This document shows positions 1-64,000 of a stretch of 64,000 nucleotides of DNA, one piece after another. The position numbers and the translations under genes are program-made. Source of the stretch: Synechococcus sp. BSA11S (GTDB lineage: Bacteria > Cyanobacteriota > Cyanobacteriia > PCC-6307 > Cyanobiaceae); NCBI RefSeq assembly GCF_014224355.1, contig NZ_VNWP01000001.1, positions 1-64,000 of the forward strand, written 5' to 3'. Numbering within the stretch: position 1 is the stretch's first letter; each line of letters opens with the position of its first letter. The notes under the pieces are model-generated. The model searched no databases. It was not told the DNA's origin and saw only the letters and a program-made list of their open reading frames with translations.

Positions 1-1
1 T

Positions 2-337
2 CCAGAAAACGAACATGACTATGTCTGGGCAGACTCAGCTTATTCAGGTGAATGCTTTGAGGATCTTCTGAGTCTCGGTGGCTTCGAGAGTCTGATCCAC
101 GAAAAAGGAGCTCGCAATCATCCGCTCAGCGACGCAGCCAGGGAACTGAATCGTGTCAAGTCGTCAATCAGAGCTTGCGTGGAGCATGTCTTCGGCTGCA
201 TGACTATTTCCATGGGTGGAAAGCTGACAAGAAAGATTGGGCTAGAAAGGAATGAAGCTTGGTGGGGCCTCAAGAACCTTACCTTCAACTTTCTTCGTTA
301 TCTCCAGCGCTCTTCCCATATAGCAGTTGTTGCATGA
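2..337 (+). mobile_element. IS5-family transposase, C-terminal part (cut by window edge)
   Basis: The open frame enters from the left edge and ends at TGA 335-337, giving about 111 residues. It reads WADSAYSGE near its start, which fits the second catalytic Asp of a DDE transposase, and VEHVFG about 60 residues later, where the catalytic Glu with its preceding Arg sits in IS5-type enzymes. The end (NLTFNFLRYLQ) also fits the family. The N-terminal half lies outside the window, so intactness cannot be judged. No terminal inverted repeat could be identified with confidence downstream. Confidence 0.85.
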
Positions 338-404
338 ATCCGCCGGAGAAGCTCCCATAGTCCGAGCAATCTCGTCAATGGTTGAGAAAAGATTCCCTTG
401 CTTT

Positions 405-427
405 GCCGCCTCTTCGGCGGCTTCTTT
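405..427 (+). terminator. Probable rho-independent terminator
   Basis: GCCGCC (405-410) and GGCGGC (416-421) form a 6-bp GC stem with a 5-base loop, followed by TTCTTT. It lies 70 bases after the transposase stop and before the HNH gene, so it would insulate the two. Confidence 0.55.
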
Positions 428-570
428 GTGTCCGCAAAGCCCCTGTAAATTACTGATTATTCGAGGTAACCTGAAGTCAAAGCTGGTATCGCAAGGCTGG
501 GAGACTCAGTGGAGAAGGTGTTCCTAATGGATCATCTTTGGCAGATCTCGCAGAAGGAGGGCAACTAACA

Positions 571-1629
571 TTGCTGTTTGGCTATCCCATTGCGGCAACG
601 AATGACAATTGGCTTCATGAATGTCTGTGCGAAGTGAATAGGAGCATCCATGATACTGTTGATGCCGGAAGATGCTATCCAGGCTGGCCCGCTATTCTGC
701 CAGTTGCGCATCGAGAAAGGCTGAGTGCAAGGACAGGCTTTCGAGATCGCCTGGCAAATTACGATAGGACTGTTCGCAGGTTCTCGAAAGCCAACAGAGC
801 CCGTATTCTTGAAGCTGTAACAGACCAGAACCGATTATCTGATCTGCTAATCGGAAGATGTAACTGCGCCAGGCTTGCCGAACTGCCAAAGATCGTTCAT
901 AAGCCAGTCAAAGAACTATTTGACTTCGCATTCGATCGGCTAACTGATCTGGGTGTACGTGATTCACACTATATTGGCATCTACGAAACAACCCAGGATC
1001 ACGTCTGTCCCTTTTGTGGGGTCGAATACATGGATGCGCCAGGAGCGCCTCGCGAAGCCTTGGATCACTATCTCGCAAAAAGCATTTATCCTTTCGCTGC
1101 CGCAAATCTAAGAATCCTCGTGCCAATGGGCAATAAGTGCAATTCGAGATATAAGCTGACGACCGATATTATCTGGCGTGATGATGGGACACGTCGTCCG
1201 GCCATTGATCCCTATAGCCATTTTAGGGTCCAAGTTCTGTTGGACGACAGTGAACCCTTCCACGGTGAATCTGAGTATACGCCAAAGTGGGCTATCTGCT
1301 TCGTGCCCGATACGCCAGCCTTGGCGACCTGGGACGAGGTCTTCAAAGTTCGAGAACGCTACTGCCGAGATCATTTAAACCCGTCGTTTCCCAGCTGGCT
1401 CGGCATCTTTGGGAGCTGGGTCCGCTCTGCTCGGCTAGAGATAGACTCTGATGTAGAGATCGTAGATGCTCTGCGGCGTTACGAGGAGTGCTTAGCCGCA
1501 TGTGGAATGCAAGACCGGGCTTTTCTCAAGGCTGCCGTCTTTCGCATGCTTCGACGCCACTGCGAAGCTGGTGATCAACGCCTGCTCAGTCAGATTAAGA
1601 ATTTGGTGGCTCATTCCGGTATTTCTTGA
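571..1629 (+). CDS. HNH endonuclease family protein, stand-alone
   Basis: The protein has about 352 residues. A zinc-finger HNH core is visible: CPFC at about 146-149, DHYLAKS at about 165-171 with the putative catalytic His, and GNKCN at about 188-192. This C-x2-C / DH-x-L-x-K-S-x-YP / CN pattern resembles HNH nucleases found alone in defence islands, including PtuB-like ones, but the N-terminal 140 residues match nothing I recognise. I chose TTG 571 because AAGGAGG lies 10 bases upstream (554-560); an in-frame TTG at 538 would add 11 residues and has no such site. The gene follows an IS remnant and has lower GC than the genes after 14 kb, which suggests acquisition. It would be predicted to cut nucleic acid; its target is unknown. 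Confidence 0.7.
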   Translation: MLFGYPIAATNDNWLHECLCEVNRSIHDTVDAGRCYPGWPAILPVAHRERLSARTGFRDRLANYDRTVRRFSKANRARILEAVTDQNRLSDLLIGRCNCARLAELPKIVHKPVKELFDFAFDRLTDLGVRDSHYIGIYETTQDHVCPFCGVEYMDAPGAPREALDHYLAKSIYPFAAANLRILVPMGNKCNSRYKLTTDIIWRDDGTRRPAIDPYSHFRVQVLLDDSEPFHGESEYTPKWAICFVPDTPALATWDEVFKVRERYCRDHLNPSFPSWLGIFGSWVRSARLEIDSDVEIVDALRRYEECLAACGMQDRAFLKAAVFRMLRRHCEAGDQRLLSQIKNLVAHSGIS

Positions 1630-1772
1630 GCAGTGGCTCCAGGCTCACACTGCCTCGCTTCTAGAACAATCAACTTGCTCATTTTTAGCGTTGTTTGACC
1701 TATCCGCGTGGCGAGCGGAAGCTTCAGCCTTGATGCGCTGGTGGCACATGCCCTTGCAGCCGTGCCACCCCC

Positions 1773-2147
1773 TTGGCCACCCGCGCTGCCTTCTCGTTCA
1801 AAGACTTTCCCGGCGTCCCGGTACGCCACCTTTATCTCTACCACGTCGGCTACCCCACCGGCGCCGCCTGGCGTTTTGCGGAGTCCAAGCGGGAGTCCTC
1901 CGATCCCGCTTCCCTCCTTGTCACTTTCCTGAGATCCCAGCCCAGGGCGGCGCAGATCGAGAACTCCGAGGAGACCGCCGATGCCGAGTACCGCTATCGG
2001 GTGCAGCTGCTCCCCGGCCCCGATCCCCAGCTGCTGGTGCAGGCCTGGCGGCGTCTTCCTGCCAGCAGTTCCTGGCATCCCCGCTGCGGTCCAATGGAGC
2101 TGGCAGTGTTCGTCCGGCGCTTCCTGTCCGGGGGCCTTCCCGATTGA
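1773..2147 (+). CDS. Conserved-looking hypothetical protein, 124 aa
   Basis: TTG start at 1773. The frame has protein-like composition (YRYRVQLL, VQAWRR, CGPMELAVFVRRFL) and ends just before the convergent HNH_2 pseudogene at 2155. It resembles short uncharacterised cyanobacterial proteins, but this is recall rather than a search. No signal peptide or membrane segment is visible and no function can be assigned. Bases 1630-1772 hold nothing recognisable. Confidence 0.5.
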   Translation: MATRAAFSFKDFPGVPVRHLYLYHVGYPTGAAWRFAESKRESSDPASLLVTFLRSQPRAAQIENSEETADAEYRYRVQLLPGPDPQLLVQAWRRLPASSSWHPRCGPMELAVFVRRFLSGGLPD

Positions 2148-2154
2148 CCAACGA

Positions 2155-3095
2155 TCATCGGCGCAGTACCTCCCGATGGGCACTCAGAAACTGCTCCTGC
2201 TCCCGGCTGAACGGTCGGATCAGGTTCGCCCCCTCGATCCCCCAGCAGCGCAATGCCTCCCGGGCCGCCTCGTGCTCACAGATCAGCTGTCCTCTGGAAT
2301 CGAAGCTGATCCAGTTGCGGTCGAACAGTTTGTCCACATGGGGGGAGAGCAGCAGGCCGTTGGCGCCATCGAGCCGCTCACGGTTGTCGCAGTCGCGCCA
2401 GGGCTTGATGTGGCTCGCCACCAGGAACTGCTGCCGCGCCAACCCCGTGACGCGGCAGGCCGGTTCCCGTTCGACCACCCGATGGCGGAACAACCCCTGC
2501 CCCAGCCGCGCCTTGGTGAGCGCATCGCGTTCGGTGCTGCTCGGCACCTCCCGCAACCGCTGCATGTCATCGAGCAGGGCAGCGGTGTAGTCGCCCTCTT
2601 CCGCCAGCACCACCAGGTGCACCCGCACCGCGGGTTCGGCATGGTCTTCGATCAGCTTCAGCAGCAGCAGGCCCAGCGTTTCGCTCAGCCCCGCCAGGTA
2701 CACCCCCTGGTTGCCCCGGCCCGTGCTGGTGCTGATCGGGCTGTGGCGCTCCGGCAGCAGTGGCTGGATCAGCTCGAAATGGGTTTGCGGCACCAGGGCC
2801 TGGCGCAGCGGCTGCCAGTTCACCCGCACCAGCCAGCCCTCCTGGCTCCAGTTGTCGCCCGCGGCGCCAAACTCCGGCGGCTTCTGCGCCGTGACCGCTG
2901 TCGTTTCCACCAGACCGATCTGGCTGATGCGCCCATTGGCGTAGCTGAACACCACATCCCCGCGCTGGCAGGGGTGAGGTTGTCATAGGTCACGTTGCGG
3001 GCGCCGTTGGCATTGGCCTTGGGCGACCAGACGTAGCCGCCGTCGGTCTCCTGACGGTAGGTCTGCTTGTGGTTGACGCACCAGTAGGAGGGCAC
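2155..3095 (-). pseudogene. HNH_2-type endonuclease with N-terminal EVE-like region, frameshifted
   Basis: Two minus-strand frames make one protein. The N-terminal frame starts at ATG 3095 (MPSYWCVNHKQTYRQE) and runs through NLTPASAG. The second frame then continues with VVFSYANGRISQIGL and reaches an HNH_2 domain containing VASHIKPWRDC and DGANGLLLSPHVDKLFD. Restoring one G in the run C4 at 2958-2961 (plus strand) joins them exactly, so this is a single-base deletion or a sequencing error. The intact protein would have about 313 residues. The architecture (EVE-like domain plus HNH) is common in restriction-like nucleases that read modified DNA; that role is an inference. Confidence 0.7.
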
Positions 3096-3146
3096 GGATC
3101 AGGCCTGGCGCTTTCTTTGTTGTAGCTGAGGTTGTGAGGGGTGTCC

Positions 3147-4104
3147 TCAGTAGCTCTGATGCGCCGGAATCACCCCCCGCACCCCACCCCGCGGCTCCTC
3201 GCAATCCTCCTCCCGCCTCGGAATCAGATGCCAGGGCGCATGAAACACCGTCTGCCCCGCTGCCTCGCCTGAGTTCAGCCCCACATTCCAGCCGCTGATC
3301 GTGGGGTCCTGGGCGCTGAGCTGCTCCCGCCGCAGCTTCAGCAGCTCCACCGCGGCGTTCCACTCCGGCTGGTGCAGCGCCAGCCCGTCGGCCACATGGC
3401 GCCGCGGGATCACCAGGCTGTGGCCAGTTCAGCAGCACCCGGCCGCTGCCCTCCAGCGCGCAGAACACACAGCCCGCGTCGCGCAGAGCGTAGCTGGCCT
3501 GCACGCCGCGGAAGTCGGTGGTGTCGGTGTCGCGCTTGCCGGCATTGCAGCGGAAGCAGAGGGCCTGCAAGTTGCTGAGGTCGTCAGAGCCGCCCTGGTT
3601 CCTGGGCACGATGTGGTCCACCTCCAGGGCCCTTTGGTGCTCATGGGCGCCGCAGCACTCGCAGCGGCCCCTGGCGCGGGTGAGCACCCGGTACTTGATC
3701 GAGCCGCTGATCGGCGTGCGGTGGCGGCTGCGGTGGGCGAACACCTCTTCGCCGCGCTGCTCTCGGAAGGCATCGAGGCGCTGGCGGCAGAGCTGCAGCA
3801 GCTGGTCGCGTTCGGCGTCGCTCAGCTCGTCGCCGCCCACCAGGGCGTAGGTGCCCTTCTCGCAGCGGGTGATGCCGTTGCCGGTGAGCACCTTGCCCAC
3901 CATGCGCTTCACGCGTTCGGTGTAGTACTCGATCTGGGTCACGTCTTCCCCCAGGATCCGGCGGGCCACGTCCTGCGCCGGGGCCGGGCTTCGGCGGCCG
4001 AGCAGCTCCATGAGCATCAACGGTTGGTAGACGTGGCTCATGCGCATGCGTTCGGCGATGTAGTCGCGCAGGCGCTGGTAGGTGGCGGAGGGGGGCGGGG
4101 GCAT
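3147..4104 (-). pseudogene. HNH nuclease + HIT-domain fusion, copy 1 (longest, broken)
   Basis: It starts at ATG 4104 (MPPPPSATYQRLRDYIAERM). The first ~180 residues contain an HNH zinc core: CECCGAHEHQ, then LEVDHIVPRNQGG, then LCFRCNAGKRD. A HIT-like region follows (CVFCALEGSGRVLL, then IPRRHVADGLALHQPEWNA and GWNVGLNSGEAAGQ). Relative to copy 2, a net deletion of about 44 bases near 3430 removes the N-terminal HIT strand and shifts the frame, so the HIT part continues in another frame to the stop at 3147. The HIT active-site motif reads HAPWH instead of HxHxH, so even the restored protein would lack a catalytic His. This is the fullest member of the repeat family described in the findings. 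Confidence 0.75.
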
Positions 4105-4110
4105 GGGGGC

Positions 4111-4332
4111 TCACGTGCTGGAGCGCTGCCGCCAGAGTGTTGGGTCGCGGCCGCAATGCAGAACCGCCAGCACAACGATGAAGCGCCGGATCAGTGCACG
4201 GCGGGTGTTTCGATAGCCCTCGGCATAGGCCTCTGGGTTGCTTCGGATGCGGTGGAAGGTCTGACGCACCTCTTGCAAAAAACTCCGCCCCAGGCCCGGC
4301 TCCTGGGCTTCGTACCAACGGGCTGCGATCAG
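4111..4332 (-). pseudogene. ParE/RelE-type toxin, N-terminally and internally deleted
   Basis: The frame shows AARWYEAQEPGLGRSFLQEV and ends with VLAVLHCGRDPTLWRQR, both typical of ParE-type toxins. It lies directly downstream of the antitoxin gene, overlapping its stop. There is no ATG, GTG or TTG at the junction (CTG 4332 is the nearest), and the usual first ~20 residues are absent. Between RRALIRRF and IVVLAVLH about a dozen residues normally present in the family are missing. It is therefore probably inactive. About 73 residues remain against about 95-100 usual. Confidence 0.6.
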
Positions 4333-4538
4333 AGGGACTGCTCCAGAGCGTTCAGCACGGCGTCGGCATCCAGGCCGGGATCCCCGCTTGCCAGGAACTG
4401 CTCCAACCGCTGATCGATCACCTGGCGGTCGGCTTCCGAGAGTTCCGGTCCGATCTGCTCTGCAGCAATGGAATCCCATAGGGTCTGGACCAACTCCAGC
4501 CGCTGTGCCAAGGGCAGCGTCAGCAGGTCATTCACCAC
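4329..4538 (-). CDS. Antitoxin of ParD-like/addiction-module component type
   Basis: The protein is a 69-residue acidic helix-rich polypeptide starting MVNDLLTLPLAQRLELVQ with WDSIAAEQ and LSEADRQVIDQRL. This matches the small addiction-module component family that partners ParE/RelE toxins. It appears intact. The following toxin gene overlaps its stop codon but is damaged, so this may be an orphan antitoxin. It would bind and neutralise a ParE toxin and probably repress its own operon. Confidence 0.65.
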   Translation of the reverse strand: MVNDLLTLPLAQRLELVQTLWDSIAAEQIGPELSEADRQVIDQRLEQFLASGDPGLDADAVLNALEQSL

Positions 4539-4603
4539 GCGCCGTGCCGGCAGGGCCGGTAGCCAGATGATTTCAGGGTAGCGGGGGTTTCAGGCACCTC
4601 CTC

Positions 4604-4706
4604 GCCACCCACCTTGCGCTTCCAGGATCCGCCGGGCCACGTCCTGCGCGGGCGCTGGGGGGGGCAGGTGGGGACTGGGGGGTGACAGGGGTGGCACTTG
4701 CCCATT
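4604..4706 (-). repeat. HNH-HIT repeat remnant, copy 0
   Basis: The plus strand holds GGATCCGCCGGGCCACGTCC, the segment that encodes AQDVARRIL in copy 1, preceded by a trace of the ACCTTGC block and followed by the shared upstream flank GGTGACAGGGGTGGCACTTG. Most of the HNH reading frame is lost. It lies about 90 bases upstream of the DUF433/DUF5615 operon and points away from it. Confidence 0.65.
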
Positions 4707-4793
4707 GAGGAACCATCTCCTTTTGGCAATGGCCTCCCACCCCGTCCACCAGGACACCAACCTCAGCTCCCTTACTATGATTCAGCCTGAAAC

Positions 4794-5438
4794 ATGGTTT
4801 TTGCGATGCCCCCAGCCCTCACCGCCGCCACAGGGGCCGCCCTGCTCGGAACCGATGCCCGTCTGCTGAGTCAGGAATACCGCCGTGTGCTGGCCCCGCC
4901 CGAATCGCATTCCTCCGCAGCACCGCTGCGCCTGGGCTTTCGTGAGCTGCTCTACTTCCAGGTGGTCAGCGCCCTGAGTGCCGAGGGCCTTCAGCTTTCG
5001 CCTGTTCAGAAGCGTCAGGTGTTCCGTGTCCTCACCGAGAAGACTCAGCGGTTGCCTGTGGACTCACCCCCGGGTCAGGTCGCTCTGGGTGAATGGTCCC
5101 GTGGTCACGGTGAACTGCGCAAAACCGGTGCGGTGTCCTTCAGCTTCGATCTCAGCAGCGTGAGCCGGGAGGTCCGGTATCGCTATCGGCTCCTCAGGCG
5201 GCCCCATGCCCTGGTGGAGAGCAATCCAGCCATCTGCTCGGGGCAACCTGTGTTTCGGGGCACCCGAATTCCAGTCGCCGTGGTTGTGGAGCAGCTGCGC
5301 TCCGGCGTGAGCCGCACCGACCTGGAGGCCGACTTTCCCCAGCTCAGCAGGCAGGCCCTCGACTACGCCCAGATCCAGGCCCGCCTGCCGAAGCCTCCAG
5401 GCCGTCCCCGCCAACCTCTCACCCTGCAGCGCGGCTGA
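4794..5438 (+). CDS. DUF433-domain antitoxin with N-terminal extension
   Basis: The protein has 214 residues. The last ~65 are a DUF433 domain: ESNPAICSGQPVFRGTRIPV followed by VVEQLRSGVSRTDLEADFP and LDYAQIQARL. DUF433 proteins are winged/HTH-like antitoxins of PIN-like DUF5615 toxins. The first ~140 residues form an extra region (LGFRELLYFQVVSAL..., SFDLSSVSREVRYRY) found in the long DUF433 subtype and possibly regulatory. ATG 4794 was chosen; ATG 4806 is also possible. The toxin gene starts 11 bases after its stop. Confidence 0.75.
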   Translation: MVFAMPPALTAATGAALLGTDARLLSQEYRRVLAPPESHSSAAPLRLGFRELLYFQVVSALSAEGLQLSPVQKRQVFRVLTEKTQRLPVDSPPGQVALGEWSRGHGELRKTGAVSFSFDLSSVSREVRYRYRLLRRPHALVESNPAICSGQPVFRGTRIPVAVVVEQLRSGVSRTDLEADFPQLSRQALDYAQIQARLPKPPGRPRQPLTLQRG

Positions 5439-5449
5439 AGGCCCATCCC

Positions 5450-5827
5450 TTGAGGCTGTTGATCGACGAAAACCTCAGCCCTCGTCTCGCCCGTTGGGCC
5501 TGTGACATGGGAATTCCAGCAGAGGCTGCCGTGCATGTCGGTCTTGCTGGCGCTGCGGATGAGGATGTCTTCGCCCATGCAATGGCTCGGGATCAGATTG
5601 TGGTCACGGTGAACGTGGGGGATTTCATGCGATTGGCCGCCGCCATGGAAGTTCACCCAGGCGTGATCGCTCTCAGGGAAGCTGGTTTGAATGCGGAAGA
5701 GCAATGGCTCAGGGTCCAGTCAGCCTTGCAGCTGATCAACCAGAGCCGTGACCCTGACATGGTTAATCGGGTGCTTGAAGTTCAATCCGACGTTGTTGTC
5801 CGATGTCATGAGATTCCCGCCAGCTGA
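5450..5827 (+). CDS. DUF5615 PIN-like toxin
   Basis: The protein has 125 residues and starts at TTG 5450, since no ATG is available. RLLIDENLSPRLARWA provides the first acidic cluster, DEDVFAHAMARDQIVVTVNVGDF the second, and HPGVIALREAGL the third strand, as in DUF5615 (Mut7-C/PIN-like ribonuclease fold). The acidic residues needed for metal binding are present. It is paired with the DUF433 antitoxin just upstream. It would act as an RNase-type toxin; activity is inferred from the family. Confidence 0.8.
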   Translation: MRLLIDENLSPRLARWACDMGIPAEAAVHVGLAGAADEDVFAHAMARDQIVVTVNVGDFMRLAAAMEVHPGVIALREAGLNAEEQWLRVQSALQLINQSRDPDMVNRVLEVQSDVVVRCHEIPAS

Positions 5828-5848
5828 TCTCATCAGATCTGCATCGAA

Positions 5849-6620
5849 TGAACCAGCTCCACCACGGCGTTCCACTCCGGCTGGTGCAGCGCCAGCCCGT
5901 CGGCCACATGGCGCCGGGGGATCACCAGACTGTGGCCCGGCGTCACCGGGTAGGCATCGGCGATGCACAGCGCCAGCTCGTTCTCCAGCAGCACCCGGCC
6001 GCTGCCCTCCAGCGCGCAGAACACACAGCCCGCCTCGCGCCTGGCGTAGCTGGCCTGCAGACCGCGGAAGTCGGTGGAGTCGGTGTCGCGCTTGCCGGCA
6101 TTGCAGCGGAAGCAGAGCGCCTGCAGGTTGCTGAGGTCGTCGGAGCCGCCGTGGTTTCTGGGCACGATGTGATCCACCTCCAGGGCTCGCTGGTGTTCAT
6201 GGGCGCCGCAGCACTCGCAGCGGCCCCTGGCGCGGGTGAGCACCCGGTACTTGATCGAGCCGCTGATCGGGGTGCGGTGGTGGCTGCGGTGGGCAAACAC
6301 CCCCTCGCCGCGCTGTTGGCGGAACGCATCGAGGCGCTGGCGGCAGAGCTGCAGCAGCTGGTCGCGCTCGGCGTCGCTCAGCTCGTCGCCGCCCACCAGG
6401 GCATAGGCGCCCCTCTCGCAGTGGGTGATGCCGTTGCCGGTGAGCACCTTGCCCACCATGCGCGTCCCAGGATCCGCCGGGCCACATCCTGCGCCGGGGC
6501 CGGGCTGCGGCGGCCGAGCAGCTCCATGAGCATCAACGGTTAGTAGACGTGGCTCATGCGCATGCGTTCGGCGATGGTGTGCTGCAGGCGCTGGCAGGTG
6601 GCGGAGGGGGGCGGGGGCAT
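5849..6620 (-). pseudogene. HNH-HIT repeat, copy 2 (decayed)
   Basis: It starts at ATG 6620 (MPPPPSATCQRLQHTIAERM) and stops at TAA complementary to 6540-6542, where copy 1 has a Gln codon. Beyond the stop the frame continues with PLMLMELLGRRSPAPAQDVA, then a deletion and frameshift skip the EDVTQIEYYTERVKR segment. The HNH core (CECCG, DHIVPRN, CFRCNAGK) is intact, as is the first HIT part (GRVLLENELALCIADAYPVTPGH), but the HIT C-terminal half with HxHxH is absent after WNAVVEL. The C-terminal end abuts the DUF5615 toxin; the 5' flank leads into the TacAT operon. Confidence 0.75.
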
Positions 6621-6784
6621 GGGGGCATCCTGGCGGGGTGTGACGGGGGGTGGCACTGGTGGAGGGGAAGCCCTGCGGCGATGCCATGCACTCCGCCATG
6701 CCCACAGCCACGCCTTGCGGGACACCCTCGCGTGCGTCGTTTGTACTAACATTTTCCATCACCTCAAGTGGGAGATGGTTCGCC

Positions 6785-7078
6785 ATGGCTGCCATCGGAG
6801 CTTCGCCTCCTGCGCGCTCAGCCCGGCTCGGCCTGCGCGCCACTCCGGAACAGGAAGCCGTGCTGCGTCGTGCCGCCGAGGTGACCCACAAGTCGCTCAC
6901 CGACTTCATCCTCGACAGCGCCTGCCTCGCTGCTGAGCAGACGCTCCTCGATCAGCGCCTGTTCATGGTCTCGGGCTCCCAGGCCCAGGCCCTGATCGAT
7001 CTGCTGGACCGCCCCGAACAGACCAACGAGGGTCTGCGTGATCTGTTCACCAGGCAGGCACCCTGGGACGCCCAGTGA
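6785..7078 (+). CDS. TacA-like (DUF1778) antitoxin
   Basis: The protein has 97 residues and starts at ATG 6785. An RHH-type N-terminus (RLGLRATPEQEAVLRRAAEV) is followed by KSLTDFILDSACLAAEQTL, the DUF1778 signature. The C-terminal tail DQRLFMVSGSQAQALIDLLDRP is the usual toxin-neutralising segment. It overlaps the GNAT toxin gene by GTGA, the common arrangement for TacAT. The RHH part should bind the operon promoter. Confidence 0.85.
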   Translation: MAAIGASPPARSARLGLRATPEQEAVLRRAAEVTHKSLTDFILDSACLAAEQTLLDQRLFMVSGSQAQALIDLLDRPEQTNEGLRDLFTRQAPWDAQ

Positions 7079-7575
7079 CCTGGCGGCCGCCGGAGCCGCT
7101 GGCCGTCCAGCACCGGCTGGAAGGCTTTGACTGCGGCAAGCCCACATTGAATCACTGGCTGATTCACCATGCCCGCCAGGGCCAGACCGGTGGCTCGGCC
7201 CGAACGTTCGTGGTCGCTGAGGAGGAGAACCGCGTTGCCGGCTATTTCAGCCTCACCGTGGGCCAGGTCGACACGGTGGAGGCGCCAGAGCGCATCCGTC
7301 AGGGCATGGGGCGATTTCCGCTGCCCGTGGTCATCCTGGCCAGGCTCGCCGTGTCACGGGAGAACCATGGACGTGGCCTTGGTGTCGGGATGCTTCAGGA
7401 CGCGATCCGTCGGACGCTGGTGATCGCCGAGCAGGCCGGAATTCGAGCGATCCTGACCCACCCCATCGACGAAGACGCGGCGCGCTTCTACACCCGGTTC
7501 GGTTTCAGCGCATCGCCACTATGTCAGCAGCAACTGCTTCTGCTGCTCAAGGACGCGAGGAAGATCCTCCGCTGA
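7075..7575 (+). CDS. GNAT acetyltransferase toxin, TacT-like
   Basis: The protein has 166 residues and starts at GTG 7075 within the antitoxin stop. The fold is visible as PPEPLAVQHRLEGFDCGKPTLNHWL, ARTFVVAEEENRVAGYFSL, then VVILARLAVSRENHGRGLG, whose final part is the acetyl-CoA loop. ILTHPIDEDAARFYTRFGF near the end carries the Tyr used in TacT-type toxins. Such toxins acetylate the amino acid on charged tRNA and stop translation. No damage is visible, so this is probably a working module. Confidence 0.85.
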   Translation: MTWRPPEPLAVQHRLEGFDCGKPTLNHWLIHHARQGQTGGSARTFVVAEEENRVAGYFSLTVGQVDTVEAPERIRQGMGRFPLPVVILARLAVSRENHGRGLGVGMLQDAIRRTLVIAEQAGIRAILTHPIDEDAARFYTRFGFSASPLCQQQLLLLLKDARKILR

Positions 7576-7576
7576 G

Positions 7577-7669
7577 CATCCTCCACCGCCTGGGCCCGCC
7601 AGAACCCCCAGGCGCATCCAGATCGGCGATGGCGATCCGCAGCAGGCCTTCAGGCTCAGAGAGCACCAT
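7577..7669 (-). pseudogene. HEPN toxin start fragment (MNT/HEPN pair)
   Basis: Minus-strand ATG 7669 overlaps the end of the MNT gene, as HEPN genes usually do, and reads MVLSEPEGLLRIAIADLD, matching the start of HEPN proteins of MNT/HEPN pairs. After about 20 residues the similarity stops at the junction with the end of the convergent TacT gene. The Rx4-6H catalytic motif is lost. Confidence 0.4.
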
Positions 7670-8012
7670 CCAGCAACCGCCCCTCCCGCAACGCCCTGCC
7701 GATCACGTGGCTACGCCACTGGCGGCGTTCCTCACACTCCCGCTCGGAGTACAGCAGCAGATCCAGCGACACATCCGCTCGCGCCAGCAGCCCCCAGAGG
7801 TGATTGAGCACCTCGAAGCGGTTGCGCCCTTCCAGCCAGGCATCCGGGGCAGTGATCAGCAGATCGATATCCGAGTCAGGTCCGGCGGTGCCCTTTGCCC
7901 TGGATCCGAACAGGCGTACCTCTGAGCCCGGGATAACGCCATGGATGACCTCAGCCATCGCCTGCAGGCGCGCATCGATCGGCGGCGCAACCGGGGTGCT
8001 CATGCTCACCAT
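7656..8012 (-). CDS. MNT-type nucleotidyltransferase antitoxin
   Basis: The protein has 118 residues from ATG 8012 (ATG 8003 also possible). The nucleotidyltransferase signature RLFGSRAKGTAGPDSDIDLL gives GS-x10-D-x-D, with a later SLDLLLYSE supplying the third acidic residue. MNT antitoxins AMPylate their HEPN toxin on a Tyr. Its HEPN partner remains only as a short fragment downstream, so this antitoxin seems orphaned. It is one of the few TA genes here on the minus strand. Confidence 0.75.
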   Translation of the reverse strand: MVSMSTPVAPPIDARLQAMAEVIHGVIPGSEVRLFGSRAKGTAGPDSDIDLLITAPDAWLEGRNRFEVLNHLWGLLARADVSLDLLLYSERECEERRQWRSHVIGRALREGRLLDGAL

Positions 8013-8125
8013 TCTGGTGGATCTAGCCATTCCCGTTGGCGGCGGAGTGCTGAGGGGGCATGGCTGCATCCTGGTGCCGGCAGGCCAGTACTGGCGCGGA
8101 ACACAGGCAAGCCAGGCCGCCGCTT

Positions 8126-8354
8126 CCGAGGCTTCGCTCGGGTGGCGTTCCGCAAGCTCGCCATCCTCGACGCCACCAGATGCCTCAACGATCTGCAGAT
8201 CCCTCCGGACAATCGCCTGGAGCCGCTCAGGGGGAACCGCCATGGCCAGCAAAGGGCCTGTCTCAGAAAACGGTGCATCAACGACCAGTTCCGGCTCTGC
8301 TTTGTCTGGACGGACGCCGGGCCAGAAGAGGTCGAGATCGTTGACGTCCACTGA
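8126..8354 (+). pseudogene. HigB-type toxin, N-terminally truncated
   Basis: The frame reads RVAFRKLAILDA, LNDLQIPPDNRLEPLRGNR, then CINDQFRLCFVWTDAGPEEV and ends EIVDVH, clearly the C-terminal two thirds of a HigB/RelE toxin. The first ~25 residues are missing; upstream sequence is antisense to the MNT gene. Between GQQ and INDQF there are several extra residues (RACLRKRC) where the family has a short strand, so the fold is probably damaged. It ends 4 bases before higA, the normal gene order. Confidence 0.6.
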
Positions 8355-8358
8355 CGTG

Positions 8359-8643
8359 ATGCTCGTGCCACCTGGCGAGGTGCTGCTGGAGGAGTTCCTG
8401 CGGCCCATGGGAATCAGCCAGTACCGATTGGCGCTGGCGATCGGTGTGCCGGAGAGCCGCATCAACGCGATCGTGAAGGGCAAACGGGCCATCACTGCCG
8501 ACACCGATCTGCGCCTGTGCCGTTTCTTCGGCCTGAGCGAGGGCTTCTGGCTGCGGATGCAAGGGAGCCACGATCTGAAGCTGGCAAAGCAGGCCCTGGA
8601 AAGCGTGCTGCCGACGATCGAGCCAATCCAGTCAATGGCGTGA
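8359..8643 (+). CDS. higA: HigA-type antitoxin (XRE family)
   Basis: The protein has 94 residues and starts at ATG 8359. PPGEVLLEEFLRPMGISQYR leads into a helix-turn-helix (LALAIGVPESRINAIVKGKR), then TADTDLRLCRFFGLSEGFWL, the standard HigA pattern. It appears intact. The toxin upstream is truncated. HigA would bind the promoter of the pair, but that promoter region seems to have been replaced. Its last 12 bases overlap the end of repeat copy 3 on the other strand. Confidence 0.85.
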   Translation: MLVPPGEVLLEEFLRPMGISQYRLALAIGVPESRINAIVKGKRAITADTDLRLCRFFGLSEGFWLRMQGSHDLKLAKQALESVLPTIEPIQSMA

Positions 8644-8931
8644 GGAGGGCTTGCGGTTCAGTGCCAGCAGCTGGTCGCGCTCGGCGTCGCTCAACTCCTC
8701 ACCGCCCACCAGGGCGTAGGTGCCCTTCTCGCAGCGGGTGATGCCGTTGAAGGTGAACCTTGCCCACCGTGCGCTCCCCAGGATCCGGCGGGCCACGTCC
8801 TGCGCCGGGGCCGGGCTGCGGCGGCCCAGGAGTTCCATGAGCATCAGTGGTAGGTCGATGGGGCTCATGCGCATGCGTTCGACGATGTACTGCCGCAGCC
8901 GCTGGTAGGTGGCGGAGGGGGGCGGGGGCAT
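8632..8931 (-). pseudogene. HNH-HIT repeat, copy 3 (N-terminal part only)
   Basis: ATG 8931 opens a 99-residue frame that matches copy 1: MPPPPSATYQRLRQYIVERM, PLMLMELLGRRSPAPAQDVA, then RCEKGTYALVGGEELSDAER. The EDVTQIEYYTERVKR stretch is deleted and the whole HNH core and HIT domain are absent. The open frame could still be translated as a short truncated protein. It converges on higA and its 5' flank leads toward hicBA; this flank shares about 50 bases with that of copy 8. Confidence 0.7.
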
Positions 8932-9142
8932 GGGGGATGCTGGCGGCTCCCGGGCGTCCGAGCCAGGTTTGGGTTTGGGCGGCCCGTCAGGCCATTGCCG
9001 CTGGGGGGATCTCCTCCGGCGTGGGCGCGCCGTGGCTGCAGCCAACCCTGCACCAGGCGTGGCTGTGCCGCCCCAGTCCGTTGGCCCGGCCAGAGGCAGC
9101 ATCCCCCCCACCACTGCAAGACTGGTGCTATCGGAGGGCGCC

Positions 9143-9349
9143 ATGCAGGAAATCCTTTTCGTGGTCGAGGAAGCGGAGGACGGCTCCTACCGGGCCAGTG
9201 CCGCCGGCGCCGCCATCCATGCGGAAGCCGACACGCTGGAGGACCTCCACCGGGAGATTCGCGACGCCGTCGTCTGCCATTTCGATCCCGGCGAGGCGCC
9301 GCCCCTGATCCGCCTCCATCACGTCAGACAGGAACTGCTGGCCCTGTGA
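9143..9349 (+). CDS. hicB: HicB-like antitoxin, short form
   Basis: The protein has 68 residues. The start is ATG 9143, with GGAGGG nine bases upstream. MQEILFVVEEAEDGSYRASA gives the partial RNase-H-like HicB fold, followed by EADTLEDLHREIRDAVVCHF. It lacks a separate DNA-binding domain, as in the DUF1902-like short HicB group. It overlaps the HicA start by GTGA. It would bind and block HicA. Confidence 0.8.
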   Translation: MQEILFVVEEAEDGSYRASAAGAAIHAEADTLEDLHREIRDAVVCHFDPGEAPPLIRLHHVRQELLAL

Positions 9350-9591
9350 GGATTCCGCGGGACGTCAACGGCCAGCTCCTGGCCGAGCGTCTGCGGCGCC
9401 ATGGCTACGTGCTGACGCGGCAGACAGGCAGTCACATGCGGCTGAGCCGAAGCTCTGATGGCCAGCATCAGCACCTCACGATTCCTGCCCACAAGCCTCT
9501 CAGGGTCGGCACCTTGCGGCAGATCCTCAAGGACGTGGCCAGCCAGCTGGGCTGCTCGATCGAAGAGCTGATTGGCAGCCTTGACCTGTGA
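9346..9591 (+). CDS. hicA: HicA mRNA interferase toxin
   Basis: The protein has 81 residues from GTG 9346. The dsRBD-like HicA fold is evident: LLAERLRRHGYVLTRQTGSH with the catalytic His in GSHMRL, then HLTIPAHKPLRVGTLRQILK. HicA cleaves mRNA and tmRNA in a ribosome-independent way. The HicB-then-HicA order and overlap are typical. No lesion is visible. Confidence 0.85.
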   Translation: MRIPRDVNGQLLAERLRRHGYVLTRQTGSHMRLSRSSDGQHQHLTIPAHKPLRVGTLRQILKDVASQLGCSIEELIGSLDL

Positions 9592-9690
9592 AGACTGGGC
9601 CATGGGGCCGCTCCCTCGGACCGCAGGCTTCAGAGCCGCTGACGCCTGGTCACCACATCAGAGTGTGCCTGCCCATCGGCTTGGGGCACT

Positions 9691-9810
9691 GATGCCGTTG
9701 CCGGTGAGCACCTTGCCCACCATGCGCTCCCCAGGATCCGGCGGGCCACGTCCTGCGTTCGGCGATGGTCTCGCGCAGGCGCTGGTACGTGGCGGAGGGG
9801 GCGGGGACAT
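9691..9810 (-). repeat. HNH-HIT repeat remnant, copy 4
   Basis: Between ATG 9810 and 9691 the minus strand keeps the start block, a broken ERM segment, the ARRIL block and MVGKVLTGNGIS, with internal deletions and frame changes. The upstream flank (GGTGACGGGGGTGGCACTGG) is the same as at copies 0, 2 and 7. It sits 75 bases before the DUF6883 gene. Bases 9592-9690 hold nothing recognisable. Confidence 0.65.
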
Positions 9811-9884
9811 GGCTTGATGCTGGCGGGGGGTGACGGGGGTGGCACTGGTGGAGGAGAAGCCCCGGCGATCACCCTGGCCCACGA

Positions 9885-10214
9885 ATGCTCCCCCATGCAG
9901 ACCACGCACTCGATGACGACGCCAAGATCTGCGACTACCTGCTTTCTGACACGCATCCCGTCGGTCGCTTCAAGGCCAGGGTATTTCGTTCCCTCGGCTA
10001 CACCGCTGAATCCTGGATACGACTTCGTGATGATCTGCTCCACCATGGGCAGTCTGGGTCGGTTAAGCAGATCGAGATGAGCGCCTATGGGATGAAAGTT
10101 GTCATCAGTGCTACTTTGAAAGGCCCCAACGGAGCATCCAGACCATTCAGAACGGTCTGGCTGATCCCCGATCATTCCAGTCAGCCAAGGCTCGTCACCG
10201 CATTTCCGGAGTAA
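9885..10214 (+). CDS. DUF6883-domain protein (toxin-like partner)
   Basis: The protein has 109 residues from ATG 9885. The pattern LPHADHALDDDAKICDYLL, HPVGRFKARVFRSLGY, then YGMKVVISATLKGPNGASR and VTAFPE fits DUF6883, a domain seen alone and at the C-terminus of polymorphic toxins. It is followed after 3 bases by a DUF4926 gene, a pairing that recurs in bacteria. By position in this array it behaves as a TA-like pair. Its activity is unknown. Confidence 0.65.
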   Translation: MLPHADHALDDDAKICDYLLSDTHPVGRFKARVFRSLGYTAESWIRLRDDLLHHGQSGSVKQIEMSAYGMKVVISATLKGPNGASRPFRTVWLIPDHSSQPRLVTAFPE

Positions 10215-10217
10215 GTC

Positions 10218-10451
10218 ATGTTCGTCTTGCACCAGACAGTTGCTCTCACCCACGACATACCTGATGCTGGTCTGCAGTTGGGGGATCTCGGTGCTGTCGT
10301 CGCTATTCACGATCCTGAAAATGTCGAGGTTGAGTTTGTCGCCGCATCGGGACGCACCCAATCGCTGTTGACGCTTTCAATCAGCAGCCTCCGAGCGATT
10401 GGTGATCAGGATCTGATCGCCGTCTGCTCACTGGCCACTGCCAGGCATTGA
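10218..10451 (+). CDS. DUF4926-domain protein (partner of DUF6883)
   Basis: The protein has 77 residues from ATG 10218. LTHDIPDAGLQLGDLGAVVA and EVEFVAASGRTQSLLTLS fit DUF4926, a small SH3-like beta-barrel. It is predicted to be the antitoxin or immunity partner of the preceding DUF6883 protein, because the two are adjacent, co-directional and almost touching. The function is inferred only from pairing. Confidence 0.65.
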   Translation: MFVLHQTVALTHDIPDAGLQLGDLGAVVAIHDPENVEVEFVAASGRTQSLLTLSISSLRAIGDQDLIAVCSLATARH

Positions 10452-10496
10452 GTTTCGGATGTGCTCAGCGATCCCAACCCTCCGCCCGGTGATGAG

Positions 10497-10735
10497 CTCC
10501 AACGCGCAGAACACACAGTCCGCCTCGCTTGGCATCGCTTGCCGGCATTGCAGCGGAAGCAGAGGGCCTGCAGGTTGCTGATGGCGTTGGAGCTGCCCTG
10601 ATTTTTGGGGATGATGTGGTCCACCTCCAGGGCCCGCTGGTGCTCATGCGCCCCGCAGCACTCGCAGCGGCCTCTGGCGCGAGTGAGCCCCGGTAGTTGA
10701 TCGAGCCGCTGATCGCCGTGCGGTGGCGGGGGCAT
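10497..10735 (-). pseudogene. HNH-HIT repeat, copy 5 (HNH core only)
   Basis: From ATG 10735 the minus strand reads MPPPP and jumps directly to the ISGSI segment, then the HNH core RCECCGAHEHQRALEVDHII and LCFRCNAGKR, then a fragment of the CVFCALE block. The N-terminal ~120 residues and nearly all of HIT are deleted. Frames change at the joins. It abuts the DUF4926 gene and lies 71 bases before the next MNT gene. Confidence 0.7.
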
Positions 10736-10805
10736 GGAGGCATCCTGGCGGGGTGTGATGGGAGTGGCATTGGTACGTTGCCCACAGGGCCAGCACAATG
10801 GACCC

Positions 10806-11123
10806 ATGATCCGGACAGCACCGTTATCCCCTCTCACGGCCGAAGAGGTGCTCAACGGCCTCCGTCAGCGCCAGCCGGACTGGCATCGCCGTTTCCATGT
10901 GGTGGAGCTTGGCCTGTTCGGCTCCGTTGCCCGCGGCGATGCCCGCCCAGACAGCGATCTCGATGTCTGGGTCCAGCTTGACCCGCTCACGCCCTACGCC
11001 CTGGTGCACTTGAAACAGGAGCTGGAAGAGCTGATGCAGTGCCCCGTCGATCTGGTGCGCCTGCGGGATCGCATGGCCCCAACCCTCCGAAAGGGAATTG
11101 AGCAGGAGGGGCTCACGGCGTGA
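10806..11123 (+). CDS. MNT-type nucleotidyltransferase antitoxin
   Basis: The protein has 105 residues from ATG 10806. ELGLFGSVARGDARPDSDLD gives the GS-x10-D-x-D active site, and PVDLVRLRDRMAPTLRKGI the C-terminal acidic strand. It overlaps the HEPN gene by GTGA. MNT proteins inactivate HEPN RNases by adding AMP to a Tyr. The gene is intact, while its partner carries a stop codon. Confidence 0.85.
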   Translation: MIRTAPLSPLTAEEVLNGLRQRQPDWHRRFHVVELGLFGSVARGDARPDSDLDVWVQLDPLTPYALVHLKQELEELMQCPVDLVRLRDRMAPTLRKGIEQEGLTA

Positions 11124-11479
11124 CTGAGGACCAGAGGGATGTCCTGCTGAGCCTCCTGAGCGCACTCAAGCGTGCCCAGCGCAAATCCCAGTCTCTGATT
11201 GCCAGTCCTGAGTTATTGGATCAGGAGGAAGGTGAAGATGCTCTGGATGTGATCTGTATGTAGTTCCTCGCAGCCGGTGAATCTCTGAAGCGTTTGGAGC
11301 GTCTGTATCCTGGCCTCTTGCAGAATCGTTATCCCCATATCGACTGGAAAGGAGCAATGGGGTTTCGCGGTGTCATCGCTCATCAGTATTTTGATCTTGA
11401 TGTTGAACAAGTGCTTGTCATTTGTGAGCAGTCCCTGCCCGGCCTGATCCTTGCGGTTCAAGACCTGTTGGAGAACTGA
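11120..11479 (+). pseudogene. HEPN (DUF86) toxin with in-frame TAG
   Basis: The frame from GTG 11120 reads DQRDVLLSLLSALKRAQRKS up to DVICM, then TAG at 11261-11263, then without any shift continues FLAAGESLKRLERLYPG and ends at 11479. The catalytic HEPN motif RGVIAH (R-x4-H) and HQYFDLD lie after the stop. A single C-to-T change (CAG to TAG) explains it. Without suppression only 47 residues are made, so the RNase is probably dead. Confidence 0.75.
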
Positions 11480-11644
11480 TGAAGCGGCGCCACGTCGCTC
11501 ATTCGCCATGGCATCCATCTCTCCAGTCCCTTTGCTCCCCTCTGACCGTTCCTACAGTGAGTCCCTCGCTGGGTGAGGTGGCGGTGGCGCCCATGGCTGA
11601 CATGCTTCACCGACCCCAGATGGGGCGCTGCCGGTGGACCCTGC

Positions 11645-11809
11645 CCTCTGCGTCGCTCAGCTCCTTGCCGCCCACCAGCGCGACGGTGCCCTTCTCGCAG
11701 CGGGTTATGTCGTTGCCGGTGAGCACCTGGCCCAGCAGGCGGATCCCAGGCCCTGCTCGGCGATGAACGCCCGCAGGCGAAGGAAGGCAGCAGAGGGGCT
11801 GGAGGCCAT
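11645..11809 (-). repeat. HNH-HIT repeat remnant, copy 6
   Basis: From ATG 11809 (MASSPSAAFLRLRAFIAE) it carries a short N-terminal segment, then a deletion, then LLGQVLTGNDITRCEKG and VALVGGKELSDAE. The start sequence differs from MPPPP copies and is shared with copy 8, so there are two sub-families. It lies 64 bases before mazE. Bases 11480-11644 show nothing I can name. Confidence 0.6.
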
Positions 11810-11841
11810 GGAGTGATGCTGGCGCTCCAGCCACCTGAGAC

Positions 11842-11861
11842 GTCTATACTTCTGTCTATAC
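11842..11861 (+). promoter_or_regulatory. Direct repeat upstream of mazE, possible operator
   Basis: GTCTATAC occurs twice (11842-11849 and 11854-11861), spaced 12 bases, ending 11 bases before the mazE ATG. TATAC also resembles a -10 element. Position and repetition suggest an autoregulatory MazE/MazEF site. Confidence 0.4.
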
Positions 11862-11872
11862 GCCTGATTTCC

Positions 11873-12133
11873 ATGGCCGCCACCCCTTCGCGCCAGGCCC
11901 TGCGCCGCTGGGGCAACAGCCTTGGCATTCGCCTGCCTGCAGCCATTGCCCGGGAGGCTCAGCTGCAGGAGGGTCAGGCCGTGGAACTCTCCGTTGTGGA
12001 GGGAGGCGTGATGATCAGGTCGGTGCAGCGACGCCTGTCTCTGGCAGAACGGCTGGCGGCCTACGAGCCCATGGCTGGCGGACCCATCGAGGCTCTGGCG
12101 TTCAGGCCGCTCGGTGCTGAGGTCATCGAGTGA
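11873..12133 (+). CDS. mazE: MazE antitoxin (AbrB/SpoVT fold)
   Basis: The protein has 86 residues from ATG 11873. RQALRRWGNSLGIRLPAAIA is the swapped-hairpin DNA-binding signature of MazE; EGQAVELSVVEGGVMIRS completes the domain. The acidic-hydrophobic tail should wrap the toxin. It overlaps mazF by GTGA. The gene is intact. Confidence 0.9.
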   Translation: MAATPSRQALRRWGNSLGIRLPAAIAREAQLQEGQAVELSVVEGGVMIRSVQRRLSLAERLAAYEPMAGGPIEALAFRPLGAEVIE

Positions 12134-12513
12134 GTCCCCGCCGAGGGATCCAGGGCTGGGTGCCCGATCGCGGCGACGTGATCTGGATCGACCACAACCC
12201 CCAGGCTGGTCGCGAGATGAAGGATCACCATCCCTTTGCCGTCTTGTCCACAGCTTCCTTCCACAGCACCGTGGGCCTGGTGGTGGGCTGCGCCATGAAG
12301 TCAGCGCCCTACAAGTGTGGTTCCACCCTTGCTGTGGACCTGGGCCCCATCCCCGATCGGCCGGACAGCCACAGCTATGTGCTGTGCCAGCAACTCAAAT
12401 CCTTCGACTGGCGCGCCAGGGGCGCTCGCCCGCATCCGATCGGGCGACTGCAGGACTCCCAGCTGGAAGAGGTGTTGGCGATTGTGGGGCAGATCCTTGG
12501 GTTTGTCGTTTGA
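12130..12513 (+). CDS. mazF: MazF-type mRNA interferase toxin
   Basis: The protein has 127 residues from GTG 12130. VPDRGDVIWIDHNPQAGREM is the conserved N-terminal strand with the catalytic Arg region; HHPFAVLSTASFHSTVGLVV and QLKSFDWRARG follow, as in MazF/PemK. It would cut mRNA at short sequences. There is no visible damage. Confidence 0.9.
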   Translation: MSPRRGIQGWVPDRGDVIWIDHNPQAGREMKDHHPFAVLSTASFHSTVGLVVGCAMKSAPYKCGSTLAVDLGPIPDRPDSHSYVLCQQLKSFDWRARGARPHPIGRLQDSQLEEVLAIVGQILGFVV

Positions 12514-12574
12514 GCCATCGGACGCCAGGTGACGCTCGATCGAAGACCTGACCGGCAGCTTTGATTTTTGAGGG

Positions 12575-12705
12575 CGTGGCTGCGCCGGCCCAGCAACTCC
12601 ACGAGCATCAGCGGTTGGTCGATGGGGCTCATGCACATCCGCTCGGCGATGTAGTCGCGGAGGGGGTGGTGAGTGGCTGGTTTGTGACGGGGTTGGCACT
12701 GGTGG
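12575..12705 (-). repeat. HNH-HIT repeat remnant, copy 7
   Basis: The minus strand retains HHPLRDYIAERMCMSPIDQP, then LMLVELLGRR, and stops before the ARRIL block. The ATG block is eroded, but the upstream flank TGACGGGGTTGGCACTGGTG is kept. It sits about 90 bases before the second DUF433 gene. Confidence 0.6.
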
Positions 12706-12795
12706 AAGAGCGACTCCGTCGCCATGGCATCCCCCCAGCCGTTTCAAGGCCGAGAGCGCTGGTGCCGCCTGGCGTGGGGATGGCCAGGGAGCACC

Positions 12796-13029
12796 ATGGG
12801 AGACCAGCTCAGCCGGATCACCCTCAATCCAGAGGTGTGTCACGGGAAACCAACGATCCGTGGGTTGCGTTATTCTGTGGAGATGCTGTTCGACCTGTTG
12901 GCCGCCGGCATGAGCGCGGCTGAGATCTTGGCCGATTATCCCGATCTCGAAGCCGCAGACATCACCGCGGCACTTCAGTACGCGGCACAACTGGCCTGTG
13001 TTCAGAGGGTTGAACTACTGCCTGCATGA
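12796..13029 (+). CDS. DUF433 antitoxin, short form
   Basis: The protein has 77 residues from ATG 12796. RITLNPEVCHGKPTIRGLRY and VEMLFDLLAAGMSAAEILAD with YPDLEAADITAALQYAA are the complete DUF433 domain. It overlaps the next toxin gene by ATGA. It would bind the PIN-like toxin and the operon DNA. Confidence 0.85.
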   Translation: MGDQLSRITLNPEVCHGKPTIRGLRYSVEMLFDLLAAGMSAAEILADYPDLEAADITAALQYAAQLACVQRVELLPA

Positions 13030-13520
13030 AGATCCTGCTGGAAGCCCAGCTGCCGCCAGCCCTCAAGGGCCAGCTGGAACCCATGGGCTGTGATGTTCTT
13101 CATACCCTTGATCTTCCCGAAGGTAATCGCAGCTCAGACAAAACAATCTCCTCCATCGCAGACCACGACGGACGCGTGGTGTTCAGCAAGGATGCTGATT
13201 TCATCCAGAGTCATCTGCTGCGCGGAATTCCCGCCAGGTTGCTGATCTTGACCACTGGGAACATCAGTGCGCTTCCCAGGATCTGGCGGGCGATGACCTG
13301 GACCGGGGTGGGGCTGTTCATGCGCCTTCCGCTCGGCGATGAACGCCCGCAGGCGAAGGAAGGCGGCAGAGGGGCTGGAGGCCATGGAGTGATGCTGGCG
13401 CCCCCGCTGGGAATCCTTCTGGCGTGGGCGCGTGGCGGCTGCAGCCAATCCGGCTCCGGGTGCTGGCGTTTTGCCCCAGCCCTCCACAAGGCTGATGACA
13501 AAAGGCACACACGAGCCTAA
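13026..13520 (+). pseudogene. DUF5615 PIN-like toxin fused out of frame into repeat copy 8
   Basis: The first ~80 residues are a good DUF5615 toxin: MKILLEAQLPPALKGQLEPM, GRVVFSKDADFIQSHLLRG, then ARLLILTTGNIS. Directly after NIS at about 13268 the sequence becomes the reverse strand of HNH-HIT repeat copy 8, so the normal last ~30 residues of the toxin are replaced by unrelated translation to 164 residues. The second residue after ILL is Glu-Ala where family members have Asp-Glu. Toxicity is doubtful. Confidence 0.75.
13268..13385 (-). repeat. HNH-HIT repeat remnant, copy 8
   Basis: From ATG 13385 (MASSPSAAFLRLRAFIAER) it runs to a degraded ARRIL block (ARQILGS) that meets the truncated DUF5615 toxin. 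The start matches copy 6, and the flank beyond the ATG (GGCGTGGGCGCG then GGCTGCAGCCAA) matches that of copy 3. It is 145 bases before the BrnT-like gene. Confidence 0.65.
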
Positions 13521-13529
13521 GGTGTTTCG

Positions 13530-13811
13530 ATGAAGCCCTTTCGCTGGAGCTCAGGCAAGAACGAGGTCCTTCAGGTTCAGCGAGGCGTTCCCTTCGAGGC
13601 CGTGGTGGTCGCTATCGAATCCGGTGATCTGCTCGACATCGTTGAGCATCCGAACCAAGCCCGATACCCAGGCCAGCGCATTCTTGTCGTTCTGATCTCC
13701 GGCTATGCCCATCTGGTGCCGTTTGCCGAGGCCGACGATCACCTCTTTCTCGAAACCATCATTCCCAGCCGCAAAGCCACCATCGCCTACCGCCCAGGAG
13801 ACCCACCATGA
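13530..13811 (+). CDS. BrnT-like toxin
   Basis: The protein has 93 residues from ATG 13530. PFRWSSGKNEVLQVQRGVPF, AIESGDLLDIVEHPNQARYP, then HLVPFAEADDHLFLETIIPS resembles BrnT (a RelE-fold RNase), although it lacks the exact DUF497 spacing. It overlaps the CopG-type antitoxin by ATGA, with the toxin first as in brnTA. No break is seen. Confidence 0.7.
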   Translation: MKPFRWSSGKNEVLQVQRGVPFEAVVVAIESGDLLDIVEHPNQARYPGQRILVVLISGYAHLVPFAEADDHLFLETIIPSRKATIAYRPGDPP

Positions 13812-14092
13812 ACACCCTTGATCACGAAGAGCAGGAGATCCTGGAGGCCTTCGAAGCGGGCACGCTCCGTTCGGTGGCCACGGCCGCCGAGCGCTCCCGC
13901 CTGGAATCCTCCGCCAGGGTCACCCAAACCAAGGATCAGCGCATCAACATTCGCCTCACCAGCGAAGATCTGGGCGCCTTGCGCGCCCGAGCCCTGCAGG
14001 AGGGGATTCCCTACCAGACCCTGATCAGCAGTGTCCTTCATAAGTATGTGAGCGGCAGACTGCTGGATCGTCCCGGAAGCGGTGGAGCTTGA
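13808..14092 (+). CDS. CopG/BrnA-type antitoxin
   Basis: The protein has 94 residues from ATG 13808. KDQRINIRLTSEDLGALRAR, followed by ALQEGIPYQTLISSVLHKYV, is the ribbon-helix-helix segment of the CopG antitoxin group that pairs with BrnT-like toxins. The acidic N-terminal half should contact the toxin. The gene is intact. Confidence 0.85.
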   Translation: MNTLDHEEQEILEAFEAGTLRSVATAAERSRLESSARVTQTKDQRINIRLTSEDLGALRARALQEGIPYQTLISSVLHKYVSGRLLDRPGSGGA

Positions 14093-14300
14093 CGGTTGCG
14101 GGCGGCCTGAGGGGTAGGAGAGGTTTGATCTCGATGCCGGCCTCCTGCACGAGCAACAGCAAGCGGGAGATGTCGTGCGTCGAGGGTGGCGTGCTGCCGA
14201 GGTGGTGCAGCCAGGCCCACTGCTTCTCTTCGAGAAGGCTTCGCCTACGCAGAAGCCTTCGGCCACAAGGTCTTCTCCAGACACTGCAGCGCTTCAGGCC
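14050..14300 (-). pseudogene. HEPN-like toxin remnant with stop and frameshift
   Basis: In minus-strand frames I read EALQCLEKTLWPKASA, a stop, then in another frame WLHHLGSTPPSTHDISRLLL and VQEAGIEIKPLLPL. These match the helix pair and THDL motif of HEPN proteins. An 8-bp inverted repeat (14234-14241 with 14253-14260) sits at the break. Its end runs antisense into the CopG gene. It is far too damaged to work. Confidence 0.4.
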
Positions 14301-14438
14301 TGGCCATCGAGCAGAACGCCCTCGCGCATGGCCTCGACCATCAGGTCGACAGACAGATTCGGTTGGGCCACGTCACCCCACAGGTCAGCGGGCAATGCAA
14401 AGCGGTCGCGTTGTGCCAGCCAGGCCTGTCACCTTGCC
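14294..14438 (-). pseudogene. MNT-like C-terminal remnant
   Basis: The minus-strand frame ending at 14294 reads LSVDLMVEAMREGVLLDGQA, the usual tail of MNT nucleotidyltransferases. The GSx10DxD part is missing. It lies directly before the HEPN remnant, so together they are the trace of a third MNT/HEPN pair. Confidence 0.35.
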
Positions 14439-14444
14439 GGCGGA

Positions 14445-14720
14445 TCAGAAAATTCCCAGGGTCTTTTTCTTGCAGTAGCCCGCCCCGATGTTCATCCATC
14501 CCGAATCACAGGGCTTTCCGTAGGTGGGCTTCACTTCGTAATAGATGGGCGAATTGCAATGCTGCTTCAGGTCATTCACATAACCAAGCGGACACTGGTC
14601 ATATCCCGGCAGTTTGGGAATCCGCTTCTGAGCCTGTGCTGGGCCAGGGCTCAGCACAGGCAGGGCAAGGAGTACGGCGGACAGAGCGAGGGGACGAGTG
14701 CGCACCGGACGAGCAATCAA
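14445..14720 (-). CDS. Small secreted cysteine-containing protein, cyanobacterial type
   Basis: The protein has 91 residues. I chose TTG 14720, which has AAGG about 9 bases upstream; GTG 14705 is an alternative. A signal peptide is plain (LALSAVLLALPVL ending AQA), followed by a mature part with four Cys (QCPLGYV, QHCNSP, KPCDSGW, GYCKKK). I recall similar short proteins in marine Synechococcus. It is probably periplasmic or external with two disulfides; function unknown. Confidence 0.6.
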   Translation of the reverse strand: MIARPVRTRPLALSAVLLALPVLSPGPAQAQKRIPKLPGYDQCPLGYVNDLKQHCNSPIYYEVKPTYGKPCDSGWMNIGAGYCKKKTLGIF

Positions 14721-14824
14721 GGGATCAAACCTTAGGAGTATCTCGCCGGAAGCTCCGATCTCGTCAGTGACAAAGACTGCACAGGCGCCAGCCAGCAGCC
14801 CGAAGCGGCCGCGATGATGGGCCC

Positions 14825-16321
14825 ATGGATTCAGACATGAGCAGCCACGACCTGCCGCCGATCGCCGGCTTCGAAGCCGAGATCCTCGCCCTGGTTCAGC
14901 AGCCCGGCCCCGTGGCACTGCCGCACACCAATCTGAACCTGGAGCGGATTCGCTCAGGCTTTGCCTGCGCGCTCCACATGCACCAGCCCACGATTCCAGC
15001 CGGGGTGAACGGTGCCCTCATCTCCCACCTGCAATACATGCTGGAGCACCCTGGCGAGGGCGACAACCACAATGCCGAACCCTTTGCCCGCTGCTACAGG
15101 CGCCTGGCTGACATCATTCCCCAGCTGATTCAGGAAGGCTGCAACCCTCGGATCATGCTCGATTATTCGGGAACTCTGCTCTGGGGAATCCAGCAGATGG
15201 GCCGCCACGACATCCTCGAGGCCCTCCAGGCACTTGCCTGCGATCCCAACCTCCAACCCCATGTGGAATGGCTCGGCACCTTCTGGAGCCATGCCGTGGC
15301 GCCCTCCACGCCCATTCCCGACCTGAAGCTGCAGATCCTGGCCTGGCAGCACCAGTTCGCGGCCCTCTTCGGCCATGAGGCGCTGCAGCGGGTGAAGGGA
15401 TTCTCCCCACCGGAGATGCACCTGCCCAACCACCCCGACACGCTTTATGCCTTCGTGAAGGCCCTCAGGGAGTGTGGCTACCGCTGGCTGCTGGTGCAGG
15501 AGCACAGCGTTGAAAATCTCGATGGTGCAGGCCTCAGCCAGGAGCAGAAAGTCGTCCCCAACCAGCTGGTGGCGCACAGCTCCCGCGGTGATACGGCCAC
15601 GATCACAGCGCTGATCAAAACCCAGGGCTCCGACACCAAGCTGGTGGGCCAGATGCAGCCCTGTCACGAAGCTCTTGGCCTCGCTCGGCAACCGCTGGGT
15701 GCCGCCACGGTTCCATCGCTCGTCTCCCAGATTGCCGACGGTGAAAACGGCGGTGTGATGATGAATGAGTTCCCGTCGGCCTTCATCCAGGCTCATCACA
15801 CCATCGCCGCCAAGGGGGATGATCCGGGAACGGTGGCGATCAACGGCACGGAATATCTTGAGTTGCTGGAAGATTCCGGTGTGGATTCAGGGGATTTCCC
15901 GAGGATTCAGGGGATCCACCAACACAAACTGTGGCAACGGCTCGGCAGCCTGCCCTCCCCGGAAGCCACCCCGGACGCCACGGCAGCGGCCATCGCCGAC
16001 CTCCAGGCCAGCGATCCCTCCTTCTCGATGGCCGGCGCCTCCTGGACCAACGACCTCAGCTGGGTGGAGGGCTACGCCAACGTGCTGGAGCCGATGAACG
16101 CCCTCAGCGCCCGTTTTCACCAGGTGTTCGATCCCCTGGTGGCCCAGGATCCCGGGGTGACCCTGACCCCTCACTATCAGCAGGCCCTGCTCCACCTGCT
16201 GCTGCTGGAAACCAGCTGTTTCCGCTACTGGGGCCAGGGCACCTGGACCGACTACGCCCGCGAGATCCACAGGCGTGGCGAAGCCGCGATCGCCAGCGCC
16301 CGGGTCAGCTGCAGCGCTTGA
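14825..16321 (+). CDS. Glycoside hydrolase family 57 protein
   Basis: The protein has 498 residues from ATG 14825 (ATG 14837 also possible). CALHMHQPTIPAG near residue 40 is the first conserved GH57 motif with the metal/substrate His. ARCYRRLADIIPQLIQEGCN and MLDYSGTLLWGIQQ follow, and the end (ETSCFRYWGQGTWTDYAREI) matches the C-terminal motif of GH57 amylase-like enzymes. It would act on alpha-glucans such as glycogen. It is cytosolic, since there is no signal peptide. It stands alone, without glycogen genes nearby. Confidence 0.85.
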   Translation: MDSDMSSHDLPPIAGFEAEILALVQQPGPVALPHTNLNLERIRSGFACALHMHQPTIPAGVNGALISHLQYMLEHPGEGDNHNAEPFARCYRRLADIIPQLIQEGCNPRIMLDYSGTLLWGIQQMGRHDILEALQALACDPNLQPHVEWLGTFWSHAVAPSTPIPDLKLQILAWQHQFAALFGHEALQRVKGFSPPEMHLPNHPDTLYAFVKALRECGYRWLLVQEHSVENLDGAGLSQEQKVVPNQLVAHSSRGDTATITALIKTQGSDTKLVGQMQPCHEALGLARQPLGAATVPSLVSQIADGENGGVMMNEFPSAFIQAHHTIAAKGDDPGTVAINGTEYLELLEDSGVDSGDFPRIQGIHQHKLWQRLGSLPSPEATPDATAAAIADLQASDPSFSMAGASWTNDLSWVEGYANVLEPMNALSARFHQVFDPLVAQDPGVTLTPHYQQALLHLLLLETSCFRYWGQGTWTDYAREIHRRGEAAIASARVSCSA

Positions 16322-16411
16322 TGCCAGCGGAGGCGGGCCATCGCAAGGCCCCCTTGGTCCCCCGCGGCCATTTGCGCTGGAGCGATCCTCCTGGTTCTGC
16401 GGATGGTTGGT

Positions 16412-16594
16412 TCAGCCGCCTGGACGCTGATGCTCAGCTGGGTGATCCGGGATTGCCAGGGGTGGCTGAGGCGTGGCGTTGTCGAGCCTGTCCCTGCAGG
16501 TGGAGCAGAGCACCCGGCCCTTTTGTTGGACGTAGCTGCGGGCAGAGCGTTCGATCTGAACGCCGCAACTGGTGCAGGCAAACAGAGGAGGCAT
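16412..16594 (-). CDS. Small zinc-ribbon-like protein, 60 aa
   Basis: From ATG 16594 it reads MPPLFACTSCGVQIERSARS and later GRVLCSTCRDRL: two CxxC pairs spaced like a zinc ribbon. The rest is short and proline-rich. Function unknown; it may bind nucleic acid or protein. Confidence 0.5.
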   Translation of the reverse strand: MPPLFACTSCGVQIERSARSYVQQKGRVLCSTCRDRLDNATPQPPLAIPDHPAEHQRPGG

Positions 16595-16659
16595 CGGATG
16601 CCGGAAACCTTTCCACAACTAGCCCAGGGACAGCAGTCCCGCCGTAGCCCCCTCTACTG

Positions 16660-16859
16660 GCTCTACAGGCCCCACAGACTGACCAGCAGGAGCAGGCCGG
16701 GCCCACAGGATCATCGACGGGAAAGTTCAGAAGGCCATTCCCTGGGGGGTCGTGGCGGCGATCACTCTGTTGCCGGTCGCCAGTTCGATCCTGATCTTCA
16801 ACCTGCGGCAGTCTGATCATCATCCCCTCAAGATGCGCAGGGAACTTCGTCAGTTCTGA
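16660..16859 (+). other. Unassigned stretch with a membrane-peptide-like frame
   Basis: One plus-strand frame ending at TGA 16857-16859 gives AIPWGVVAAITLLPVASSIL followed by a basic tail, like a single-membrane-span peptide, but it lacks an ATG, GTG or TTG at a sensible place. It may be the end of a decayed small gene. Bases 16860-17022 hold nothing I recognise. Confidence 0.25.
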
Positions 16860-17022
16860 GCAGGACAGACACCCCGGACACCTTCATGGAAGATCAGCGA
16901 ATCAGCAACGACCAGGTGGCGGTTGGCAGGGTTCGGCAGGTGATCTCGCTGGAGGCTATGGCGATTCACTCTGTCGTCATGATGGCCGAAGACACGCAGA
17001 CATCGAGGTGGCCTGAGGAGCT

Positions 17023-17686
17023 TTGTCCGTCGGGCGGTTCGTGGCGAGTCAGGACGAGTGCAGCTTGCTTCGCCCCGATCTTCAGAGTGAAGATCTGCGC
17101 CGTCTTTACCGGCAGTTTGAAGGGGGTGAGCAGGGCTTGATCTCTTCCAGTCAGGTGGATCGGGCCCTGGCCAACATGGCTGATGTGATTGATGAGGAAG
17201 GCGCAGCAGACCTACGATCGCTGGTGCAGGAGCAGGGACGCCTGAGTTTCAGCGGCTTTGCCGAGTGGGCCCTGAGACAGCCCACCTTCGACCTGATGGC
17301 GAATCATCGCGAGCTGTTCGCGTTGGTTGACAGCAATGCCAATGGCTACCTCAGCCGCATCGGGGTGGTCTGGATCGATGCCCACGACAACCGCCAGCAC
17401 GCCATCAACACCTCCGACTCCAGCACCCTCGGCCTCTGGAGGTCTTGCCGGAACCTGGCTGGCTGTCATCTGCTCTACGTCAGCTTCGATGGCGACAGCC
17501 TCGACGCCACCATCTGCAAAGGCACCGACACGCCGCCGCCTCCTGCGGATCCTGCTGAGCGATCAGCGAGTGGTGTGCTGGGAAATCTGCGAGATCAACC
17601 CTCATCTCGACAGCCTCAATACTCTTGCGGAGGTGTCGCTGGGGATCTACAAGTCCGTGCTAACGGTCCTCGATCAGAGGCTGTAG
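17023..17686 (+). pseudogene. EF-hand region joined to arginase remnant
   Basis: The first ~110 residues resemble an EF-hand pair (RRLYRQFEGGEQGLISSSQV; LFALVDSNANGYLSR is an EF-loop). Without a stop it passes into arginase-family sequence: GVVWIDAHDN, HLLYVSFDGDSLDATICKGT, then after a frameshift near 17530 RILLSDQRVVCWEICEINPH and LDSLNTLAEVS to 17686. The arginase Asp ligands (DAHxD; DxDxxD) are partly present but most of the enzyme is deleted. It lies 21 bases before the urea transporter, so an arginase producing urea probably once accompanied it. Confidence 0.55.
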
Positions 17687-17707
17687 ATCAAGCCTGTCCT
17701 CTCCCCC

Positions 17708-19360
17708 ATGCCCCAGTCCGAAGGAACAGACCAGGCCCAGGCTTTCGATCTGCTGGCCCGCTTCGTGGATTCCCCCGAGGCGCCGGCGCAGAGGCCATGG
17801 CTGCCCACGGCGGGCACCTTGCCGCAGCTCGTTGCACTGTGGGATGGGCATCCAGCCGCTGTGACCCTGACCTGCACCCTGCGCAGCCTGGGGCAGGTGA
17901 TCTTCATCAACAACCCGATCAGTGGCCTGCTGCTGCTGCTGGCACTTCTGTGGCAATCACCCGCCATGGGGATCTTCTCGGTGCTGGGGATCGCCACGGC
18001 GACCCTCACATCCCGGCTGATCGGTGCTGATCGCGGTGCACGGCTCAATGGCATCTACGGCTTCAATGGAGCGCTGGTGGGCAGTGCCGCAGCCGCCTTC
18101 GCCGCCTTGGATCGCCCCCTCAGCCTGGTGGCCTGGTTGCTGTTGGTGGCGGCTGGCGCGGCGCTCACCACGCTGCTGGTTGAGGGCCTGGGAGGTTGGC
18201 TGGTCAGGCGTCTCGGCGTGCCACCCCTCACCCTGCCGTTCTGCCTGATCACCTGGTTGCTGCTCTCCCTCGTGATGGCCGTCAGCCATCCGGCCCTGGG
18301 CCTGATGGTGGCGACTCCAGCCACGGCCCAGGATCCAGGTGGCGCCGGTCTGCTGCTGGGGGTGGTGCGGGGCTTCGGGCAGGTGTTTCTCTGCCCATCC
18401 CTGCCCAGTGGTCTGATCGTGCTGGTGGCCGTCGCCGCCGCCAGCCCCCTGGCCGCCCTTCTCGGCCTGGCCGGTGGTCTGGTCTCCAGCCTCACGGCCC
18501 TGGCGATCGGCATGGCGCCCGCTTCGGTGGCCCTGGGTCTGGGCAGTTACAACGGTGTGCTCACCGCCATCGCGATCGGCGGCATTTTCTACGCCACGAC
18601 CCGAGGCAGCCTGTTGATCGCTCTGCTTGCGGCAGCGGGCGCGAGCCTGGTGACGCCGGCTCTGAGCCAGGTCCTGGCCACAGCTCAGCTGCCCGTGCTC
18701 ACCTTCCCCTTTGTGCTGGCCACCATGGCCACGATGGTGGTGATGCGCCCGGTCCTTCCCTCCCTCCTGCCGGTGGCGCTGCATTCGGTGCACACCCCCG
18801 AGGAACACCGTCAGCGCTTCAGGGTCGCCAGGTCGCTGCTGAATGATTTTCGTCGCCGGCTTCGTCAGGCCGTCTGCGGTGAGCCGAAGGCGGTGCTGAT
18901 GCCAGGCGCGGAGGCTGCCCACCGCCAGCAACTCCAGAGCCTGTTCGAGGAGCTCGACAAGGACGGCAACGGCAGCCTCAGCGTGGCTGAACTCGCCACG
19001 GGTCTGATGCAGCGCCAGCCGTCGAATCGCGCCGATGCCGCCAGCCGACAACGCTTCCTGCTGATCAAGGGGATTCTGAAGCGCATGGATCTCAATGGCG
19101 ACGGCCGGGTGGATCACGTGGAATTCGCTGAACTGATGCTGCGGCTCCGCCGCCTGCAGGAGGGGCGCGCACGGCTGCTCACCTATCTGCAACCGGTGGA
19201 TGTCGACGGCAATACCGAGCTCGACCCAGCCGAGCTGGACCGGCTGCTGGTGAGCGTCGGCCAACCCCGCCTCCTGGAGGAGGAGCGCCAGCGGATCTTC
19301 GGCACCACAGGCGGTGGCCTGAGCTGGGGCAGTTTCCTCGATCAACTGCTGCTGACCTGA
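17708..19360 (+). CDS. Urea transporter with C-terminal EF-hand domain
   Basis: The protein has 550 residues. The first ~370 form a multi-span urea transporter domain: LRSLGQVIFINNPISGLLLL, then NGIYGFNGALVG and VPPLTLPFCLITWLLL, and their second-half repeats. From about 385 a soluble part carries EF-hands: ELDKDGNGSLSVAEL, RMDLNGDGRVDHVEF, and VDVDGNTELDPAELD. Calcium would plausibly gate or tune the channel. The fusion occurs in some cyanobacteria (recall). Upstream lies the arginase remnant. Confidence 0.85.
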   Translation: MPQSEGTDQAQAFDLLARFVDSPEAPAQRPWLPTAGTLPQLVALWDGHPAAVTLTCTLRSLGQVIFINNPISGLLLLLALLWQSPAMGIFSVLGIATATLTSRLIGADRGARLNGIYGFNGALVGSAAAAFAALDRPLSLVAWLLLVAAGAALTTLLVEGLGGWLVRRLGVPPLTLPFCLITWLLLSLVMAVSHPALGLMVATPATAQDPGGAGLLLGVVRGFGQVFLCPSLPSGLIVLVAVAAASPLAALLGLAGGLVSSLTALAIGMAPASVALGLGSYNGVLTAIAIGGIFYATTRGSLLIALLAAAGASLVTPALSQVLATAQLPVLTFPFVLATMATMVVMRPVLPSLLPVALHSVHTPEEHRQRFRVARSLLNDFRRRLRQAVCGEPKAVLMPGAEAAHRQQLQSLFEELDKDGNGSLSVAELATGLMQRQPSNRADAASRQRFLLIKGILKRMDLNGDGRVDHVEFAELMLRLRRLQEGRARLLTYLQPVDVDGNTELDPAELDRLLVSVGQPRLLEEERQRIFGTTGGGLSWGSFLDQLLLT

Positions 19361-19397
19361 ACCGACGCTGGAGACGCGTTCTGGGCGCGAGACCTGA

Positions 19398-20816
19398 TCA
19401 GTTGTCCTGCTGGGGTGGGTCGTGGCCGGACAGGGAGGGCGAGTGGAACGTCAGCAGTTCAAGCCAGGTCTGGGCTGCCCGCCTCAGCGTGAATCCCTGG
19501 GTGGAGATCAGGCGTTGGATCTGGTCACGGGCCCAGCTGCTGCGCTGCTCAGCGGGAACCAGTCCTGCCAGTTCATCGCACACGGCGTGGTTGTGTCCGA
19601 TCCAGTCACTGGTCACCGCCGTCGTTGAGGAACCCGGCCCGCTGGCCAGCCAACCCAGGGAGCCCGCCAGGGGCTGATCGGGCAACAGATCAGCAAGCCC
19701 GATCTCCGGACGGCGCGCCCCGAGCCACCAGCGACGGGCGCCCGCAGGGTCATGACCATGGCGATCACGGGCACGCCTCGGGAAGAACCCATCGATGGGA
19801 TTGTTCTCTCCCTCGACCACCTGCTGGGCGATCCAGTCGACCCGCCGACTCCTTCCCTGGGCGGGGGCCTGATAGAGCACCCGGCCCCTCACGGCATCGT
19901 GCAGGGGGCTGGTGGCATCAACCGAGATTTCCGTGTGGGGATCAAGGATCGCCGGCAGAGCGCAGTACTGCGCCCGCGAGCCCAGGCCGAGGCCGTGAAA
20001 ACGCTGCAACCGAACGCCAGCGTCGCGAAAGCCATCGCGGATGCCGAACAGAATCTCTGCCAACTTCACATAGCGCGTGGCTGTGGGTTGAGAGAGCTTC
20101 CGGCGTGCTGCCAGTGACGTCCACTGGGTGCCGGTCTGGAGGTTGTTCAGTCCGGCAAAACCCACCGCCACATTGCTGGCACCCTCTTCAGCGGCCATCC
20201 GTCCAGCTGCCTTGGCTGTGAAGTAATCAGCCGCCGCCAGGGTCACATAGACGTGCCGATCCCGTGCACGGGGATCGGAGATCATCGCCATCCAGCCATT
20301 CAGGCTGATGCGATTGCGCTGCCTGAACTTGTCGATCGACCAGCCGGTCATCGTGCGATCGATGCCCAGGCCCATCAGGCAACCAATGCAGAAATCCTCT
20401 GGGGCGATCAGATGGGTGGGATCCATCGCCATCTGCTCATCGATCACGGCGGCCCAGTCACGACCCTGATGCAAGGTGTCGATGAAGCGGGCAACCTCCA
20501 GGGCGAACATCTTTGCCGGTAGGCGCACAGCCTTGGGCATGCTGCTCATTGATGGTTCGCCACTTTCCTTGCGGATGGATCGGTAGGTGGAGAGGATCGA
20601 TCCGGCGGTTTCTGCGAACTCGTCGATGACGAGATCGATCAGTGGTTTGGTGCCATTGTCGGCCATCAGGTCAGCGCCGTCTTGGCGCACGTCTGCGGCC
20701 AGCTCGAGGGTCTGTGGGGTTGTTCGGTGACTGGAGAGCAGCCAGGCCGAAGAGACGTAACCGCTGTCGGCGTAGATCTCAGCGGTCTGAGGGCGGAGAT
20801 TGGTGAAAAAACGCAT
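19398..20816 (-). CDS. Unknown protein with weak resemblance to DpdA/TGT-type transglycosylases
   Basis: The protein has 472 residues from ATG 20816. FTNLRPQTAEIYADSGYVSS and DGADLMADNGTKPLIDLVI resemble the first strands of a TIM barrel; QRFHGLGLGSRAQY followed by TEISVDATSPLHDAVRGR resembles the late substrate strand of tRNA-guanine-transglycosylase-like DpdA proteins. No zinc site like that of bacterial TGT is visible. The match is by eye and weak. It is the last gene of a four-gene minus-strand operon. Confidence 0.4.
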   Translation of the reverse strand: MRFFTNLRPQTAEIYADSGYVSSAWLLSSHRTTPQTLELAADVRQDGADLMADNGTKPLIDLVIDEFAETAGSILSTYRSIRKESGEPSMSSMPKAVRLPAKMFALEVARFIDTLHQGRDWAAVIDEQMAMDPTHLIAPEDFCIGCLMGLGIDRTMTGWSIDKFRQRNRISLNGWMAMISDPRARDRHVYVTLAAADYFTAKAAGRMAAEEGASNVAVGFAGLNNLQTGTQWTSLAARRKLSQPTATRYVKLAEILFGIRDGFRDAGVRLQRFHGLGLGSRAQYCALPAILDPHTEISVDATSPLHDAVRGRVLYQAPAQGRSRRVDWIAQQVVEGENNPIDGFFPRRARDRHGHDPAGARRWWLGARRPEIGLADLLPDQPLAGSLGWLASGPGSSTTAVTSDWIGHNHAVCDELAGLVPAEQRSSWARDQIQRLISTQGFTLRRAAQTWLELLTFHSPSLSGHDPPQQDN

Positions 20817-20862
20817 GGGCCACTGATTCAGAACTGACGCTCAGGGCAATGGCAGGCGAAAA

Positions 20863-21333
20863 TTAATTGATGTAGTTGTGGTACCAACGCGATTCAACAC
20901 AGCAATGGGTATGCGTGGACTGCAGGAGCCCTTTGGTCTCAGCTTCGATGCTGCGTTGGGGCGCCAAATCATTGTAGCGATCATTGGCAAGTTGGAGCTT
21001 GTTGTTGGCTGCATCGACGATGGCCTGGTAGGCGGAAGAGGCTTCGTCGTCTCCAGCTTGTTCCGCATCACGCTGGCCCAGCTGTGCTTCGTTTCGGATG
21101 CGCTCAAGATCATCGCGGGTCGTGTAGTCGTCCAGCTCAGTCATTCGATCCTTGGCATCATCAAGCCAGGTTTGCACCTGGTCCAGCAGGCCAGCCACGT
21201 ACTCACAGTCGATCTGGTCGCAGGGGACATTGTTGAAGGTCTCAACAACGCCTGATCCATCCAGAAGGTCAGACACATCAGGGGGGTCGGGAATCCCATC
21301 AAGCTCGGCCTGAAGCTCCTCGGGGGTCAACAT
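20863..21333 (-). CDS. Unknown acidic coiled-coil protein
   Basis: The protein has 156 residues from ATG 21333. The sequence is acidic and helical with heptad-like stretches (LDQVQTWLDDAKDRMTELDD; NKLQLANDRYNDLAPQ). It has two Cys pairs in the first half and CC near the end. It starts 4 bases after the stop of the gene before it, hence is co-transcribed. I recognise no domain. Confidence 0.55.
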   Translation of the reverse strand: MLTPEELQAELDGIPDPPDVSDLLDGSGVVETFNNVPCDQIDCEYVAGLLDQVQTWLDDAKDRMTELDDYTTRDDLERIRNEAQLGQRDAEQAGDDEASSAYQAIVDAANNKLQLANDRYNDLAPQRSIEAETKGLLQSTHTHCCVESRWYHNYIN

Positions 21334-21337
21334 CTGC

Positions 21338-22450
21338 CTAGGCCTCCTGAAGTCTGGAAATCAGATCACCCGCTGAGTACTGCACTCCGATCGATGGAAA
21401 CTCCCAGTTCCCATCGATCACGCGAGGGTAAAGATCATAGGCGTGCCGAGCCTCATCGGCCAGCCAGTCTTCCCAGACAGTGTCGGCGTGGCTTCCCGGT
21501 CCTTCAAAGTGGGCCACAAGGATCTTCTCGCCATTGTCGTCGAGCTCCACCTTGCCTCGGATCCAGACGAGGGCTCCGGGCACGGTGCCGTTCTGCTTGA
21601 TGTCCCTGCGGTGGATCCGTAATTCCGATCCGTCGGTCAGCCGCAGAAAGGAATAGGGAATCAGGGGCCGATCCACCCAGCCCATTTCGGCAATTTCTCC
21701 AACCACCACCTGGTCTTCACCCTCTGGAAGGGCACTCAGGGGCAGGCCACCCTGCCACTGGGCAGTGTCGTAGCGCCGCAGGGTGGTGCGGTTGCCGGCG
21801 ATCCGCCTCATGCCGGCCTCACCGGGGCCGGTCGACAGGCGTCGCATCACCAGCACCGTGCCGGCCAGAAGCATGGCGTGACGCCGAGCGAGATCAGAGC
21901 AACGCAGGCCCAGATTCCCCATCCGTCGATCAGCCACCGGCAGGAGTCCTGCGCCTTCAAGGACAGGATCAAGCCTCTCAACGTCGTTGACGAGTTCAAG
22001 GAAGATCGCCGTGGCCGCAGGAAGATCTCCAGCCCTGGCCGTTTCCCTCAGGTCATGGAGGCGGGCGTCGTAGCTGGCCTCGGCCGTGCCAAGCAGCATC
22101 AGCAGACGCCCCGGGTTCACGGGTGTAGCGCCTGGCCTCATCACGGCGTCATGGAGCCGGGCATGCGCCGATCGACCAAGGGCCGAGGCCACCCGCTCGG
22201 CTTCCTCATCCGTGATGGCGCCGTAGCCCGGAAGCGGTTCGGTGGCTCCCTCGTCAATCACGTCGGGAACCCGGGGAAATTGAGAGAAGAGTTCACCCCA
22301 GGCGATGATTCGGCCTGGTTCTGCGGCATAAACCGCTGTGGATTCCTTGTCGGCGCTGAGCTGGAGAACGGTTGCGGCGATCCCTCGATGCAGCATCAGA
22401 TCGACCAGTGGCTGGCCTCTAAAGGCTATCGCACATCTGCCAGGCAGCAT
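21338..22450 (-). CDS. Unknown 370-aa protein, possible OB-fold C-terminal part
   Basis: It runs from ATG 22450. The N-terminal third is helical; residues about 240-310 (VDRPLIPYSFLRLTDGSELR, IRGKVELDDNGEKILVAHFE) alternate strands and could be an OB-fold-like barrel. The end is rich in aromatic residues (WEDWLADEARHAYDLYP). No catalytic motif is evident. It is tightly linked to the coiled-coil gene downstream. Confidence 0.55.
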   Translation of the reverse strand: MLPGRCAIAFRGQPLVDLMLHRGIAATVLQLSADKESTAVYAAEPGRIIAWGELFSQFPRVPDVIDEGATEPLPGYGAITDEEAERVASALGRSAHARLHDAVMRPGATPVNPGRLLMLLGTAEASYDARLHDLRETARAGDLPAATAIFLELVNDVERLDPVLEGAGLLPVADRRMGNLGLRCSDLARRHAMLLAGTVLVMRRLSTGPGEAGMRRIAGNRTTLRRYDTAQWQGGLPLSALPEGEDQVVVGEIAEMGWVDRPLIPYSFLRLTDGSELRIHRRDIKQNGTVPGALVWIRGKVELDDNGEKILVAHFEGPGSHADTVWEDWLADEARHAYDLYPRVIDGNWEFPSIGVQYSAGDLISRLQEA

Positions 22451-22513
22451 GCCAAGGGTCCTTCCCCGGGATTGTCCTCATGGTGCTGGCTGTTCAGTTA
22501 CACCTGCGATGGC

Positions 22514-22696
22514 TTAGGGCAGGGTGAATCCGGAGGTGTTCAGGTGCTTGAGATCGAGCATCACGATCGAGAGCCAGCCCAGCAGTGCCAGGCCGCCAAG
22601 AACGGCCAGGACGACCAGAACACCAGCCCATGCAGACTTCGACGAGCCGTTGTCGTTCATCACAGGAGCACGGGGTTGCTGCACGAAGTATGCCAT
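22514..22696 (-). CDS. Small single-span membrane protein
   Basis: The protein has 60 residues from ATG 22696 (ATG 22660 would give 48). After a short polar segment (NDNGSSKSAWAG) comes one membrane helix, VLVVLAVLGGLALLGWLSIV, then a short tail. It is first in the four-gene operon, 63 bases before the 370-aa gene. It could anchor or sense for the complex. Confidence 0.55.
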   Translation of the reverse strand: MAYFVQQPRAPVMNDNGSSKSAWAGVLVVLAVLGGLALLGWLSIVMLDLKHLNTSGFTLP

Positions 22697-22726
22697 GCCA
22701 GGGCTGTGCAACTATTCGCCGTATGT

Positions 22727-22754
22727 CAATCCTGCAGTTGCATGAACAGGATTG
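22727..22754. promoter_or_regulatory. Perfect 8-bp inverted repeat upstream of the unknown operon
   Basis: CAATCCTG (22727-22734) and CAGGATTG (22747-22754) are separated by 12 bases. The site lies about 30 bases before the start of the minus-strand operon, so it could be an operator. The remainder of 22755-23094 shows no gene; no CIRCE element was found upstream of the heat-shock gene. Confidence 0.4.
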
Positions 22755-23094
22755 TTGGTGCTCAGGACAGCTCTTGAACCGTGCTGAGTCCGAGCAAGAT
22801 GATCAACAAGTGCTGCAGTCCTCCGGGTTGGATCATCCTGAGTGGCCCGGATAGCTTCGCGACCTGGGCCCATCGAGGCCTTGGGGGCAACCGTCAGGGG
22901 CGGTCTCCCGCACCTTTTCAAGCCCACGCAGCGGATCGACAGTTCCATCAAGGGAGGTCCATCTGGACGCAACCGTCCATTCCGGTCCCGGAATTCTCCC
23001 GCGTGCAAGGTCGATGCCAGGCAGCGGTCGTGCATGTGGCGAGATGAAGAGCTTCCCTCCACACTCCTTTCACTCACCACCAGGAGGTCACGCC

Positions 23095-23547
23095 ATGGCG
23101 CTCTTGAAACGAGAATCCCTTAAAGACGTCGAAGATCTCTTTGACAGATACACCCTTTCGTTGCCCTGGCCGTTCACTCGCAGCAGTTCTGGCCTGGCCG
23201 GCATGCCCCTCCATGACTGGCACCCTCGGGTCGACATCTCCGAAACCGCCACGGGTTATGAGGTCCGCGCCGACATCCCCGGTGTCAGCAAGGATGACCT
23301 GAAGGTGACTCTTCAGGAAGGGGTCCTCACCATTCAGGGTGAGCGCCGTCAGGAGCAGAAGGAGGAGAACGAGCGCATGCACCGCGTCGAGCGGGTCTAC
23401 GGCAGCTTCAGCCGCAGTTTCCACCTCCCCGACGACGCCGATGCCGCCGCCATGACCGCCACGGCCAATGACGGACAGTTGACGGTGTCCCTGCCCCGCA
23501 GAGGTCCGGCCCCCAGCGCGGAACCGCTCCAGATTCCGGTTCAATGA
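23095..23547 (+). CDS. Small heat-shock protein, Hsp20 family
   Basis: The protein has 150 residues from ATG 23095, with AGGAGG at 23082-23087. The alpha-crystallin domain covers about residues 40-135: WHPRVDISETATGYEVRADI, PGVSKDDLKVTLQEGVLTIQ and GERRQEQKEE. The tail EPLQIPVQ provides the I-x-V assembly motif. It is an ATP-independent holdase chaperone in the cytosol. Confidence 0.95.
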   Translation: MALLKRESLKDVEDLFDRYTLSLPWPFTRSSSGLAGMPLHDWHPRVDISETATGYEVRADIPGVSKDDLKVTLQEGVLTIQGERRQEQKEENERMHRVERVYGSFSRSFHLPDDADAAAMTATANDGQLTVSLPRRGPAPSAEPLQIPVQ

Positions 23548-23570
23548 GAACGGACCTGTGAGCCCGGCTG

Positions 23571-23951
23571 ATGCCTGTTCTCGCCCGTGCCGTTCTGCTG
23601 ATGCTCGGCTTCGCCGCCATGCCACCGGCCCTGGCGGCGGAGCGCCTCTCCACCATCCCGGAGCGTTTCCGGGGCATCTGGATGGCCGAAGCCCGCCACT
23701 GCACCGCCCCGGCCACGGATGAATCCTGGCTGCGGATCGGGGCTGATCAGATCAGCTTCTACGAGAGCGCCGGCCCCGTGCTGGCGATCGTGACCCGGGG
23801 GGCTGATCAGCTGGCTCTGATCAGCGAGCTCAGCGGCGAGGGCAGCACCTGGCTGGACCTGCACCAGTTCACGCTCTCCGCCGACCGCCAGCAGCTCACG
23901 ACCCGGGCGCCAGGCCTGGCCGACCCCTACCAGCGGGTTCGCTGTCCCTGA
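23571..23951 (+). CDS. Secreted hypothetical protein, 126 aa
   Basis: ATG 23571. There is a signal peptide (VLLMLGFAAMPPALA, cut after AxA). The mature part, RFRGIWMAEARHCTAPATDE followed by ISFYESAGPVLAIV, looks like a small periplasmic beta protein with two Cys that could pair. No function recognised. It follows hsp20 by 23 bases. Confidence 0.6.
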   Translation: MPVLARAVLLMLGFAAMPPALAAERLSTIPERFRGIWMAEARHCTAPATDESWLRIGADQISFYESAGPVLAIVTRGADQLALISELSGEGSTWLDLHQFTLSADRQQLTTRAPGLADPYQRVRCP

Positions 23952-24086
23952 GCGCCTCTCGTCTGGTGCGAGCCTTCCTGCTCCCGCTGAACCGGTTGTG
24001 TGTCGCTTCCAGGCGGGCAAGGCCTGCGCCTGGGCACAACGTTCTGACCGCCGATACGCTGGCGAACTCTTCACCAGCACCGCACC

Positions 24087-24293
24087 ATGGCCCCCAGGGT
24101 CTCCCTTGCAGCCCGCAGCAGGCGCGTGAGCCGGGAAGACGCACTGCAGCAGCTTGATCTGGCCACTCTGGCCCAGGCGTATCGCTCCGGCCATTCGGTG
24201 TACCTGGGCCGCGGCGACTTCTGGATCTGGGCCCACGACGGCATCCCCTCCTGGCTCGTGCCCCGGTTCGAGGATCTTGGCTTTCTGCCGTAG
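24087..24293 (+). CDS. Small hypothetical protein, 68 aa
   Basis: ATG 24087. The protein begins with basic residues, then DALQQLDLATLAQAYRSGHS and DFWIWAHDGIPSWLVPRFED. The composition is protein-like and it lies just before folK. No domain recognised. Confidence 0.45.
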   Translation: MAPRVSLAARSRRVSREDALQQLDLATLAQAYRSGHSVYLGRGDFWIWAHDGIPSWLVPRFEDLGFLP

Positions 24294-24324
24294 CTCTCCG
24301 CCCCCGCCACGGCCTGGGACGACC

Positions 24325-24918
24325 ATGGCCGTGGTGTCAGGTCTCGCCATAGCTCTCGGGGCGAACCTCGGCCATCCCACCCGCACCCTGACCGCCGTGC
24401 GGCCATTGCTGAGCCAGCAGCTGCTCGACTGGGCCGGCTTCCCGCTGCTGCTGCGCTGGTCGCCGCTGTTTCGCACGGCGCCGGTGGGCGGGCCGCCGGA
24501 TCAGCCCTCGTTCATCAATGCCGCTCTTCTGGCCGTTCGCCCGGAGCCGGAGGAGACCGCGGTGAGGGCTGGCCTTGAGCCCTGGCCCGATCCCCTGGGG
24601 TTGCTGGAGCGGCTCCAGGGGCTGGAGGCGTGCTTCGGCCGCCGGCGCCTGGAGCACTGGGGACCCCGCAGCCTCGATCTCGATCTCCTCTGGTGCGCTG
24701 GGGCCCGCCGCCACAGCCCCCAGCTGGAGCTGCCCCACCCGCGTCTGCGCCAGCGTGCTTTTGTGATCGGCCCCCTGGCGGCGATCGAACCGCAGCTGGT
24801 GCTTCCCGGCGGTCTCGAGACCGCCGCCTCCCTGTTGGCTGAACTGCTCAGCCGCACAGGGGCCGAACCGCCCCCGTTGTTGCTGCCGGCTCAGGACGGC
24901 TGGCCCGAGGGGGGCTGA
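24325..24918 (+). CDS. folK: 2-amino-4-hydroxy-6-hydroxymethyldihydropteridine pyrophosphokinase
   Basis: The protein has 197 residues from ATG 24325. IALGANLGHPTRTL is the N-terminal HPPK strand; RTAPVGGPPDQPSFINAAL and WGPRSLDLDLLWCAG are the substrate and metal (DLD) motifs; ELPHPRLRQRAFVIGPLA completes the site. The enzyme makes the pyrophosphorylated pterin for folate synthesis. Genes for a Nudix hydrolase and photolyase follow in the same direction; folate-derived MTHF is an antenna cofactor in some photolyases. Confidence 0.95.
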   Translation: MAVVSGLAIALGANLGHPTRTLTAVRPLLSQQLLDWAGFPLLLRWSPLFRTAPVGGPPDQPSFINAALLAVRPEPEETAVRAGLEPWPDPLGLLERLQGLEACFGRRRLEHWGPRSLDLDLLWCAGARRHSPQLELPHPRLRQRAFVIGPLAAIEPQLVLPGGLETAASLLAELLSRTGAEPPPLLLPAQDGWPEGG

Positions 24919-24966
24919 TCGCGCCTGGCCGGCGGTCACACTGGTGTGGCTGCTCCACCTCCCTCC

Positions 24967-25530
24967 ATGGCTCCCCTGCCGCCCCCCGAGCCCTCCACCC
25001 ACCTGGAAACCACGGCGGCACTTGAAGCCCGCAAACTTCGCTTCGAGCTCAACCGGGTGCTGCTGCCGATGGGGGTGGAGGGCACCTACGGGATCATTCG
25101 CCATCCCGGGGCCTCCCTGGCTGTGCCGGTGCTGGCTGACGGGCGGGTGGTGGTGCTGCGCCAGTACCGCTTCGCCGTGGAGCGCCGCATCCTCGAGTTC
25201 CCCGCCGGCACCCTGGAAGACGGCGAAGACCCCCTGGAGTCGATGCAGCGGGAGCTGGGGGAGGAGGCCGGCTACAGCGCCACCCGCTGGGATTCCCTGG
25301 GCCTGATGCTGCCCTGCCCCGGTTATTCCGATGAGGTGATCCATCTATTCCTGGCCAGGGATCTCTCGCCCCTCAGCGAGCGGCCCCCGGGCGATGACGA
25401 CGAGGATCTGCAGGTGCTGCTGCTTGAGCCCGCCGCCCTTGATTCGGCCCTGGCCAGCGGTGATGAAGCCCTTGATGGCAAGAGCGTCACCGCCTGGTTC
25501 CGGGCCCGCCAGCTGCTCGGCCTCGCATGA
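24967..25530 (+). CDS. Nudix hydrolase, ADP-ribose pyrophosphatase-like
   Basis: The protein has 187 residues from ATG 24967 (GTG 24946 would add 7). The Nudix box GTLEDGEDPLESMQRELGEE with AGY matches Gx5Ex7REUxEExGU. PGYSDEVIHLFLARDL fits the ADP-ribose group. It would hydrolyse ADP-ribose or a related nucleotide sugar. It overlaps the photolyase start by ATGA. Confidence 0.9.
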   Translation: MAPLPPPEPSTHLETTAALEARKLRFELNRVLLPMGVEGTYGIIRHPGASLAVPVLADGRVVVLRQYRFAVERRILEFPAGTLEDGEDPLESMQRELGEEAGYSATRWDSLGLMLPCPGYSDEVIHLFLARDLSPLSERPPGDDDEDLQVLLLEPAALDSALASGDEALDGKSVTAWFRARQLLGLA

Positions 25531-27002
25531 GCTCGCCCCGCTGGTTGTTCTGGCACCGCCGCGATCTGCGCCTGGCCGACAACCTGGGCCTGGCCGCCGC
25601 CGCCCGCGCCACCGCCGCCGTCACCGGCGTGTTCATCGTCGATCCAGCTCAGGAGGAGGCCCTCGACCGTTCCGCGTCCCGTCTCTGGTTCCAGAGCGAG
25701 AGCCTGCTGGAGCTGCAGCGCCGCTGGCGCGAGGCCGGCTCCCGGCTGCTCCTGGTGCGGGGGGATCCGGCTGAGCTGCTGCCACAGCTGGCGGAGGCCA
25801 GCGGCGCTGAAGTGGTGGCCTGGAACCGCGATGTGGAGCCCTGGGCCCGCGCCCGCGATCGTCGTGTCGCTGAGGCCCTGCGCGCCAGCGGCTGCAAGCT
25901 GCTGGCCGACTGGGACCAGTTGCTGGTACCCCCAGAGACCCTGGCCACCGGCGCCGGGGACCCCTACCGGGTCTACGGCCCCTACTTCCGGGCCTGGCGC
26001 CGGCGGATCGAGCAGGCCGGTCCCGAGAGCACGGCCCCCGTTCCCGCCCCATCGGGCCTGATCGATCTCGATCCTGCTGCGATGCCCGCCGAGCGCCGCC
26101 GGCTCTGGGACCGGATGAGCTGGTTGGAGCCGGCGCCCAGCCCCTTCGCGGGCGCTGATCTCTGCCCCTGCCGTCCCGGTGAGGCGGCCGCTGCCGCCCA
26201 GCTGGCTGCCTTCGCCGATGGGCCCCTGCTGAGTTATGAGTCAGGCCGCAACCTGCCGGCGGAGCCGGGCACCTCGGGCCTGAGCGCGGCGCTCAGGTTC
26301 GGCACCCTCAGCCCACGCCAGGCCTGGGCCGCCGCCCAGGAGCAGCGCCCACGGGCCCGCAGCGAGGAGGAGCACCAGGCGATCACGGTCTGGGAGCAGG
26401 AACTGGCCTGGCGCGAGTTCTACCAGCAGGCCCTCTTCCATTTCCCGGAACTGGCTGACGGTCCCTACCGCCCCCAGTGGCGCCACTTCCCCTGGGAGAA
26501 CGACGAGGCCCGATTCGTGGCCTGGTGTGAGGGTCTCACCGGCGTGCCGATCGTGGATGCCGCCATGCGCCAGCTCAACGCCTCAGGCTGGATGCACAAC
26601 CGCTGCCGGATGATCGTGGCCTCCTTCCTGGTGAAGGATCTGATCGTGGACTGGCGCTGGGGCGAACGCCGGTTCATGGACCAGCTGGTCGACGGTGATC
26701 TGGCGGCCAACAACGGCGGCTGGCAGTGGAGTGCCAGCAGCGGCATGGATCCCAAACCCCTGCGCATCTTCAACCCCTACACCCAGGCGGCCCGCTTCGA
26801 TCCCGAAGCCGCCTACATCCGCCGCTGGTTGCCTGAGCTCTCCCATGTGGCCAGCGCCGATCTGATCCGTGGGGAGATCGCGCCCATGGAGCGCCGGGGG
26901 TACCCGGGGCCGATCGTGAACCACAAGACGCAGCAGGCCCGTTTCAAGGCGCTCCATGCCGCGCTGGCGCCTCCGGCTCAGGAGGCCAGGCTGAGGGGCT
27001 GA
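25527..27002 (+). CDS. phrA: Deoxyribodipyrimidine photolyase
   Basis: The protein has 491 residues. The antenna domain starts WLFWHRRDLRLADNLGL. The FAD domain shows RFGTLSPRQAW, WEQELAWREFYQQ, then the conserved Trp/Asn region GLTGVPIVDAAMRQLNASGW MHNRCRM and DGDLAANNGGWQWSASSGMD. It repairs cyclobutane pyrimidine dimers using blue light. It is translationally linked to the Nudix gene. The 3' end overlaps the convergent DegT gene by 25 bases. Confidence 0.95.
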   Translation: MSSPRWLFWHRRDLRLADNLGLAAAARATAAVTGVFIVDPAQEEALDRSASRLWFQSESLLELQRRWREAGSRLLLVRGDPAELLPQLAEASGAEVVAWNRDVEPWARARDRRVAEALRASGCKLLADWDQLLVPPETLATGAGDPYRVYGPYFRAWRRRIEQAGPESTAPVPAPSGLIDLDPAAMPAERRRLWDRMSWLEPAPSPFAGADLCPCRPGEAAAAAQLAAFADGPLLSYESGRNLPAEPGTSGLSAALRFGTLSPRQAWAAAQEQRPRARSEEEHQAITVWEQELAWREFYQQALFHFPELADGPYRPQWRHFPWENDEARFVAWCEGLTGVPIVDAAMRQLNASGWMHNRCRMIVASFLVKDLIVDWRWGERRFMDQLVDGDLAANNGGWQWSASSGMDPKPLRIFNPYTQAARFDPEAAYIRRWLPELSHVASADLIRGEIAPMERRGYPGPIVNHKTQQARFKALHAALAPPAQEARLRG

Positions 27003-28183
27003 GCCACCAGCTGCCGCATCACCGCGGTCACGGTGGCCTGCTGGGCGGAGCTGAGTTCAGGGAAGATCGGCAGGCTGAGCACCTCGGCCGTGAGCCGCTC
27101 GGTGATCGGCAGGCTGCCGGGCCCGTAGCCCAGCTCTTCGTAGGCCGGTTGACGGTGGATCGGGATCGGGTAGTAGATGATCGTGTTCACGCCGGCCTCG
27201 GCCAGGGCCTGCTTCAGCCAGTCGCGGCAGCAGCTCTCGGGCAGTCCGTAGGCGGCGCTGTCGCCGGAGGGCACGCAGCTGCCGCCACAGCCCGCCTCGG
27301 CCGCTGGGCAGCGGGGGATGCGCACCACGAACTGGTTCCAGCTGTGGCCGCTGGGGCCCGGTTCCGGCAGGACCAGCCCCTGCAGGTCAGCCAGCTCGCG
27401 CCGGTAGGTGTCAGCCAGATGGCGCCGCCGCTCCACCCACTCCGGCAGATGGGGCAGCTTCACGCTCAGCACGGCAGCCTGCAGGGCGTCGAGGCGGCTG
27501 TTGTATCCCAGCGACGTGTGCAGGTAGCGGCGCGGCATGCCGTGCACCGCCAGCTCCCGGATGCGGGCGGCCAGTGCCGGATCCCGGCAGGTGACCGCAC
27601 CGCCGTCCCCGGCGCCCCCCAGGTTCTTGGTGGGGAAGAAGCTGAAGCAGCCGGCATCACCCCAGCTGCCCACAGGCCGCCCGGCCCAGCTGGCGCCGGT
27701 GGCCTGGGCACAGTCTTCGATCACCCGCAGGTCGTGGGCGGCGGCGAGTGCCCCCAGGCGCTCCATGTCCACCGGCCGCCCGAACAGATGCACCGGCATC
27801 ACCGCCCTGGTGGCCGGGGTGATGGCGGCCTCGATCAGCTCGAGATCGATCAGGTAGGTGGCCTCATCCACATCCACGAACACGGGCGTGGCGCCCACGG
27901 CGCTGATCGCTTCGGCGGTGGCGAAGAAGCTGAAGGAGCTGGTGATCACCTCATCGCCCTCGCCGATGCCCAGGCCCCTCAGGGCCAGCACCAGGGCGTC
28001 GGTGCCGCTGTTGCAGCCGATGGCGTGGGGAGCGCCCACGGCCTGGGCGAACTGTTGCTCGAAGCGTGCAATCGTGGCGCCCCCGATGTATTGCCCACTG
28101 CGCAACACCTGCAGAACGGCGTCTTCGAGGGCCTCACCCAGTTGATGAAGCTGCTCGGTGAGATCGAAGGGGGGCACCTGCAT
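26978..28183 (-). CDS. DegT/DnrJ/EryC1 family aminotransferase
   Basis: The protein has 401 residues from ATG 28183. VLRSGQYIGGATIARFEQQF, GCNSGTDALVLALRGLGI and EVITSSFSFFATAEAI are PLP-fold motifs; EDCAQATGASW gives the cofactor Asp, and FSFFPTKNLGG the Schiff-base Lys. YHTSLGYNSRLDALQAAV-type sequence follows. Such enzymes aminate nucleotide-activated keto sugars for polysaccharides. A Cys-rich insert near residue 290 (CPAAEAGCGGSC) is unusual. Confidence 0.9.
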   Translation of the reverse strand: MQVPPFDLTEQLHQLGEALEDAVLQVLRSGQYIGGATIARFEQQFAQAVGAPHAIGCNSGTDALVLALRGLGIGEGDEVITSSFSFFATAEAISAVGATPVFVDVDEATYLIDLELIEAAITPATRAVMPVHLFGRPVDMERLGALAAAHDLRVIEDCAQATGASWAGRPVGSWGDAGCFSFFPTKNLGGAGDGGAVTCRDPALAARIRELAVHGMPRRYLHTSLGYNSRLDALQAAVLSVKLPHLPEWVERRRHLADTYRRELADLQGLVLPEPGPSGHSWNQFVVRIPRCPAAEAGCGGSCVPSGDSAAYGLPESCCRDWLKQALAEAGVNTIIYYPIPIHRQPAYEELGYGPGSLPITERLTAEVLSLPIFPELSSAQQATVTAVMRQLVAQPLSLAS

Positions 28184-28210
28184 GAAAGCAACCTTAAGCC
28201 CCTCCCAGGG

Positions 28211-28780
28211 TCAGGCCCAGGCCGGCTCCAGCCCCGGGTGCCACTTGATGTTGCAACCGATTGCAGGCTTCTGATCAGTGTTCGGCGGCCGCCCCGCCAG
28301 CAGGGCTTCGAGGGCCTCACGCAGGTCGGCGCCATCCAGGGGCAGGTCGTTGCCTGGACGGCTGGCATCGAGCTGCCCCCGGTACACCAGGCGCCGCTCG
28401 GCATCGAACAGAAACAGGTCCGGGGTGCAGGCCGCCCTGAAAGCCCGCGCCACGCTCTGGTCGGGGTCGAGCAGGTAGGGGAAACCCCAGCCGCAGCGAC
28501 GGCGCTGCTCCGCCAGCTGCTCCGCTCCGTCCTGGGGGTGGGTGATCAGGCTGTTGCTGGCGATGGCCAGGATCGTGACCCGCTCGCCGTAGTCGCGATC
28601 GATCCGGCTCAGTTCCGCCTCGATGTGCTTCACGAAGGGGCAGTGGGCGCAGAGGAACAGCACCAGCACCGGCCGCGGCGGCAGCCCGGAGCTGCTCACC
28701 ATGTCCCCGTCCAGGTTCCGCAGCGTGAACGAGGGCAGGGGATGGGCCAGCGGCAGCATCGTCGAGGGAGTCAGTGCCAT
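28211..28780 (-). CDS. Thioredoxin-fold (AhpC/TSA-like) redox protein
   Basis: The protein has 189 residues from ATG 28780. FTLRNLDGDMVSSSG, then VLVLFLCAHCPFVKHIEAEL gives CxxC (CAHC), and ILAIASNSLITHPQDGAEQL with TPDLFLFDAERRLVYRGQLD follow the redoxin pattern. It is common in cyanobacteria next to unrelated genes. It is probably a cytosolic thiol reductase or peroxidase. Confidence 0.85.
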   Translation of the reverse strand: MALTPSTMLPLAHPLPSFTLRNLDGDMVSSSGLPPRPVLVLFLCAHCPFVKHIEAELSRIDRDYGERVTILAIASNSLITHPQDGAEQLAEQRRRCGWGFPYLLDPDQSVARAFRAACTPDLFLFDAERRLVYRGQLDASRPGNDLPLDGADLREALEALLAGRPPNTDQKPAIGCNIKWHPGLEPAWA

Positions 28781-28813
28781 GGATCGACCGTCGCTGGAGT
28801 GATTGTCGCGTCC

Positions 28814-29431
28814 ATGGCTGCGGCGCGCCCGGGGCAGGATCCCCCCACTTGCGACCATCCCTTGGCCCGGCCACCCCATCGCCCGGCACCGCCCCTGGTC
28901 GCGCTTGCCGCCCTGGTGGCGCTGGCCGCGGTGGCCGGCTGTGTCCCCGCCCACCACCGCCCCAGCTGGCGCCTCTTTCCCCTGCAGCGGCAGCAGACCC
29001 ACGACGGCCTGGCGGTGGTCAGCCAGCCTGACGGCTACGGGCTGCACATCTGGCTCGAGACCGACACCCGCCGCAAGGGTGTCTGCAGCCCGCGCTGGCT
29101 GCCGGATCCAGCGAGGCTGTTCAACGGCAACGGCAGTCACCCCTTCAGCTCGGGCCTGGCCAGCCGCGAGGAGTTCTTTGCCGCCGTGGCCCGCCGCGAC
29201 GTGCGCCAGGCCCTGCGCAGGGAACTGGAGGCGCTCTGCCAGAGCCGGGCCCCACGCAGCACCTGGGAGTGGGTCGAGCCGCCCCTGAATCCATCTCAGG
29301 TGAAGGTGGAGACGCTGCCGATGCTGGAGGAGGAGGACCTGCTCACCGATCCCGAGACGATCCGAGAGCAGGAGCAGGACCCCGGGCAGGAGGACCCCAC
29401 AGAGCCGGAGGCGGACGCCGGAAACCCCTGA
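28814..29431 (+). CDS. Putative lipoprotein, 205 aa
   Basis: ATG 28814. A hydrophobic N-terminus (LVALAALVALAAVAGC) ends in a lipobox LAAVAGC-like motif with Cys around residue 43, so it is probably membrane-anchored. The mature region has WRLFPLQRQQTHDGLAVVSQ and a Glu/Asp-rich tail. It overlaps nothing and diverges from the redoxin gene. Function unknown. Confidence 0.6.
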   Translation: MAAARPGQDPPTCDHPLARPPHRPAPPLVALAALVALAAVAGCVPAHHRPSWRLFPLQRQQTHDGLAVVSQPDGYGLHIWLETDTRRKGVCSPRWLPDPARLFNGNGSHPFSSGLASREEFFAAVARRDVRQALRRELEALCQSRAPRSTWEWVEPPLNPSQVKVETLPMLEEEDLLTDPETIREQEQDPGQEDPTEPEADAGNP

Positions 29432-29440
29432 ACTCAGGGC

Positions 29441-30079
29441 TCAGATCACGGCGAGGCTGCCGGCGTAGCCCTCCGGCAGGTGCAGATCGTGCAGCTCAAG
29501 GCCTGGTGGTGGAGGGGATCCGGCGGCGGCCAGGCCGTGTCCCGTGGCCTTCAGCACCGCCTCCAGCCGGCACCACTGCTGCAGAAAGCCGCCTGGCTGC
29601 TCCTCGGGGGGAAGCGCCAGCAGGGCTTCACAGCCACCGCTGGGCAGATGGCGTCGGGCGATCGCCTCCCAGTTGGGGACGGGCCGCTGCCGCTCCACAT
29701 CCACCCCCACGGGCCGCCGTGGGTGCAGCGCCAGCAGCACCAGGGCACCCGAGTGGGCCAGGTTGAACTGCATGGCGCCCCGCTCGTCCAGGGCGGGCTT
29801 GCCCTGGGGGCCCAGGCGAAAGTGCAGCCGCGCGGGCTCCAGCCCCAGAGCTTCCCCCAGCCGCTGCCGCAGCAGACCCCGTCCCAGCAGGAAATGGTCC
29901 CGGTCCCCGGGCTGACGCCAGCTCCGCAGCCGCTGGCGCTCCTCGCTGGAGAGCAGCGCCAGCAGCTCCGCGCGCCGCGAGGGGGTGAGCCAGCCCAGCC
30001 CTGCCATCCACACCGTGGCCGGCAGCCGGGGATCCTCCAGCTGGCGTGGCGAGGCCTGCAGCGGGTCGCTGGGATCCAT
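29441..30079 (-). CDS. 4'-phosphopantetheinyl transferase, Sfp/HetI type
   Basis: The protein has 212 residues from ATG 30079. LLGRGLLRQRLGEALGL, LGPQGKPAL, QFNLAHSGALVLLALHPRRP and VGVDVERQRP (metal Asp-x-Glu) are the family motifs; WCRLEAVLKATGHGL is the second motif. It attaches phosphopantetheine to carrier proteins of fatty-acid or polyketide synthesis. Confidence 0.9.
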   Translation of the reverse strand: MDPSDPLQASPRQLEDPRLPATVWMAGLGWLTPSRRAELLALLSSEERQRLRSWRQPGDRDHFLLGRGLLRQRLGEALGLEPARLHFRLGPQGKPALDERGAMQFNLAHSGALVLLALHPRRPVGVDVERQRPVPNWEAIARRHLPSGGCEALLALPPEEQPGGFLQQWCRLEAVLKATGHGLAAAGSPPPPGLELHDLHLPEGYAGSLAVI

Positions 30080-30087
30080 CAGCGCGG

Positions 30088-30525
30088 TCAAGGCGTGGGG
30101 TGATCGGGCCGCAGCCGGGGCCCGGCCGATCGCCAGTAGCGGCTGAAGCGGCGCAGATCCACCGGCTCCGGCAGGAGCACGAAGGGCTCGGGCTCCAGCA
30201 CCTGCAGGGGCAGGGTGGCGGCCACCGTGGCGGCGATGCCGCCCAGCTGCGGGTCCACCCAGGCGCTGGTCACCACCCCGTCGGCCCGGTGCCTGGCGGC
30301 GAAGGCCAGCACCTGCTCGGCTCCGTCGCCCCGGCGGATCGTGACCGGCAGCTCCAGCAGACACTCGTAGAGGAACACGATCCGCTTGAGGCTGATCGGT
30401 TCGTCGGCGCCTCCCAGCAGGCCATCGTCGAAGACGAACAGCGCCGGCCGGTCCGGGTGGGCCAGCAGGGCGGGATTGGCCGGCCCCAGGGCTTCGGCGT
30501 GGATCCACAGCACCGGGCGTTCCAT
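30088..30525 (-). CDS. Photolyase antenna-domain-like protein (separate)
   Basis: The protein has 145 residues from ATG 30525. RPALFVFDDGLLGGADEPIS, KRIVFLYECLLELPVTIRRG and FAARHRADGVVTSAWVDPQL follow the alpha/beta domain that precedes the FAD domain in photolyases. It lies 2 bases after the gene for a stand-alone FAD domain, so the two products may assemble into one enzyme. There is no obvious cofactor site. Confidence 0.6.
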   Translation of the reverse strand: MERPVLWIHAEALGPANPALLAHPDRPALFVFDDGLLGGADEPISLKRIVFLYECLLELPVTIRRGDGAEQVLAFAARHRADGVVTSAWVDPQLGGIAATVAATLPLQVLEPEPFVLLPEPVDLRRFSRYWRSAGPRLRPDHPTP

Positions 30526-30527
30526 GC

Positions 30528-31388
30528 TCAGGTCGTCTCCCCGCTGGCCTCTCCAGCGAACAGCCGGCCCTGCAGCACCTCGTAGCTGGCCTCGAACGGA
30601 CAGGCCGCCGCGGCCGGGCAGCCCGGGCAATGGCGCCCGGCGCCGAAGCGCTCCAGGTTGGCGCGGTTGAACAGGTAGGGCTTGCTGCTGAAGCTGCTGG
30701 CCACCCACTGCCAGCTCAGATTGTTGCTGGCGGGATCGCCGTCGAGCAGATGGCGCAGGAACCAGCGGGCCCCGGCCTGCCAGCGCACCCGGCGCCAGTG
30801 CACCACGTAGGCGGCCAGCCACATCCGTTCGTGGTTGTGCAGCCAGCCGGTGTCGATCAGCTGGCGCGCGAAGGCATCGATGCAGGCCAGGCCGCTGCGG
30901 CCCTCGCGGATGTCCGCCGGCAGCTCTCGGGCGTAAGCCTCCTCCGGGTGGCCGGTCTTGAGGGGCTCCAGGTTGTCCCAGATGCGATCCCCCAGCCGGC
31001 GCCGGAGCCGCTGCCAGTAGTCGCGCCAGGCCAGCTCCTGCAACAGCTTCTCGCTCACCGGCCCTGGCCCCCTGGTCATGCGTCGCTGCACCGTGTCGCG
31101 CACCTGCGCCAGGGTCACCACCCCGTGGCGGATGTAGGGGGAGAGACCGCTCACGGCTCCATCCAGGTGGTTGCGGCTGGCGGCGTAGCGCACAGGATCC
31201 ACGGCCTCCAGGGCTGCCAGCGCCGGCTTGGATCCCCCCCTGATCGTGCTGGCGCCCCCTTCGGCGCGGGGAAAGCGTGCCGCCAGCTCACGCACCAGGG
31301 CGTCGCGGTCGCTGAAGGTGCGCGGCAGATCGCCTCTGCCGGGCTGCAGGGGCGGCGTGGTGTCTGAAACGGGAGCGCTGGGCGTCAT
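30528..31388 (-). CDS. Photolyase/cryptochrome FAD-binding domain protein
   Basis: The protein has 286 residues from ATG 31388. It lacks an N-terminal antenna domain. LDGAVSGLSPYIRHGVVTLA, LLQELAWRDYWQRL and LIDTGWLHNHERMWLAAYVV plus DGDPASNNLSWQWVASSFSS are FAD-site motifs. Cys residues at the end (CPGCPAAAACPFEASYE) suggest an iron-sulfur or zinc site, as in some cyanobacterial photolyase relatives. It probably acts in light-dependent repair or signalling. Confidence 0.85.
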   Translation of the reverse strand: MTPSAPVSDTTPPLQPGRGDLPRTFSDRDALVRELAARFPRAEGGASTIRGGSKPALAALEAVDPVRYAASRNHLDGAVSGLSPYIRHGVVTLAQVRDTVQRRMTRGPGPVSEKLLQELAWRDYWQRLRRRLGDRIWDNLEPLKTGHPEEAYARELPADIREGRSGLACIDAFARQLIDTGWLHNHERMWLAAYVVHWRRVRWQAGARWFLRHLLDGDPASNNLSWQWVASSFSSKPYLFNRANLERFGAGRHCPGCPAAAACPFEASYEVLQGRLFAGEASGETT

Positions 31389-31476
31389 CACTGGCTGAGG
31401 GGCGCGGCCTGGTGCCGCCGGATGCGGTGGAGGAGAATCCCCCCACTGTCTTCGGCCGGCACTCGGCGCCTCTCCC

Positions 31477-32259
31477 ATGCTCCTCGATCTGCGCGGCAAG
31501 AAAGCCCTCGTCACAGGCATCGCCAACAACCGCTCGATCGCCTGGGGCATCGCCCAGCAGCTGGCCGCGGCCGGCTGCGAGCTGGGAGTCACCTATCTGC
31601 CGGATGAGAAGGGCCGCTTCGAGGGCAAGGTGCGGGAACTCACCGCGCCGCTGAACCCCAGCCTGTTCGAGCCGCTCAACGTGCAGGACCCGGCCCAGAT
31701 CGAGGCGGTGTTCGAGCAGGTGAAGCAGCAGTGGGGCTCGATCGACGTGCTCGTCCACTGCCTCGCCTTCGCCGGCAAGGATGAACTGATCGGCAACTAC
31801 TCCGACATCAGCCCAGAGGGTTTCGCCCGGGCTCTGGAGGTGAGCGCCTACTCCCTGGCCCCCCTCTGCCGTCACGCCAAGCCCCTGTTCAGTGAGGGCG
31901 CCAGCGTGATCACCCTCAGCTATCTCGGGGCGGAGCGGGCCATCCCCAACTACAACGTGATGGGTGTGGCCAAGGCGGCCCTGGAGGCGAGTGTGCGCTA
32001 TCTGGCCGCTGAACTTGGGCCGGAGAAGCAGGTGCGGGTGAACGCCATCAGCGCCGGTCCGATCCGCACCCTGGCCAGCTCCGCCATCGGCGGCATCCTC
32101 GAGATGATCCACAACGTCGAGGAGAAGGCTCCGCTCAAGCGCACCGTCACGCAGGACGAGGTGGGCGCCACCGCCGCCTTCCTGGCCAGCCCCCTGGCCT
32201 CGGGCATCACCGGCCAGGTGATCTACGTGGATGCCGGTTACTGCATCACGGGGATGTGA
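31477..32259 (+). CDS. fabI: Enoyl-[acyl-carrier-protein] reductase (NADH)
   Basis: The protein has 260 residues. LRGKKALVTGIANNRSIAWG is the SDR cofactor site; SYLGAERAIPNYNVMGVAKA includes the catalytic Tyr-x6-Lys; RVNAISAGPIRTLASSAIGG fits FabI. It carries out the last step of each fatty-acid elongation cycle. The 3' end overlaps the convergent carbonic anhydrase by 14 bases. Confidence 0.97.
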   Translation: MLLDLRGKKALVTGIANNRSIAWGIAQQLAAAGCELGVTYLPDEKGRFEGKVRELTAPLNPSLFEPLNVQDPAQIEAVFEQVKQQWGSIDVLVHCLAFAGKDELIGNYSDISPEGFARALEVSAYSLAPLCRHAKPLFSEGASVITLSYLGAERAIPNYNVMGVAKAALEASVRYLAAELGPEKQVRVNAISAGPIRTLASSAIGGILEMIHNVEEKAPLKRTVTQDEVGATAAFLASPLASGITGQVIYVDAGYCITGM

Positions 32260-32923
32260 TCAGGGCCTCCAAGTGCGTCGGCATCACCGATCCCATCCAG
32301 TCGATGGTGGTGGTGTGCAGGTTGTAGAAGGCGGCTTCCACCTGAAGACGGCCGGCGCGCATCAGGTCGGTGAGCAGCACGCTGGAATCCACCAGGTTGC
32401 GGGCCGCATTGAGGGTGTGGTGGCGGGAGGCCTGATCGAGGTCGTGGTGGCCGCCGAGATTGATCAGCTCCATGCGCAGCTGACCCACCAGCTGGGCCAG
32501 GCTTGGGGTGAGCGTCAGCGCAGGGTTCAGGGCCGCCTCCACGGCGCCGCAGCGCTCATGGCCGAGCACCACGATCACGGGTACGCCCAGATGGGCCACG
32601 GCGTATTCCAGCGAGGCGATCGCCGCTGTGGTGGAGAGGGTGCCGGCGTTGCGCACCACGAACAGATCGCCGAAGCCCGTGTCGAACAGCAGCTCCACCG
32701 GCACCCGGGAATCGGCGCAGCCCAGCACCGCCGCGGTGGGATGCTGCCCCGTCTCCACCTCGAGCATGCGTTCGCGGCTGCTGTGGGGATGGAGCGACTC
32801 CCCGTCCAGGAAGCGCCGATGGCCGGCGCGCAGCTCGGAGAGCACCGCCTGGGGAGAGTCGTTCACGCGGCGGGCGATCGGAGCCACTGATTGTGACCCG
32901 ATACCGACGTCCGACTTCGGCAT
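32246..32923 (-). CDS. Beta-class carbonic anhydrase
   Basis: The protein has 225 residues from ATG 32923. [17 protein letters not shown] supplies Zn Cys and the Asp-Arg dyad; [14 protein letters not shown] supplies the Zn His and Cys. [20 protein letters not shown] is also conserved. It interconverts CO2 and bicarbonate, cytosolic. The start codon overlaps an ATG on the other strand (CATG) just before hisB, so the two genes share a very short promoter region. Confidence 0.95.
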
Positions 32924-32951
32924 GATTGGTACAGTCTCGCGCCAACGCCCC

Positions 32952-33593
32952 GTGTCCTCTCCCCTGGACCTCGATCACGGCGGCCCCGGCGGCCGCAGCG
33001 GCAGCATCCACCGCGTCACGGGTGAAACCGACGTGCGGGTGCGGCTGGGTCTCGATGGCCGCGGCCGCTGCCAGGTGAGCACCGGCGTTCCCTTCCTCGA
33101 TCACATGCTCCATCAGCTCGCCAGCCATGGCCTGCTGGACCTGGAGATCAGCGCCGAGGGCGACACCCACATCGACGACCACCACACCAACGAGGACGTG
33201 GGCATCGCCGTGGGCCAGGCCCTGGCCAAGGCCCTGGGGAGCCGCAAGGGCATCCAGCGCTTCGGCCATTTTGTGGCACCCCTGGATGAGGCGCTGGTGC
33301 AGGTGGCGCTCGACTGCTCCGGCCGCCCCCACCTCAGCTGCGATCTCGCCATCCCGGCGCAGAAGATCGGCAGCTACGACACCGAGCTGGTGAAGGAGTT
33401 CTTCGTGGCGGTGGTGAACAACAGCGGCCTCACGCTGCACATCCGCCAGCTGGCGGGGGCCAACTCCCACCACATCGTGGAGGCCTGCTTCAAGGCCTTC
33501 GCCCGGGCCCTGCGCATGGCCACCGAGATCGACCCGCGCCGCGCCGGCGAGGTGCCCAGCAGCAAGGGCGTACTGGAGCGGGCCGGCGCCTGA
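32952..33593 (+). CDS. hisB: Imidazoleglycerol-phosphate dehydratase
   Basis: The protein has 213 residues from GTG 32952; ATG 32922 is in frame but overlaps the divergent gene's start. Both metal motifs are seen: [13 protein letters not shown] and [29 protein letters not shown] and [18 protein letters not shown] complete the family. It catalyses the sixth step of histidine synthesis. It is a monofunctional enzyme, as usual in cyanobacteria. Confidence 0.95.
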
Positions 33594-33772
33594 GCCGTTG
33601 CTCAGCCAGCCTGCTGTGGCGACCGGCTTCATCGCGTGGCGTTTGAAGGTTTCGCGGCCCAGCACCTGCCCCTGGAGGGGACGCGCTGCTCTCCTGCAGG
33701 GCTGTTCAGCGGTGCATCCACGCTGTCACACTCCGTTACGTGATGATGGAGGGATCCCCGCGCGAATGAGCG

Positions 33773-35314
33773 ATGACCATCGCCCCCAGTCGACCCGAGC
33801 CCGGCAACCCCGCGGCCGCTGCCGCCGCGCCGGCCCAGGCCCCCGGTTACGACCGCGGCGACTGGGCCAGCGCCTTCCGCAATGTGGGCACGGAACTCAC
33901 GGCCGTGCCGCTGGCCACGTCCAGCGGCACCATCCCGAGCGAGCTGAGCGGCAGCCTGTACCGCAATGGGCCCGGGCGGCTGGAGCGTGGCGGACGCTGG
34001 GTGCACCATCCCTTTGATGGCGACGGCATGATCACCGCCGTGCGCTTCGCGGGCGGTGAGGCCCACCTCTCCAACCGCTTCGTGCGGACCGAGGGCTGGC
34101 TGGCGGAGGAGGAGGCCGGCAAGGTGCTCTACAGGGGGGTGTTCGGCAGCCAGAAGCCTGGGGGGCCATTGGCCAACGCCTTCGACCTGCGCCTGAAGAA
34201 CATCGCCAACACCCACGTGGTGCGGCTGGGAGAGAAGCTGCTGGCCCTCTGGGAGGCCAGCTCCCCCCACAGCCTCGATCCCACCACGCTCGAAACGGAG
34301 GGGGTCGAGCTCCTCGGGGGCGTGCTGGCCGATGGTGAGGCCTTCAGTGCCCATCCCCGCTTCGATCCCGGCCACCACGGCCAGCAGCGCATGGTCACCT
34401 TCGGGGTCAAGGCAGGCCCGCGCAGCACCATCCGCCTGATGGAGTTCGACGCCGGCCCCGATGCGGCTGCAGGGGACCTGGTGGCGGATCAGAAGCGCAG
34501 CTTCAACGGCTTCGCCTTCCTGCATGACTTCGCCATCACCCCGAACTGGGCGGTGTTCCTGCAGAACGCCATGAACTTCAACCCGTTGGGGTTCGTGCTC
34601 GGCTGGAAGGGGGCTGCCCAGTGCCTGAGCTCAAAGCCTGGCGAAAGTGGCCAGTTCTGGCTGATCCCTCGCTCTGGCGAGGGGGAGCCTCTGCAGGTGG
34701 GTGCTCCCGAAGGCTTCGTCTTCCACCACCTCAATGCCTTCGAGGATCCCGGCGCCGGCGTGGCCGGCCAGTTGGTGGTGGATTCGATTTTCTACGACGA
34801 TTTCCCCTCGATCGGTCCTGACGTTGATTTCCGCGCCGTCGATTTCGACACCCTGCCCATCGGCCAGCTCAAGCGTTGCCGCATCGACCTGACCAGCGGT
34901 GAGGTGAGCACGGAGCTGCTGGAGGAGCGCTGCTGTGAATTCGCCATGGTCAACCCCCAGCGGGTGGGCCTGGAGGCCCGTTACGCCTGGATGGCTGTCA
35001 CGGAGCAGGAGCGGGGCAATGCCCCCCTGCAGGCGATCGAGAAGCTCGATCTGATCAGCGGGGAGCGCCGGATCTGGAGCGCCGCTCCCCGGGGCTTCGT
35101 GAGCGAACCCGTGATGGTGCCGCGCCCCCGGCCCGAGGCCGCGAGCGAGCAACCCGCCGAAGACGATGGCTGGATCCTCTGTGTGGTCTGGAACGGGGCG
35201 CGTTGCGCCAGCGACCTGGTGATCCTCAACGCCGCCGATCTCTCCGAGCAGGCGGTGCTGCCCATGCCCCTCGCCCTGCCCCACGGCCTGCACGGCAGCT
35301 GGACGGGCGCCTGA
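33773..35314 (+). CDS. Carotenoid cleavage oxygenase, RPE65 family
   Basis: The protein has 513 residues. GSLYRNGPGRLERGGRWVHH and FDGDGMITAVRF open the beta-propeller; iron-binding His are in HHGQQRMVTFG-type, FLHDFAITPNWAVF, FHHLNAFED and LPHGLHGSW segments. It cleaves carotenoids or apocarotenoids, possibly giving retinal. There is no signal peptide. The 180 bases upstream contain no recognised site. Confidence 0.9.
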   Translation: MTIAPSRPEPGNPAAAAAAPAQAPGYDRGDWASAFRNVGTELTAVPLATSSGTIPSELSGSLYRNGPGRLERGGRWVHHPFDGDGMITAVRFAGGEAHLSNRFVRTEGWLAEEEAGKVLYRGVFGSQKPGGPLANAFDLRLKNIANTHVVRLGEKLLALWEASSPHSLDPTTLETEGVELLGGVLADGEAFSAHPRFDPGHHGQQRMVTFGVKAGPRSTIRLMEFDAGPDAAAGDLVADQKRSFNGFAFLHDFAITPNWAVFLQNAMNFNPLGFVLGWKGAAQCLSSKPGESGQFWLIPRSGEGEPLQVGAPEGFVFHHLNAFEDPGAGVAGQLVVDSIFYDDFPSIGPDVDFRAVDFDTLPIGQLKRCRIDLTSGEVSTELLEERCCEFAMVNPQRVGLEARYAWMAVTEQERGNAPLQAIEKLDLISGERRIWSAAPRGFVSEPVMVPRPRPEAASEQPAEDDGWILCVVWNGARCASDLVILNAADLSEQAVLPMPLALPHGLHGSWTGA

Positions 35315-35793
35315 TGAGACTGTTTTCCGGATTGAACAAGTTTCTGACGCTGGTGGCAGCGCAGCTTTTGCTCTGGGTGTTCCTGCTGGGCCACCCGGTC
35401 GCCGCCTGGGCATCCCTGCTCCATTTCAGCGGCGTGCCACCCGCGGATCTGGGCCTGCACGATGGGCTGCTGCGTCCCTGCGTCAGCCCCGCCCACTGCG
35501 CCCGCCAGGACTGGCCGCTGGCCGATCCAAAAGCTGCCCTTCGGCAGCTGGCGCTGGAGCTGGAGGCCATTCCAGGCACGGAGATCGAAGCCAGGTCCGG
35601 CTCCCCCGAGCTCAGCTACCTCCATGCCACCGCCGAGAGTCAGCTGTTCGGCTTTGCCGACGATCTGGAACTGGCCGTGGATCCCTCCGGGTCCAGCCTC
35701 CAGGCCCGCTCGGAATCCCGCCTGGGCGATTCCGACCTTGGCGTCAATGCCCGCCGGCTGGACCACCTGCGCTCCAGCCTCAATCCTGGCTGA
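35314..35793 (+). CDS. DUF1499 protein
   Basis: The protein has 159 residues, starting in the stop of the previous gene (TGATG). A membrane or signal helix (FLTLVAAQLLLWVFLLG) is followed by DUF1499: LRPCVSPAHCARQDWPLADP, LSYLHATAESQLFGFADDLE and VQARSESRLGDSDLGVNARR-like text. DUF1499 proteins are often membrane-linked lipid or envelope proteins of unknown activity. Confidence 0.85.
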   Translation: MRLFSGLNKFLTLVAAQLLLWVFLLGHPVAAWASLLHFSGVPPADLGLHDGLLRPCVSPAHCARQDWPLADPKAALRQLALELEAIPGTEIEARSGSPELSYLHATAESQLFGFADDLELAVDPSGSSLQARSESRLGDSDLGVNARRLDHLRSSLNPG

Positions 35794-35845
35794 GCTTCAG
35801 CTCAGCTCAGCTCTGAACATCGCTGCCGCCTGATGGGGGGGCTGG

Positions 35846-37036
35846 CTACTCGGGCGGCGACGGCGGCGCCACGGGTGCTGTTCCCGCACCTGCCGATCCC
35901 GCGGGCTGTGGGGTTACGGGTGTTGGTGGATCAGGAGGGGGGGGTGCTTGCTGTGTTCTGGGCAGTGGCAACACACCTTCGGGGGGTTCGGGATTGGGGG
36001 CGGTTTCCGGTCCCACCACCTCCACCGCCGAGCGCTCCACCAGCAGGCGAAAGCGCAGCCCCTGGCGTTCGTTGATCAGTTTCTGCACCTCCGCCACCTG
36101 CTTCGGGCTGGGCACATCCGGCCGGTTGGCCCGCACCACCACCCGGATCAGGGGGGGATTCTGGTCCCAGTCGATGGTCATCCCATCGAGCTGGGCCTCC
36201 TGGCCCAGGGTCACGGTCTCGCGCACCAGCAGGTTCTGGATCGTGTCCTGCAACTGTCGTTGCAGTGTCTGCTGCCGGCCCCGCTGGACCAGATCGAGGA
36301 AGCTGCTGGTCAGGGGAACCACCAGCACCGCCGTCAGGGAGAGGCTGATCAGGCTGAGCCGGCTGCGGCGCATGTGGTGCCGTAGCCCCGGCCCGGATTT
36401 GGCCAGCACCACCAAGCAACCGCTCAGGATGCCCAGCAGGTTGGTGAGGTAGAGCAGGCCGGCTCCCAGGGCCAGGCTCCACTGGTTGGCCGAGAGCAGA
36501 AGACCCATCACGCATACCGGCGGCACCAGTGCCACGGCAATGGCCGTTCCGGCGAGCGACGAGACCGCCTCGCTGCGCAGCTTGGCGTAGGCGGCGATCC
36601 CACCGGCCACCAGGGCGATGCCCAGGTCGAGCAGATTGGGGCTGGTGCGCGAGAGCACCTCGTTGCCGAAATCCGGCAGGCCAGCCAGCTTGCCCAGCAA
36701 CAACGACAGGCTGACCGTGATCAAGGCCCCCACCAACAGGGTCCCCAGCCCCTGCACCACCATCGGCAGGCGCCCCCGCAGGATGCCGAAGGAGGTGGCC
36801 CGCAGCGGCGTGATCCACGGAGCGATGATCATCGCCCCGATCACCACGGCGGCACTGTTGGCCAGCAGGCCGAGGCTGGAGATCAGGGCGGAGCCCAGGG
36901 TGAGCACGATGAACACCTGATCCAGCCGGGCGTCCTCGCGGAACTCCATCAGCAGACGTCGCATGCGCTGACGCGGCACGGCGCGTGCCTCCCTGCGCAA
37001 GGAAGGGCTGGTCAGAGGCCAGCGCTCTGGTGTCAT
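35846..37036 (-). CDS. DUF389 membrane protein
   Basis: The protein has 396 residues from ATG 37036. SSLGLLANSAAVVIGAMIIA with PWITPLRATSFGIL is the DUF389 core; about six membrane helices are seen, followed by a periplasmic or cytosolic domain (LVRETVTLGQEAQLDGMTID) and a Pro-rich tail. Function unclear. It is located beside two mechanosensitive channels and a SulP transporter. Confidence 0.9.
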   Translation of the reverse strand: MTPERWPLTSPSLRREARAVPRQRMRRLLMEFREDARLDQVFIVLTLGSALISSLGLLANSAAVVIGAMIIAPWITPLRATSFGILRGRLPMVVQGLGTLLVGALITVSLSLLLGKLAGLPDFGNEVLSRTSPNLLDLGIALVAGGIAAYAKLRSEAVSSLAGTAIAVALVPPVCVMGLLLSANQWSLALGAGLLYLTNLLGILSGCLVVLAKSGPGLRHHMRRSRLSLISLSLTAVLVVPLTSSFLDLVQRGRQQTLQRQLQDTIQNLLVRETVTLGQEAQLDGMTIDWDQNPPLIRVVVRANRPDVPSPKQVAEVQKLINERQGLRFRLLVERSAVEVVGPETAPNPEPPEGVLPLPRTQQAPPPPDPPTPVTPQPAGSAGAGTAPVAPPSPPE

Positions 37037-37268
37037 GGGCCCCAGGTTCGGCGGCACGGAGCGATCAGTCCCGGATGGGAATGGGGCGGTGCGATGGCGG
37101 CGAGCCGATCAGGGGCGGCAACTGTAAGCGGTCAATCGGTCCAGAACGGTTGCTTCTTGCCCCGGGGAGCCGCGCCCGTCTGAGCAGGGGCGAGGCTGGA
37201 GGTTCGGCTCCGTGAGGGGCGTGAGCCGTCAGGGCGCTGAGAGGCGTTCCCCGATTCATGGGGCTGCC

Positions 37269-38951
37269 ATGATCCTTGGCTTTATGGGCACAATGGCCAT
37301 GGGGCATGCCAGGCCCCGTCACCGGGTGGTGACCCTGCTGCTGGGTGTGCTGCTGGGCCTTGGTTTCGTCTTCACGCCGGCGATCGCCTCGCCAGCCCAG
37401 CTCCCCACGCCCGAGAGCGTTCCGCAGTACTGCGCCAATCCCTCGGCGTGGATCCGTCTGGACGGCAAGAACGTGCTGGAGATTCGCTCGGCCCCCGGAG
37501 CCCAGCAGGTCACGGCCTTCGCCGCCCGCGGCAGCAGGACCCTGGCGCAATGGGCCTCCGACTTCACTGTTCAGCCCGAGCAGATCGTGCTGAAGGAGGA
37601 TCCTCCCTACACGTTGATCGGTGTCAAGCGTGGATCCACATTCGCCGCCTCGATGGCGGTGGATGATCGCGGCAGTGCCTGCTTCGGGCTCAAGCGCCAG
37701 GAGCTGGCAACGCGCTATCGCGACAGCCTGCGCCAGGCTGTGTCCGATTACCGCCGGAGCCACACCCAGGACTACTGGTTGCGGGGCACGGCCCTGGCCC
37801 TGCTGGTGCTTGGGGTCTACGTGCTCTGGGTGCACCTGCAGACGCTGTTGCGTGGGCGCATCCAGGGCTGGATCGATGAGCAGGAATCGGGGTCGTTCCT
37901 GCTGGTGCAACGACGCAGTGGCCAGCTGCTGGATCCAGCTCAGATCCGCTCGGTGCTGCAGGCGCTGCTGCGGCTGATCCACTGGGGGCTGTTGCTGCTG
38001 GTCAGCTACCTGCTGATCCCCCTGTTGCTGGGATTCTTCCCGCCCACCCAGGGAATCGCCGAAGGGTTGCGCGGCCAGATTCTGGCGCTGGTGGGCAACC
38101 TGCTGGCCGGGGTCCTGGCCACCATCCCGAATCTGTTCTCGATCCTGGTGATCATCGTGATCGCCACGGCGGTCGGACGGTGCAGCAACGCCTGGTTCAA
38201 GGCCCTCGATCGCGGGCGGGTTCGTATTCCTGGGTTCTACCAGGAGTGGGCCATGCCCACGGCGCGCCTGGCCACGATCCTGATCGTCCTGGCCAGTGTG
38301 GTGCTGGCCTACCCCTACATTCCGGGCTCCAGCAGCAAGGCCTTCCAGGGGGCCGGCCTGCTGCTGGGTGCACTGGCGGCTCTCGGCTCCAGTGCCATCG
38401 CCACCAACATCATCAGCGGGATGATGCTGATCTACACCCGGGCCTTTCGCAAGGGAGACCGGGTGGAGATCAACGGCACCATCGGTGTGGTGCAGGACCG
38501 AGCCCTGCTGGTGACTCTGATCAAGACACCCCGCAACGAACTCGTGAGCATTCCCAATGCCACGGTGATCTCGGCCTCCATTCTCAACTTCAGCTTCTCC
38601 CGCCGGGAGATCTCCAGGCCCGTGGCCATTGCCACCACCGTCACCATCGGCTACGACGTGCCCTGGCGACGGGTTCATGAGCTGATGCTCGCCGCCGCCG
38701 ACAGCGTCGAGGGCATCACCGACGAGGTCAGTCCCTCTGTGTTCCAGACCTCCCTCAACGATTTCCACATCAGTTATGAGCTGAATGCTTTCGTCAGGGA
38801 TGTGGACAGCTATCGCCAGACCCTCTCGGATCTATTGGCGGCCCTGCAGGATCAGTTCGCAGCGGCGCAGGTGGAGATTCTCTCGCCGGGATATCACGCG
38901 ATCCGCAGTGGTCGGGCCAGCACGGTGCCCCCCACCTACGGCACTCCCTGA
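37269..38951 (+). CDS. MscS-family mechanosensitive channel
   Basis: The protein has 560 residues from ATG 37269. It has a signal peptide, a periplasmic domain with two Cys, then four to five membrane spans and the MscS core (LLGALAALGSSAIATNIISG, then RKGDRVEINGTIGVVQDRAL and IPNATVISASILNFS). It releases solutes on osmotic shock. It converges on the next channel gene with a 16-base overlap. Confidence 0.9.
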   Translation: MILGFMGTMAMGHARPRHRVVTLLLGVLLGLGFVFTPAIASPAQLPTPESVPQYCANPSAWIRLDGKNVLEIRSAPGAQQVTAFAARGSRTLAQWASDFTVQPEQIVLKEDPPYTLIGVKRGSTFAASMAVDDRGSACFGLKRQELATRYRDSLRQAVSDYRRSHTQDYWLRGTALALLVLGVYVLWVHLQTLLRGRIQGWIDEQESGSFLLVQRRSGQLLDPAQIRSVLQALLRLIHWGLLLLVSYLLIPLLLGFFPPTQGIAEGLRGQILALVGNLLAGVLATIPNLFSILVIIVIATAVGRCSNAWFKALDRGRVRIPGFYQEWAMPTARLATILIVLASVVLAYPYIPGSSSKAFQGAGLLLGALAALGSSAIATNIISGMMLIYTRAFRKGDRVEINGTIGVVQDRALLVTLIKTPRNELVSIPNATVISASILNFSFSRREISRPVAIATTVTIGYDVPWRRVHELMLAAADSVEGITDEVSPSVFQTSLNDFHISYELNAFVRDVDSYRQTLSDLLAALQDQFAAAQVEILSPGYHAIRSGRASTVPPTYGTP

Positions 38952-40582
38952 TCCGGTGGCGCCACCGGGGATTCACCGGCGCGGCCGGCCAGCAGGGCCT
39001 GGAGCCCCGCACTGAGCTCAGGCGGCAGGGCAAGTTGCAGACTCTCGCCGCCCAGATGCAGATCCCGCTGGGGGAAGGGGATCGTGATCTCTCGGCGGCG
39101 GAGAAGGGCTTCGATCCGGTAGTTGAGATCGCTGATGATCTCGTACTGGCGCATGGGTTGGTTGATCCAGACCAGCAGGGAGAAGTCGAGGGAGCTGTCG
39201 CCGAAACCGGTGAAGAACACACTTGGTTTGGGCTCCTGGAGAATGCCGGAATAGCCTTTGCACGCTTCCACCAGCGCATTACGCACCGCGTTGCAATCTG
39301 AGCCGTAGGCCACCCCCACGGGCAGGATCAGGCGGGAGGTGGGACTGCCATGGCTCCAGTTCACCACCTGGGATTCAAGGAATTCCGAGTTCGGCACGAT
39401 GATCGAGATCCGATCCAGGGTCACCACCTCGGTGCTGCGCAGGCTGATCTTCTGAACGGTGCCCTGAAGCTCACCGATCTCCACGAAATCGCCCACCTGA
39501 ATCGGCCGCTCGAAGATGATGATCAGGCCACTGATGAAATTCTTGGTGATTCCCTGCAGTCCAAGGCCCAGGGCAACGCCGAACACACTGGCGAACAGGG
39601 CCAGGGAGCTCAGGTCGAGCCCCCAGAGCTGCAGCAGCACCAGCGAGCCGATGAACAGCAGGGCGTATTGCAGCACGAAGGCGATCGCTTCCTGGTTGCC
39701 CTTGCCGATCCCGGTGTACTGAAGAACGCGGGTGCGCAGCATCCGTTGCAGCATTCCCAGCCCATTGGCCAGGGCCAGGAACAGGGTGATCAGCACGATC
39801 ACATCCAGCACCGAATAGCTGCGCTCCCCCAGGGGCAGGAAGGGGGACGCGAGGCTGTCGGAGAGGGCGCCCCGCAGCCGTTGCAAGCCCATCCGACTGA
39901 TCGGAAACAGGTCGGCCACGGTTCCGGCCACGCTGATCCAGAGCGCTGCCTGCAGCACTCGCAGCAGTCCCCTGAGCAGCAGGCCCGTGCCCCCGGGGTT
40001 CTCCTTCTTGTCGCTGTCGGGGCCAGGTTGTGGCCAGGCCTGCGTAAAGGCCCGCCGGAAGATGGTCCCCAGCAGGCGCTGCAGCAGGAAGGCCCCCAGC
40101 AGCAGCAGCAGCGAGCGCAACAGCATGCTGCGGATGTAGGTGGGCTTGCGCTGGAGCCGCGCTTGCTCGAGGGCCTCCTCCAGGCGACGGCGCCAGGCTT
40201 CCGCCTGCTCCTCCAGGCTCACCCCCTCCGGAGCGTCCAGGCGGGTCACAGTCAGCAGGGAGGTGCCGTTGAGGGTGATCACCGGCAGCTCGTTGCGTTC
40301 CACCACCTCAATCACGGCTGCCCTGGGGGTCTCGGCGGCGCGCTGGAGCAGCCCATTGGCCGCGTCAACCCTTTGCTCGGCGCTGAAGTCCTTCGACGTG
40401 CGCACCTGAAACAGGCCGTTCCCATCCACCTCCACCAGAGCGGAGGGAATCTCGGGCGCCTCCAGGGATGGGGCCGCGGCGGGCAGGGCCACCAGCAAGG
40501 CCACGATCAGCAGAGCGCGCCAGAACCATCCCCGCCGATCAGACCGGGCGTGGCTGCGCTGGCCCGCTGGCTTCGGGGTCAT
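38936..40582 (-). CDS. MscS-family mechanosensitive channel
   Basis: The protein has 548 residues from ATG 40582. There is a signal anchor, a periplasmic region, several spans, then LFASVFGVALGLGLQGITKN and FERPIQVGDFVEIGELQGTV with VPNSEFLESQVVNWS. Its start overlaps the end of the SulP gene (ATGA), so both are in one transcript. Confidence 0.9.
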   Translation of the reverse strand: MTPKPAGQRSHARSDRRGWFWRALLIVALLVALPAAAPSLEAPEIPSALVEVDGNGLFQVRTSKDFSAEQRVDAANGLLQRAAETPRAAVIEVVERNELPVITLNGTSLLTVTRLDAPEGVSLEEQAEAWRRRLEEALEQARLQRKPTYIRSMLLRSLLLLLGAFLLQRLLGTIFRRAFTQAWPQPGPDSDKKENPGGTGLLLRGLLRVLQAALWISVAGTVADLFPISRMGLQRLRGALSDSLASPFLPLGERSYSVLDVIVLITLFLALANGLGMLQRMLRTRVLQYTGIGKGNQEAIAFVLQYALLFIGSLVLLQLWGLDLSSLALFASVFGVALGLGLQGITKNFISGLIIIFERPIQVGDFVEIGELQGTVQKISLRSTEVVTLDRISIIVPNSEFLESQVVNWSHGSPTSRLILPVGVAYGSDCNAVRNALVEACKGYSGILQEPKPSVFFTGFGDSSLDFSLLVWINQPMRQYEIISDLNYRIEALLRRREITIPFPQRDLHLGGESLQLALPPELSAGLQALLAGRAGESPVAPPDQGVP

Positions 40583-42339
40583 GGGCCGATGTCCTCCCCA
40601 GATCTGGGCAACCTACCGAGATCTGAACGCTGCACCTGCTCCTCCGGGTTGCCGACCGGCCAAGGGTTGGCCCCCCGCTCCAGCCCCTCGGCGAGGTAGT
40701 GCTCCACCGCCCGCTCGATGTTGCGGTGCATCCGCTCCCTGCCCAGGCGCTCGCCCAGCTCCGAGCGGCGGATCACCTCCAGCACCGTGGGGTTCAGCCC
40801 CGCCAGCCACAGGGAGATCCCCTCCCGCTCCAGACGCCGCTCCGCCTCGATGATCGTCTTCAGGGCGGAGTACTCGATGTCGATCACAGCGCTGCCATCG
40901 AGCACCACCACCCGCGGGTGGTGCCGATCCACCTCGGCGCGCATCCTCAGGAGCACGCCATGGGCGTTCGCGAAGAACAGGCGCCCCTCGGCCCGGAGCA
41001 GCAGCAGCCCCGGCCAGGTTTCATCGTGGGGATGCCGGGCGGACAGTGGCCGGAACACATCGGTGCCACGCTTGCGGCCGATGGCATACACCGGAGGGTT
41101 CACCGCCTGCTGCACCAGCGCCAGCAGGGAGAGGATCACCGCCACGAGGATGCCCTGGAGGGTTCCAAGGACCACCACCCCCAGGAAAGCCACCAGCGCC
41201 CAGCGGAATTCGATGTCGCGGACACGGCGGATGGCCAGAAATTCGCCAGGGGCGATCAATTCGAACGAATAGACGATCACCACCACCGCCAGGGCCGCCA
41301 GGGGCATCAGCGCGATCCAGGGGGCGAGCAGCAGCAGCGTGGCGAGTGCGGCTCCTGCCGTGACCAGCTCCGCCATCTGACTGCGGGCACCGGCCTGGCG
41401 GTTCACCGCCGTCTGGGTGGTGCCGCCGCCTGCCGCCATCGCCCCGAAGAAGCCGCCGCCGATGTTGGCCAGCCCGAGAGCCAGCAGCTCCCGGTCGGGT
41501 TGCGGAGAAGGTTCATCGCTGGCGCGGAAGGCGCGCGCTGCGGCGATGCTTTCCGTGAAACTCATCATGGCGATGCCGGCCGCCCCTGGCCAGAGACCGC
41601 TGAGCAGATCCAGTCGCGGCAAACTCAGTCCAGGCAGCCCCCTGGGCACGGCGCCCACCAGCTCCACGCCGAAGCGATCGAGGCCCAGCAGGGCACAACC
41701 GGCGATCGCCATGGCCACCACCACCAGCGGCGCCGGCACCCACGGCAGCCCACGCTTCAGGCCGAAGAGCAGGCCGAACAGAGCGGCCGAGAGCAGCACC
41801 GTGGCCAGCGAAGCCTTGGGGATCCCAACCAGCAGCGCAGCGAGGTCGCGGAAGAAGCCTTCCTTCTCCCCATGCAGCCCCAGCAACTTGGGCAGCTGAT
41901 CCACCACGATCACCAGACCGATGCCTGACTTGAAGCCCACCAGCACCGATTCGGAGATGAAGTTGGCGATGAAACCGAGTCGCAGCAGGGCCGCGCCGCA
42001 GAGCATGGCGCCCACCAGCAGGGTCAGGGTGGTGCTGGCCGCCACCAGGGCGCTGGGATCATCCAACGGCGAGAGCCGGTTCAGCTCGCTGCCCACAAGG
42101 ATCGCCAGGGTGGTGGTGGTGCTCACGCTCAGGGGTCTGGAGCTGCCCAGCAGGGCGTACACCGCCATCGGCACCAGGGCTGTGTACAGACCCACCTGCA
42201 CAGGGAGGCCGGCGATGGTGGCGTAGGCCATCGCCTTGGGCAGCACCACCGCGGCGGCGGTCAGTCCGGCCGCCAGATCCTCCTGCCCCAGTCCTCGCCG
42301 GTAGCCGATGGGCAGAAGAGAGGCAGGAAACCGGGCCAT
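40579..42339 (-). CDS. SulP-family anion transporter with STAS domain
   Basis: The protein has 586 residues from ATG 42339. GLTAAAVVLPKAMAYATIAG and GLYTALVPMAVYALLGSSRP are SulP signatures; SESVLVGFKSGIGLVIVVDQ is also typical. From about 440 a STAS domain (HPRVVVLDGSAVIDIEYSAL) follows. The substrate may be sulfate or bicarbonate; the sequence does not decide. First gene of a pair with an MscS channel. Confidence 0.92.
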   Translation of the reverse strand: MARFPASLLPIGYRRGLGQEDLAAGLTAAAVVLPKAMAYATIAGLPVQVGLYTALVPMAVYALLGSSRPLSVSTTTTLAILVGSELNRLSPLDDPSALVAASTTLTLLVGAMLCGAALLRLGFIANFISESVLVGFKSGIGLVIVVDQLPKLLGLHGEKEGFFRDLAALLVGIPKASLATVLLSAALFGLLFGLKRGLPWVPAPLVVVAMAIAGCALLGLDRFGVELVGAVPRGLPGLSLPRLDLLSGLWPGAAGIAMMSFTESIAAARAFRASDEPSPQPDRELLALGLANIGGGFFGAMAAGGGTTQTAVNRQAGARSQMAELVTAGAALATLLLLAPWIALMPLAALAVVVIVYSFELIAPGEFLAIRRVRDIEFRWALVAFLGVVVLGTLQGILVAVILSLLALVQQAVNPPVYAIGRKRGTDVFRPLSARHPHDETWPGLLLLRAEGRLFFANAHGVLLRMRAEVDRHHPRVVVLDGSAVIDIEYSALKTIIEAERRLEREGISLWLAGLNPTVLEVIRRSELGERLGRERMHRNIERAVEHYLAEGLERGANPWPVGNPEEQVQRSDLGRLPRSGEDIGP

Positions 42340-42459
42340 GGCTGGAACTGGAGAAGTCGGACGATCGATCTGTGGTCAAAGGCAACGGCTTGCTGCCCGC
42401 TTTCAGTTCTGTTGTCAGGATGACAACAAAGCCCGCCGCTGACTGGGAGTTCTTCAGCC

Positions 42460-42960
42460 ATGCAACTCCACGTTCCATCTCCAGGACCCTTTGTCCCACT
42501 TGCCCTGGCCGCGGCCTCACTCCTGAGTTGGGCGGCAATTCCGGCACCGGCTCGCTCGGAGCTGCTCTACAAACTCGAGACGGAGTGCAGCCTGAAGAGT
42601 GGGCCGGCCCAGCCCTGCATCGTGGAGGCCACCAATGAAGAGGGAGCCACCCTCTACCGCCACACGATCGGCGAGAAGGAGGAGCTCATCAAAATCACCA
42701 GCACCCCCACCCGCATGAGTCTCTGGGATCCAGCCGGCAAGACGTGGACCTATCTGACCTCGGCGGGTGCCTTGTTCTCGACCAACACCATCTGCTTCAA
42801 CGGCCGAGATCTCTGCGTCGTCAATGCCAATTATCTCAACAGCGTTGTGGAGGAACGGCCCGAGGCCACCGAGGGGAGAGATCTGATTCGGGTCAAATTC
42901 GGAGCGGATGGCCGGGTCGACCTCAGCTGCTACGACGAGGCCTGTGAGGAGGTGAACTGA
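42460..42960 (+). CDS. Secreted hypothetical protein, 166 aa
   Basis: ATG 42460. Signal peptide (LALAAASLLSWAAIPAPARS). The mature domain has four Cys (ETECSLKSGPAQPCIVEATN; ICFNGRDLCVVNANYL) and ends LSCYDEACEEVN. It overlaps the next gene by TGATG. No function recognised. Confidence 0.65.
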   Translation: MQLHVPSPGPFVPLALAAASLLSWAAIPAPARSELLYKLETECSLKSGPAQPCIVEATNEEGATLYRHTIGEKEELIKITSTPTRMSLWDPAGKTWTYLTSAGALFSTNTICFNGRDLCVVNANYLNSVVEERPEATEGRDLIRVKFGADGRVDLSCYDEACEEVN

Positions 42961-43907
42961 TGAAACGGCCCCTCTCAGTTTTCGGTGTGCTGCTGGCCGC
43001 GGTGATGGCCCTGCCGGCCACCCCCTCCCACGGGGCTTTGGAGTCAGTCCCCCCGGCCCTCGACACCAGCGAGCAGCTGGCCCAGAGGGGCGGCGGCAGG
43101 CGCTCCGGCGGGAGCCGGAGTCGTGGGGGAAGCCGGAGTCGCGGAGGGAGCCGCGGATCCTCGTCGAGGGGCAGAAGTGGCTTCAGGAATTCAGGCTCCA
43201 GCCTCAACCGCGGCTCGAGAAAACCGCGAAGCGGCTGGAGCAACACGTCGAGGCAGAGGGGTGGGCCTTCGATGAATCGCTCCTACCGGAGCGGGAGTGG
43301 CAACATCAACCGCAATGTGAATCGGAATCGGAATCGAGCGGTCAACCGGAATTTCAACCGGAATGTCAACCGAAATGTGAATCGAAATGTGAATCGGAAT
43401 CGAGCGATCAATCGAAATTTTGATCGCCGTGTGGGCAACCGCCGGGGCTACAACTACAACCGGGCGAACAACAACTGGCGCCGCTACAACAGTGGTTACC
43501 GCTACCGGGGGGGCTGGGCGCGGCCCGGCTGGGGATACGCCCGTCCCTGGAACCACGGCTGGTATGGCGGTTGGTCGCGGCCCAACTGGGGTTGGTGGGG
43601 GGCGAGTGCAGCGGTCTGGGGCGTCACCACGCTGGCAACGGCCGCCATCATCAATTCGTCCGTCGATAACGCCGTGACCACCAAGACGGAGTACATCGTG
43701 GTGCCGAACACCGATTACCAGCTGTACTACGGATCAGTCCAACCCACCAACGACGATTCAGTGACCTTCCTGGTCAAAGCCGGTGATGGCGATTACCAGA
43801 TCACGGCTGACTGCAAGGCCGGCACCCTCAACGGCCAGCAACCCGGCAACGCCTCCGAAGCTGAGCTGCTGAACGCCGTCTGTCAGGTGGCCTTCGGTTC
43901 GGTCTGA
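42960..43907 (+). CDS. Secreted Arg/Gly/Asn-rich repetitive protein
   Basis: The protein has 315 residues. A signal peptide is followed by a Ser/Gly/Arg block (GGSRSRGGSRSRGG) and a tandem Asn-Arg stretch (NRNVNRN units, about residues 115-160). Then comes an aromatic Trp/Gly/Arg region and a C-terminal globular part (TEYIVVPNTDYQLYYGSVQP). It is very basic, so it may bind anionic polymers or nucleic acid outside the membrane. It is linked to the preceding secreted protein. Confidence 0.65.
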   Translation: MKRPLSVFGVLLAAVMALPATPSHGALESVPPALDTSEQLAQRGGGRRSGGSRSRGGSRSRGGSRGSSSRGRSGFRNSGSSLNRGSRKPRSGWSNTSRQRGGPSMNRSYRSGSGNINRNVNRNRNRAVNRNFNRNVNRNVNRNVNRNRAINRNFDRRVGNRRGYNYNRANNNWRRYNSGYRYRGGWARPGWGYARPWNHGWYGGWSRPNWGWWGASAAVWGVTTLATAAIINSSVDNAVTTKTEYIVVPNTDYQLYYGSVQPTNDDSVTFLVKAGDGDYQITADCKAGTLNGQQPGNASEAELLNAVCQVAFGSV

Positions 43908-43980
43908 TCGACAGCGGCCTGCCTTGAAGCGGTGCACGCCTTGGCGTGTGGTTGTTGACCTGCTTGATGGTCAATAATGA

Positions 43981-44865
43981 TCATGCGACTCCGGTGATTT
44001 CGCGCTGTTGCCATTTCAGAAACAGGGTGGAGATGATCACCGTGATCAACACATAAGAGAGGATGCCGGGGATCAGTTCAGGCATCCCTGGTTGATAGGT
44101 CAGGGCCAGTTGAGCCGCCAGGCCCGTGTTGCGCATCCCCGTCACCAGCGCCACCGTTCGACGCTCCAGCGGATCCCGTCCGGCCAGGCCATAGCCGATC
44201 GCCAGGCTGAAAACGCAGAGGCCGGCCATCGCGGCCAGGGCCAGCAGGTTCTGCTGGAGGAAGGGCACCAGCTGACTGCCGCTCAGCACCAGCAGAGCCA
44301 CCAGCATCAGCATCAGCATCAGGGTGGCCAGGGCACCGAGAGCACGGCTGCAACGCTGGGCCAGCTGCGGCTTCCACTGCCCCAGCAGCACGCCGGCGAT
44401 CACGGGCAGCACCTGCACCTGCAGCACCTGCATCGCCACCTGGGCCGGGTTGATCTCCCACCCGTCGATCTCCCACCCGTTAAGGGCGACGCTGGCCTTG
44501 AACACGACCGCCATCAGGGGAATGGTGAGGATGGCCAGCAGCGCCGCCGCGATCTGCAGCCGCGCCGCGAGCTCAGCGGTGCCGCCACTGCCGCGCACCC
44601 GGAACAGAATGAGCGGGGCGCTGGGACACACCAGCATCAGGGCCATGGCTGCCCAGGCAGGCCGTGTCAGCACCCCTTGCAAGGGCAGCAACACCAGCAC
44701 CAGCCCGGCCAGGGGCACCAGCAGGCAGGTGCCGATCACCACACGCCAGAGAAAGCCGGGGCGATCCCTCAGCAGCATGAACGGGTAGTCCTTCAGCCCC
44801 AGGCCAAGGCTGAACATGAGCGTCACGATGGTGGCCGTGACCAGCAGCGCTGCAGACTGGGGCAT
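43981..44865 (-). CDS. Bile acid:Na+ symporter-like (BASS) membrane transporter
   Basis: The protein has 294 residues with about nine to ten membrane helices. LLVTATIVTLMFSLGLGLKD, MVCPSAPLILFRVRGSGG-like text and VTGMRNTGLAAQLALTYQPG fit the BASS fold. It contains a duplicated GWEI motif caused by a 15-base tandem repeat near 44450. Last gene of the sulfatase operon; it may move an organic anion. Confidence 0.8.
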   Translation of the reverse strand: MPQSAALLVTATIVTLMFSLGLGLKDYPFMLLRDRPGFLWRVVIGTCLLVPLAGLVLVLLPLQGVLTRPAWAAMALMLVCPSAPLILFRVRGSGGTAELAARLQIAAALLAILTIPLMAVVFKASVALNGWEIDGWEINPAQVAMQVLQVQVLPVIAGVLLGQWKPQLAQRCSRALGALATLMLMLMLVALLVLSGSQLVPFLQQNLLALAAMAGLCVFSLAIGYGLAGRDPLERRTVALVTGMRNTGLAAQLALTYQPGMPELIPGILSYVLITVIISTLFLKWQQREITGVA

Positions 44866-44870
44866 GGGAG

Positions 44871-45257
44871 CTAGGTGACTGAGGTGCCGGTCACCAGCAG
44901 GGCAAAGGCCGCAATGCCGATGATCGTGAGAGCAATGGCCGTGAAGACGGTGATCGAGCGCTGATCGACATACACGAAGTCATCGCGTCGAATCAGCTTG
45001 AGGGTGCGCAGATGCTGCCGGGTGGCTGAGGCCATGGCCAGAATGCCGATCAGCACGAAGCCAATCGCCACCAGACGCACGCTCATGCTGGCATGGTCGC
45101 TGCCGTCGAAACGGCTGCGGTTGATGGCGGCGATGATTTTGTCGAGACCGAAGCCGAAACTGATCAGCGACAGGCAGGTGCGGATCCAGGCCATCATCGT
45201 GCGCTCGGCGGCGGCCCGATTGCGCTCCTTGGCCAGTTCGTTGTTGAGATTTCCCAT
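44871..45257 (-). CDS. DUF202 membrane protein
   Basis: The protein has 128 residues. LAKERNRAAAERTMMAWIRT is the DUF202 signature and three membrane helices follow. It overlaps the DUF1622 stop by one base. Function unknown. Confidence 0.9.
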   Translation of the reverse strand: MGNLNNELAKERNRAAAERTMMAWIRTCLSLISFGFGLDKIIAAINRSRFDGSDHASMSVRLVAIGFVLIGILAMASATRQHLRTLKLIRRDDFVYVDQRSITVFTAIALTIIGIAAFALLVTGTSVT

Positions 45258-45655
45258 CAGTATGAGGTGGCTGTAGTGCCGGATGTCCGCTCACGCTCGG
45301 CATCTTCCAGCTTCCGTTCGGCTTCCACCTCGCGGCCGAGAAAGACGTTGAGAAAGGTTCGAATCACAGCCACCACCGTCAGCTGAATCAGATTCTCATT
45401 CGAGGGGGTCGTGGTGGTGGCGACGATGTCGGCCGCCAGTTGGAATTCCAGCGCCATCGATAGCCAGCTGCCGAACGTGAGCCGGGTGCTGTTGAAAGGC
45501 CGTCCCTGAGATTGACCGTTGCGACGCAGGCGAAGACTCTGACGAAGGGTGACAAGGAACCCGATGGCCACACAGACAACGGAGACGCCTTCCAGCAGCA
45601 GCCGCAACCCCCCGGCGACCAGCTCGAGCAACTCCGTGAAGAGGACAGCAGGCAC
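45257..45655 (-). CDS. DUF1622 membrane protein
   Basis: The protein has 132 residues from GTG 45655. Two to three helices and LTFGSWLSMALEFQLAADIV with IRTFLNVFLGREVEAE match DUF1622. It sits between the formylglycine-generating enzyme and DUF202, with gaps of 3 bases or less. Confidence 0.9.
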   Translation of the reverse strand: MPAVLFTELLELVAGGLRLLLEGVSVVCVAIGFLVTLRQSLRLRRNGQSQGRPFNSTRLTFGSWLSMALEFQLAADIVATTTTPSNENLIQLTVVAVIRTFLNVFLGREVEAERKLEDAERERTSGTTATSY

Positions 45656-45658
45656 GGT

Positions 45659-46648
45659 TCAGCTCCTCACGATGCAACGGAAGCCCATGTGGCAGGTGGA
45701 GGTGTCGATGCCCTGGGCCATGCGGGCGGCAGGGCGGTAGCGGCGGCAGTAACTGGGGGCACACAGAAAGGAGCCGCCCTTGACCACCTTGCGGGGGATG
45801 GTGCCGTGCTGGGAGCTGGCGTCGATGCTCTCCTGTCGCGAAGCACCGCGCGGGGACTCGATCGTGCAGCAACCTCCCGCCTGCTTGTGGGCCGCCACGG
45901 TGGCGCCATGGCCGGCGTACCAGTCGTCGGTCCACTCCCAGACATTGCCGATCATGTCGAGCAGGCCATAGCCATTGGGCGGGAAGCTGCCCACCGGCGA
46001 GGTGCGCTCCCAGCCATCGAGCAGGCTGTTGTGGTGGGGGAAGTCCCCCTGGAAAGTGTTGGCCTTCGGCCGCCCGCCGGGATGGAGTTCCTCCCCCCAG
46101 GCGAATTCAATTCCCTCCACTCCGCCCCGGGCGGCCCGCTCCCACTCGGCTTCGCTGGGCAAGGCCTTGCCGGCCCAGGCGGCGTAGGCCAGGGCATCCT
46201 CATGGGCCACATGCACCACGGGATGGTGGTCGCGGCTCTTGATCGAGCTGCCCGGGCCTTCCGGGTGGCGCCAGTTGGCCCCCTGCAGGTACTGCCACCA
46301 GCGGTAGGGGTCGCCCTTGCCGATCGGCCCGGGCGGAGGCACGAACACGATCGATGACGGAGCCAGCAGCTCCGGCAGGGCGTCGGGATAGGTCGCCGGA
46401 TCCGCCGGCCGCTCGGCCAGGGTCACGTGACCGGTGGCCTTCACGAACTTGCGGAACTGGGCATTGGTCACCGGCGCGCGGTCGATCCAGAAGCCCTTCA
46501 CCACCACCCGGTGGGCCGGGGCCTCCTCGGGGTAGTGGTGGTCGGAGCCCATCAGAAAGCTGCCGGCCGGGATCCAGACCATGTCCCGCGCCGGCGGGCG
46601 CCCTGGAGGGCGGGCAGTCCGGGCCCTGGACGCTGGAGCAGGCGACAT
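45659..46648 (-). CDS. Formylglycine-generating enzyme (sulfatase maturation)
   Basis: The protein has 329 residues. MVWIPAGSFLMGSDHHYPEE opens the SUMF1 domain; FWIDRAPVTNAQFRKFVKAT and GKALPSEAEWERAARGG follow. VKGGSFLCAPSYCRRYRPAA carries the two active Cys in the C-x4-C arrangement, and TSTCHMGFRCI the final motif. It oxidises the Cys of a sulfatase to formylglycine; its client is the gene just upstream. No signal peptide is evident. Confidence 0.92.
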   Translation of the reverse strand: MSPAPASRARTARPPGRPPARDMVWIPAGSFLMGSDHHYPEEAPAHRVVVKGFWIDRAPVTNAQFRKFVKATGHVTLAERPADPATYPDALPELLAPSSIVFVPPPGPIGKGDPYRWWQYLQGANWRHPEGPGSSIKSRDHHPVVHVAHEDALAYAAWAGKALPSEAEWERAARGGVEGIEFAWGEELHPGGRPKANTFQGDFPHHNSLLDGWERTSPVGSFPPNGYGLLDMIGNVWEWTDDWYAGHGATVAAHKQAGGCCTIESPRGASRQESIDASSQHGTIPRKVVKGGSFLCAPSYCRRYRPAARMAQGIDTSTCHMGFRCIVRS

Positions 46649-46655
46649 CTGATCC

Positions 46656-48158
46656 TCAGGAGCTGCCGAGGGGGGCTGTCATCTTCTCGATTGCATCGCT
46701 CACCGTGAAGCTGGCCGCTTTCTGGCGGGGCGGGAAGGCCTTGAGGGTCTCCAGTGCCTGGGCCACCCGCGCCTGGGCTGGAATCAGCAGGAAGACATGG
46801 TCCAGCATCCAGTCCCAGTAGGTGTTGGAGGTGATGTCGGCCCGCTCGTAGGGATCGGTGAGCAGGTTGAAGATCTTGGGGATACGCAGAACGGTGAAGG
46901 GTTCAGCCCAGATCTGCAGCGTGCCGGTGCAGCGCTGCTCCATGAACACGAACTTCCAGTTGTCGTAGCGCAGAGCAGTGAGATCACCGTCGTCAGAGAA
47001 GTAGAAGTAGTCGATGCGCGGACTTTTGTCGGTCTTCCCGGTCCAGTAGTCGAGCATGTTGTAGCCATCCAGGTGCACCTTGAAGGTCTTGGTGCCCACC
47101 TGATGACCCTCCAGGCACTTCTGCTTGATCTCGGGTTCGCCGGCCGCTGCCAGGATCGTGGGCAGCCAGTCGAGATGGCTGACGATTCCGGTGAGCAGGG
47201 TGCCGGGTTCGATGTGGCCTGGCCAGCGCACCATCGCCGGCACACGGTAGGCACCCTCCCAGTTGGAGTTCTTCTCGTTGCGGAAGGGGGTCATGCCGGC
47301 ATCGGGCCAGCTGTTCATGTGGGGGCCGTTGTCGGTGCTGTACATCACGATCGTGTCGTCAGTGATGCCCAGCTCGTCGACCAGATCGAGCATCTCACCG
47401 ATGCAGTTGTCGTGATAGATCATCACGTCGTGGTATTCCGATTGCCAGCGTCCCGACTGGCCGATGTCCTGGGGACGGGCATGGGTGCGGAAGTGCATGT
47501 GGGTGGTGTTGAACCATACGAAGAAGGGCTCTCCGGACGCCACCGCATCCTTGATGAAGCGCTTGGCCTCCTTCATGAACTCCTCGTCGGCCGTCTCCAT
47601 CCGCTTCTTGGTGAGCGGGCCGGTGTTCTCAATGCGCTGGGTGCCGTCGCCATTGGCCCAGCAGTGCAACACGCCGCGGGGTCCGAAGTTCTCCTTGAAG
47701 TTGGGATAGTCAGCTTCGGGGGGATAGTCGCGCAGCTCGGGCTCTTCCTCGGCATTGAGGTGGTAGAGATTGCCAAAGAACTCATCGAAGCCGTGCATCG
47801 TCGGAAGATGCTCGTCGCGGTCGCCGAAGTGGTTCTTGCCGAACTGGCCGGTGCGATAGCCCAGGGGCTTGAGCAACTCGGCGATGGTCGGATCTTCGGC
47901 CTGGTAACCAGCCTCAGCGCCTGGCAGGCCCACCTTGCTGAGGCCGGTGCGGATCACGCTCTGGCCGGAGATGAAGGCGGCCCGGCCGGCGGTGCAGCTC
48001 TGCTCGGCGTAATAGTGAATGAAGCGGGCGCCTTCCTTGGCGACGCGATCGATGTTGGGGGTCTGGTACCCCATCAGGCCGTCGCTGTAGCAGCTGAGGT
48101 TGCTCTGGCCGATGTCGTCGCCCCAGAGGATCAGGACGTTGGGCTTTCCGTTGGGCAT
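46656..48158 (-). CDS. Arylsulfatase, type I
   Basis: The protein has 500 residues from ATG 48158 (GTG starts further upstream would extend it by up to 36 residues). NVLILWGDDIGQSN gives the metal Asp pair; QSCTAGRAAFISGQ is the CxAxR formylglycine site, Cys at about residue 55. GKNHFGDRDEHLP, TTHMHFRTHARP and YSTDNGPHMNSWPDAG are further active-site segments. It removes sulfate from organic sulfate esters. First gene of a five-gene operon. Confidence 0.95.
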   Translation of the reverse strand: MPNGKPNVLILWGDDIGQSNLSCYSDGLMGYQTPNIDRVAKEGARFIHYYAEQSCTAGRAAFISGQSVIRTGLSKVGLPGAEAGYQAEDPTIAELLKPLGYRTGQFGKNHFGDRDEHLPTMHGFDEFFGNLYHLNAEEEPELRDYPPEADYPNFKENFGPRGVLHCWANGDGTQRIENTGPLTKKRMETADEEFMKEAKRFIKDAVASGEPFFVWFNTTHMHFRTHARPQDIGQSGRWQSEYHDVMIYHDNCIGEMLDLVDELGITDDTIVMYSTDNGPHMNSWPDAGMTPFRNEKNSNWEGAYRVPAMVRWPGHIEPGTLLTGIVSHLDWLPTILAAAGEPEIKQKCLEGHQVGTKTFKVHLDGYNMLDYWTGKTDKSPRIDYFYFSDDGDLTALRYDNWKFVFMEQRCTGTLQIWAEPFTVLRIPKIFNLLTDPYERADITSNTYWDWMLDHVFLLIPAQARVAQALETLKAFPPRQKAASFTVSDAIEKMTAPLGSS

Positions 48159-48285
48159 GGGAGGTGGGGCCTGTGTTGGCTGCGGGCCTGGCGCTGGAGG
48201 GGTTTCCAGCTCCGGCACACGGAGGAACTCACTCACAACATGCCGCCCATGGCAGGCTGGGGCCACTCAGAAAGTGCAAGGGGCG

Positions 48286-49317
48286 ATGGCTCCGCTCCAC
48301 AGGTTCGAGGCTGTTGAGCAACTGGAAACTCAGCTGCAGGAGGCGGGGCTGGATCTGCGTCTGCTCCAGCTCTCCAACGGCCGCCTCAGCGGCAACCTCG
48401 TCGTCCGCAGGCTAGGCCCGCTGCGGTTGCTGCGCCTTCAGGCCAACCGTTGTCTGCACATGGCCGGATCCAAGCCCCTGGATCAACGCCTGGTCTGTCT
48501 GAACCTTCTGCCCTCCGGCGGCGGCGCCTCTCTTCGGGCCCACGGCACCACCATCAGCCCCGATCTGCTGTTCGGTCTCGACCCCCGGACGGAGGTTCAC
48601 CTCTCCACTCCTGAGCAGATGGATCTGGCGGTGGTGATGCTGAATCCCAGCACCCTGACGCGCTGGAGCGGTGGCCAGGGGGACCTTGATCTGGAAGCGG
48701 CGCCCTTCCGCTCCAATTGCCTGCCCGTCGATGTCGACAGCCGCGCGCAGCTCCAGCGCCGGTTGCTCAAGCTGTTGCCCCTCCAGGCAGAGCTGCCCCC
48801 GGTGCCGGCCGTGTCGCCGCCGGCACTGGATGGAGCTGGTGGTGATCTGTTGCCTCTGCTCGTTGATGCGCTGGAGCAAGGCCTCAGGCTGCGGGGCGGG
48901 CCCGACAGCCCGCCGGCACGGATCGAGATGGTCAAGCAGCTGCAGCAGTGGGTCGAGGAGCACCCCCTTGAACCGATCAGCCTGGACCGCCTCAGCCGTC
49001 AGGTGTATGTCGGACGGCGCAGCCTGATCCTTGGGTTCAAGGAGCACCTGGGCATGGGCCCGATGGCCTATTTCAAGCTGCGGCGCCTCCATGCCGTCCG
49101 CCGTGAGCTGATGGAGGCAGCGCCTGGCGCGATCACGATCTCAGGGCTGGCGGCCTCCTGGGGCTTCCTCAATCCGGGGCACTTCGCCCGGGATTACCGC
49201 CGGTTGTTCGGGGAGCTCCCCAGTGCCACGCTCTCCCGCCGGCTCAGCCCCGCCGTCCTGGCCGGGGGGCATCGCACAGCGGTTGACCACCTCCCCGTCG
49301 GATCCTGCCGAAACTGA
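48286..49317 (+). CDS. AraC-family transcriptional regulator
   Basis: The protein has 343 residues from ATG 48286. The C-terminal ~100 residues form the double helix-turn-helix domain: LEPISLDRLSRQVYVGRRSL, FKEHLGMGPMAYFKLRRLHA and ISGLAASWGFLNPGHFARDY. The N-terminal sensor half is unlike known ones. Divergent from the sulfatase operon with a short gap, so it likely controls it. Its last 177 bases overlap the convergent HAD gene. Confidence 0.9.
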   Translation: MAPLHRFEAVEQLETQLQEAGLDLRLLQLSNGRLSGNLVVRRLGPLRLLRLQANRCLHMAGSKPLDQRLVCLNLLPSGGGASLRAHGTTISPDLLFGLDPRTEVHLSTPEQMDLAVVMLNPSTLTRWSGGQGDLDLEAAPFRSNCLPVDVDSRAQLQRRLLKLLPLQAELPPVPAVSPPALDGAGGDLLPLLVDALEQGLRLRGGPDSPPARIEMVKQLQQWVEEHPLEPISLDRLSRQVYVGRRSLILGFKEHLGMGPMAYFKLRRLHAVRRELMEAAPGAITISGLAASWGFLNPGHFARDYRRLFGELPSATLSRRLSPAVLAGGHRTAVDHLPVGSCRN

Positions 49318-50316
49318 AGGGGCCGCGAACACGCTGGCCCAGTCGTCGCGCATGCTCACCACCGTCCAGCCCTTCCGCGGGGCTTCACGCAACGCCCGAT
49401 CCAGATGGCCGAAGGCTGATTGGCGGTCGTAGGCCACCTCCCGCTCCGGGTCGTCGTGGTGAACAATCACCCCCAGGCGTGGCCCCGGCAGGCTGGTGGT
49501 CCACTCCAGCATCTCGAAATCTCCGTCAGAGTTGCCGAAGGCGGCGATCGGCCTCCGACCGATCAGCTGCTCGATCAGGACCGGTTTCTTGGCCCGATCG
49601 GCGACCGTCTGCACCTCGCCCTGGCGCAGGATCACCGGCAAGCCGCCGCGGATGGCGTAGGTGGTGCCGACGCTGGAGCCGATCACCTGCTCCGGGGGGA
49701 TTCCATAGACCTCCTCGGCGAACACCCGCATGAAGGCCTCGCCACCCGCCGAAACGATGTAGGTGCGGAAGCCGTTGGCCCGCAGGTGGTCCAGCAGCTC
49801 CAGCATCGGCTGGTAGGCCAGGGCGGTGTAGGGCCGCTGCAGGGTCGGGTGGCAAGCGCCATTCAGCCACTCGCGCACCAGGTCGCGGAACACGTCGGTG
49901 CTCATGCCCGCATGGGTGAGTCCCACCAGATCCAGCAGACCCTTGATGCCCATGGTGAGCACGGCGTCTCCGTTCCCGGCCGCGGCCGCCGCGGCGATGA
50001 TCGGATTGGAGGCGAGCTCCGGTTGCTGGGCCACCATGGCGCGGGCCCGCTCGATCGCGAAGGCCAGCTGCACGTACATCGGTTGCTCCGACCAGAGCGT
50101 TCCGTCGTTGTCGAAGACGGCGATGCGCTCCTCGGGGGGCACATAGGTCTCTCCTCCTTCCCGGCTGACGCTGGCGATGAAGTCCAGGATCCGGGCTCTG
50201 GTGGCACCGTCGCGCCAGGAGGGGAGGAGCTCGCTGGCCATGGCGGGGGCCAAAGGGGGCACCATCATCAGGGCGAGAAGGCTTCCCGCCGCTGCCGCCA
50301 CGACCCGCCTCAGCAT
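49141..50316 (-). CDS. HAD-family phosphatase, exported
   Basis: The protein has 391 residues. Signal peptide (VVAAAAGSLLALMMVPPLAP). IAVFDNDGTLWSEQP is the DxDGT nucleophile motif; TYIVSAGGEAFMRVF, then AKKPVLIEQLIGRRPIAAFG and NSDGDFEML complete the HAD site. The last ~59 residues are low complexity and antisense to the AraC gene, so the stop may have shifted. It starts 7 bases inside the end of rdgB. Confidence 0.85.
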   Translation of the reverse strand: MLRRVVAAAAGSLLALMMVPPLAPAMASELLPSWRDGATRARILDFIASVSREGGETYVPPEERIAVFDNDGTLWSEQPMYVQLAFAIERARAMVAQQPELASNPIIAAAAAAGNGDAVLTMGIKGLLDLVGLTHAGMSTDVFRDLVREWLNGACHPTLQRPYTALAYQPMLELLDHLRANGFRTYIVSAGGEAFMRVFAEEVYGIPPEQVIGSSVGTTYAIRGGLPVILRQGEVQTVADRAKKPVLIEQLIGRRPIAAFGNSDGDFEMLEWTTSLPGPRLGVIVHHDDPEREVAYDRQSAFGHLDRALREAPRKGWTVVSMRDDWASVFAAPSVSAGSDGEVVNRCAMPPGQDGGAEPAGERGTGELPEQPAVIPGEVPRIEEAPGGRQP

Positions 50317-50948
50317 TCGGCTCTGCTTCCGGGGTCAGCGAACAGCTGCTGCAGCTGCGGCAGCAGGGCCTCCAGGGCCCGGCCGCGATGCCCCAGGCGC
50401 CGCTTCAGTTCAGAGGGCATCTGGGCGAAGCTGAGGCCCGCTTCTGGCACCAGGAACACGGGGTCGTAACCGAAGCCACCGTCACCGCTGGGGGCGTTCA
50501 GGATCTCGCCCGTGCAGACCCCCTCCACCTCCAGCACGGTGTGGCCTGCGGGGTCGGCAACAGCCAGGGCGGCCGTGAACCGGGCCCGCCGGTTGCTTTC
50601 GCCTGTCAGCTCCGCCAGCAAGCGGGCAATTCGCTCGGAGTCGCTGGGGGCGTAGCGGGCGGAGTGGATGCCGGGTGCACCGCCGAGGGCGTCCACGCTG
50701 AGGCCGGAATCGTCGGCCAGGGCCCATTGCCCGGTGATCCTGGCCACGGCTTCGGCCTTGAGGCGAGCGTTGGCGGCGAAGCTGTCGCCGGTTTCGTCCA
50801 CCACCAGCCCCCTTGGCTGCGGCAGGACCTCCAGTTCCAGTCCCGGGCCCGCCGAGGCCAGCGCGGCCTTGAATTCCCGCAGCTTGCCGGCGTTACCGCT
50901 GGCGATCACCAGCACCCTCGCCGTGGGGTGTGGGCCGGCCGCGCTCAT
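50310..50948 (-). CDS. rdgB: XTP/dITP diphosphatase (HAM1)
   Basis: The protein has 212 residues. VLVIASGNAGKLREFKAALA, DDSGLSVDALGGAPGIHSAR and GDGGFGYDPVFLVPEAGLSF are classic. It removes non-canonical purine nucleotides. It overlaps the phosphohexomutase by 4 bases, and together with the HAD gene forms an operon. Confidence 0.95.
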   Translation of the reverse strand: MSAAGPHPTARVLVIASGNAGKLREFKAALASAGPGLELEVLPQPRGLVVDETGDSFAANARLKAEAVARITGQWALADDSGLSVDALGGAPGIHSARYAPSDSERIARLLAELTGESNRRARFTAALAVADPAGHTVLEVEGVCTGEILNAPSGDGGFGYDPVFLVPEAGLSFAQMPSELKRRLGHRGRALEALLPQLQQLFADPGSRAEC

Positions 50949-52423
50949 GCCGCCTCAGCGAACTGGCGAGCCCACGCCAGGATCTCGCTCACCCGCTCGC
51001 GGCTCGGAGCCTCGCTGTAGAGACGAAGCAGCGGTTCGGTGCCCGAGAAGCGCAGCATCAGCCAGTGGCTGGCGCCGAGGCGCAGCTTCACCCCGTCGGT
51101 GCTCACCACTTCCTGTACCGGCCAGCCGGCCACGCTGCTGGGGGGATCCTGCGCCAGCTGCTGCTCCAGCCGCTCCCGGCTGGCCATGTCCTTGAGGCGC
51201 AGGTCGAGCCGGTCGTAGGCGCTGGCCCCGCCATGGGAGGCCTGCAGCCGGTCGAGGCGCTCGCCCAGGGGCAGGCCGCCCTCCACCAGAGCTTCCAGCA
51301 CCAGCAGGGCGGCGAAGAGGGCATCCCGCTCGGGCAGGTGCAGGCCGAATCCCACCCCGCCCGATTCCTCGCCGCCCACCAGCACTCCACCGGCGATCAT
51401 TTCGCTGGCGATGTACTTGAAGCCCACGGGCTTCTCGATCACGGGCCGGCCCAGGCCCTCGGCCACCAGCTGCATCAGGTCGGAGCCGCTCACGGTCTTG
51501 ATCACGGTGCCCGGCAGGTCCCGCGCCCGGGCGAGGTGATCGATCAGCAGGGGCATCAGCAGCTGAGTGCTGCAGTAGCGGCCGCGTTCATCGATGGCGG
51601 CGATGCGGTCGCCGTCGCCGTCGAAGACGATCCCCACCGCCGGCCGGCCGGCCTCGCCGCTGGCGCGGACGGCTGCGATCAGCTCCTGCAGGTAGGGCGC
51701 CAGGGGCTCGGGCGGGTGGCCGCCGAAGAGCGGATCGCGCCAGGAGCGGATCTCCTCGATGCAGCCATCTCCGGCGCTGGGGCCTGAACCGGCTGCCAAC
51801 AGCGCCGGCAGTCCGCCGGCCGCGGAGCCGTGCATGGGATCGACGATCACCCGCAGCCTCATCCCCTCCAGTCCCCTGCGCAGGGTGCTGGTGTCCACCA
51901 GCTCGCGCAGGCCCGCCAGGTAACCGCCCCAGCCATCGAAGCGGGGCGTGTCGCCGGGGATCGGCACGGTGATGCCCCCAGCCTCCAGCCGCTTCTCCAC
52001 AGCGGCGGTGAACGACTCCTCCACCGAGCCGCCGAAGTGCCCTTTGATCTTCAGGCCGATCCACTCCGGCGGGTTGTGGCTGGCGGTGATCACCAGGGCC
52101 CCGAGAGCGCTCCGCTCCACCACGGCCCAGCTGCAGGCGGGCGTGGGCACGGCCGACTCGGTGAGCACCGGCTCGAGATCGGCCCCGCGCACGGCGCTGG
52201 AGATGGCCTCAGCCAGCTCCGGTGCCAGGAAGCGGCGGTCGTAGCCGATCACCACCTCCCGGCTGTTCAGCTGTGCCGGGGCCGCACGTTCCAGCTCGCG
52301 GGCCGCGGCAGCGGCCACCACCAGCAGCCGTTCCAGGGTCACATCGACGCCGAGGATGCCGCGCCAGCCATCGGTGCCGAAACGGATGGGACTGGGCTCC
52401 AGGGGCAGGGGGGCAGAAGCCAT
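50945..52423 (-). CDS. Phosphoglucomutase/phosphomannomutase family protein
   Basis: The protein has 492 residues from ATG 52423. IRFGTDGWRGILGVDV, LVITASHNPPEWIGLKIKGH with the phosphate-carrying Ser, VGIVFDGDGDRIAAID for Mg, and VGGEESGGVGFGLHLPERDA for sugar binding. LRFSGTEPLLRLYSEA closes it. It interconverts hexose 1- and 6-phosphates. The open frame continues upstream to 53962, but that extension is antisense to the nuclease gene and is not coding. Confidence 0.95.
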   Translation of the reverse strand: MASAPLPLEPSPIRFGTDGWRGILGVDVTLERLLVVAAAAARELERAAPAQLNSREVVIGYDRRFLAPELAEAISSAVRGADLEPVLTESAVPTPACSWAVVERSALGALVITASHNPPEWIGLKIKGHFGGSVEESFTAAVEKRLEAGGITVPIPGDTPRFDGWGGYLAGLRELVDTSTLRRGLEGMRLRVIVDPMHGSAAGGLPALLAAGSGPSAGDGCIEEIRSWRDPLFGGHPPEPLAPYLQELIAAVRASGEAGRPAVGIVFDGDGDRIAAIDERGRYCSTQLLMPLLIDHLARARDLPGTVIKTVSGSDLMQLVAEGLGRPVIEKPVGFKYIASEMIAGGVLVGGEESGGVGFGLHLPERDALFAALLVLEALVEGGLPLGERLDRLQASHGGASAYDRLDLRLKDMASRERLEQQLAQDPPSSVAGWPVQEVVSTDGVKLRLGASHWLMLRFSGTEPLLRLYSEAPSRERVSEILAWARQFAEAA

Positions 52424-52525
52424 GGGGGCAGCGGCATTGAGTAGCTCGTAGCAGCCGGCCGGCCGGCCTGGGTTCGAGCAGGTGCCGGCCTGGCGGCAGG
52501 CCACCGCCCGCCGTAGCCTGCCGCC

Positions 52526-54100
52526 ATGCCCGCTGAACCCTCCAACCGGCTGTTGACCGACCGGTTGCTGCGCAGCTGGTTGCGATGCCGGCGACGGGCC
52601 TGGCTCGACCGCCATGGGGATCCCGGCCAGAGGCTCTGGAGTGCCCACCGTGCCCTCCAGCTCGACGACCAGCAGCGCTGTTTCGTGAGCCTGCTGGAAC
52701 GGCGCCCCCAGGCCGGTGAAGCCGCCTGCGCCACCGGTGCCCCGGCGGTGGTGGGGGTGCGCCTGCGGGGCAGCGGCCCTGCAGGCCTGGCGCTGGAGGG
52801 CCATCCACCGCTGTTGCGGCGCACCAGTGGGGAGAGCCGCTGGGGGGCCTACGCCTACCAGCCCGTGATGGCCCGCCAGGGCCGTCGCCTCACCCGCGAA
52901 CACCGGCTGGTGATGGGGCTGTGGGGTCAGCTGCTCGCGGGTTGGCAGCAGGGACCTGTCAGCCATGGCCTGGTGGTGGCGGCAGGCTCCGGGCGCCTGG
53001 AGCGGGAGCGGCTGGCCCTGGGGGAGGGATTGCAGCGCCAGCTGCAGGAGGCGCTGCCCAAGCTGGCGGCGGATCTGGAGCGCCCCCAGCCGCCACCGCT
53101 GGTGAGTGACCGCAAGAAGTGCGTGCTCTGCTCCTGGCGCGGCGTCTGCGACCGCGAAGCGGCCGTGCAGGGGCACCTCAGCGAGGTGAGTGGCATCGGC
53201 GCCAAGCGCCGTGAGTTGCTGATCGAGCTCGGCCTGCCCCAGCTCAACGCCCTGGCCGGCGCCGATCCCGAGGCCCTGGCCGATGCGCTCGAGGTGCATG
53301 GGGAGCAGCACCGCGAGGTGGCGGCGCGGCTGGTGGACCAGGCCCGCGTGCAGCAGCGGGGGGAACCTCTGCGGCTGCACGCGGAGCCCGCTCAGGCGGC
53401 CATGGCCCTGCCCGAGCTGCGCACGGCCGCTGGGGTGCTCGTGTACGACATCGAATCCGACCCCGATGCCCGCGACGACTTCCTGCACGGCTTCCTGCGC
53501 ATCGAGCGGGATGCCGACGGCCGCTGGCCCGACTGGCGGACGGCCGACATCGGCAGCTACCGCCCGTTGCTGGCCCTGCACGAGCACGGCGAGGCCAGGC
53601 TCTGGCGGCGCCTGCGCCGGCTGCTGGCCGCCACACCAGCCGACTGGCCCCTGCTCCACTACGGCGAAACCGAGTCGATCGCCCTGGTGCGCCTGGCCCA
53701 GCGCCAGGGGGCCAGCGAGCGTGAGCTGACCGTTCTGCGCCGGCGCCTGGTGGATCTGCACCAGCGGCTGCGGCGCCACTGGCTGCTGCCGGTGAACAGC
53801 TACGGACTCAAGGCCGTGGCCGGCTGGCTGGGCTTCGCCTGGAGCCAGAAGGGGGTGGATGGGGCCCGCTGCCTGCTCTGGTGGCGCCAGTGGCGCGGGG
53901 ATGGCACTCCGGCCGGCCGCGGCAGCCTGCATGGGCTGCGCCGGATCTTCCGCTACAACCACGACGACGGACGGGCCACCTGGGCGGTGGCCAGCTGGCT
54001 GCTGGCTCAGGACGCCGCGCTTCCCGCCCCCACCGGCGGCGCCACCACCCCGGTGGGCACGGAGACCTCCAGGGCGATCCCCTCGCCGGTCACCAGCTGA
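52526..54100 (+). CDS. TM0106-family RecB-like nuclease
   Basis: The protein has 524 residues. The first half has PD-(D/E)xK-like features with a Cys group DRKKCVLCSWRGVCDREAA, a helix-hairpin-helix (VSGIGAKRRELLIELGLPQL), then a RNase-H-like half (VLVYDIESDPDARDDFLHGF and PVNSYGLKAVAGWLGFAW). It would be a DNA nuclease, possibly with an Fe-S cluster. The 3' end overlaps ygfZ by 94 bases. Confidence 0.85.
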   Translation: MPAEPSNRLLTDRLLRSWLRCRRRAWLDRHGDPGQRLWSAHRALQLDDQQRCFVSLLERRPQAGEAACATGAPAVVGVRLRGSGPAGLALEGHPPLLRRTSGESRWGAYAYQPVMARQGRRLTREHRLVMGLWGQLLAGWQQGPVSHGLVVAAGSGRLERERLALGEGLQRQLQEALPKLAADLERPQPPPLVSDRKKCVLCSWRGVCDREAAVQGHLSEVSGIGAKRRELLIELGLPQLNALAGADPEALADALEVHGEQHREVAARLVDQARVQQRGEPLRLHAEPAQAAMALPELRTAAGVLVYDIESDPDARDDFLHGFLRIERDADGRWPDWRTADIGSYRPLLALHEHGEARLWRRLRRLLAATPADWPLLHYGETESIALVRLAQRQGASERELTVLRRRLVDLHQRLRRHWLLPVNSYGLKAVAGWLGFAWSQKGVDGARCLLWWRQWRGDGTPAGRGSLHGLRRIFRYNHDDGRATWAVASWLLAQDAALPAPTGGATTPVGTETSRAIPSPVTS

Positions 54101-54936
54101 GGGTCCGCCAGGGCCTGACGCCGCACCAGGGCCAGCCCCAGCCAGAGGCTCGAGCCCTCCCCCCCCCCGTCCAGCCGCAGGCTGGAGGTGATCCGGCCGG
54201 CCCGCTCACCGCTGGTGGTCAGCAGTGCCGTTCCCACGGACGGGCCCACGGCCGGACCCACCGTGAACCAGCGCCGCAGCTGCTGCTTGACGCCGTCGTA
54301 GGTGGCCAGCTTGGCGAGAGTTTCCTGGCCCACGTAGCAGCCCTTGCTCAGGCTCACCCGATCCGCCAGTCCGAGCTCGAACGGATTCACCTCGTCGCTG
54401 ACTTCATTGGGGGCCACCGGCCGGCCCTGGCTCAGGCGCCAGCGCTCGCTCTCGATCGCTCCCAGGGCCGGGACGGCCTCAAGCTCGGCGGGGAGTGCCG
54501 TCCCATCGGGGAGCAGCAGTCGGCCTCCTGGCAGCCACCAGCCCGCGGCGGACTCTGCCGCGGGCTCTGCTCCCTCCAGAGTGATCAGCCTTGCGGTCTG
54601 CACCGGTCCCAGGCTCACCTGATCGGCCGGAAAGAGGACCCGGTCGAGAGCCTGATGGATCGCGGCCCCGTTGCCGGCGCTGACCACCAGCCAGGCTCCG
54701 CCGGCATCCACGAGCACGTCAGCCAGTCCACGCACCCGGCCGGTGGGGGTGAGGCAGCAGGTGGCCAGGCACTCACCCGGCTTTGCCCGCTCCAGGTCCT
54801 GGCTGCTCTGGCCATGCAGGAAGCGCAGGGTGTCGGGGCCCTCGAGGCGGATCAGGCTGACGGGTTGCTCCCAGCGGCAGGGGGGGGCGGGCTGCCAGTC
54901 CCAGGGGGCTGAGACGGTGGTGGCGGTCAGGGGCAT
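54007..54936 (-). CDS. ygfZ: Folate-binding YgfZ/GcvT-like protein
   Basis: The protein has 309 residues. LEGPDTLRFLHGQSSQDLER, then LTPTGRVRGLADVLVDAGGA and the hallmark SLSKGCYVGQETLAKL. It assists Fe-S cluster enzymes in a tetrahydrofolate-dependent way. Follows pyrE by 19 bases. Confidence 0.93.
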   Translation of the reverse strand: MPLTATTVSAPWDWQPAPPCRWEQPVSLIRLEGPDTLRFLHGQSSQDLERAKPGECLATCCLTPTGRVRGLADVLVDAGGAWLVVSAGNGAAIHQALDRVLFPADQVSLGPVQTARLITLEGAEPAAESAAGWWLPGGRLLLPDGTALPAELEAVPALGAIESERWRLSQGRPVAPNEVSDEVNPFELGLADRVSLSKGCYVGQETLAKLATYDGVKQQLRRWFTVGPAVGPSVGTALLTTSGERAGRITSSLRLDGGGEGSSLWLGLALVRRQALADPQLVTGEGIALEVSVPTGVVAPPVGAGSAAS

Positions 54937-54955
54937 GGCAGGGGAAGCGGTGCGC

Positions 54956-55585
54956 TCACCCTTGCAAATTCCCTGCCGTGGCGGCGATCTCCTCGAGCAG
55001 GTACAGGCTGCGCAGCTCCAGTCCGGCTGCCGTCATCGCCTCGTGCCCTCCTTCCTGGCGATCGACGATCGTGACCACCCGATCCACCCGGTAACCGGCC
55101 TGGCGCAGCTGCTCCACGGCCTTGAGGGAGGAGCCCCCTGTGGTCACCACGTCTTCCAGCACGGTGATCCGCGAACCGGTGGCGGGCAGGGGCCCCTCCA
55201 GCCAGGCACCGGTGCCGTGCCCCTTGGCCTGCTTGCGCACGATCAGGGCATCAAGCGGCAGGCCGGCCTGGGCCGCCGCCATCGCCACCCCACTGACCAG
55301 AGGATCGGCGCCGAGGGTGAGGCCGGCCACGGCCGCGGCGCCCTCGTCCACGTGCTTCAGCAGAGCAGTGGCCAGCAGGGCCAGCCCGAAGCCGCTCAGG
55401 CTCACGGGTTTGCAGTTGACGTAGTGGTTGCTGCGTCGTCCGGACGCCAGGGTGAACTCCCCATGGCGGTAGGCCCTGGTGGCCAGCAGTTCGAGCAGCA
55501 GCTGCCGGTTCTCCCCGGCCGTGGTGGGAAGGGCCGGTACGCTCCCTCCCGCGGTGCTGGGACTGGTGCTGGGGGTCTGAGGCAT
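54956..55585 (-). CDS. pyrE: Orotate phosphoribosyltransferase
   Basis: The protein has 209 residues from ATG 55585. The PRPP motif [20 protein letters not shown] and the flexible loop [15 protein letters not shown] are clear; [18 protein letters not shown] is the N-terminal part. It forms OMP in pyrimidine synthesis. Confidence 0.95.
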
Positions 55586-55774
55586 CGCAGCGGAGGAGGA
55601 AGCAGGGGTAGCGGGTGCGCCTCGGCGGAAGTCCCTGGCAAAACACGACCCAACCACCTAGTTTGCGGGATGATCAGGATGTACCGAACATCCGGGCGCC
55701 ATCGGCTCTCCAGGCCCTGTCTGCCTTCCGGATACAGCCGGCCCACTCCACTGCTCCGTGAACAGCCCCGAGCC

Positions 55775-56362
55775 ATGACTCCCGCCGCCCCCCCGAGTGC
55801 TCACCCGGCCGCCCTGGCGGCTGGTGCCCTGGCCTCCGGGGTGCTGCTGGGGCTGCTCCCCGCCATGCCGGCGCAGGCCGGCCCTGTGGTCTGCACCACC
55901 ACCCTCGAGGCTCCCCTGGCCGGTACCGGCAACAGCACCCGGCCACCCAGTGCCCCGGTGGAGGTCACCCGCTGCGGTGAGGTTCAGACCACGGCCGAAC
56001 TCTTTGAGCAGCGTGCCTACACCTGGCGCTCCACCTTTGCCCGCGGGGTCAGCCTCACCAACCAGATCACCGACATCCTGGGCATCGCCATGGGCGGTCC
56101 TCAGGGCAACCGCGTGATGGGGTTCGGCTTCCCCGAGCAGGCCATCGTCTGGGATTCCTCCGCCATCGGCAACACCACGGCCGCCCTGCTGGAAGAGCAG
56201 AGTGCACCAATGCCGTTTCGCGACACTGACCTGCCCTCGATCTTCTCTTCCAGCCTGCAGGTGGCCCCCACCACAGTGCCGGTCCAGGTCGCCCAGCCTG
56301 GGGTGAACGACTTCCCCACGTCCTTCCCTGTGCAGACTGCACCAGTGCGAGGTCTTTGGTGA
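55775..56362 (+). CDS. Secreted hypothetical protein, 195 aa
   Basis: ATG 55775. Signal peptide ending PAMPAQA. The mature chain has two Cys (VVCTTTLEAP; EVTRCGEVQTTAEL) and FARGVSLTNQITDILGIAMG. It resembles small exported proteins I have seen in picocyanobacteria. It lies 16 bases before the tRNA. Function unknown. Confidence 0.6.
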   Translation: MTPAAPPSAHPAALAAGALASGVLLGLLPAMPAQAGPVVCTTTLEAPLAGTGNSTRPPSAPVEVTRCGEVQTTAELFEQRAYTWRSTFARGVSLTNQITDILGIAMGGPQGNRVMGFGFPEQAIVWDSSAIGNTTAALLEEQSAPMPFRDTDLPSIFSSSLQVAPTTVPVQVAQPGVNDFPTSFPVQTAPVRGLW

Positions 56363-56378
56363 TACCAGGATTTGGCCC

Positions 56379-56451
56379 GGGGGTCTAGCAATCTGGTGAA
56401 TGCAGCGGGCTCATAATCCGCCTGAGGCGAGTTCGATCCTCGCGACCCCCA
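56379..56451 (+). tRNA. tRNA-Met (CAT anticodon)
   Basis: The acceptor GGGGGTC pairs with GACCCCC plus discriminator A; the anticodon arm GCGGG-CTCATAA-TCCGC reads CAT; the T-arm GCGAG-TTCGATC-CTCGC is perfect. The D-stem is short (GCA/TGC). CCA is not encoded. The first pair is G-C, so it is not an initiator; a lysidine tRNA-Ile reading is less likely but cannot be excluded by eye. Confidence 0.9.
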
Positions 56452-56618
56452 TTTCAGCTTCAGAGGGTGGATCCTCGACTCAGCGGGCCTGGGTTGTCCA
56501 CTGTTTCCGACGGCTGTCAGACCTGGTCACATCTTCTTGGACCCGGTAAGCCTCCTGCTCGTCATGCAGCCGTGGGTTCTTGCCACCATGGACCTGAAGA
56601 CGTAGCCACCCGGGAACC

Positions 56619-57044
56619 ATGAAAGGCCTGCGCCGTAGCCTCAGACCAGCTCTTCTGTGTGCTGCAGGGCTGGCTGCAGGCCTGAGTGCCGTCCCCGCTG
56701 ATGCCCAGGTGGGAATCACCATCCAGCTGGGCCAGCCCGGGTACTACGGACCCGTTCGGCCCTACGGCATCGGTCTCAACCAGCTGCTCTACCAGCAGCC
56801 GCTGATCATTGAACCCCGCTACAGGGGCTGGGATTCGGGCCGGACTGTTCAGCCGATCTACCTGCGGGTGCCGCCCGGGCATGCCAAGAACTGGGGAAAG
56901 CATTGCCAGCGCTACGGATCCTGCAACAGGCCCGTTTATTTCGTGCGAGACAGTTGGTACAACGACACCTATGGGCAACGCTATCAGCAACAGAAAAAGA
57001 ACTACCGACGTGGACGCGGCCGTTATCGTTACGATGACGATTGA
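56619..57044 (+). CDS. Periplasmic hypothetical protein, 141 aa
   Basis: ATG 56619. Signal peptide (ALLCAAGLAAGLSAVPADA). GQPGYYGPVRPYGIGLNQLL, YLRVPPGHAKNWGKHCQRYG and RPVYFVRDSWYNDTY form a conserved-looking core with two Cys, also met in proteobacterial periplasmic proteins. A basic RGRGRYRYDDD tail follows. Function unknown. Confidence 0.65.
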   Translation: MKGLRRSLRPALLCAAGLAAGLSAVPADAQVGITIQLGQPGYYGPVRPYGIGLNQLLYQQPLIIEPRYRGWDSGRTVQPIYLRVPPGHAKNWGKHCQRYGSCNRPVYFVRDSWYNDTYGQRYQQQKKNYRRGRGRYRYDDD

Positions 57045-57285
57045 ACTCGATTCCAACTCTCAGCGGATTGGACCACCCTGGATGGGTCAGTGATGTCTGA
57101 GTCGTGTGGTGGATTCTTGTGGCCCACTGGCGACCAAGCTGCGACAGAACAGTTCGATGTCGAACTCTGCTGAGGATCGCTGCCAACGCGCTCGATTCGC
57201 ACCTCATCGCCGCTGGGGGTCATCGACAATCTTGCTGCCGAATCCAGACAGGCCAGGCAGGGGACTGCCTCCCTGCTCTGACCCC

Positions 57286-57555
57286 ATGACAGGCCCAGCC
57301 ATGACACGCTCTGCGGCTGCTGCCACCCATGGACTTCCTGCCGCCGCCGTGCACCAGATCCAGTCCACCCTCTACGGATCCCGCGCCCTCAGCCGCCATC
57401 GCCCCGACTCCGACATCGACGATCTGCTGCTGCCCTGGCGCTTCGATCTTTCGCTGCAGGATTCGCTGCAATCCCCCGAGGGGATCGACCATATCCAGCG
57501 GGTGGGGCAGGTGTTCTACCGCCGCTCGCCCTGGTCAGATTTCAGGACGAGCTGA
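57286..57555 (+). pseudogene. MNT-type nucleotidyltransferase with internal deletion
   Basis: From ATG 57286 (or 57301) it reads AAAVHQIQSTLYGSRALSRH RPDSDIDDLLLPWRFDLSLQ and DHIQRVGQVFYRR. The GSx10DxD core and the C-terminal part of the family are there, but about 30-40 residues that usually separate them are gone, and the strand before YGSR is short. There is no partner gene. It is probably a dead antitoxin fragment, far from the main TA island. Confidence 0.5.
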
Positions 57556-57566
57556 ATGATCCCCTC

Positions 57567-58097
57567 CTACCAGCTCACCCCGTGCAGCTTGGGCAGTGGT
57601 GCCGTCTGGCTGGTGACGGCGAACAGCCGGGGGATGTCGTTGCTGTTGTAGACGCGGAACTCGCGCACCAGAGAGGCTCCCTCCTCGCGCACGGCCTGGT
57701 TGAGCACCAGGGAGCCGTCAGGATCCGACACGGAGCGGTGGAAGGTGCCCGGAGGGATGCGCAGGATGTCGCCGCCCGTGTCGAGGCGGACGATGTGGAA
57801 GGGGTAGTTCCAGCCCAGGTTCACCAGGAAGAAGGTGCGGCCGCCGTGCATCGCCAGCAGGTTGTCCTCCTGGTGGGGATGCAGATAGAACTGCCAGGCG
57901 CCGGTTTCGGGGTCGTCGGGGGGGCTCACCGCCGGACCGCTGTGCACCACCAGATCACGGGCGTTGGAGGTGGGCACCGTGATGTCGAAGAAGCGCACCG
58001 CCGGGGTGTCCCGGAACTTCTCGTAGGGAATCAGTTCAAACATCGGGGCCGGCTTCGGCCCCTTGTGTTCGCTGTTGCGCAGCAGGGATGTGACCAT
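57567..58097 (-). CDS. Cupin-like protein
   Basis: The protein has 176 residues from ATG 58097. WQFYLHPHQEDNLLAMHGGR and GDILRIPPGTFHRSVSDPDG are the two cupin motifs with metal-binding His/Glu. FELIPYEKFRDTPAVRFFDI precedes. Possibly a sugar or oxygenase-type enzyme; no close family recognised. Confidence 0.65.
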   Translation of the reverse strand: MVTSLLRNSEHKGPKPAPMFELIPYEKFRDTPAVRFFDITVPTSNARDLVVHSGPAVSPPDDPETGAWQFYLHPHQEDNLLAMHGGRTFFLVNLGWNYPFHIVRLDTGGDILRIPPGTFHRSVSDPDGSLVLNQAVREEGASLVREFRVYNSNDIPRLFAVTSQTAPLPKLHGVSW

Positions 58098-58144
58098 GGA
58101 GGCAACCGCTGGCGCTGATGGCCAGTCGGCGAAAAGTGACTCCA

Positions 58145-58170
58145 TTGAACAGAACGGTGGTTCCGTTCAA
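58145..58170. promoter_or_regulatory. Palindromic operator-like site
   Basis: The plus strand is TTGAACAGAACGGTGGTTCC GTTCAA: a near-perfect inverted repeat with GAAC twice and GTTC twice. It lies between the divergent cupin-like gene (start 58097) and the CsgG-like gene. It likely binds a dimeric regulator. Confidence 0.5.
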
Positions 58171-58333
58171 CGTGCAGGACGCTACGGAACAGCTCTCTGG
58201 GGACAGAAGCCGATCCGGTCATGACGGGTCTGGCCATCGTTGGTTGAATGGAGTCTCCCTGGGATCCTTCGTCTTGGCTGATCGTCCGATCTCCCGGTCT
58301 GCCGCGCCTCTGGCCCGGCTGTCGTTCCGCTCC

Positions 58334-59158
58334 ATGCCCCTGCTGCTGGTCGCTGGTCTCGGCCTGAGCGTGATGGCGGCTCCGGCCCTGGCGCAGAGCC
58401 GTGCCGGTGGTCGGCCCACCGTCTCGGTGCCCGACTTCAAGAACACCGTCACCCAGCAGACCTGGTGGTGGCAGGGGCCTGTGGCCACCGATCTGGCCGC
58501 CATGCTGGCCAATGAACTGCAGGCCACCGGCGACCTTCAGGTGGTGGAGCGCAAGAACCTCAAGGCGGTGCTCTCGGAGCAGGAGCTGGCCGAGCTGGGC
58601 ATCGTGCGCCAGAGCGCCAATGCCGCCCAGCGGGGCCAGATGACCGGGGCCCGCTACCTCGTGCTCGGTACCGTCACCTCCTACGACTCCAGCGTGGAGA
58701 GCAAGACCTCCGGCAGCAACTTCGGTTTGCTGGGTTTCGGCACCAACAAGCAGCAGGCTGAAACCAAGGATTACGTGGCGATCGACGTGCGGGTTGTCGA
58801 CAGCACCACCGGCGAGGTGGTGGGTCAGCGCACGGTGGAAGGGCGGGCCACCAGCACCGCCGCTGCTCAGGAGAACGGGGTGAACCTGCTGCCTGCCGCA
58901 GGCCTGGCCCTGTTCCTGGCCCCCAACATGGGCCGCACTGGACAGGGCCTCACCGGTGCCGCGGGCACGCTGCGCTTCGGCTCCAACAGCTCGGAGGCCC
59001 AGCGCACGCCTGCCGCCAAGGCGCTCCGCGCTGCCCTGATCGATGCCTCCGACTACGTGAGCTGTCTGCTGGTGCCCAGGGGCAATTGCATGGCCAGTTT
59101 CGAAGCCCAGGAACAGCAGCGCCGCCAGCGCACCCGAGGGGTGCTGCAACTGGAGTGA
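58334..59158 (+). CDS. CsgG/curli-assembly-like secreted protein
   Basis: The protein has 274 residues from ATG 58334 (upstream in-frame starts exist). Signal peptide ending APALA. TVSVPDFKNTVTQQTWWWQG, ATDLAAMLANELQATGDLQV, then GARYLVLGTVTSYDSSVESK and VDVRVVDSTTGEVVGQRTVE-like segments fit the CsgG fold. No lipobox Cys. Possibly an outer-membrane or periplasmic assembly protein. Confidence 0.8.
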   Translation: MPLLLVAGLGLSVMAAPALAQSRAGGRPTVSVPDFKNTVTQQTWWWQGPVATDLAAMLANELQATGDLQVVERKNLKAVLSEQELAELGIVRQSANAAQRGQMTGARYLVLGTVTSYDSSVESKTSGSNFGLLGFGTNKQQAETKDYVAIDVRVVDSTTGEVVGQRTVEGRATSTAAAQENGVNLLPAAGLALFLAPNMGRTGQGLTGAAGTLRFGSNSSEAQRTPAAKALRAALIDASDYVSCLLVPRGNCMASFEAQEQQRRQRTRGVLQLE

Positions 59159-59168
59159 GCCGCTGGCC

Positions 59169-59351
59169 TCAGCGGGGCTTGATGTTCAGCAGCTTGGCGC
59201 CGTAATCGGCTGTGAAGGCGGCCTGCATCTGCCAGGCCCGCAACAGGGTCTGGGCCACCTGGCGCAGTTCCTCGATGTCGTCACAGTTGGCGATCGCCCG
59301 GGAGTGGACAGCCGTGGAGAACTCGCGGGAGAGGGATAGAGGGTCGTTCAT
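59169..59351 (-). CDS. Small conserved cyanobacterial protein, 60 aa
   Basis: ATG 59351. MNDPLSLSREFSTAVHSRAI followed by NCDDIEELRQVAQTLLRAWQ matches a short protein I recall across picocyanobacteria. It is helical and cytosolic. Upstream are three tandem GTAA units (59361-59374). Confidence 0.65.
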   Translation of the reverse strand: MNDPLSLSREFSTAVHSRAIANCDDIEELRQVAQTLLRAWQMQAAFTADYGAKLLNIKPR

Positions 59352-59360
59352 GCTGGATTT

Positions 59361-59374
59361 TTACATTACGTTAC
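59361..59374 (-). promoter_or_regulatory. Tandem GTAA repeats upstream of the 60-aa gene
   Basis: On the minus strand GTAACGTAATGTAA, three GTAA units spaced 5 bases, ends about 10 bases before the ATG at 59351. It may be an operator or part of an AT-rich promoter. Confidence 0.3.
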
Positions 59375-59414
59375 AAACCAGGAGCTGCCTTCCGTGGGGC
59401 GGGTTGCCGAACCC

Positions 59415-60230
59415 TCAGAAGGGAATCGGCATCTCCACATCGGCCGGTGGGGGGGCGCAGGCCGGCACCCGCTCCAGCACCACGTGCCCGATCACCACGA
59501 TCGAGGGGGAGCCGTAGCCCTGGGCTTCGGCCGCATCGGCCAGTTCCCCCAGGGTGCTCACCAGCTGGCGCTGACCGTTGACGGTGCCCTGCTGGATCAC
59601 GGCGGCGGGCGTCGCGGCAGGGAGCTCGCCGGCGATCAGCTCGTCGCAGATGCGGCGCAGGTTGTGCAGGCCCATGTAGATCACCAGCCCATCGCTGCTG
59701 CGGGCCAGGCCCCGCCAGTCGACGCCGGGCCGGGCCTTGTCGATCTCCTCATGGCCCGTCACGAAGGTGACGCTGGAGCCTGCCCGCCGGTGGGTGATCG
59801 GGATGCCGGCATAGGCGGGGGCGGCAATTCCGGCAGTGACCCCGGGGACCACCTGCACCGGCACGCCGCAGCTGGCCAGGTGGGCCGCTTCCTCGCCGCC
59901 ACGGCCGAACAGGAAGGGATCACCACCCTTGAGGCGCACGATCGTGCGGTGGCGTTGGGCGAGCTCCACGAGCACGGCGTTGGTGCTCGGCTGGGGCACG
60001 GAATGGTGGCCCCGGCGCTTGCCCACGAAGTGGCGCTCACAGCCTGCCGGCGTCAGATCCAGCAGGGCCGCGGGCACCAGTGAGTCGAACACGAGGGCAT
60101 CGCAGCGCCGCAGCAGCCGGTGGGCCTTGAGGGTGATCAGTTCCGGATCGCCCGGGCCGGCTCCCACGAGGTACACGGTACCCAGCCGCTCCTGATCGGG
60201 TTGCCTGGGAGCGGCCTTGCCGTCGCTCAT
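59415..60230 (-). CDS. cobA: Uroporphyrinogen-III C-methyltransferase
   Basis: The protein has 271 residues from ATG 60230. TVYLVGAGPGDPELITLKAH, then RLKGGDPFLFGRGGEEAAHL and VVPGVTAGIAAPAYAGIPIT are the signature motifs. It makes precorrin-2 for siroheme and corrinoids; siroheme serves nirA nearby. It overlaps the cbiX-like gene by 4 bases. Confidence 0.96.
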   Translation of the reverse strand: MSDGKAAPRQPDQERLGTVYLVGAGPGDPELITLKAHRLLRRCDALVFDSLVPAALLDLTPAGCERHFVGKRRGHHSVPQPSTNAVLVELAQRHRTIVRLKGGDPFLFGRGGEEAAHLASCGVPVQVVPGVTAGIAAPAYAGIPITHRRAGSSVTFVTGHEEIDKARPGVDWRGLARSSDGLVIYMGLHNLRRICDELIAGELPAATPAAVIQQGTVNGQRQLVSTLGELADAAEAQGYGSPSIVVIGHVVLERVPACAPPPADVEMPIPF

Positions 60231-61525
60231 GGCAGGGCCCCGAGCAGATCGAGCAGCAGGGCCTGGAAGCGCGGACGTTGCAGCAGCGGTGTCCCCAGGG
60301 GGCCGGGCAGGTTTTCGGTGAGCCGGTTGGCGGCCAGGGCCAGGGGCAGGGCTGCACCACGGATCTCCAGAGTCGGCTCCTCGAAATCAGTCGCAGTGTA
60401 TGGAGCGGCTCGGCAGGTTGCTGAGCAGATTCGGCCCAGGTGCGCCAGATAGCGCTCTGCCACCCCCGGCTGGAGTGGGTGATGCAGCAGCAACGGCGGC
60501 GTCGCGCTGCCGGTGAGGGCCACCAGGGCGGCCAGTTCGGCCGCGATCGCCCGCTGCCAGGCGGGCCAGGCCCCCAGGAAGGGCAGCCGCCGCAGGGGGC
60601 CGCAGCGACGCCAGGCGGCGGCGATCGCCGGGATGTCCTGACGCACGTGGTTGCCTGGCAGCAGCAGCAGGGGCACCAGGGTGAGGGCGCGTGAGGATCC
60701 CAGCGCGCCCAGACCTGCGGGGTCAGGCGCTGGCGGGTGGCCACTCAGGGTCTGCAGGCGCACGGGAGCGCGACGGCGGCGCTCCAGCTCAAGGGCCAGG
60801 GCCTGCAGTTCCTCGGGAATCACCCCACCGGCGCGGCCATGGACCACCAGTAGCAGCGGAAGGCGTGGCAGCGCCGCCATCCGGCGCCTGGCGCGGGCCT
60901 CAACCGCAGGATCCAGGCGGCCGCCGAGCACCGTCTCCAGGGCTGGGCGCGCCCTCGGCAGACGGGCGAGCAGATCCACCGCCTGGGACGCCAGCGGGCC
61001 GTCGAGGTCGGTGCTCAGCTCGATCAGCAGCTGCTGGAGAGCCGCTTCGGGCCAGGCGCTCAGGCCCACGGCCAGGGCTTCGAGGGCGGCGCGGCGCAAC
61101 GGTGCCGGGGCGGCCTTCCGCGCCAGCTGCTCGAGCAGAGGAAAGTCCTGGCTGTCGCGCTGGTGCCCGAGCAGGGGAAGCAGGGCTGCGCTCGGTCGTG
61201 CGGCGATGGCCGCGCGCAACAGGGCGGCGCAGGCGGGATCGCGGCGCCGACCGATCAGATCCAGCAGCTCCAGCCACAGCGCCGCCACGGCGGGGTCGTT
61301 GCTCTCGCCCTGGCTGAGCCACCAGTGCAGCAGGCGCGCTGACTGTTCCCCATCCAGCTTCTCCACCAGCACCGCGATCAGGTCGGTGGCCGGCGGAATC
61401 GATCCCCGCTCCAGGGCCTCCAGCCAGGGGGTCATCTCCGCGGCTTCGGATCGCTTGAAGCGCCGCAGCCAGGGCCAGCGCTCGCTGCTCCCCTCGGGCG
61501 GCAGCTCCCACGGATGGGCTGTCAC
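60227..61525 (-). CDS. CbiX-like chelatase with HEAT-like N-terminal region
   Basis: The protein has 432 residues from ATG 61525. The first ~215 residues are helical repeats (ALLRAAIAARPSAALLPLLG; RRAALEALAVGLSAWPEAAL), like HEAT repeats. From about 220 a CbiX-type domain begins (LPLLLVVHGRAGGVIPEELQ; LTLVPLLLLPGNHVRQDIPA). It could insert metal into sirohydrochlorin or act as a scaffold. It is followed by cobA. Confidence 0.8.
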   Translation of the reverse strand: MTAHPWELPPEGSSERWPWLRRFKRSEAAEMTPWLEALERGSIPPATDLIAVLVEKLDGEQSARLLHWWLSQGESNDPAVAALWLELLDLIGRRRDPACAALLRAAIAARPSAALLPLLGHQRDSQDFPLLEQLARKAAPAPLRRAALEALAVGLSAWPEAALQQLLIELSTDLDGPLASQAVDLLARLPRARPALETVLGGRLDPAVEARARRRMAALPRLPLLLVVHGRAGGVIPEELQALALELERRRRAPVRLQTLSGHPPAPDPAGLGALGSSRALTLVPLLLLPGNHVRQDIPAIAAAWRRCGPLRRLPFLGAWPAWQRAIAAELAALVALTGSATPPLLLHHPLQPGVAERYLAHLGRICSATCRAAPYTATDFEEPTLEIRGAALPLALAANRLTENLPGPLGTPLLQRPRFQALLLDLLGALP

Positions 61526-61673
61526 TGGGATCGTCCCAGGCCCTTCACGGGGCCCCCTGGCGGCGCGCTGGATCGCAAAGTGTCTCCATGGATACGTTTT
61601 GTGGGGGTGGGGCGGCTCCAGGGGCTGGCTCCCTCTAGCAAGGAATGGAGTACGCCGTCAGAACAAGGTCGCC

Positions 61674-62099
61674 ATGGAACGCCCCCCTGCAGAACTCTCA
61701 ACTGACCGAGGCGCCTGTGGCCGCCCCGGGATCAGAGCCAGGGGGGCGGTGCCCACCAGTTTCGCCGAGCGGAAGCAGCAGCAGCTGGTGTTCACCCTGG
61801 TGGGTCAGTTGGCCGAGGCCCAGTTCGCCCGCGCCGACCGGGAGCTCTCCCGACGGCTCTGGCAGGAAGTGGCCGCGCTCGACATCGATCCCGAGCGCAT
61901 CACCTCCCTGCTCTATGGCGGTCAGGCCTGCGACGACCGCCGGGCCCTTCAGACCCTTGACGAGGCCTGGCTTCAGAGAGTCGCTGACGCCCAGCCCCGT
62001 CGTGGCTTCCGCTGGGGCTGGGTCAGCCCGATGCCACGCGCCGGCGGGCGCCGTAGTGCTCCACCAGCAGTTCCTCCATCACGTCGGGCAGCTGGCTGA
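61674..62099 (+). CDS. Hypothetical protein, 141 aa
   Basis: ATG 61674. QQLVFTLVGQLAEAQFARAD and ALDIDPERITSLLYGGQACD give a helical, protein-like core. The tail from about residue 117 is antisense to the end of nirA (77-base overlap) and of low complexity. Perhaps linked to siroheme genes by location; unknown. Confidence 0.55.
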   Translation: MERPPAELSTDRGACGRPGIRARGAVPTSFAERKQQQLVFTLVGQLAEAQFARADRELSRRLWQEVAALDIDPERITSLLYGGQACDDRRALQTLDEAWLQRVADAQPRRGFRWGWVSPMPRAGGRRSAPPAVPPSRRAAG

Positions 62100-63603
62100 G
62101 GGGCACGACTTTGTCGTGCAGGGTCGCCAGTTTCGGGTCGGCGTCCATGCTGCCGCCCAGAAAGATCTTGGCGGCCTCCACCATCTGGCCATCCACCCGG
62201 GTCTTGGCGCCCATCAGGCCGATCTGGCCCATGTAGGGCTGGCCGCAGGCATTGGGGCAGCCGGTCCAGTGGCTGCGCACCCCATGGGGTAACTCCAGGC
62301 GCCGCTCCAGTTCCTCGACCACCGCCTGGGCCGTGCTCTTGGTGGGAATCAGGGCAAAGCTGCAGTACCGGTTGCCGGTGCAGCTCACCGCTTCGGCCTG
62401 CAGAGGCCCCGGGCTCACCTGGAAGCGCTCCAGCAGGGGCTCCTGCAGCAGCGCATCCAGCCTGCCTTCGGGCACATCGGCGATCAGGGCGTTCTGGCTT
62501 TCGCTCAGCCTCAGCTCGCCGCTGCCGTATTCCCGGGCCAGTCGGGCCAGCTCCAGCATGCTGGCCGCATCCAGGCGGCCCATCGGCACGTGCAGACCGA
62601 CCCAGTGCAGGCCCTCCTGCTTCTGAGCGTGGACACCGCAGATGTCACGCGGGGCCCGACAGACCAGGTGGGCCCCGTCGTGGGATGGCGTGGCGGCGGC
62701 TTCCTCCGCACCCACGTAGTCCGCGAAGCTCTCCAGCACCTGGGATCGGTAATTCTCCAGGCCGAGGGCATCAATCATGTACATCAACCGTGCCTTGTTG
62801 CGGCTCTCGCGGCTGCCTTCCCGTTCGTAGTGCCGCAGCACCGCCAGACTGAACGCAGGCAGCTGCTCGCCCCGCAGCCAGAGCCCCAGGGGGATGGCCA
62901 GCTCGTTGCGCTGGGCGGAGAAGAAGCCGCCCACCATCACCGTGAAGCCCAGCTCCCCGTTGTGATGAGCTGGCAAAAAGGCCAGATCGTTGTGCAGCAG
63001 GAAGCTGTCGGGCGCTCCACCCACCGCCACGTTGAACTTGCGGGGGAGGTTCCGGGGGCCGCCGGGGCCCAGCAGGGTCGCCTGGATGGCGCTCACCAGG
63101 GGGCGGGTGTCGATCAATTCCTCAGGATCCAGCCCGGCCAGAGGATTGCCGGTGACATTCCGGGGGTTGTCGTGGCCCGACTGGCGGGTGGTGAGCCCCA
63201 CCGTCTCCAGGGCGCTCAACAGCGGGGCCATGTCCTCCAGCAGCAATCCCCGCAGCTGGATGTTCTGGCGCGTGGTGATGTCGGCACTGCCGTGCTCGCC
63301 GCAGCGATCGACCGCATCCGCCAGCACCTCCAGCTGATCGGCGCTGATCACCCCATTGGGGGTGCGCAGACGCAACATGAAGCGCCCCGGCGTGACGGGC
63401 CGGAAGAAAATGCCCAGCCACTTGAGATGGATCGTGAGGGTGGCCTCATCCAGGGATTCCCATCCCTCCCTGCCGAGCTCCGCCAGGCGTGGTGCCAGAT
63501 CCAGCCCGCAGGCCTCGGCCTTGGCCTGCTCGAGTTTGGAGAGTTTGCGCTCGGATGGAGCCTGGCCCATGGCCGTTGGCGCATCAGGGCTGTCAGCGGC
63601 CAT
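62023..63603 (-). CDS. nirA: Ferredoxin-nitrite reductase
   Basis: The protein has 526 residues from ATG 63603. SADITTRQNIQLRGLLLEDM, then SGHDNPRNVTGNPLAGLDP, and the 4Fe-4S/siroheme Cys in CTGNRYCSFA and TGCPNACGQPYMG. It reduces nitrite to ammonium with photosynthetic ferredoxin. Neighbouring cobA and cbiX-like genes support siroheme supply. The start context includes a weak NtcA-like site. Confidence 0.93.
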   Translation of the reverse strand: MAADSPDAPTAMGQAPSERKLSKLEQAKAEACGLDLAPRLAELGREGWESLDEATLTIHLKWLGIFFRPVTPGRFMLRLRTPNGVISADQLEVLADAVDRCGEHGSADITTRQNIQLRGLLLEDMAPLLSALETVGLTTRQSGHDNPRNVTGNPLAGLDPEELIDTRPLVSAIQATLLGPGGPRNLPRKFNVAVGGAPDSFLLHNDLAFLPAHHNGELGFTVMVGGFFSAQRNELAIPLGLWLRGEQLPAFSLAVLRHYEREGSRESRNKARLMYMIDALGLENYRSQVLESFADYVGAEEAAATPSHDGAHLVCRAPRDICGVHAQKQEGLHWVGLHVPMGRLDAASMLELARLAREYGSGELRLSESQNALIADVPEGRLDALLQEPLLERFQVSPGPLQAEAVSCTGNRYCSFALIPTKSTAQAVVEELERRLELPHGVRSHWTGCPNACGQPYMGQIGLMGAKTRVDGQMVEAAKIFLGGSMDADPKLATLHDKVVPLSQLPDVMEELLVEHYGARRRVASG

Positions 63604-63661
63604 GGGGGCTTAAACGAGGAGAACGTTCCGTTCATCCTCAGCTGTTGAAGGCGGCAGGCCT

Positions 63662-63675
63662 GTGGCCGTGGCTAC
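63662..63675 (-). promoter_or_regulatory. Candidate NtcA-like site before nirA
   Basis: On the minus strand GTAGCCACGGCCAC is GTA-N8-CAC, one base from the consensus GTA-N8-TAC, 59-72 bases before the nirA ATG. No clear -10 box follows. Suggestive only. Confidence 0.3.
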
Positions 63676-63700
63676 GACGGCTTCAGGTCTGCTCAGGTCT

Positions 63701-63898
63701 TCAGCGCTCGCCCAGGGTCTGCCAGAGGGTGGAAGGATGAGCCACGACAGGCGCCACCCCGGAGTCGCTCGATGACCCGCGGGAGGTGGAGACCACCAGC
63801 TGAACCGCGAGGGAGCCGAGCACGAACATGCCCAGGAAAGCCGTTGCCAGGCGCAGGGGGCGATCCTGTGACCGGGTCAGAGAAGACAGTGCCGCCAT
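63701..63898 (-). CDS. Small single-span membrane protein
   Basis: The protein has 65 residues from ATG 63898. After a short basic start comes one helix (LRLATAFLGMFVLGSLAVQL) then a Ser/Gly-rich tail. It lies upstream of nirA on the same strand. Function unknown. Bases 63899-64000 hold no gene I can support. Confidence 0.45.
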   Translation of the reverse strand: MAALSSLTRSQDRPLRLATAFLGMFVLGSLAVQLVVSTSRGSSSDSGVAPVVAHPSTLWQTLGER

Positions 63899-64000
63899 GA
63901 CAGGAAATGGACCATTGGACCCAATCAGTATGGGAAAGCCGGCCCCTGCAGGCCTCGTGGCGACGGCCACCATTCGGTGGCATGAACTGAGCTCGAGAGC

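Follow-up and report, generated by a model that had tools for sequence, protein, structure and literature searches.

A three-gene accessory insert in Synechococcus sp. BSA11S encoding a possible, very diverged TGT-superfamily protein

Introduction

Enzymes of the Tgt and DpdA kind replace guanine in tRNA or DNA by a modified base. Part of the zinc-binding site of Tgt is formed by the motif CxCxxC. In DpdA of Enterobacteria phage 9g (Hutinet et al. 2019, PMC6884629), the nucleophile D215 and a conserved His (H196) lie in a block of the form HG.G...S.D..........G. The TGT-containing BREX-related capture systems described in PMC12839542 encode PglZ, a BrxC-like ATPase, a STAND NTPase and HerA. 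Here we describe a locus in a 64,000-nucleotide stretch of Synechococcus sp. BSA11S (the window), where a 472-aa protein (P0001) contains a short stretch suggestive of these base-swapping enzymes. This protein is possibly a very diverged member of the TGT superfamily in an orphan cassette.

Gene layout and limits of the insert

The locus contains four reading frames (Table 1), all on the minus strand and separated by the gaps of 63, 4 and 46 bases that a sequence-only reading had reported. Each is the top-scoring of the six frames by codon usage, with 0.149 to 0.252 bits per codon versus at most 0.016 in the other frames; scoring was trained on six other genes of the window, and the membrane peptide, whose start codon is uncertain with inner starts possible, was scored over 22514-22669. 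These scores alone are not decisive: an ORF antisense to the urea-transporter gene reaches 0.192, although the sense frame of that gene scores higher, at 0.469. Comparison of the C-terminal 114 codons of the 472-aa gene with a related remnant in another genome (G475) gave 25, 16 and 53 differences at codon positions 1, 2 and 3, indicating that this part of the frame evolves as coding sequence.

Table 1. Features of the locus, in window coordinates
Feature	Coordinates	Strand	Basis
472-aa protein (P0001), candidate diverged TGT/DpdA-superfamily enzyme	19398..20816	-	ORF, coding frame, profile matches
P0001 residues 268-323, matching DpdA/TGT nucleophile strand (FHGLGLG...SVDATSP...G)	19848..20015	-	hhalign, motif count
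Acidic protein of 156 aa, by eye probably a coiled coil	20863..21333	-	ORF
370-aa protein (P0003)	21338..22450	-	ORF
One-span membrane peptide beside hsp20, 65 aa from TTG	22514..22711	-	ORF; homologues in G003, G004, G005
Accessory insert, urea-transporter/EF-hand gene to membrane-peptide stop codon	19361..22515	.	blastn vs G003, G004, G005; junction sequences

Grouping the four genes into one operon, as had been suggested, is misleading. Three genomes of the same genus (G003, G004 and G005) have the membrane peptide next to hsp20, and in these the 472-aa and 370-aa proteins have no match; the membrane-peptide homologues there all end in LDLKHLNTSGFTLP*. By blastn, DNA similarity of these genomes to the window starts at the membrane-peptide stop codon, and no DNA similarity to positions 19361-22515 was found in the 19-kb stretches compared. 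Absence of the 156-aa gene is read from this DNA comparison of 19-kb stretches, and the left edge (19361) is known from G004 only. The 370-, 156- and 472-aa genes form a three-gene accessory insert beside a conserved membrane-peptide/hsp20 locus, and the membrane peptide is a flanking gene outside the insert, not part of the same unit. The preceding inverted repeat, described as perfect, has 8-nt arms (22727-22734 and 22747-22754), and we estimate that chance alone would give about 0.5 such pairs in 441 bases. We rejected tRNA-linked integration of the insert, the sole tRNA found in the window lying at 56379; Rfam gave no match within 16000-26000. An array of small toxin-antitoxin-like genes is located close to the cassette.

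The C-terminal half of the 370-aa protein looks beta-rich by eye, and an OB fold is proposed for it; the AlphaFold model of residues 205-370 (pLDDT 39.0) is too poor to use. The 156-aa protein yielded only composition-type library matches (FliH, baseplate hub).

A local match to the DpdA/TGT nucleophile block

A faint likeness of the 472-aa protein to DpdA and TGT had been noticed from the sequence. We found that it survives controls for residues 268-322, but it varies with the profile used and does not cover the barrel. Against a broad DpdA profile (18 sequences) these residues scored 38.7 in hhalign. The highest of 109 decoy ORFs reached 24.7, and E. coli Tgt, a control outside that profile, 42.2. 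None of 400 shuffled sequences reached 38.7 (best 23.9), and the reversed sequence scored 15.1. The protein scored 35.7 against profile A1 (12 sequences), versus 25.1 for 200 shuffles and 21.8 for 123 ORFs, and 39.7 against a DpdA+Tgt profile, versus 19.3 for 83 ORFs. All ORF decoys were reading frames between successive stop codons, taken from the window and a few other loci, and many of these do not correspond to real proteins. HH probabilities of the three supporting profiles were 31, 59 and 50%. These profiles (A1, super and allD) nest within one another and have the same 12 proteins in common, so they constitute one line of evidence. The block thus stands above decoys in three of seven profiles, the nested broader ones, and four narrower profiles fail: one gave 27.4 versus 27.5 for decoys, a Tgt-only profile (n = 8 Tgt sequences) 16.4 versus 25.6, a profile of two bacterial sequences 17.3 versus 26.4, and a profile of six bacterial sequences 21.8 versus 25.5.

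The block includes H274, G277, S298, D300 and G311, with the conserved His, Asp and D+11 Gly present, and aligns with the DpdA invariants H196, S213 and D215 and the near-invariants G199 and G226; the near-invariant S216 is replaced by Ala. It shares the HG.G...S.D..........G pattern with phage 9g DpdA (PMC6884629), with D300 in the place of D215 and the conserved His corresponding to H196. The bacterial DpdA of the Picosynechococcus plasmid NZ_CP014001 has the nucleophile segment SFDSASPLRRAWLG, where the 472-aa protein has SVDATSPLHDAVRG. Apart from P0001 and 9g DpdA, the motif H..G-x(13-30)-S.D-x10-G occurs four times in 1633 ORFs (231,543 aa), and only 6 of the 12 A1 proteins contain it. 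Scanning viral contigs with a degenerate DNA motif gave two antisense matches, within tail genes.

Outside the block, residues 1-262 scored at decoy level in hhalign (23.1; best of 400 shuffles 23.9, best ORF decoy 24.7), leaving the rest of the phage DpdA barrel unmatched. No counterpart of P138, H141 and G143 in the DpdA PxxHxG strand was seen by eye. Two residues compete as candidates for the acid/base (first catalytic) Asp: D17, within a DSG (D17-S18-G19), and D53, within a DNG (D53-N54-G55). They lie 283 or 247 residues before D300, whereas 143 residues separate the candidate acid/base Asp from the nucleophile Asp in 9g DpdA. The single-sequence AlphaFold model of the protein (pLDDT 39.4, pTM 0.31) is too poor to use; Foldseek with this model gave a best E of 0.047, with 0 of 932 matches at E<=0.001 and many mixed TIM barrels among the best 50 of the 932, and was given no weight as evidence.

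Family models and relatives

Current models assign the 472-aa protein to neither DpdA nor Tgt, and none of the four proteins gave an informative library match. Pfam and PADLOC place the whole protein in no family (E<=1). The DpdA/TGT models NF041059, PADLOC DpdA and PF01702 match neither the whole protein (E<=1; PADLOC E<=10) nor its 343-, 158- and 138-aa segments (E<=10), with the positive controls P0006 and P0007 matched. The same libraries (Pfam, NCBIfam and PADLOC) recognise the Picosynechococcus DpdA and a second TGT. Pfam does not recover even phage 9g DpdA, and PADLOC reaches only E=0.02 for it; the silence of the libraries is therefore weak evidence. PF23859 'DpdA' found nothing in the BSA11S genome and two sub-cut-off matches in 292 genomes, judged chance; this test is uninformative because the model misses 9g DpdA too. 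A PHROGs match to a tail protein was at chance level, and chance-level matches of segments to DUF7158, FluMu_N, Fer4_NDSU1, Cu_bind_CorA and RutG were discarded. Defence models matched none of the four proteins at E<=1, and relaxing the threshold to E<=10 for the 472- and 370-aa proteins still gave no match.

The cassette proteins have nearly no relatives among the genomes and libraries searched. The sole relative found, the G475 remnant, lies in a different genus and corresponds to a C-terminal piece of the 472-aa gene, 75% identical. It has no 370- or 156-aa gene in the surrounding 20 kb, which answers only in part the question, raised by the sequence-only reading, whether these genes co-occur elsewhere. 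Five other genomes gave matches to the 472-aa protein, G475 and four judged chance (G510, G516, G546 and G658, E 0.03-0.06), of which three gave scattered weak alignments and one gave none. No relatives of the 370-aa protein were found in the genomes searched; twelve matches in other genomes (E 0.013-0.097, <=14.9 bits) were set aside as probable chance by score and scatter.

Discussion

Tentatively, and at clearly less than an even chance, we propose a variable three-gene cassette containing a highly diverged TGT-superfamily base-exchange enzyme and partners with predicted roles, inserted next to the membrane-peptide/hsp20 locus. By analogy, the reaction would begin with attack of D300 on C1' of a guanosine, in DNA or RNA, and release of guanine; the enzyme would then accept a 7-deazaguanine (preQ0 or preQ1) that the host's queuosine pathway supplies. 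In this scheme the 370-aa protein may bind the nucleic acid or help to place it, and a scaffolding or regulatory role may fall to the acidic 156-aa protein. We regard as quite unlikely the bolder form of this proposal, a deeply diverged TGT lineage in a minimal three-gene system that marks DNA or RNA with host-derived deazaguanine and in which a new nucleic-acid-binding partner replaces DpdB/DpdC; any role in defence would be conjectural.

A chance only a little under even goes to the 472-aa protein being a beta/alpha-barrel or other enzyme without base exchange, its 50-residue likeness convergent or accidental and the accessory role of the cassette a different one (metabolic, toxin or defence). 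The match covers about 50 of 472 residues and appears with some profiles only, and the mixed TIM barrels among the best 50 of 932 Foldseek matches, none at E<=0.001, came from a poor model. Against this reading, the scores exceed those of the decoys and shuffles tried in three diverse profiles and come near that of E. coli Tgt in the sole supporting profile with that control. The lack of any Pfam, NCBIfam or PADLOC TGT/DpdA match, in libraries that found the Picosynechococcus proteins, favours the unrelated enzyme but is weak evidence given their poor showing on 9g DpdA.

The catalytic motif of the tRNA pseudouridine synthase TruD is AGxKD. We consider a degenerate TruD-like identity very improbable for the 472-aa protein, although NCBIfam NF002153 matches residues 187-241 (E 5.8e-4; 3.8e-4 and 1.7e-4 with shorter segments): the match reaches 18.5-20.2 bits against a 413-bit cut-off, the Pfam model PF01142 matches nothing in the genome at E<=1, and hhalign against E. 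coli TruD gives 14.0. The weak TruD match, over about residues 187-242, also counts against the TGT reading. In our own alignment AGLNN stands where AGxKD is expected, NN replacing the catalytic KD, and no remaining TruD motif was seen. Also unlikely is that the cassette consists of decaying or selfish leftovers, such as former phage or island genes, without present function. An intact cassette in one genome, a truncated copy in another genus and the nearby toxin-antitoxin-like array would fit such decay, but all three frames are intact and coding-like, and the third-position excess relative to G475 argues for past purifying selection on the C-terminal part of the 472-aa gene.

If the 472-aa protein does exchange bases, known nucleic-acid base exchange would extend to a lineage missed by current family models, with a partner set unlike Dpd; if not, the cassette exemplifies orphan accessory genes at a variable site. 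Either way, 9g, the sole phage DpdA scanned, cautions that library silence says little.

The setting differs from described systems in several respects. No preQ0 genes were recognised in the insert, a difference from phage DpdA, and models recognising the Picosynechococcus protein of the Dpd-island type give nothing on the 472-aa protein. The four proteins show no match to DpdB, DpdD and DpdK of the Enterobacter pPOL9A Dpd island (blastp, best E 0.27) and have no PADLOC match, including to the DpdB/DpdC models. On the TGT reading, BREX-related capture systems would resemble the cassette in having a TGT homologue without DpdB or DpdC and with unrelated partners adjacent; no library model of proteins like the partners described in PMC12839542 matched the four proteins. 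In our own alignment, the 472-aa protein agrees with Tgt in general strand order and in the D-x10-G spacing that follows the nucleophile; it fails the Tgt-only profile, and no CxCxxC site was seen. The genome carries its own normal Tgt.

Three probable accessory genes beside a conserved membrane peptide

In the source genome (42 contigs, 2.88 Mb), probably that of a picocyanobacterium to judge by its gene content and by how small genomes of its family are, we found four open reading frames spaced by 63, 4 and 46 bases, as the sequence-only reading had described, and each outscores its five alternatives in codon usage trained on six other genes of the window. The perfect inverted repeat reported upstream is also present, but its 8-nt arms and 12-nt loop are unremarkable by our estimate. 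The observation behind the proposed four-gene operon is real, yet over-drawn.

Open reading frames of the locus
Feature	Position	Strand	Type
One-span peptide, 65 aa	22514-22711	-	ORF
370-aa protein	21338-22450	-	ORF
Acidic protein, 156 aa	20863-21333	-	ORF
472-aa protein	19398-20816	-	ORF

The unit is three genes, not four. Three genomes of the same genus (G003, G004 and G005) keep hsp20 and the membrane peptide near each other in the arrangement of the window, and none of them has a match to the 472-aa or 370-aa protein. The peptide ends in LDLKHLNTSGFTLP followed by the stop in all four genomes, and DNA similarity of the three relatives to the window starts at its stop codon, 22516. On the other side, the window's urea-transporter gene, ending at 19360, has a counterpart in G004, with different genes filling the interval. 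Because the flanks are kept, the 472-aa and 370-aa proteins are unmatched and other genes stand in G004, 19361-22515 (3.2 kb) would most simply be an accessory insert at a variable spot.

The one-span membrane peptide is strongly conserved across four genomes of this genus, where it lies close to hsp20, and scores 20.3 bits against Pfam DUF3649, just below the 21.2-bit cut-off. By eye, the gene at 17708-19360 encodes a membrane protein resembling urea transporters, with EF-hand repeats fused at its C-terminus; among eight same-genus genomes it has a match in G004 only (76%).

A DpdA/TGT-like block in the 472-aa protein

We used a reference alignment of twelve DpdA-like proteins of phage and plasmid origin. 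With hhalign, residues 269-322 of the 472-aa protein align to the DpdA block, placing the invariant H196, S213 and D215 on H274, S298 and D300 and the near-invariant G199 and G226 on G277 and G311; the near-invariant S216 is replaced by Ala. A passage of a 2019 phage-DpdA paper names the conserved histidine at position 196 (PMC6884629). Three of seven profiles support this match: the 12-sequence profile (35.7; best decoy 25.1 among 200 shuffles and 21.8 among 123 ORFs), a DpdA plus Tgt profile (39.7 vs 19.3 among 83 ORFs) and a bacterial plus phage DpdA profile (38.7 vs 24.7 among 109 ORFs, with 0 of 400 shuffles above 23.9; E. coli Tgt 42.2). Their HH probabilities are 31, 59 and 50%, and all three contain the same 12 proteins. 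The other four profiles fail: 94 sequences, mostly phage-9g relatives and including those 12 (27.4 vs 27.5, E. coli Tgt itself reaching just 24.6), Tgt only (16.4 vs 25.6), two bacterial sequences (17.3 vs 26.4) and six bacterial sequences (21.8 vs 25.5; E. coli Tgt 85.3). The likeness to DpdA/TGT noted earlier thus holds for the block in part of the profiles, but not for the remainder of the protein, which scores 23.0, at decoy level, and then places residues 2-28 on the DSG columns. D17 (in DSG) and D53 (in DNG) are candidates for the first catalytic Asp.

A relation to TruD would account for a weak match at about residues 187-242 (E 2e-4 to 6e-4), but by our own alignment the catalytic Asp of TruD is Asn here, and Pfam TruD has no match in the source genome. 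The AlphaFold models, built without relatives, reached pLDDT 39.4 (472-aa protein) and 39.0 (370-aa protein, residues 205-370). Foldseek on the low-confidence 472-aa model placed many TIM barrels among the best 50 of 932 matches, of which none had E ≤ 0.001. We regard a transglycosylase, as proposed from the sequence, as possible but on the doubtful side.

Dpd and host context

The source genome encodes a normal Tgt. We found no match among the four proteins to defence models (the 472-aa and 370-aa proteins were searched twice), to Enterobacter DpdB, DpdD or DpdK (best E 0.27) or to the ORFs of a DpdA-carrying Picosynechococcus plasmid. Dpd islands are outlined in one source as modifying by dpdA-C and restricting by dpdD-K (PMC11888242). 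A 2026 survey describes BREX-related systems that carry a TGT but neither DpdB nor DpdC, and cites work in which DpdB is possibly dispensable (PMC12839542). Pairing a TGT-like enzyme with other partners is thus not without precedent. Among the matches listed for DpdA, deazaguanine and transglycosylase in the open-licence PMC literature, no description of this cassette was apparent.

Phage 9g DpdA (L033 3007-3960) matches no Pfam DpdA/TGT model and PADLOC at E=0.02 only, so these resources can miss phage DpdA. The Picosynechococcus plasmid NZ_CP014001 (L156 1074-7082) carries DpdA fused to a DpdC/DUF6884-like N-terminus, alongside helicases and a further, short homologue of TGT. A 294-aa 'hypothetical protein' of Gloeothece plasmid NC_014534 (L165 3854-4738), near plasmid-encoded DnaN and DnaX genes, is distantly DpdA-like (21.7% over 171 query residues, E 7e-6).

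Relatives of the cassette proteins

At E ≤ 0.001 the only match was the source genome itself, for the 370-aa protein among 201 family genomes and for the 472-aa protein among 60 genomes and among 386 genomes of the phylum. Twelve further matches to the 370-aa protein at E ≤ 0.1 in 400 family genomes, all below 15 bits, were judged chance. The 370-aa protein gave nothing in plasmids, phages, viral contigs or GTDB contigs, and for the 472-aa protein tblastn of phages and plasmids at E ≤ 0.1 was likewise empty, as were viral and GTDB contigs; the contig searches with this protein used six exact 8-residue peptides, able to detect close relatives only.

Six of 400 family genomes, the source included, match the 472-aa protein at E ≤ 0.1, and four of the five others were not taken as real relatives. 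The fifth, G475, from a different genus, retains a C-terminal stretch of the gene that aligns over 114 codons, 75% identical, with 25/16/53 differences at codon positions 1/2/3. In the 20 kb around this remnant neither the upstream part of the gene nor the other two cassette genes turned up. DNA similar to a dense array of small toxin-antitoxin-like genes at 7656-14284 of the window (by eye nucleotidyltransferase-, AbrB-, mRNA-interferase-, HicA- and HNH-like) recurs at 12.5-19 kb of the G475 locus (L066).
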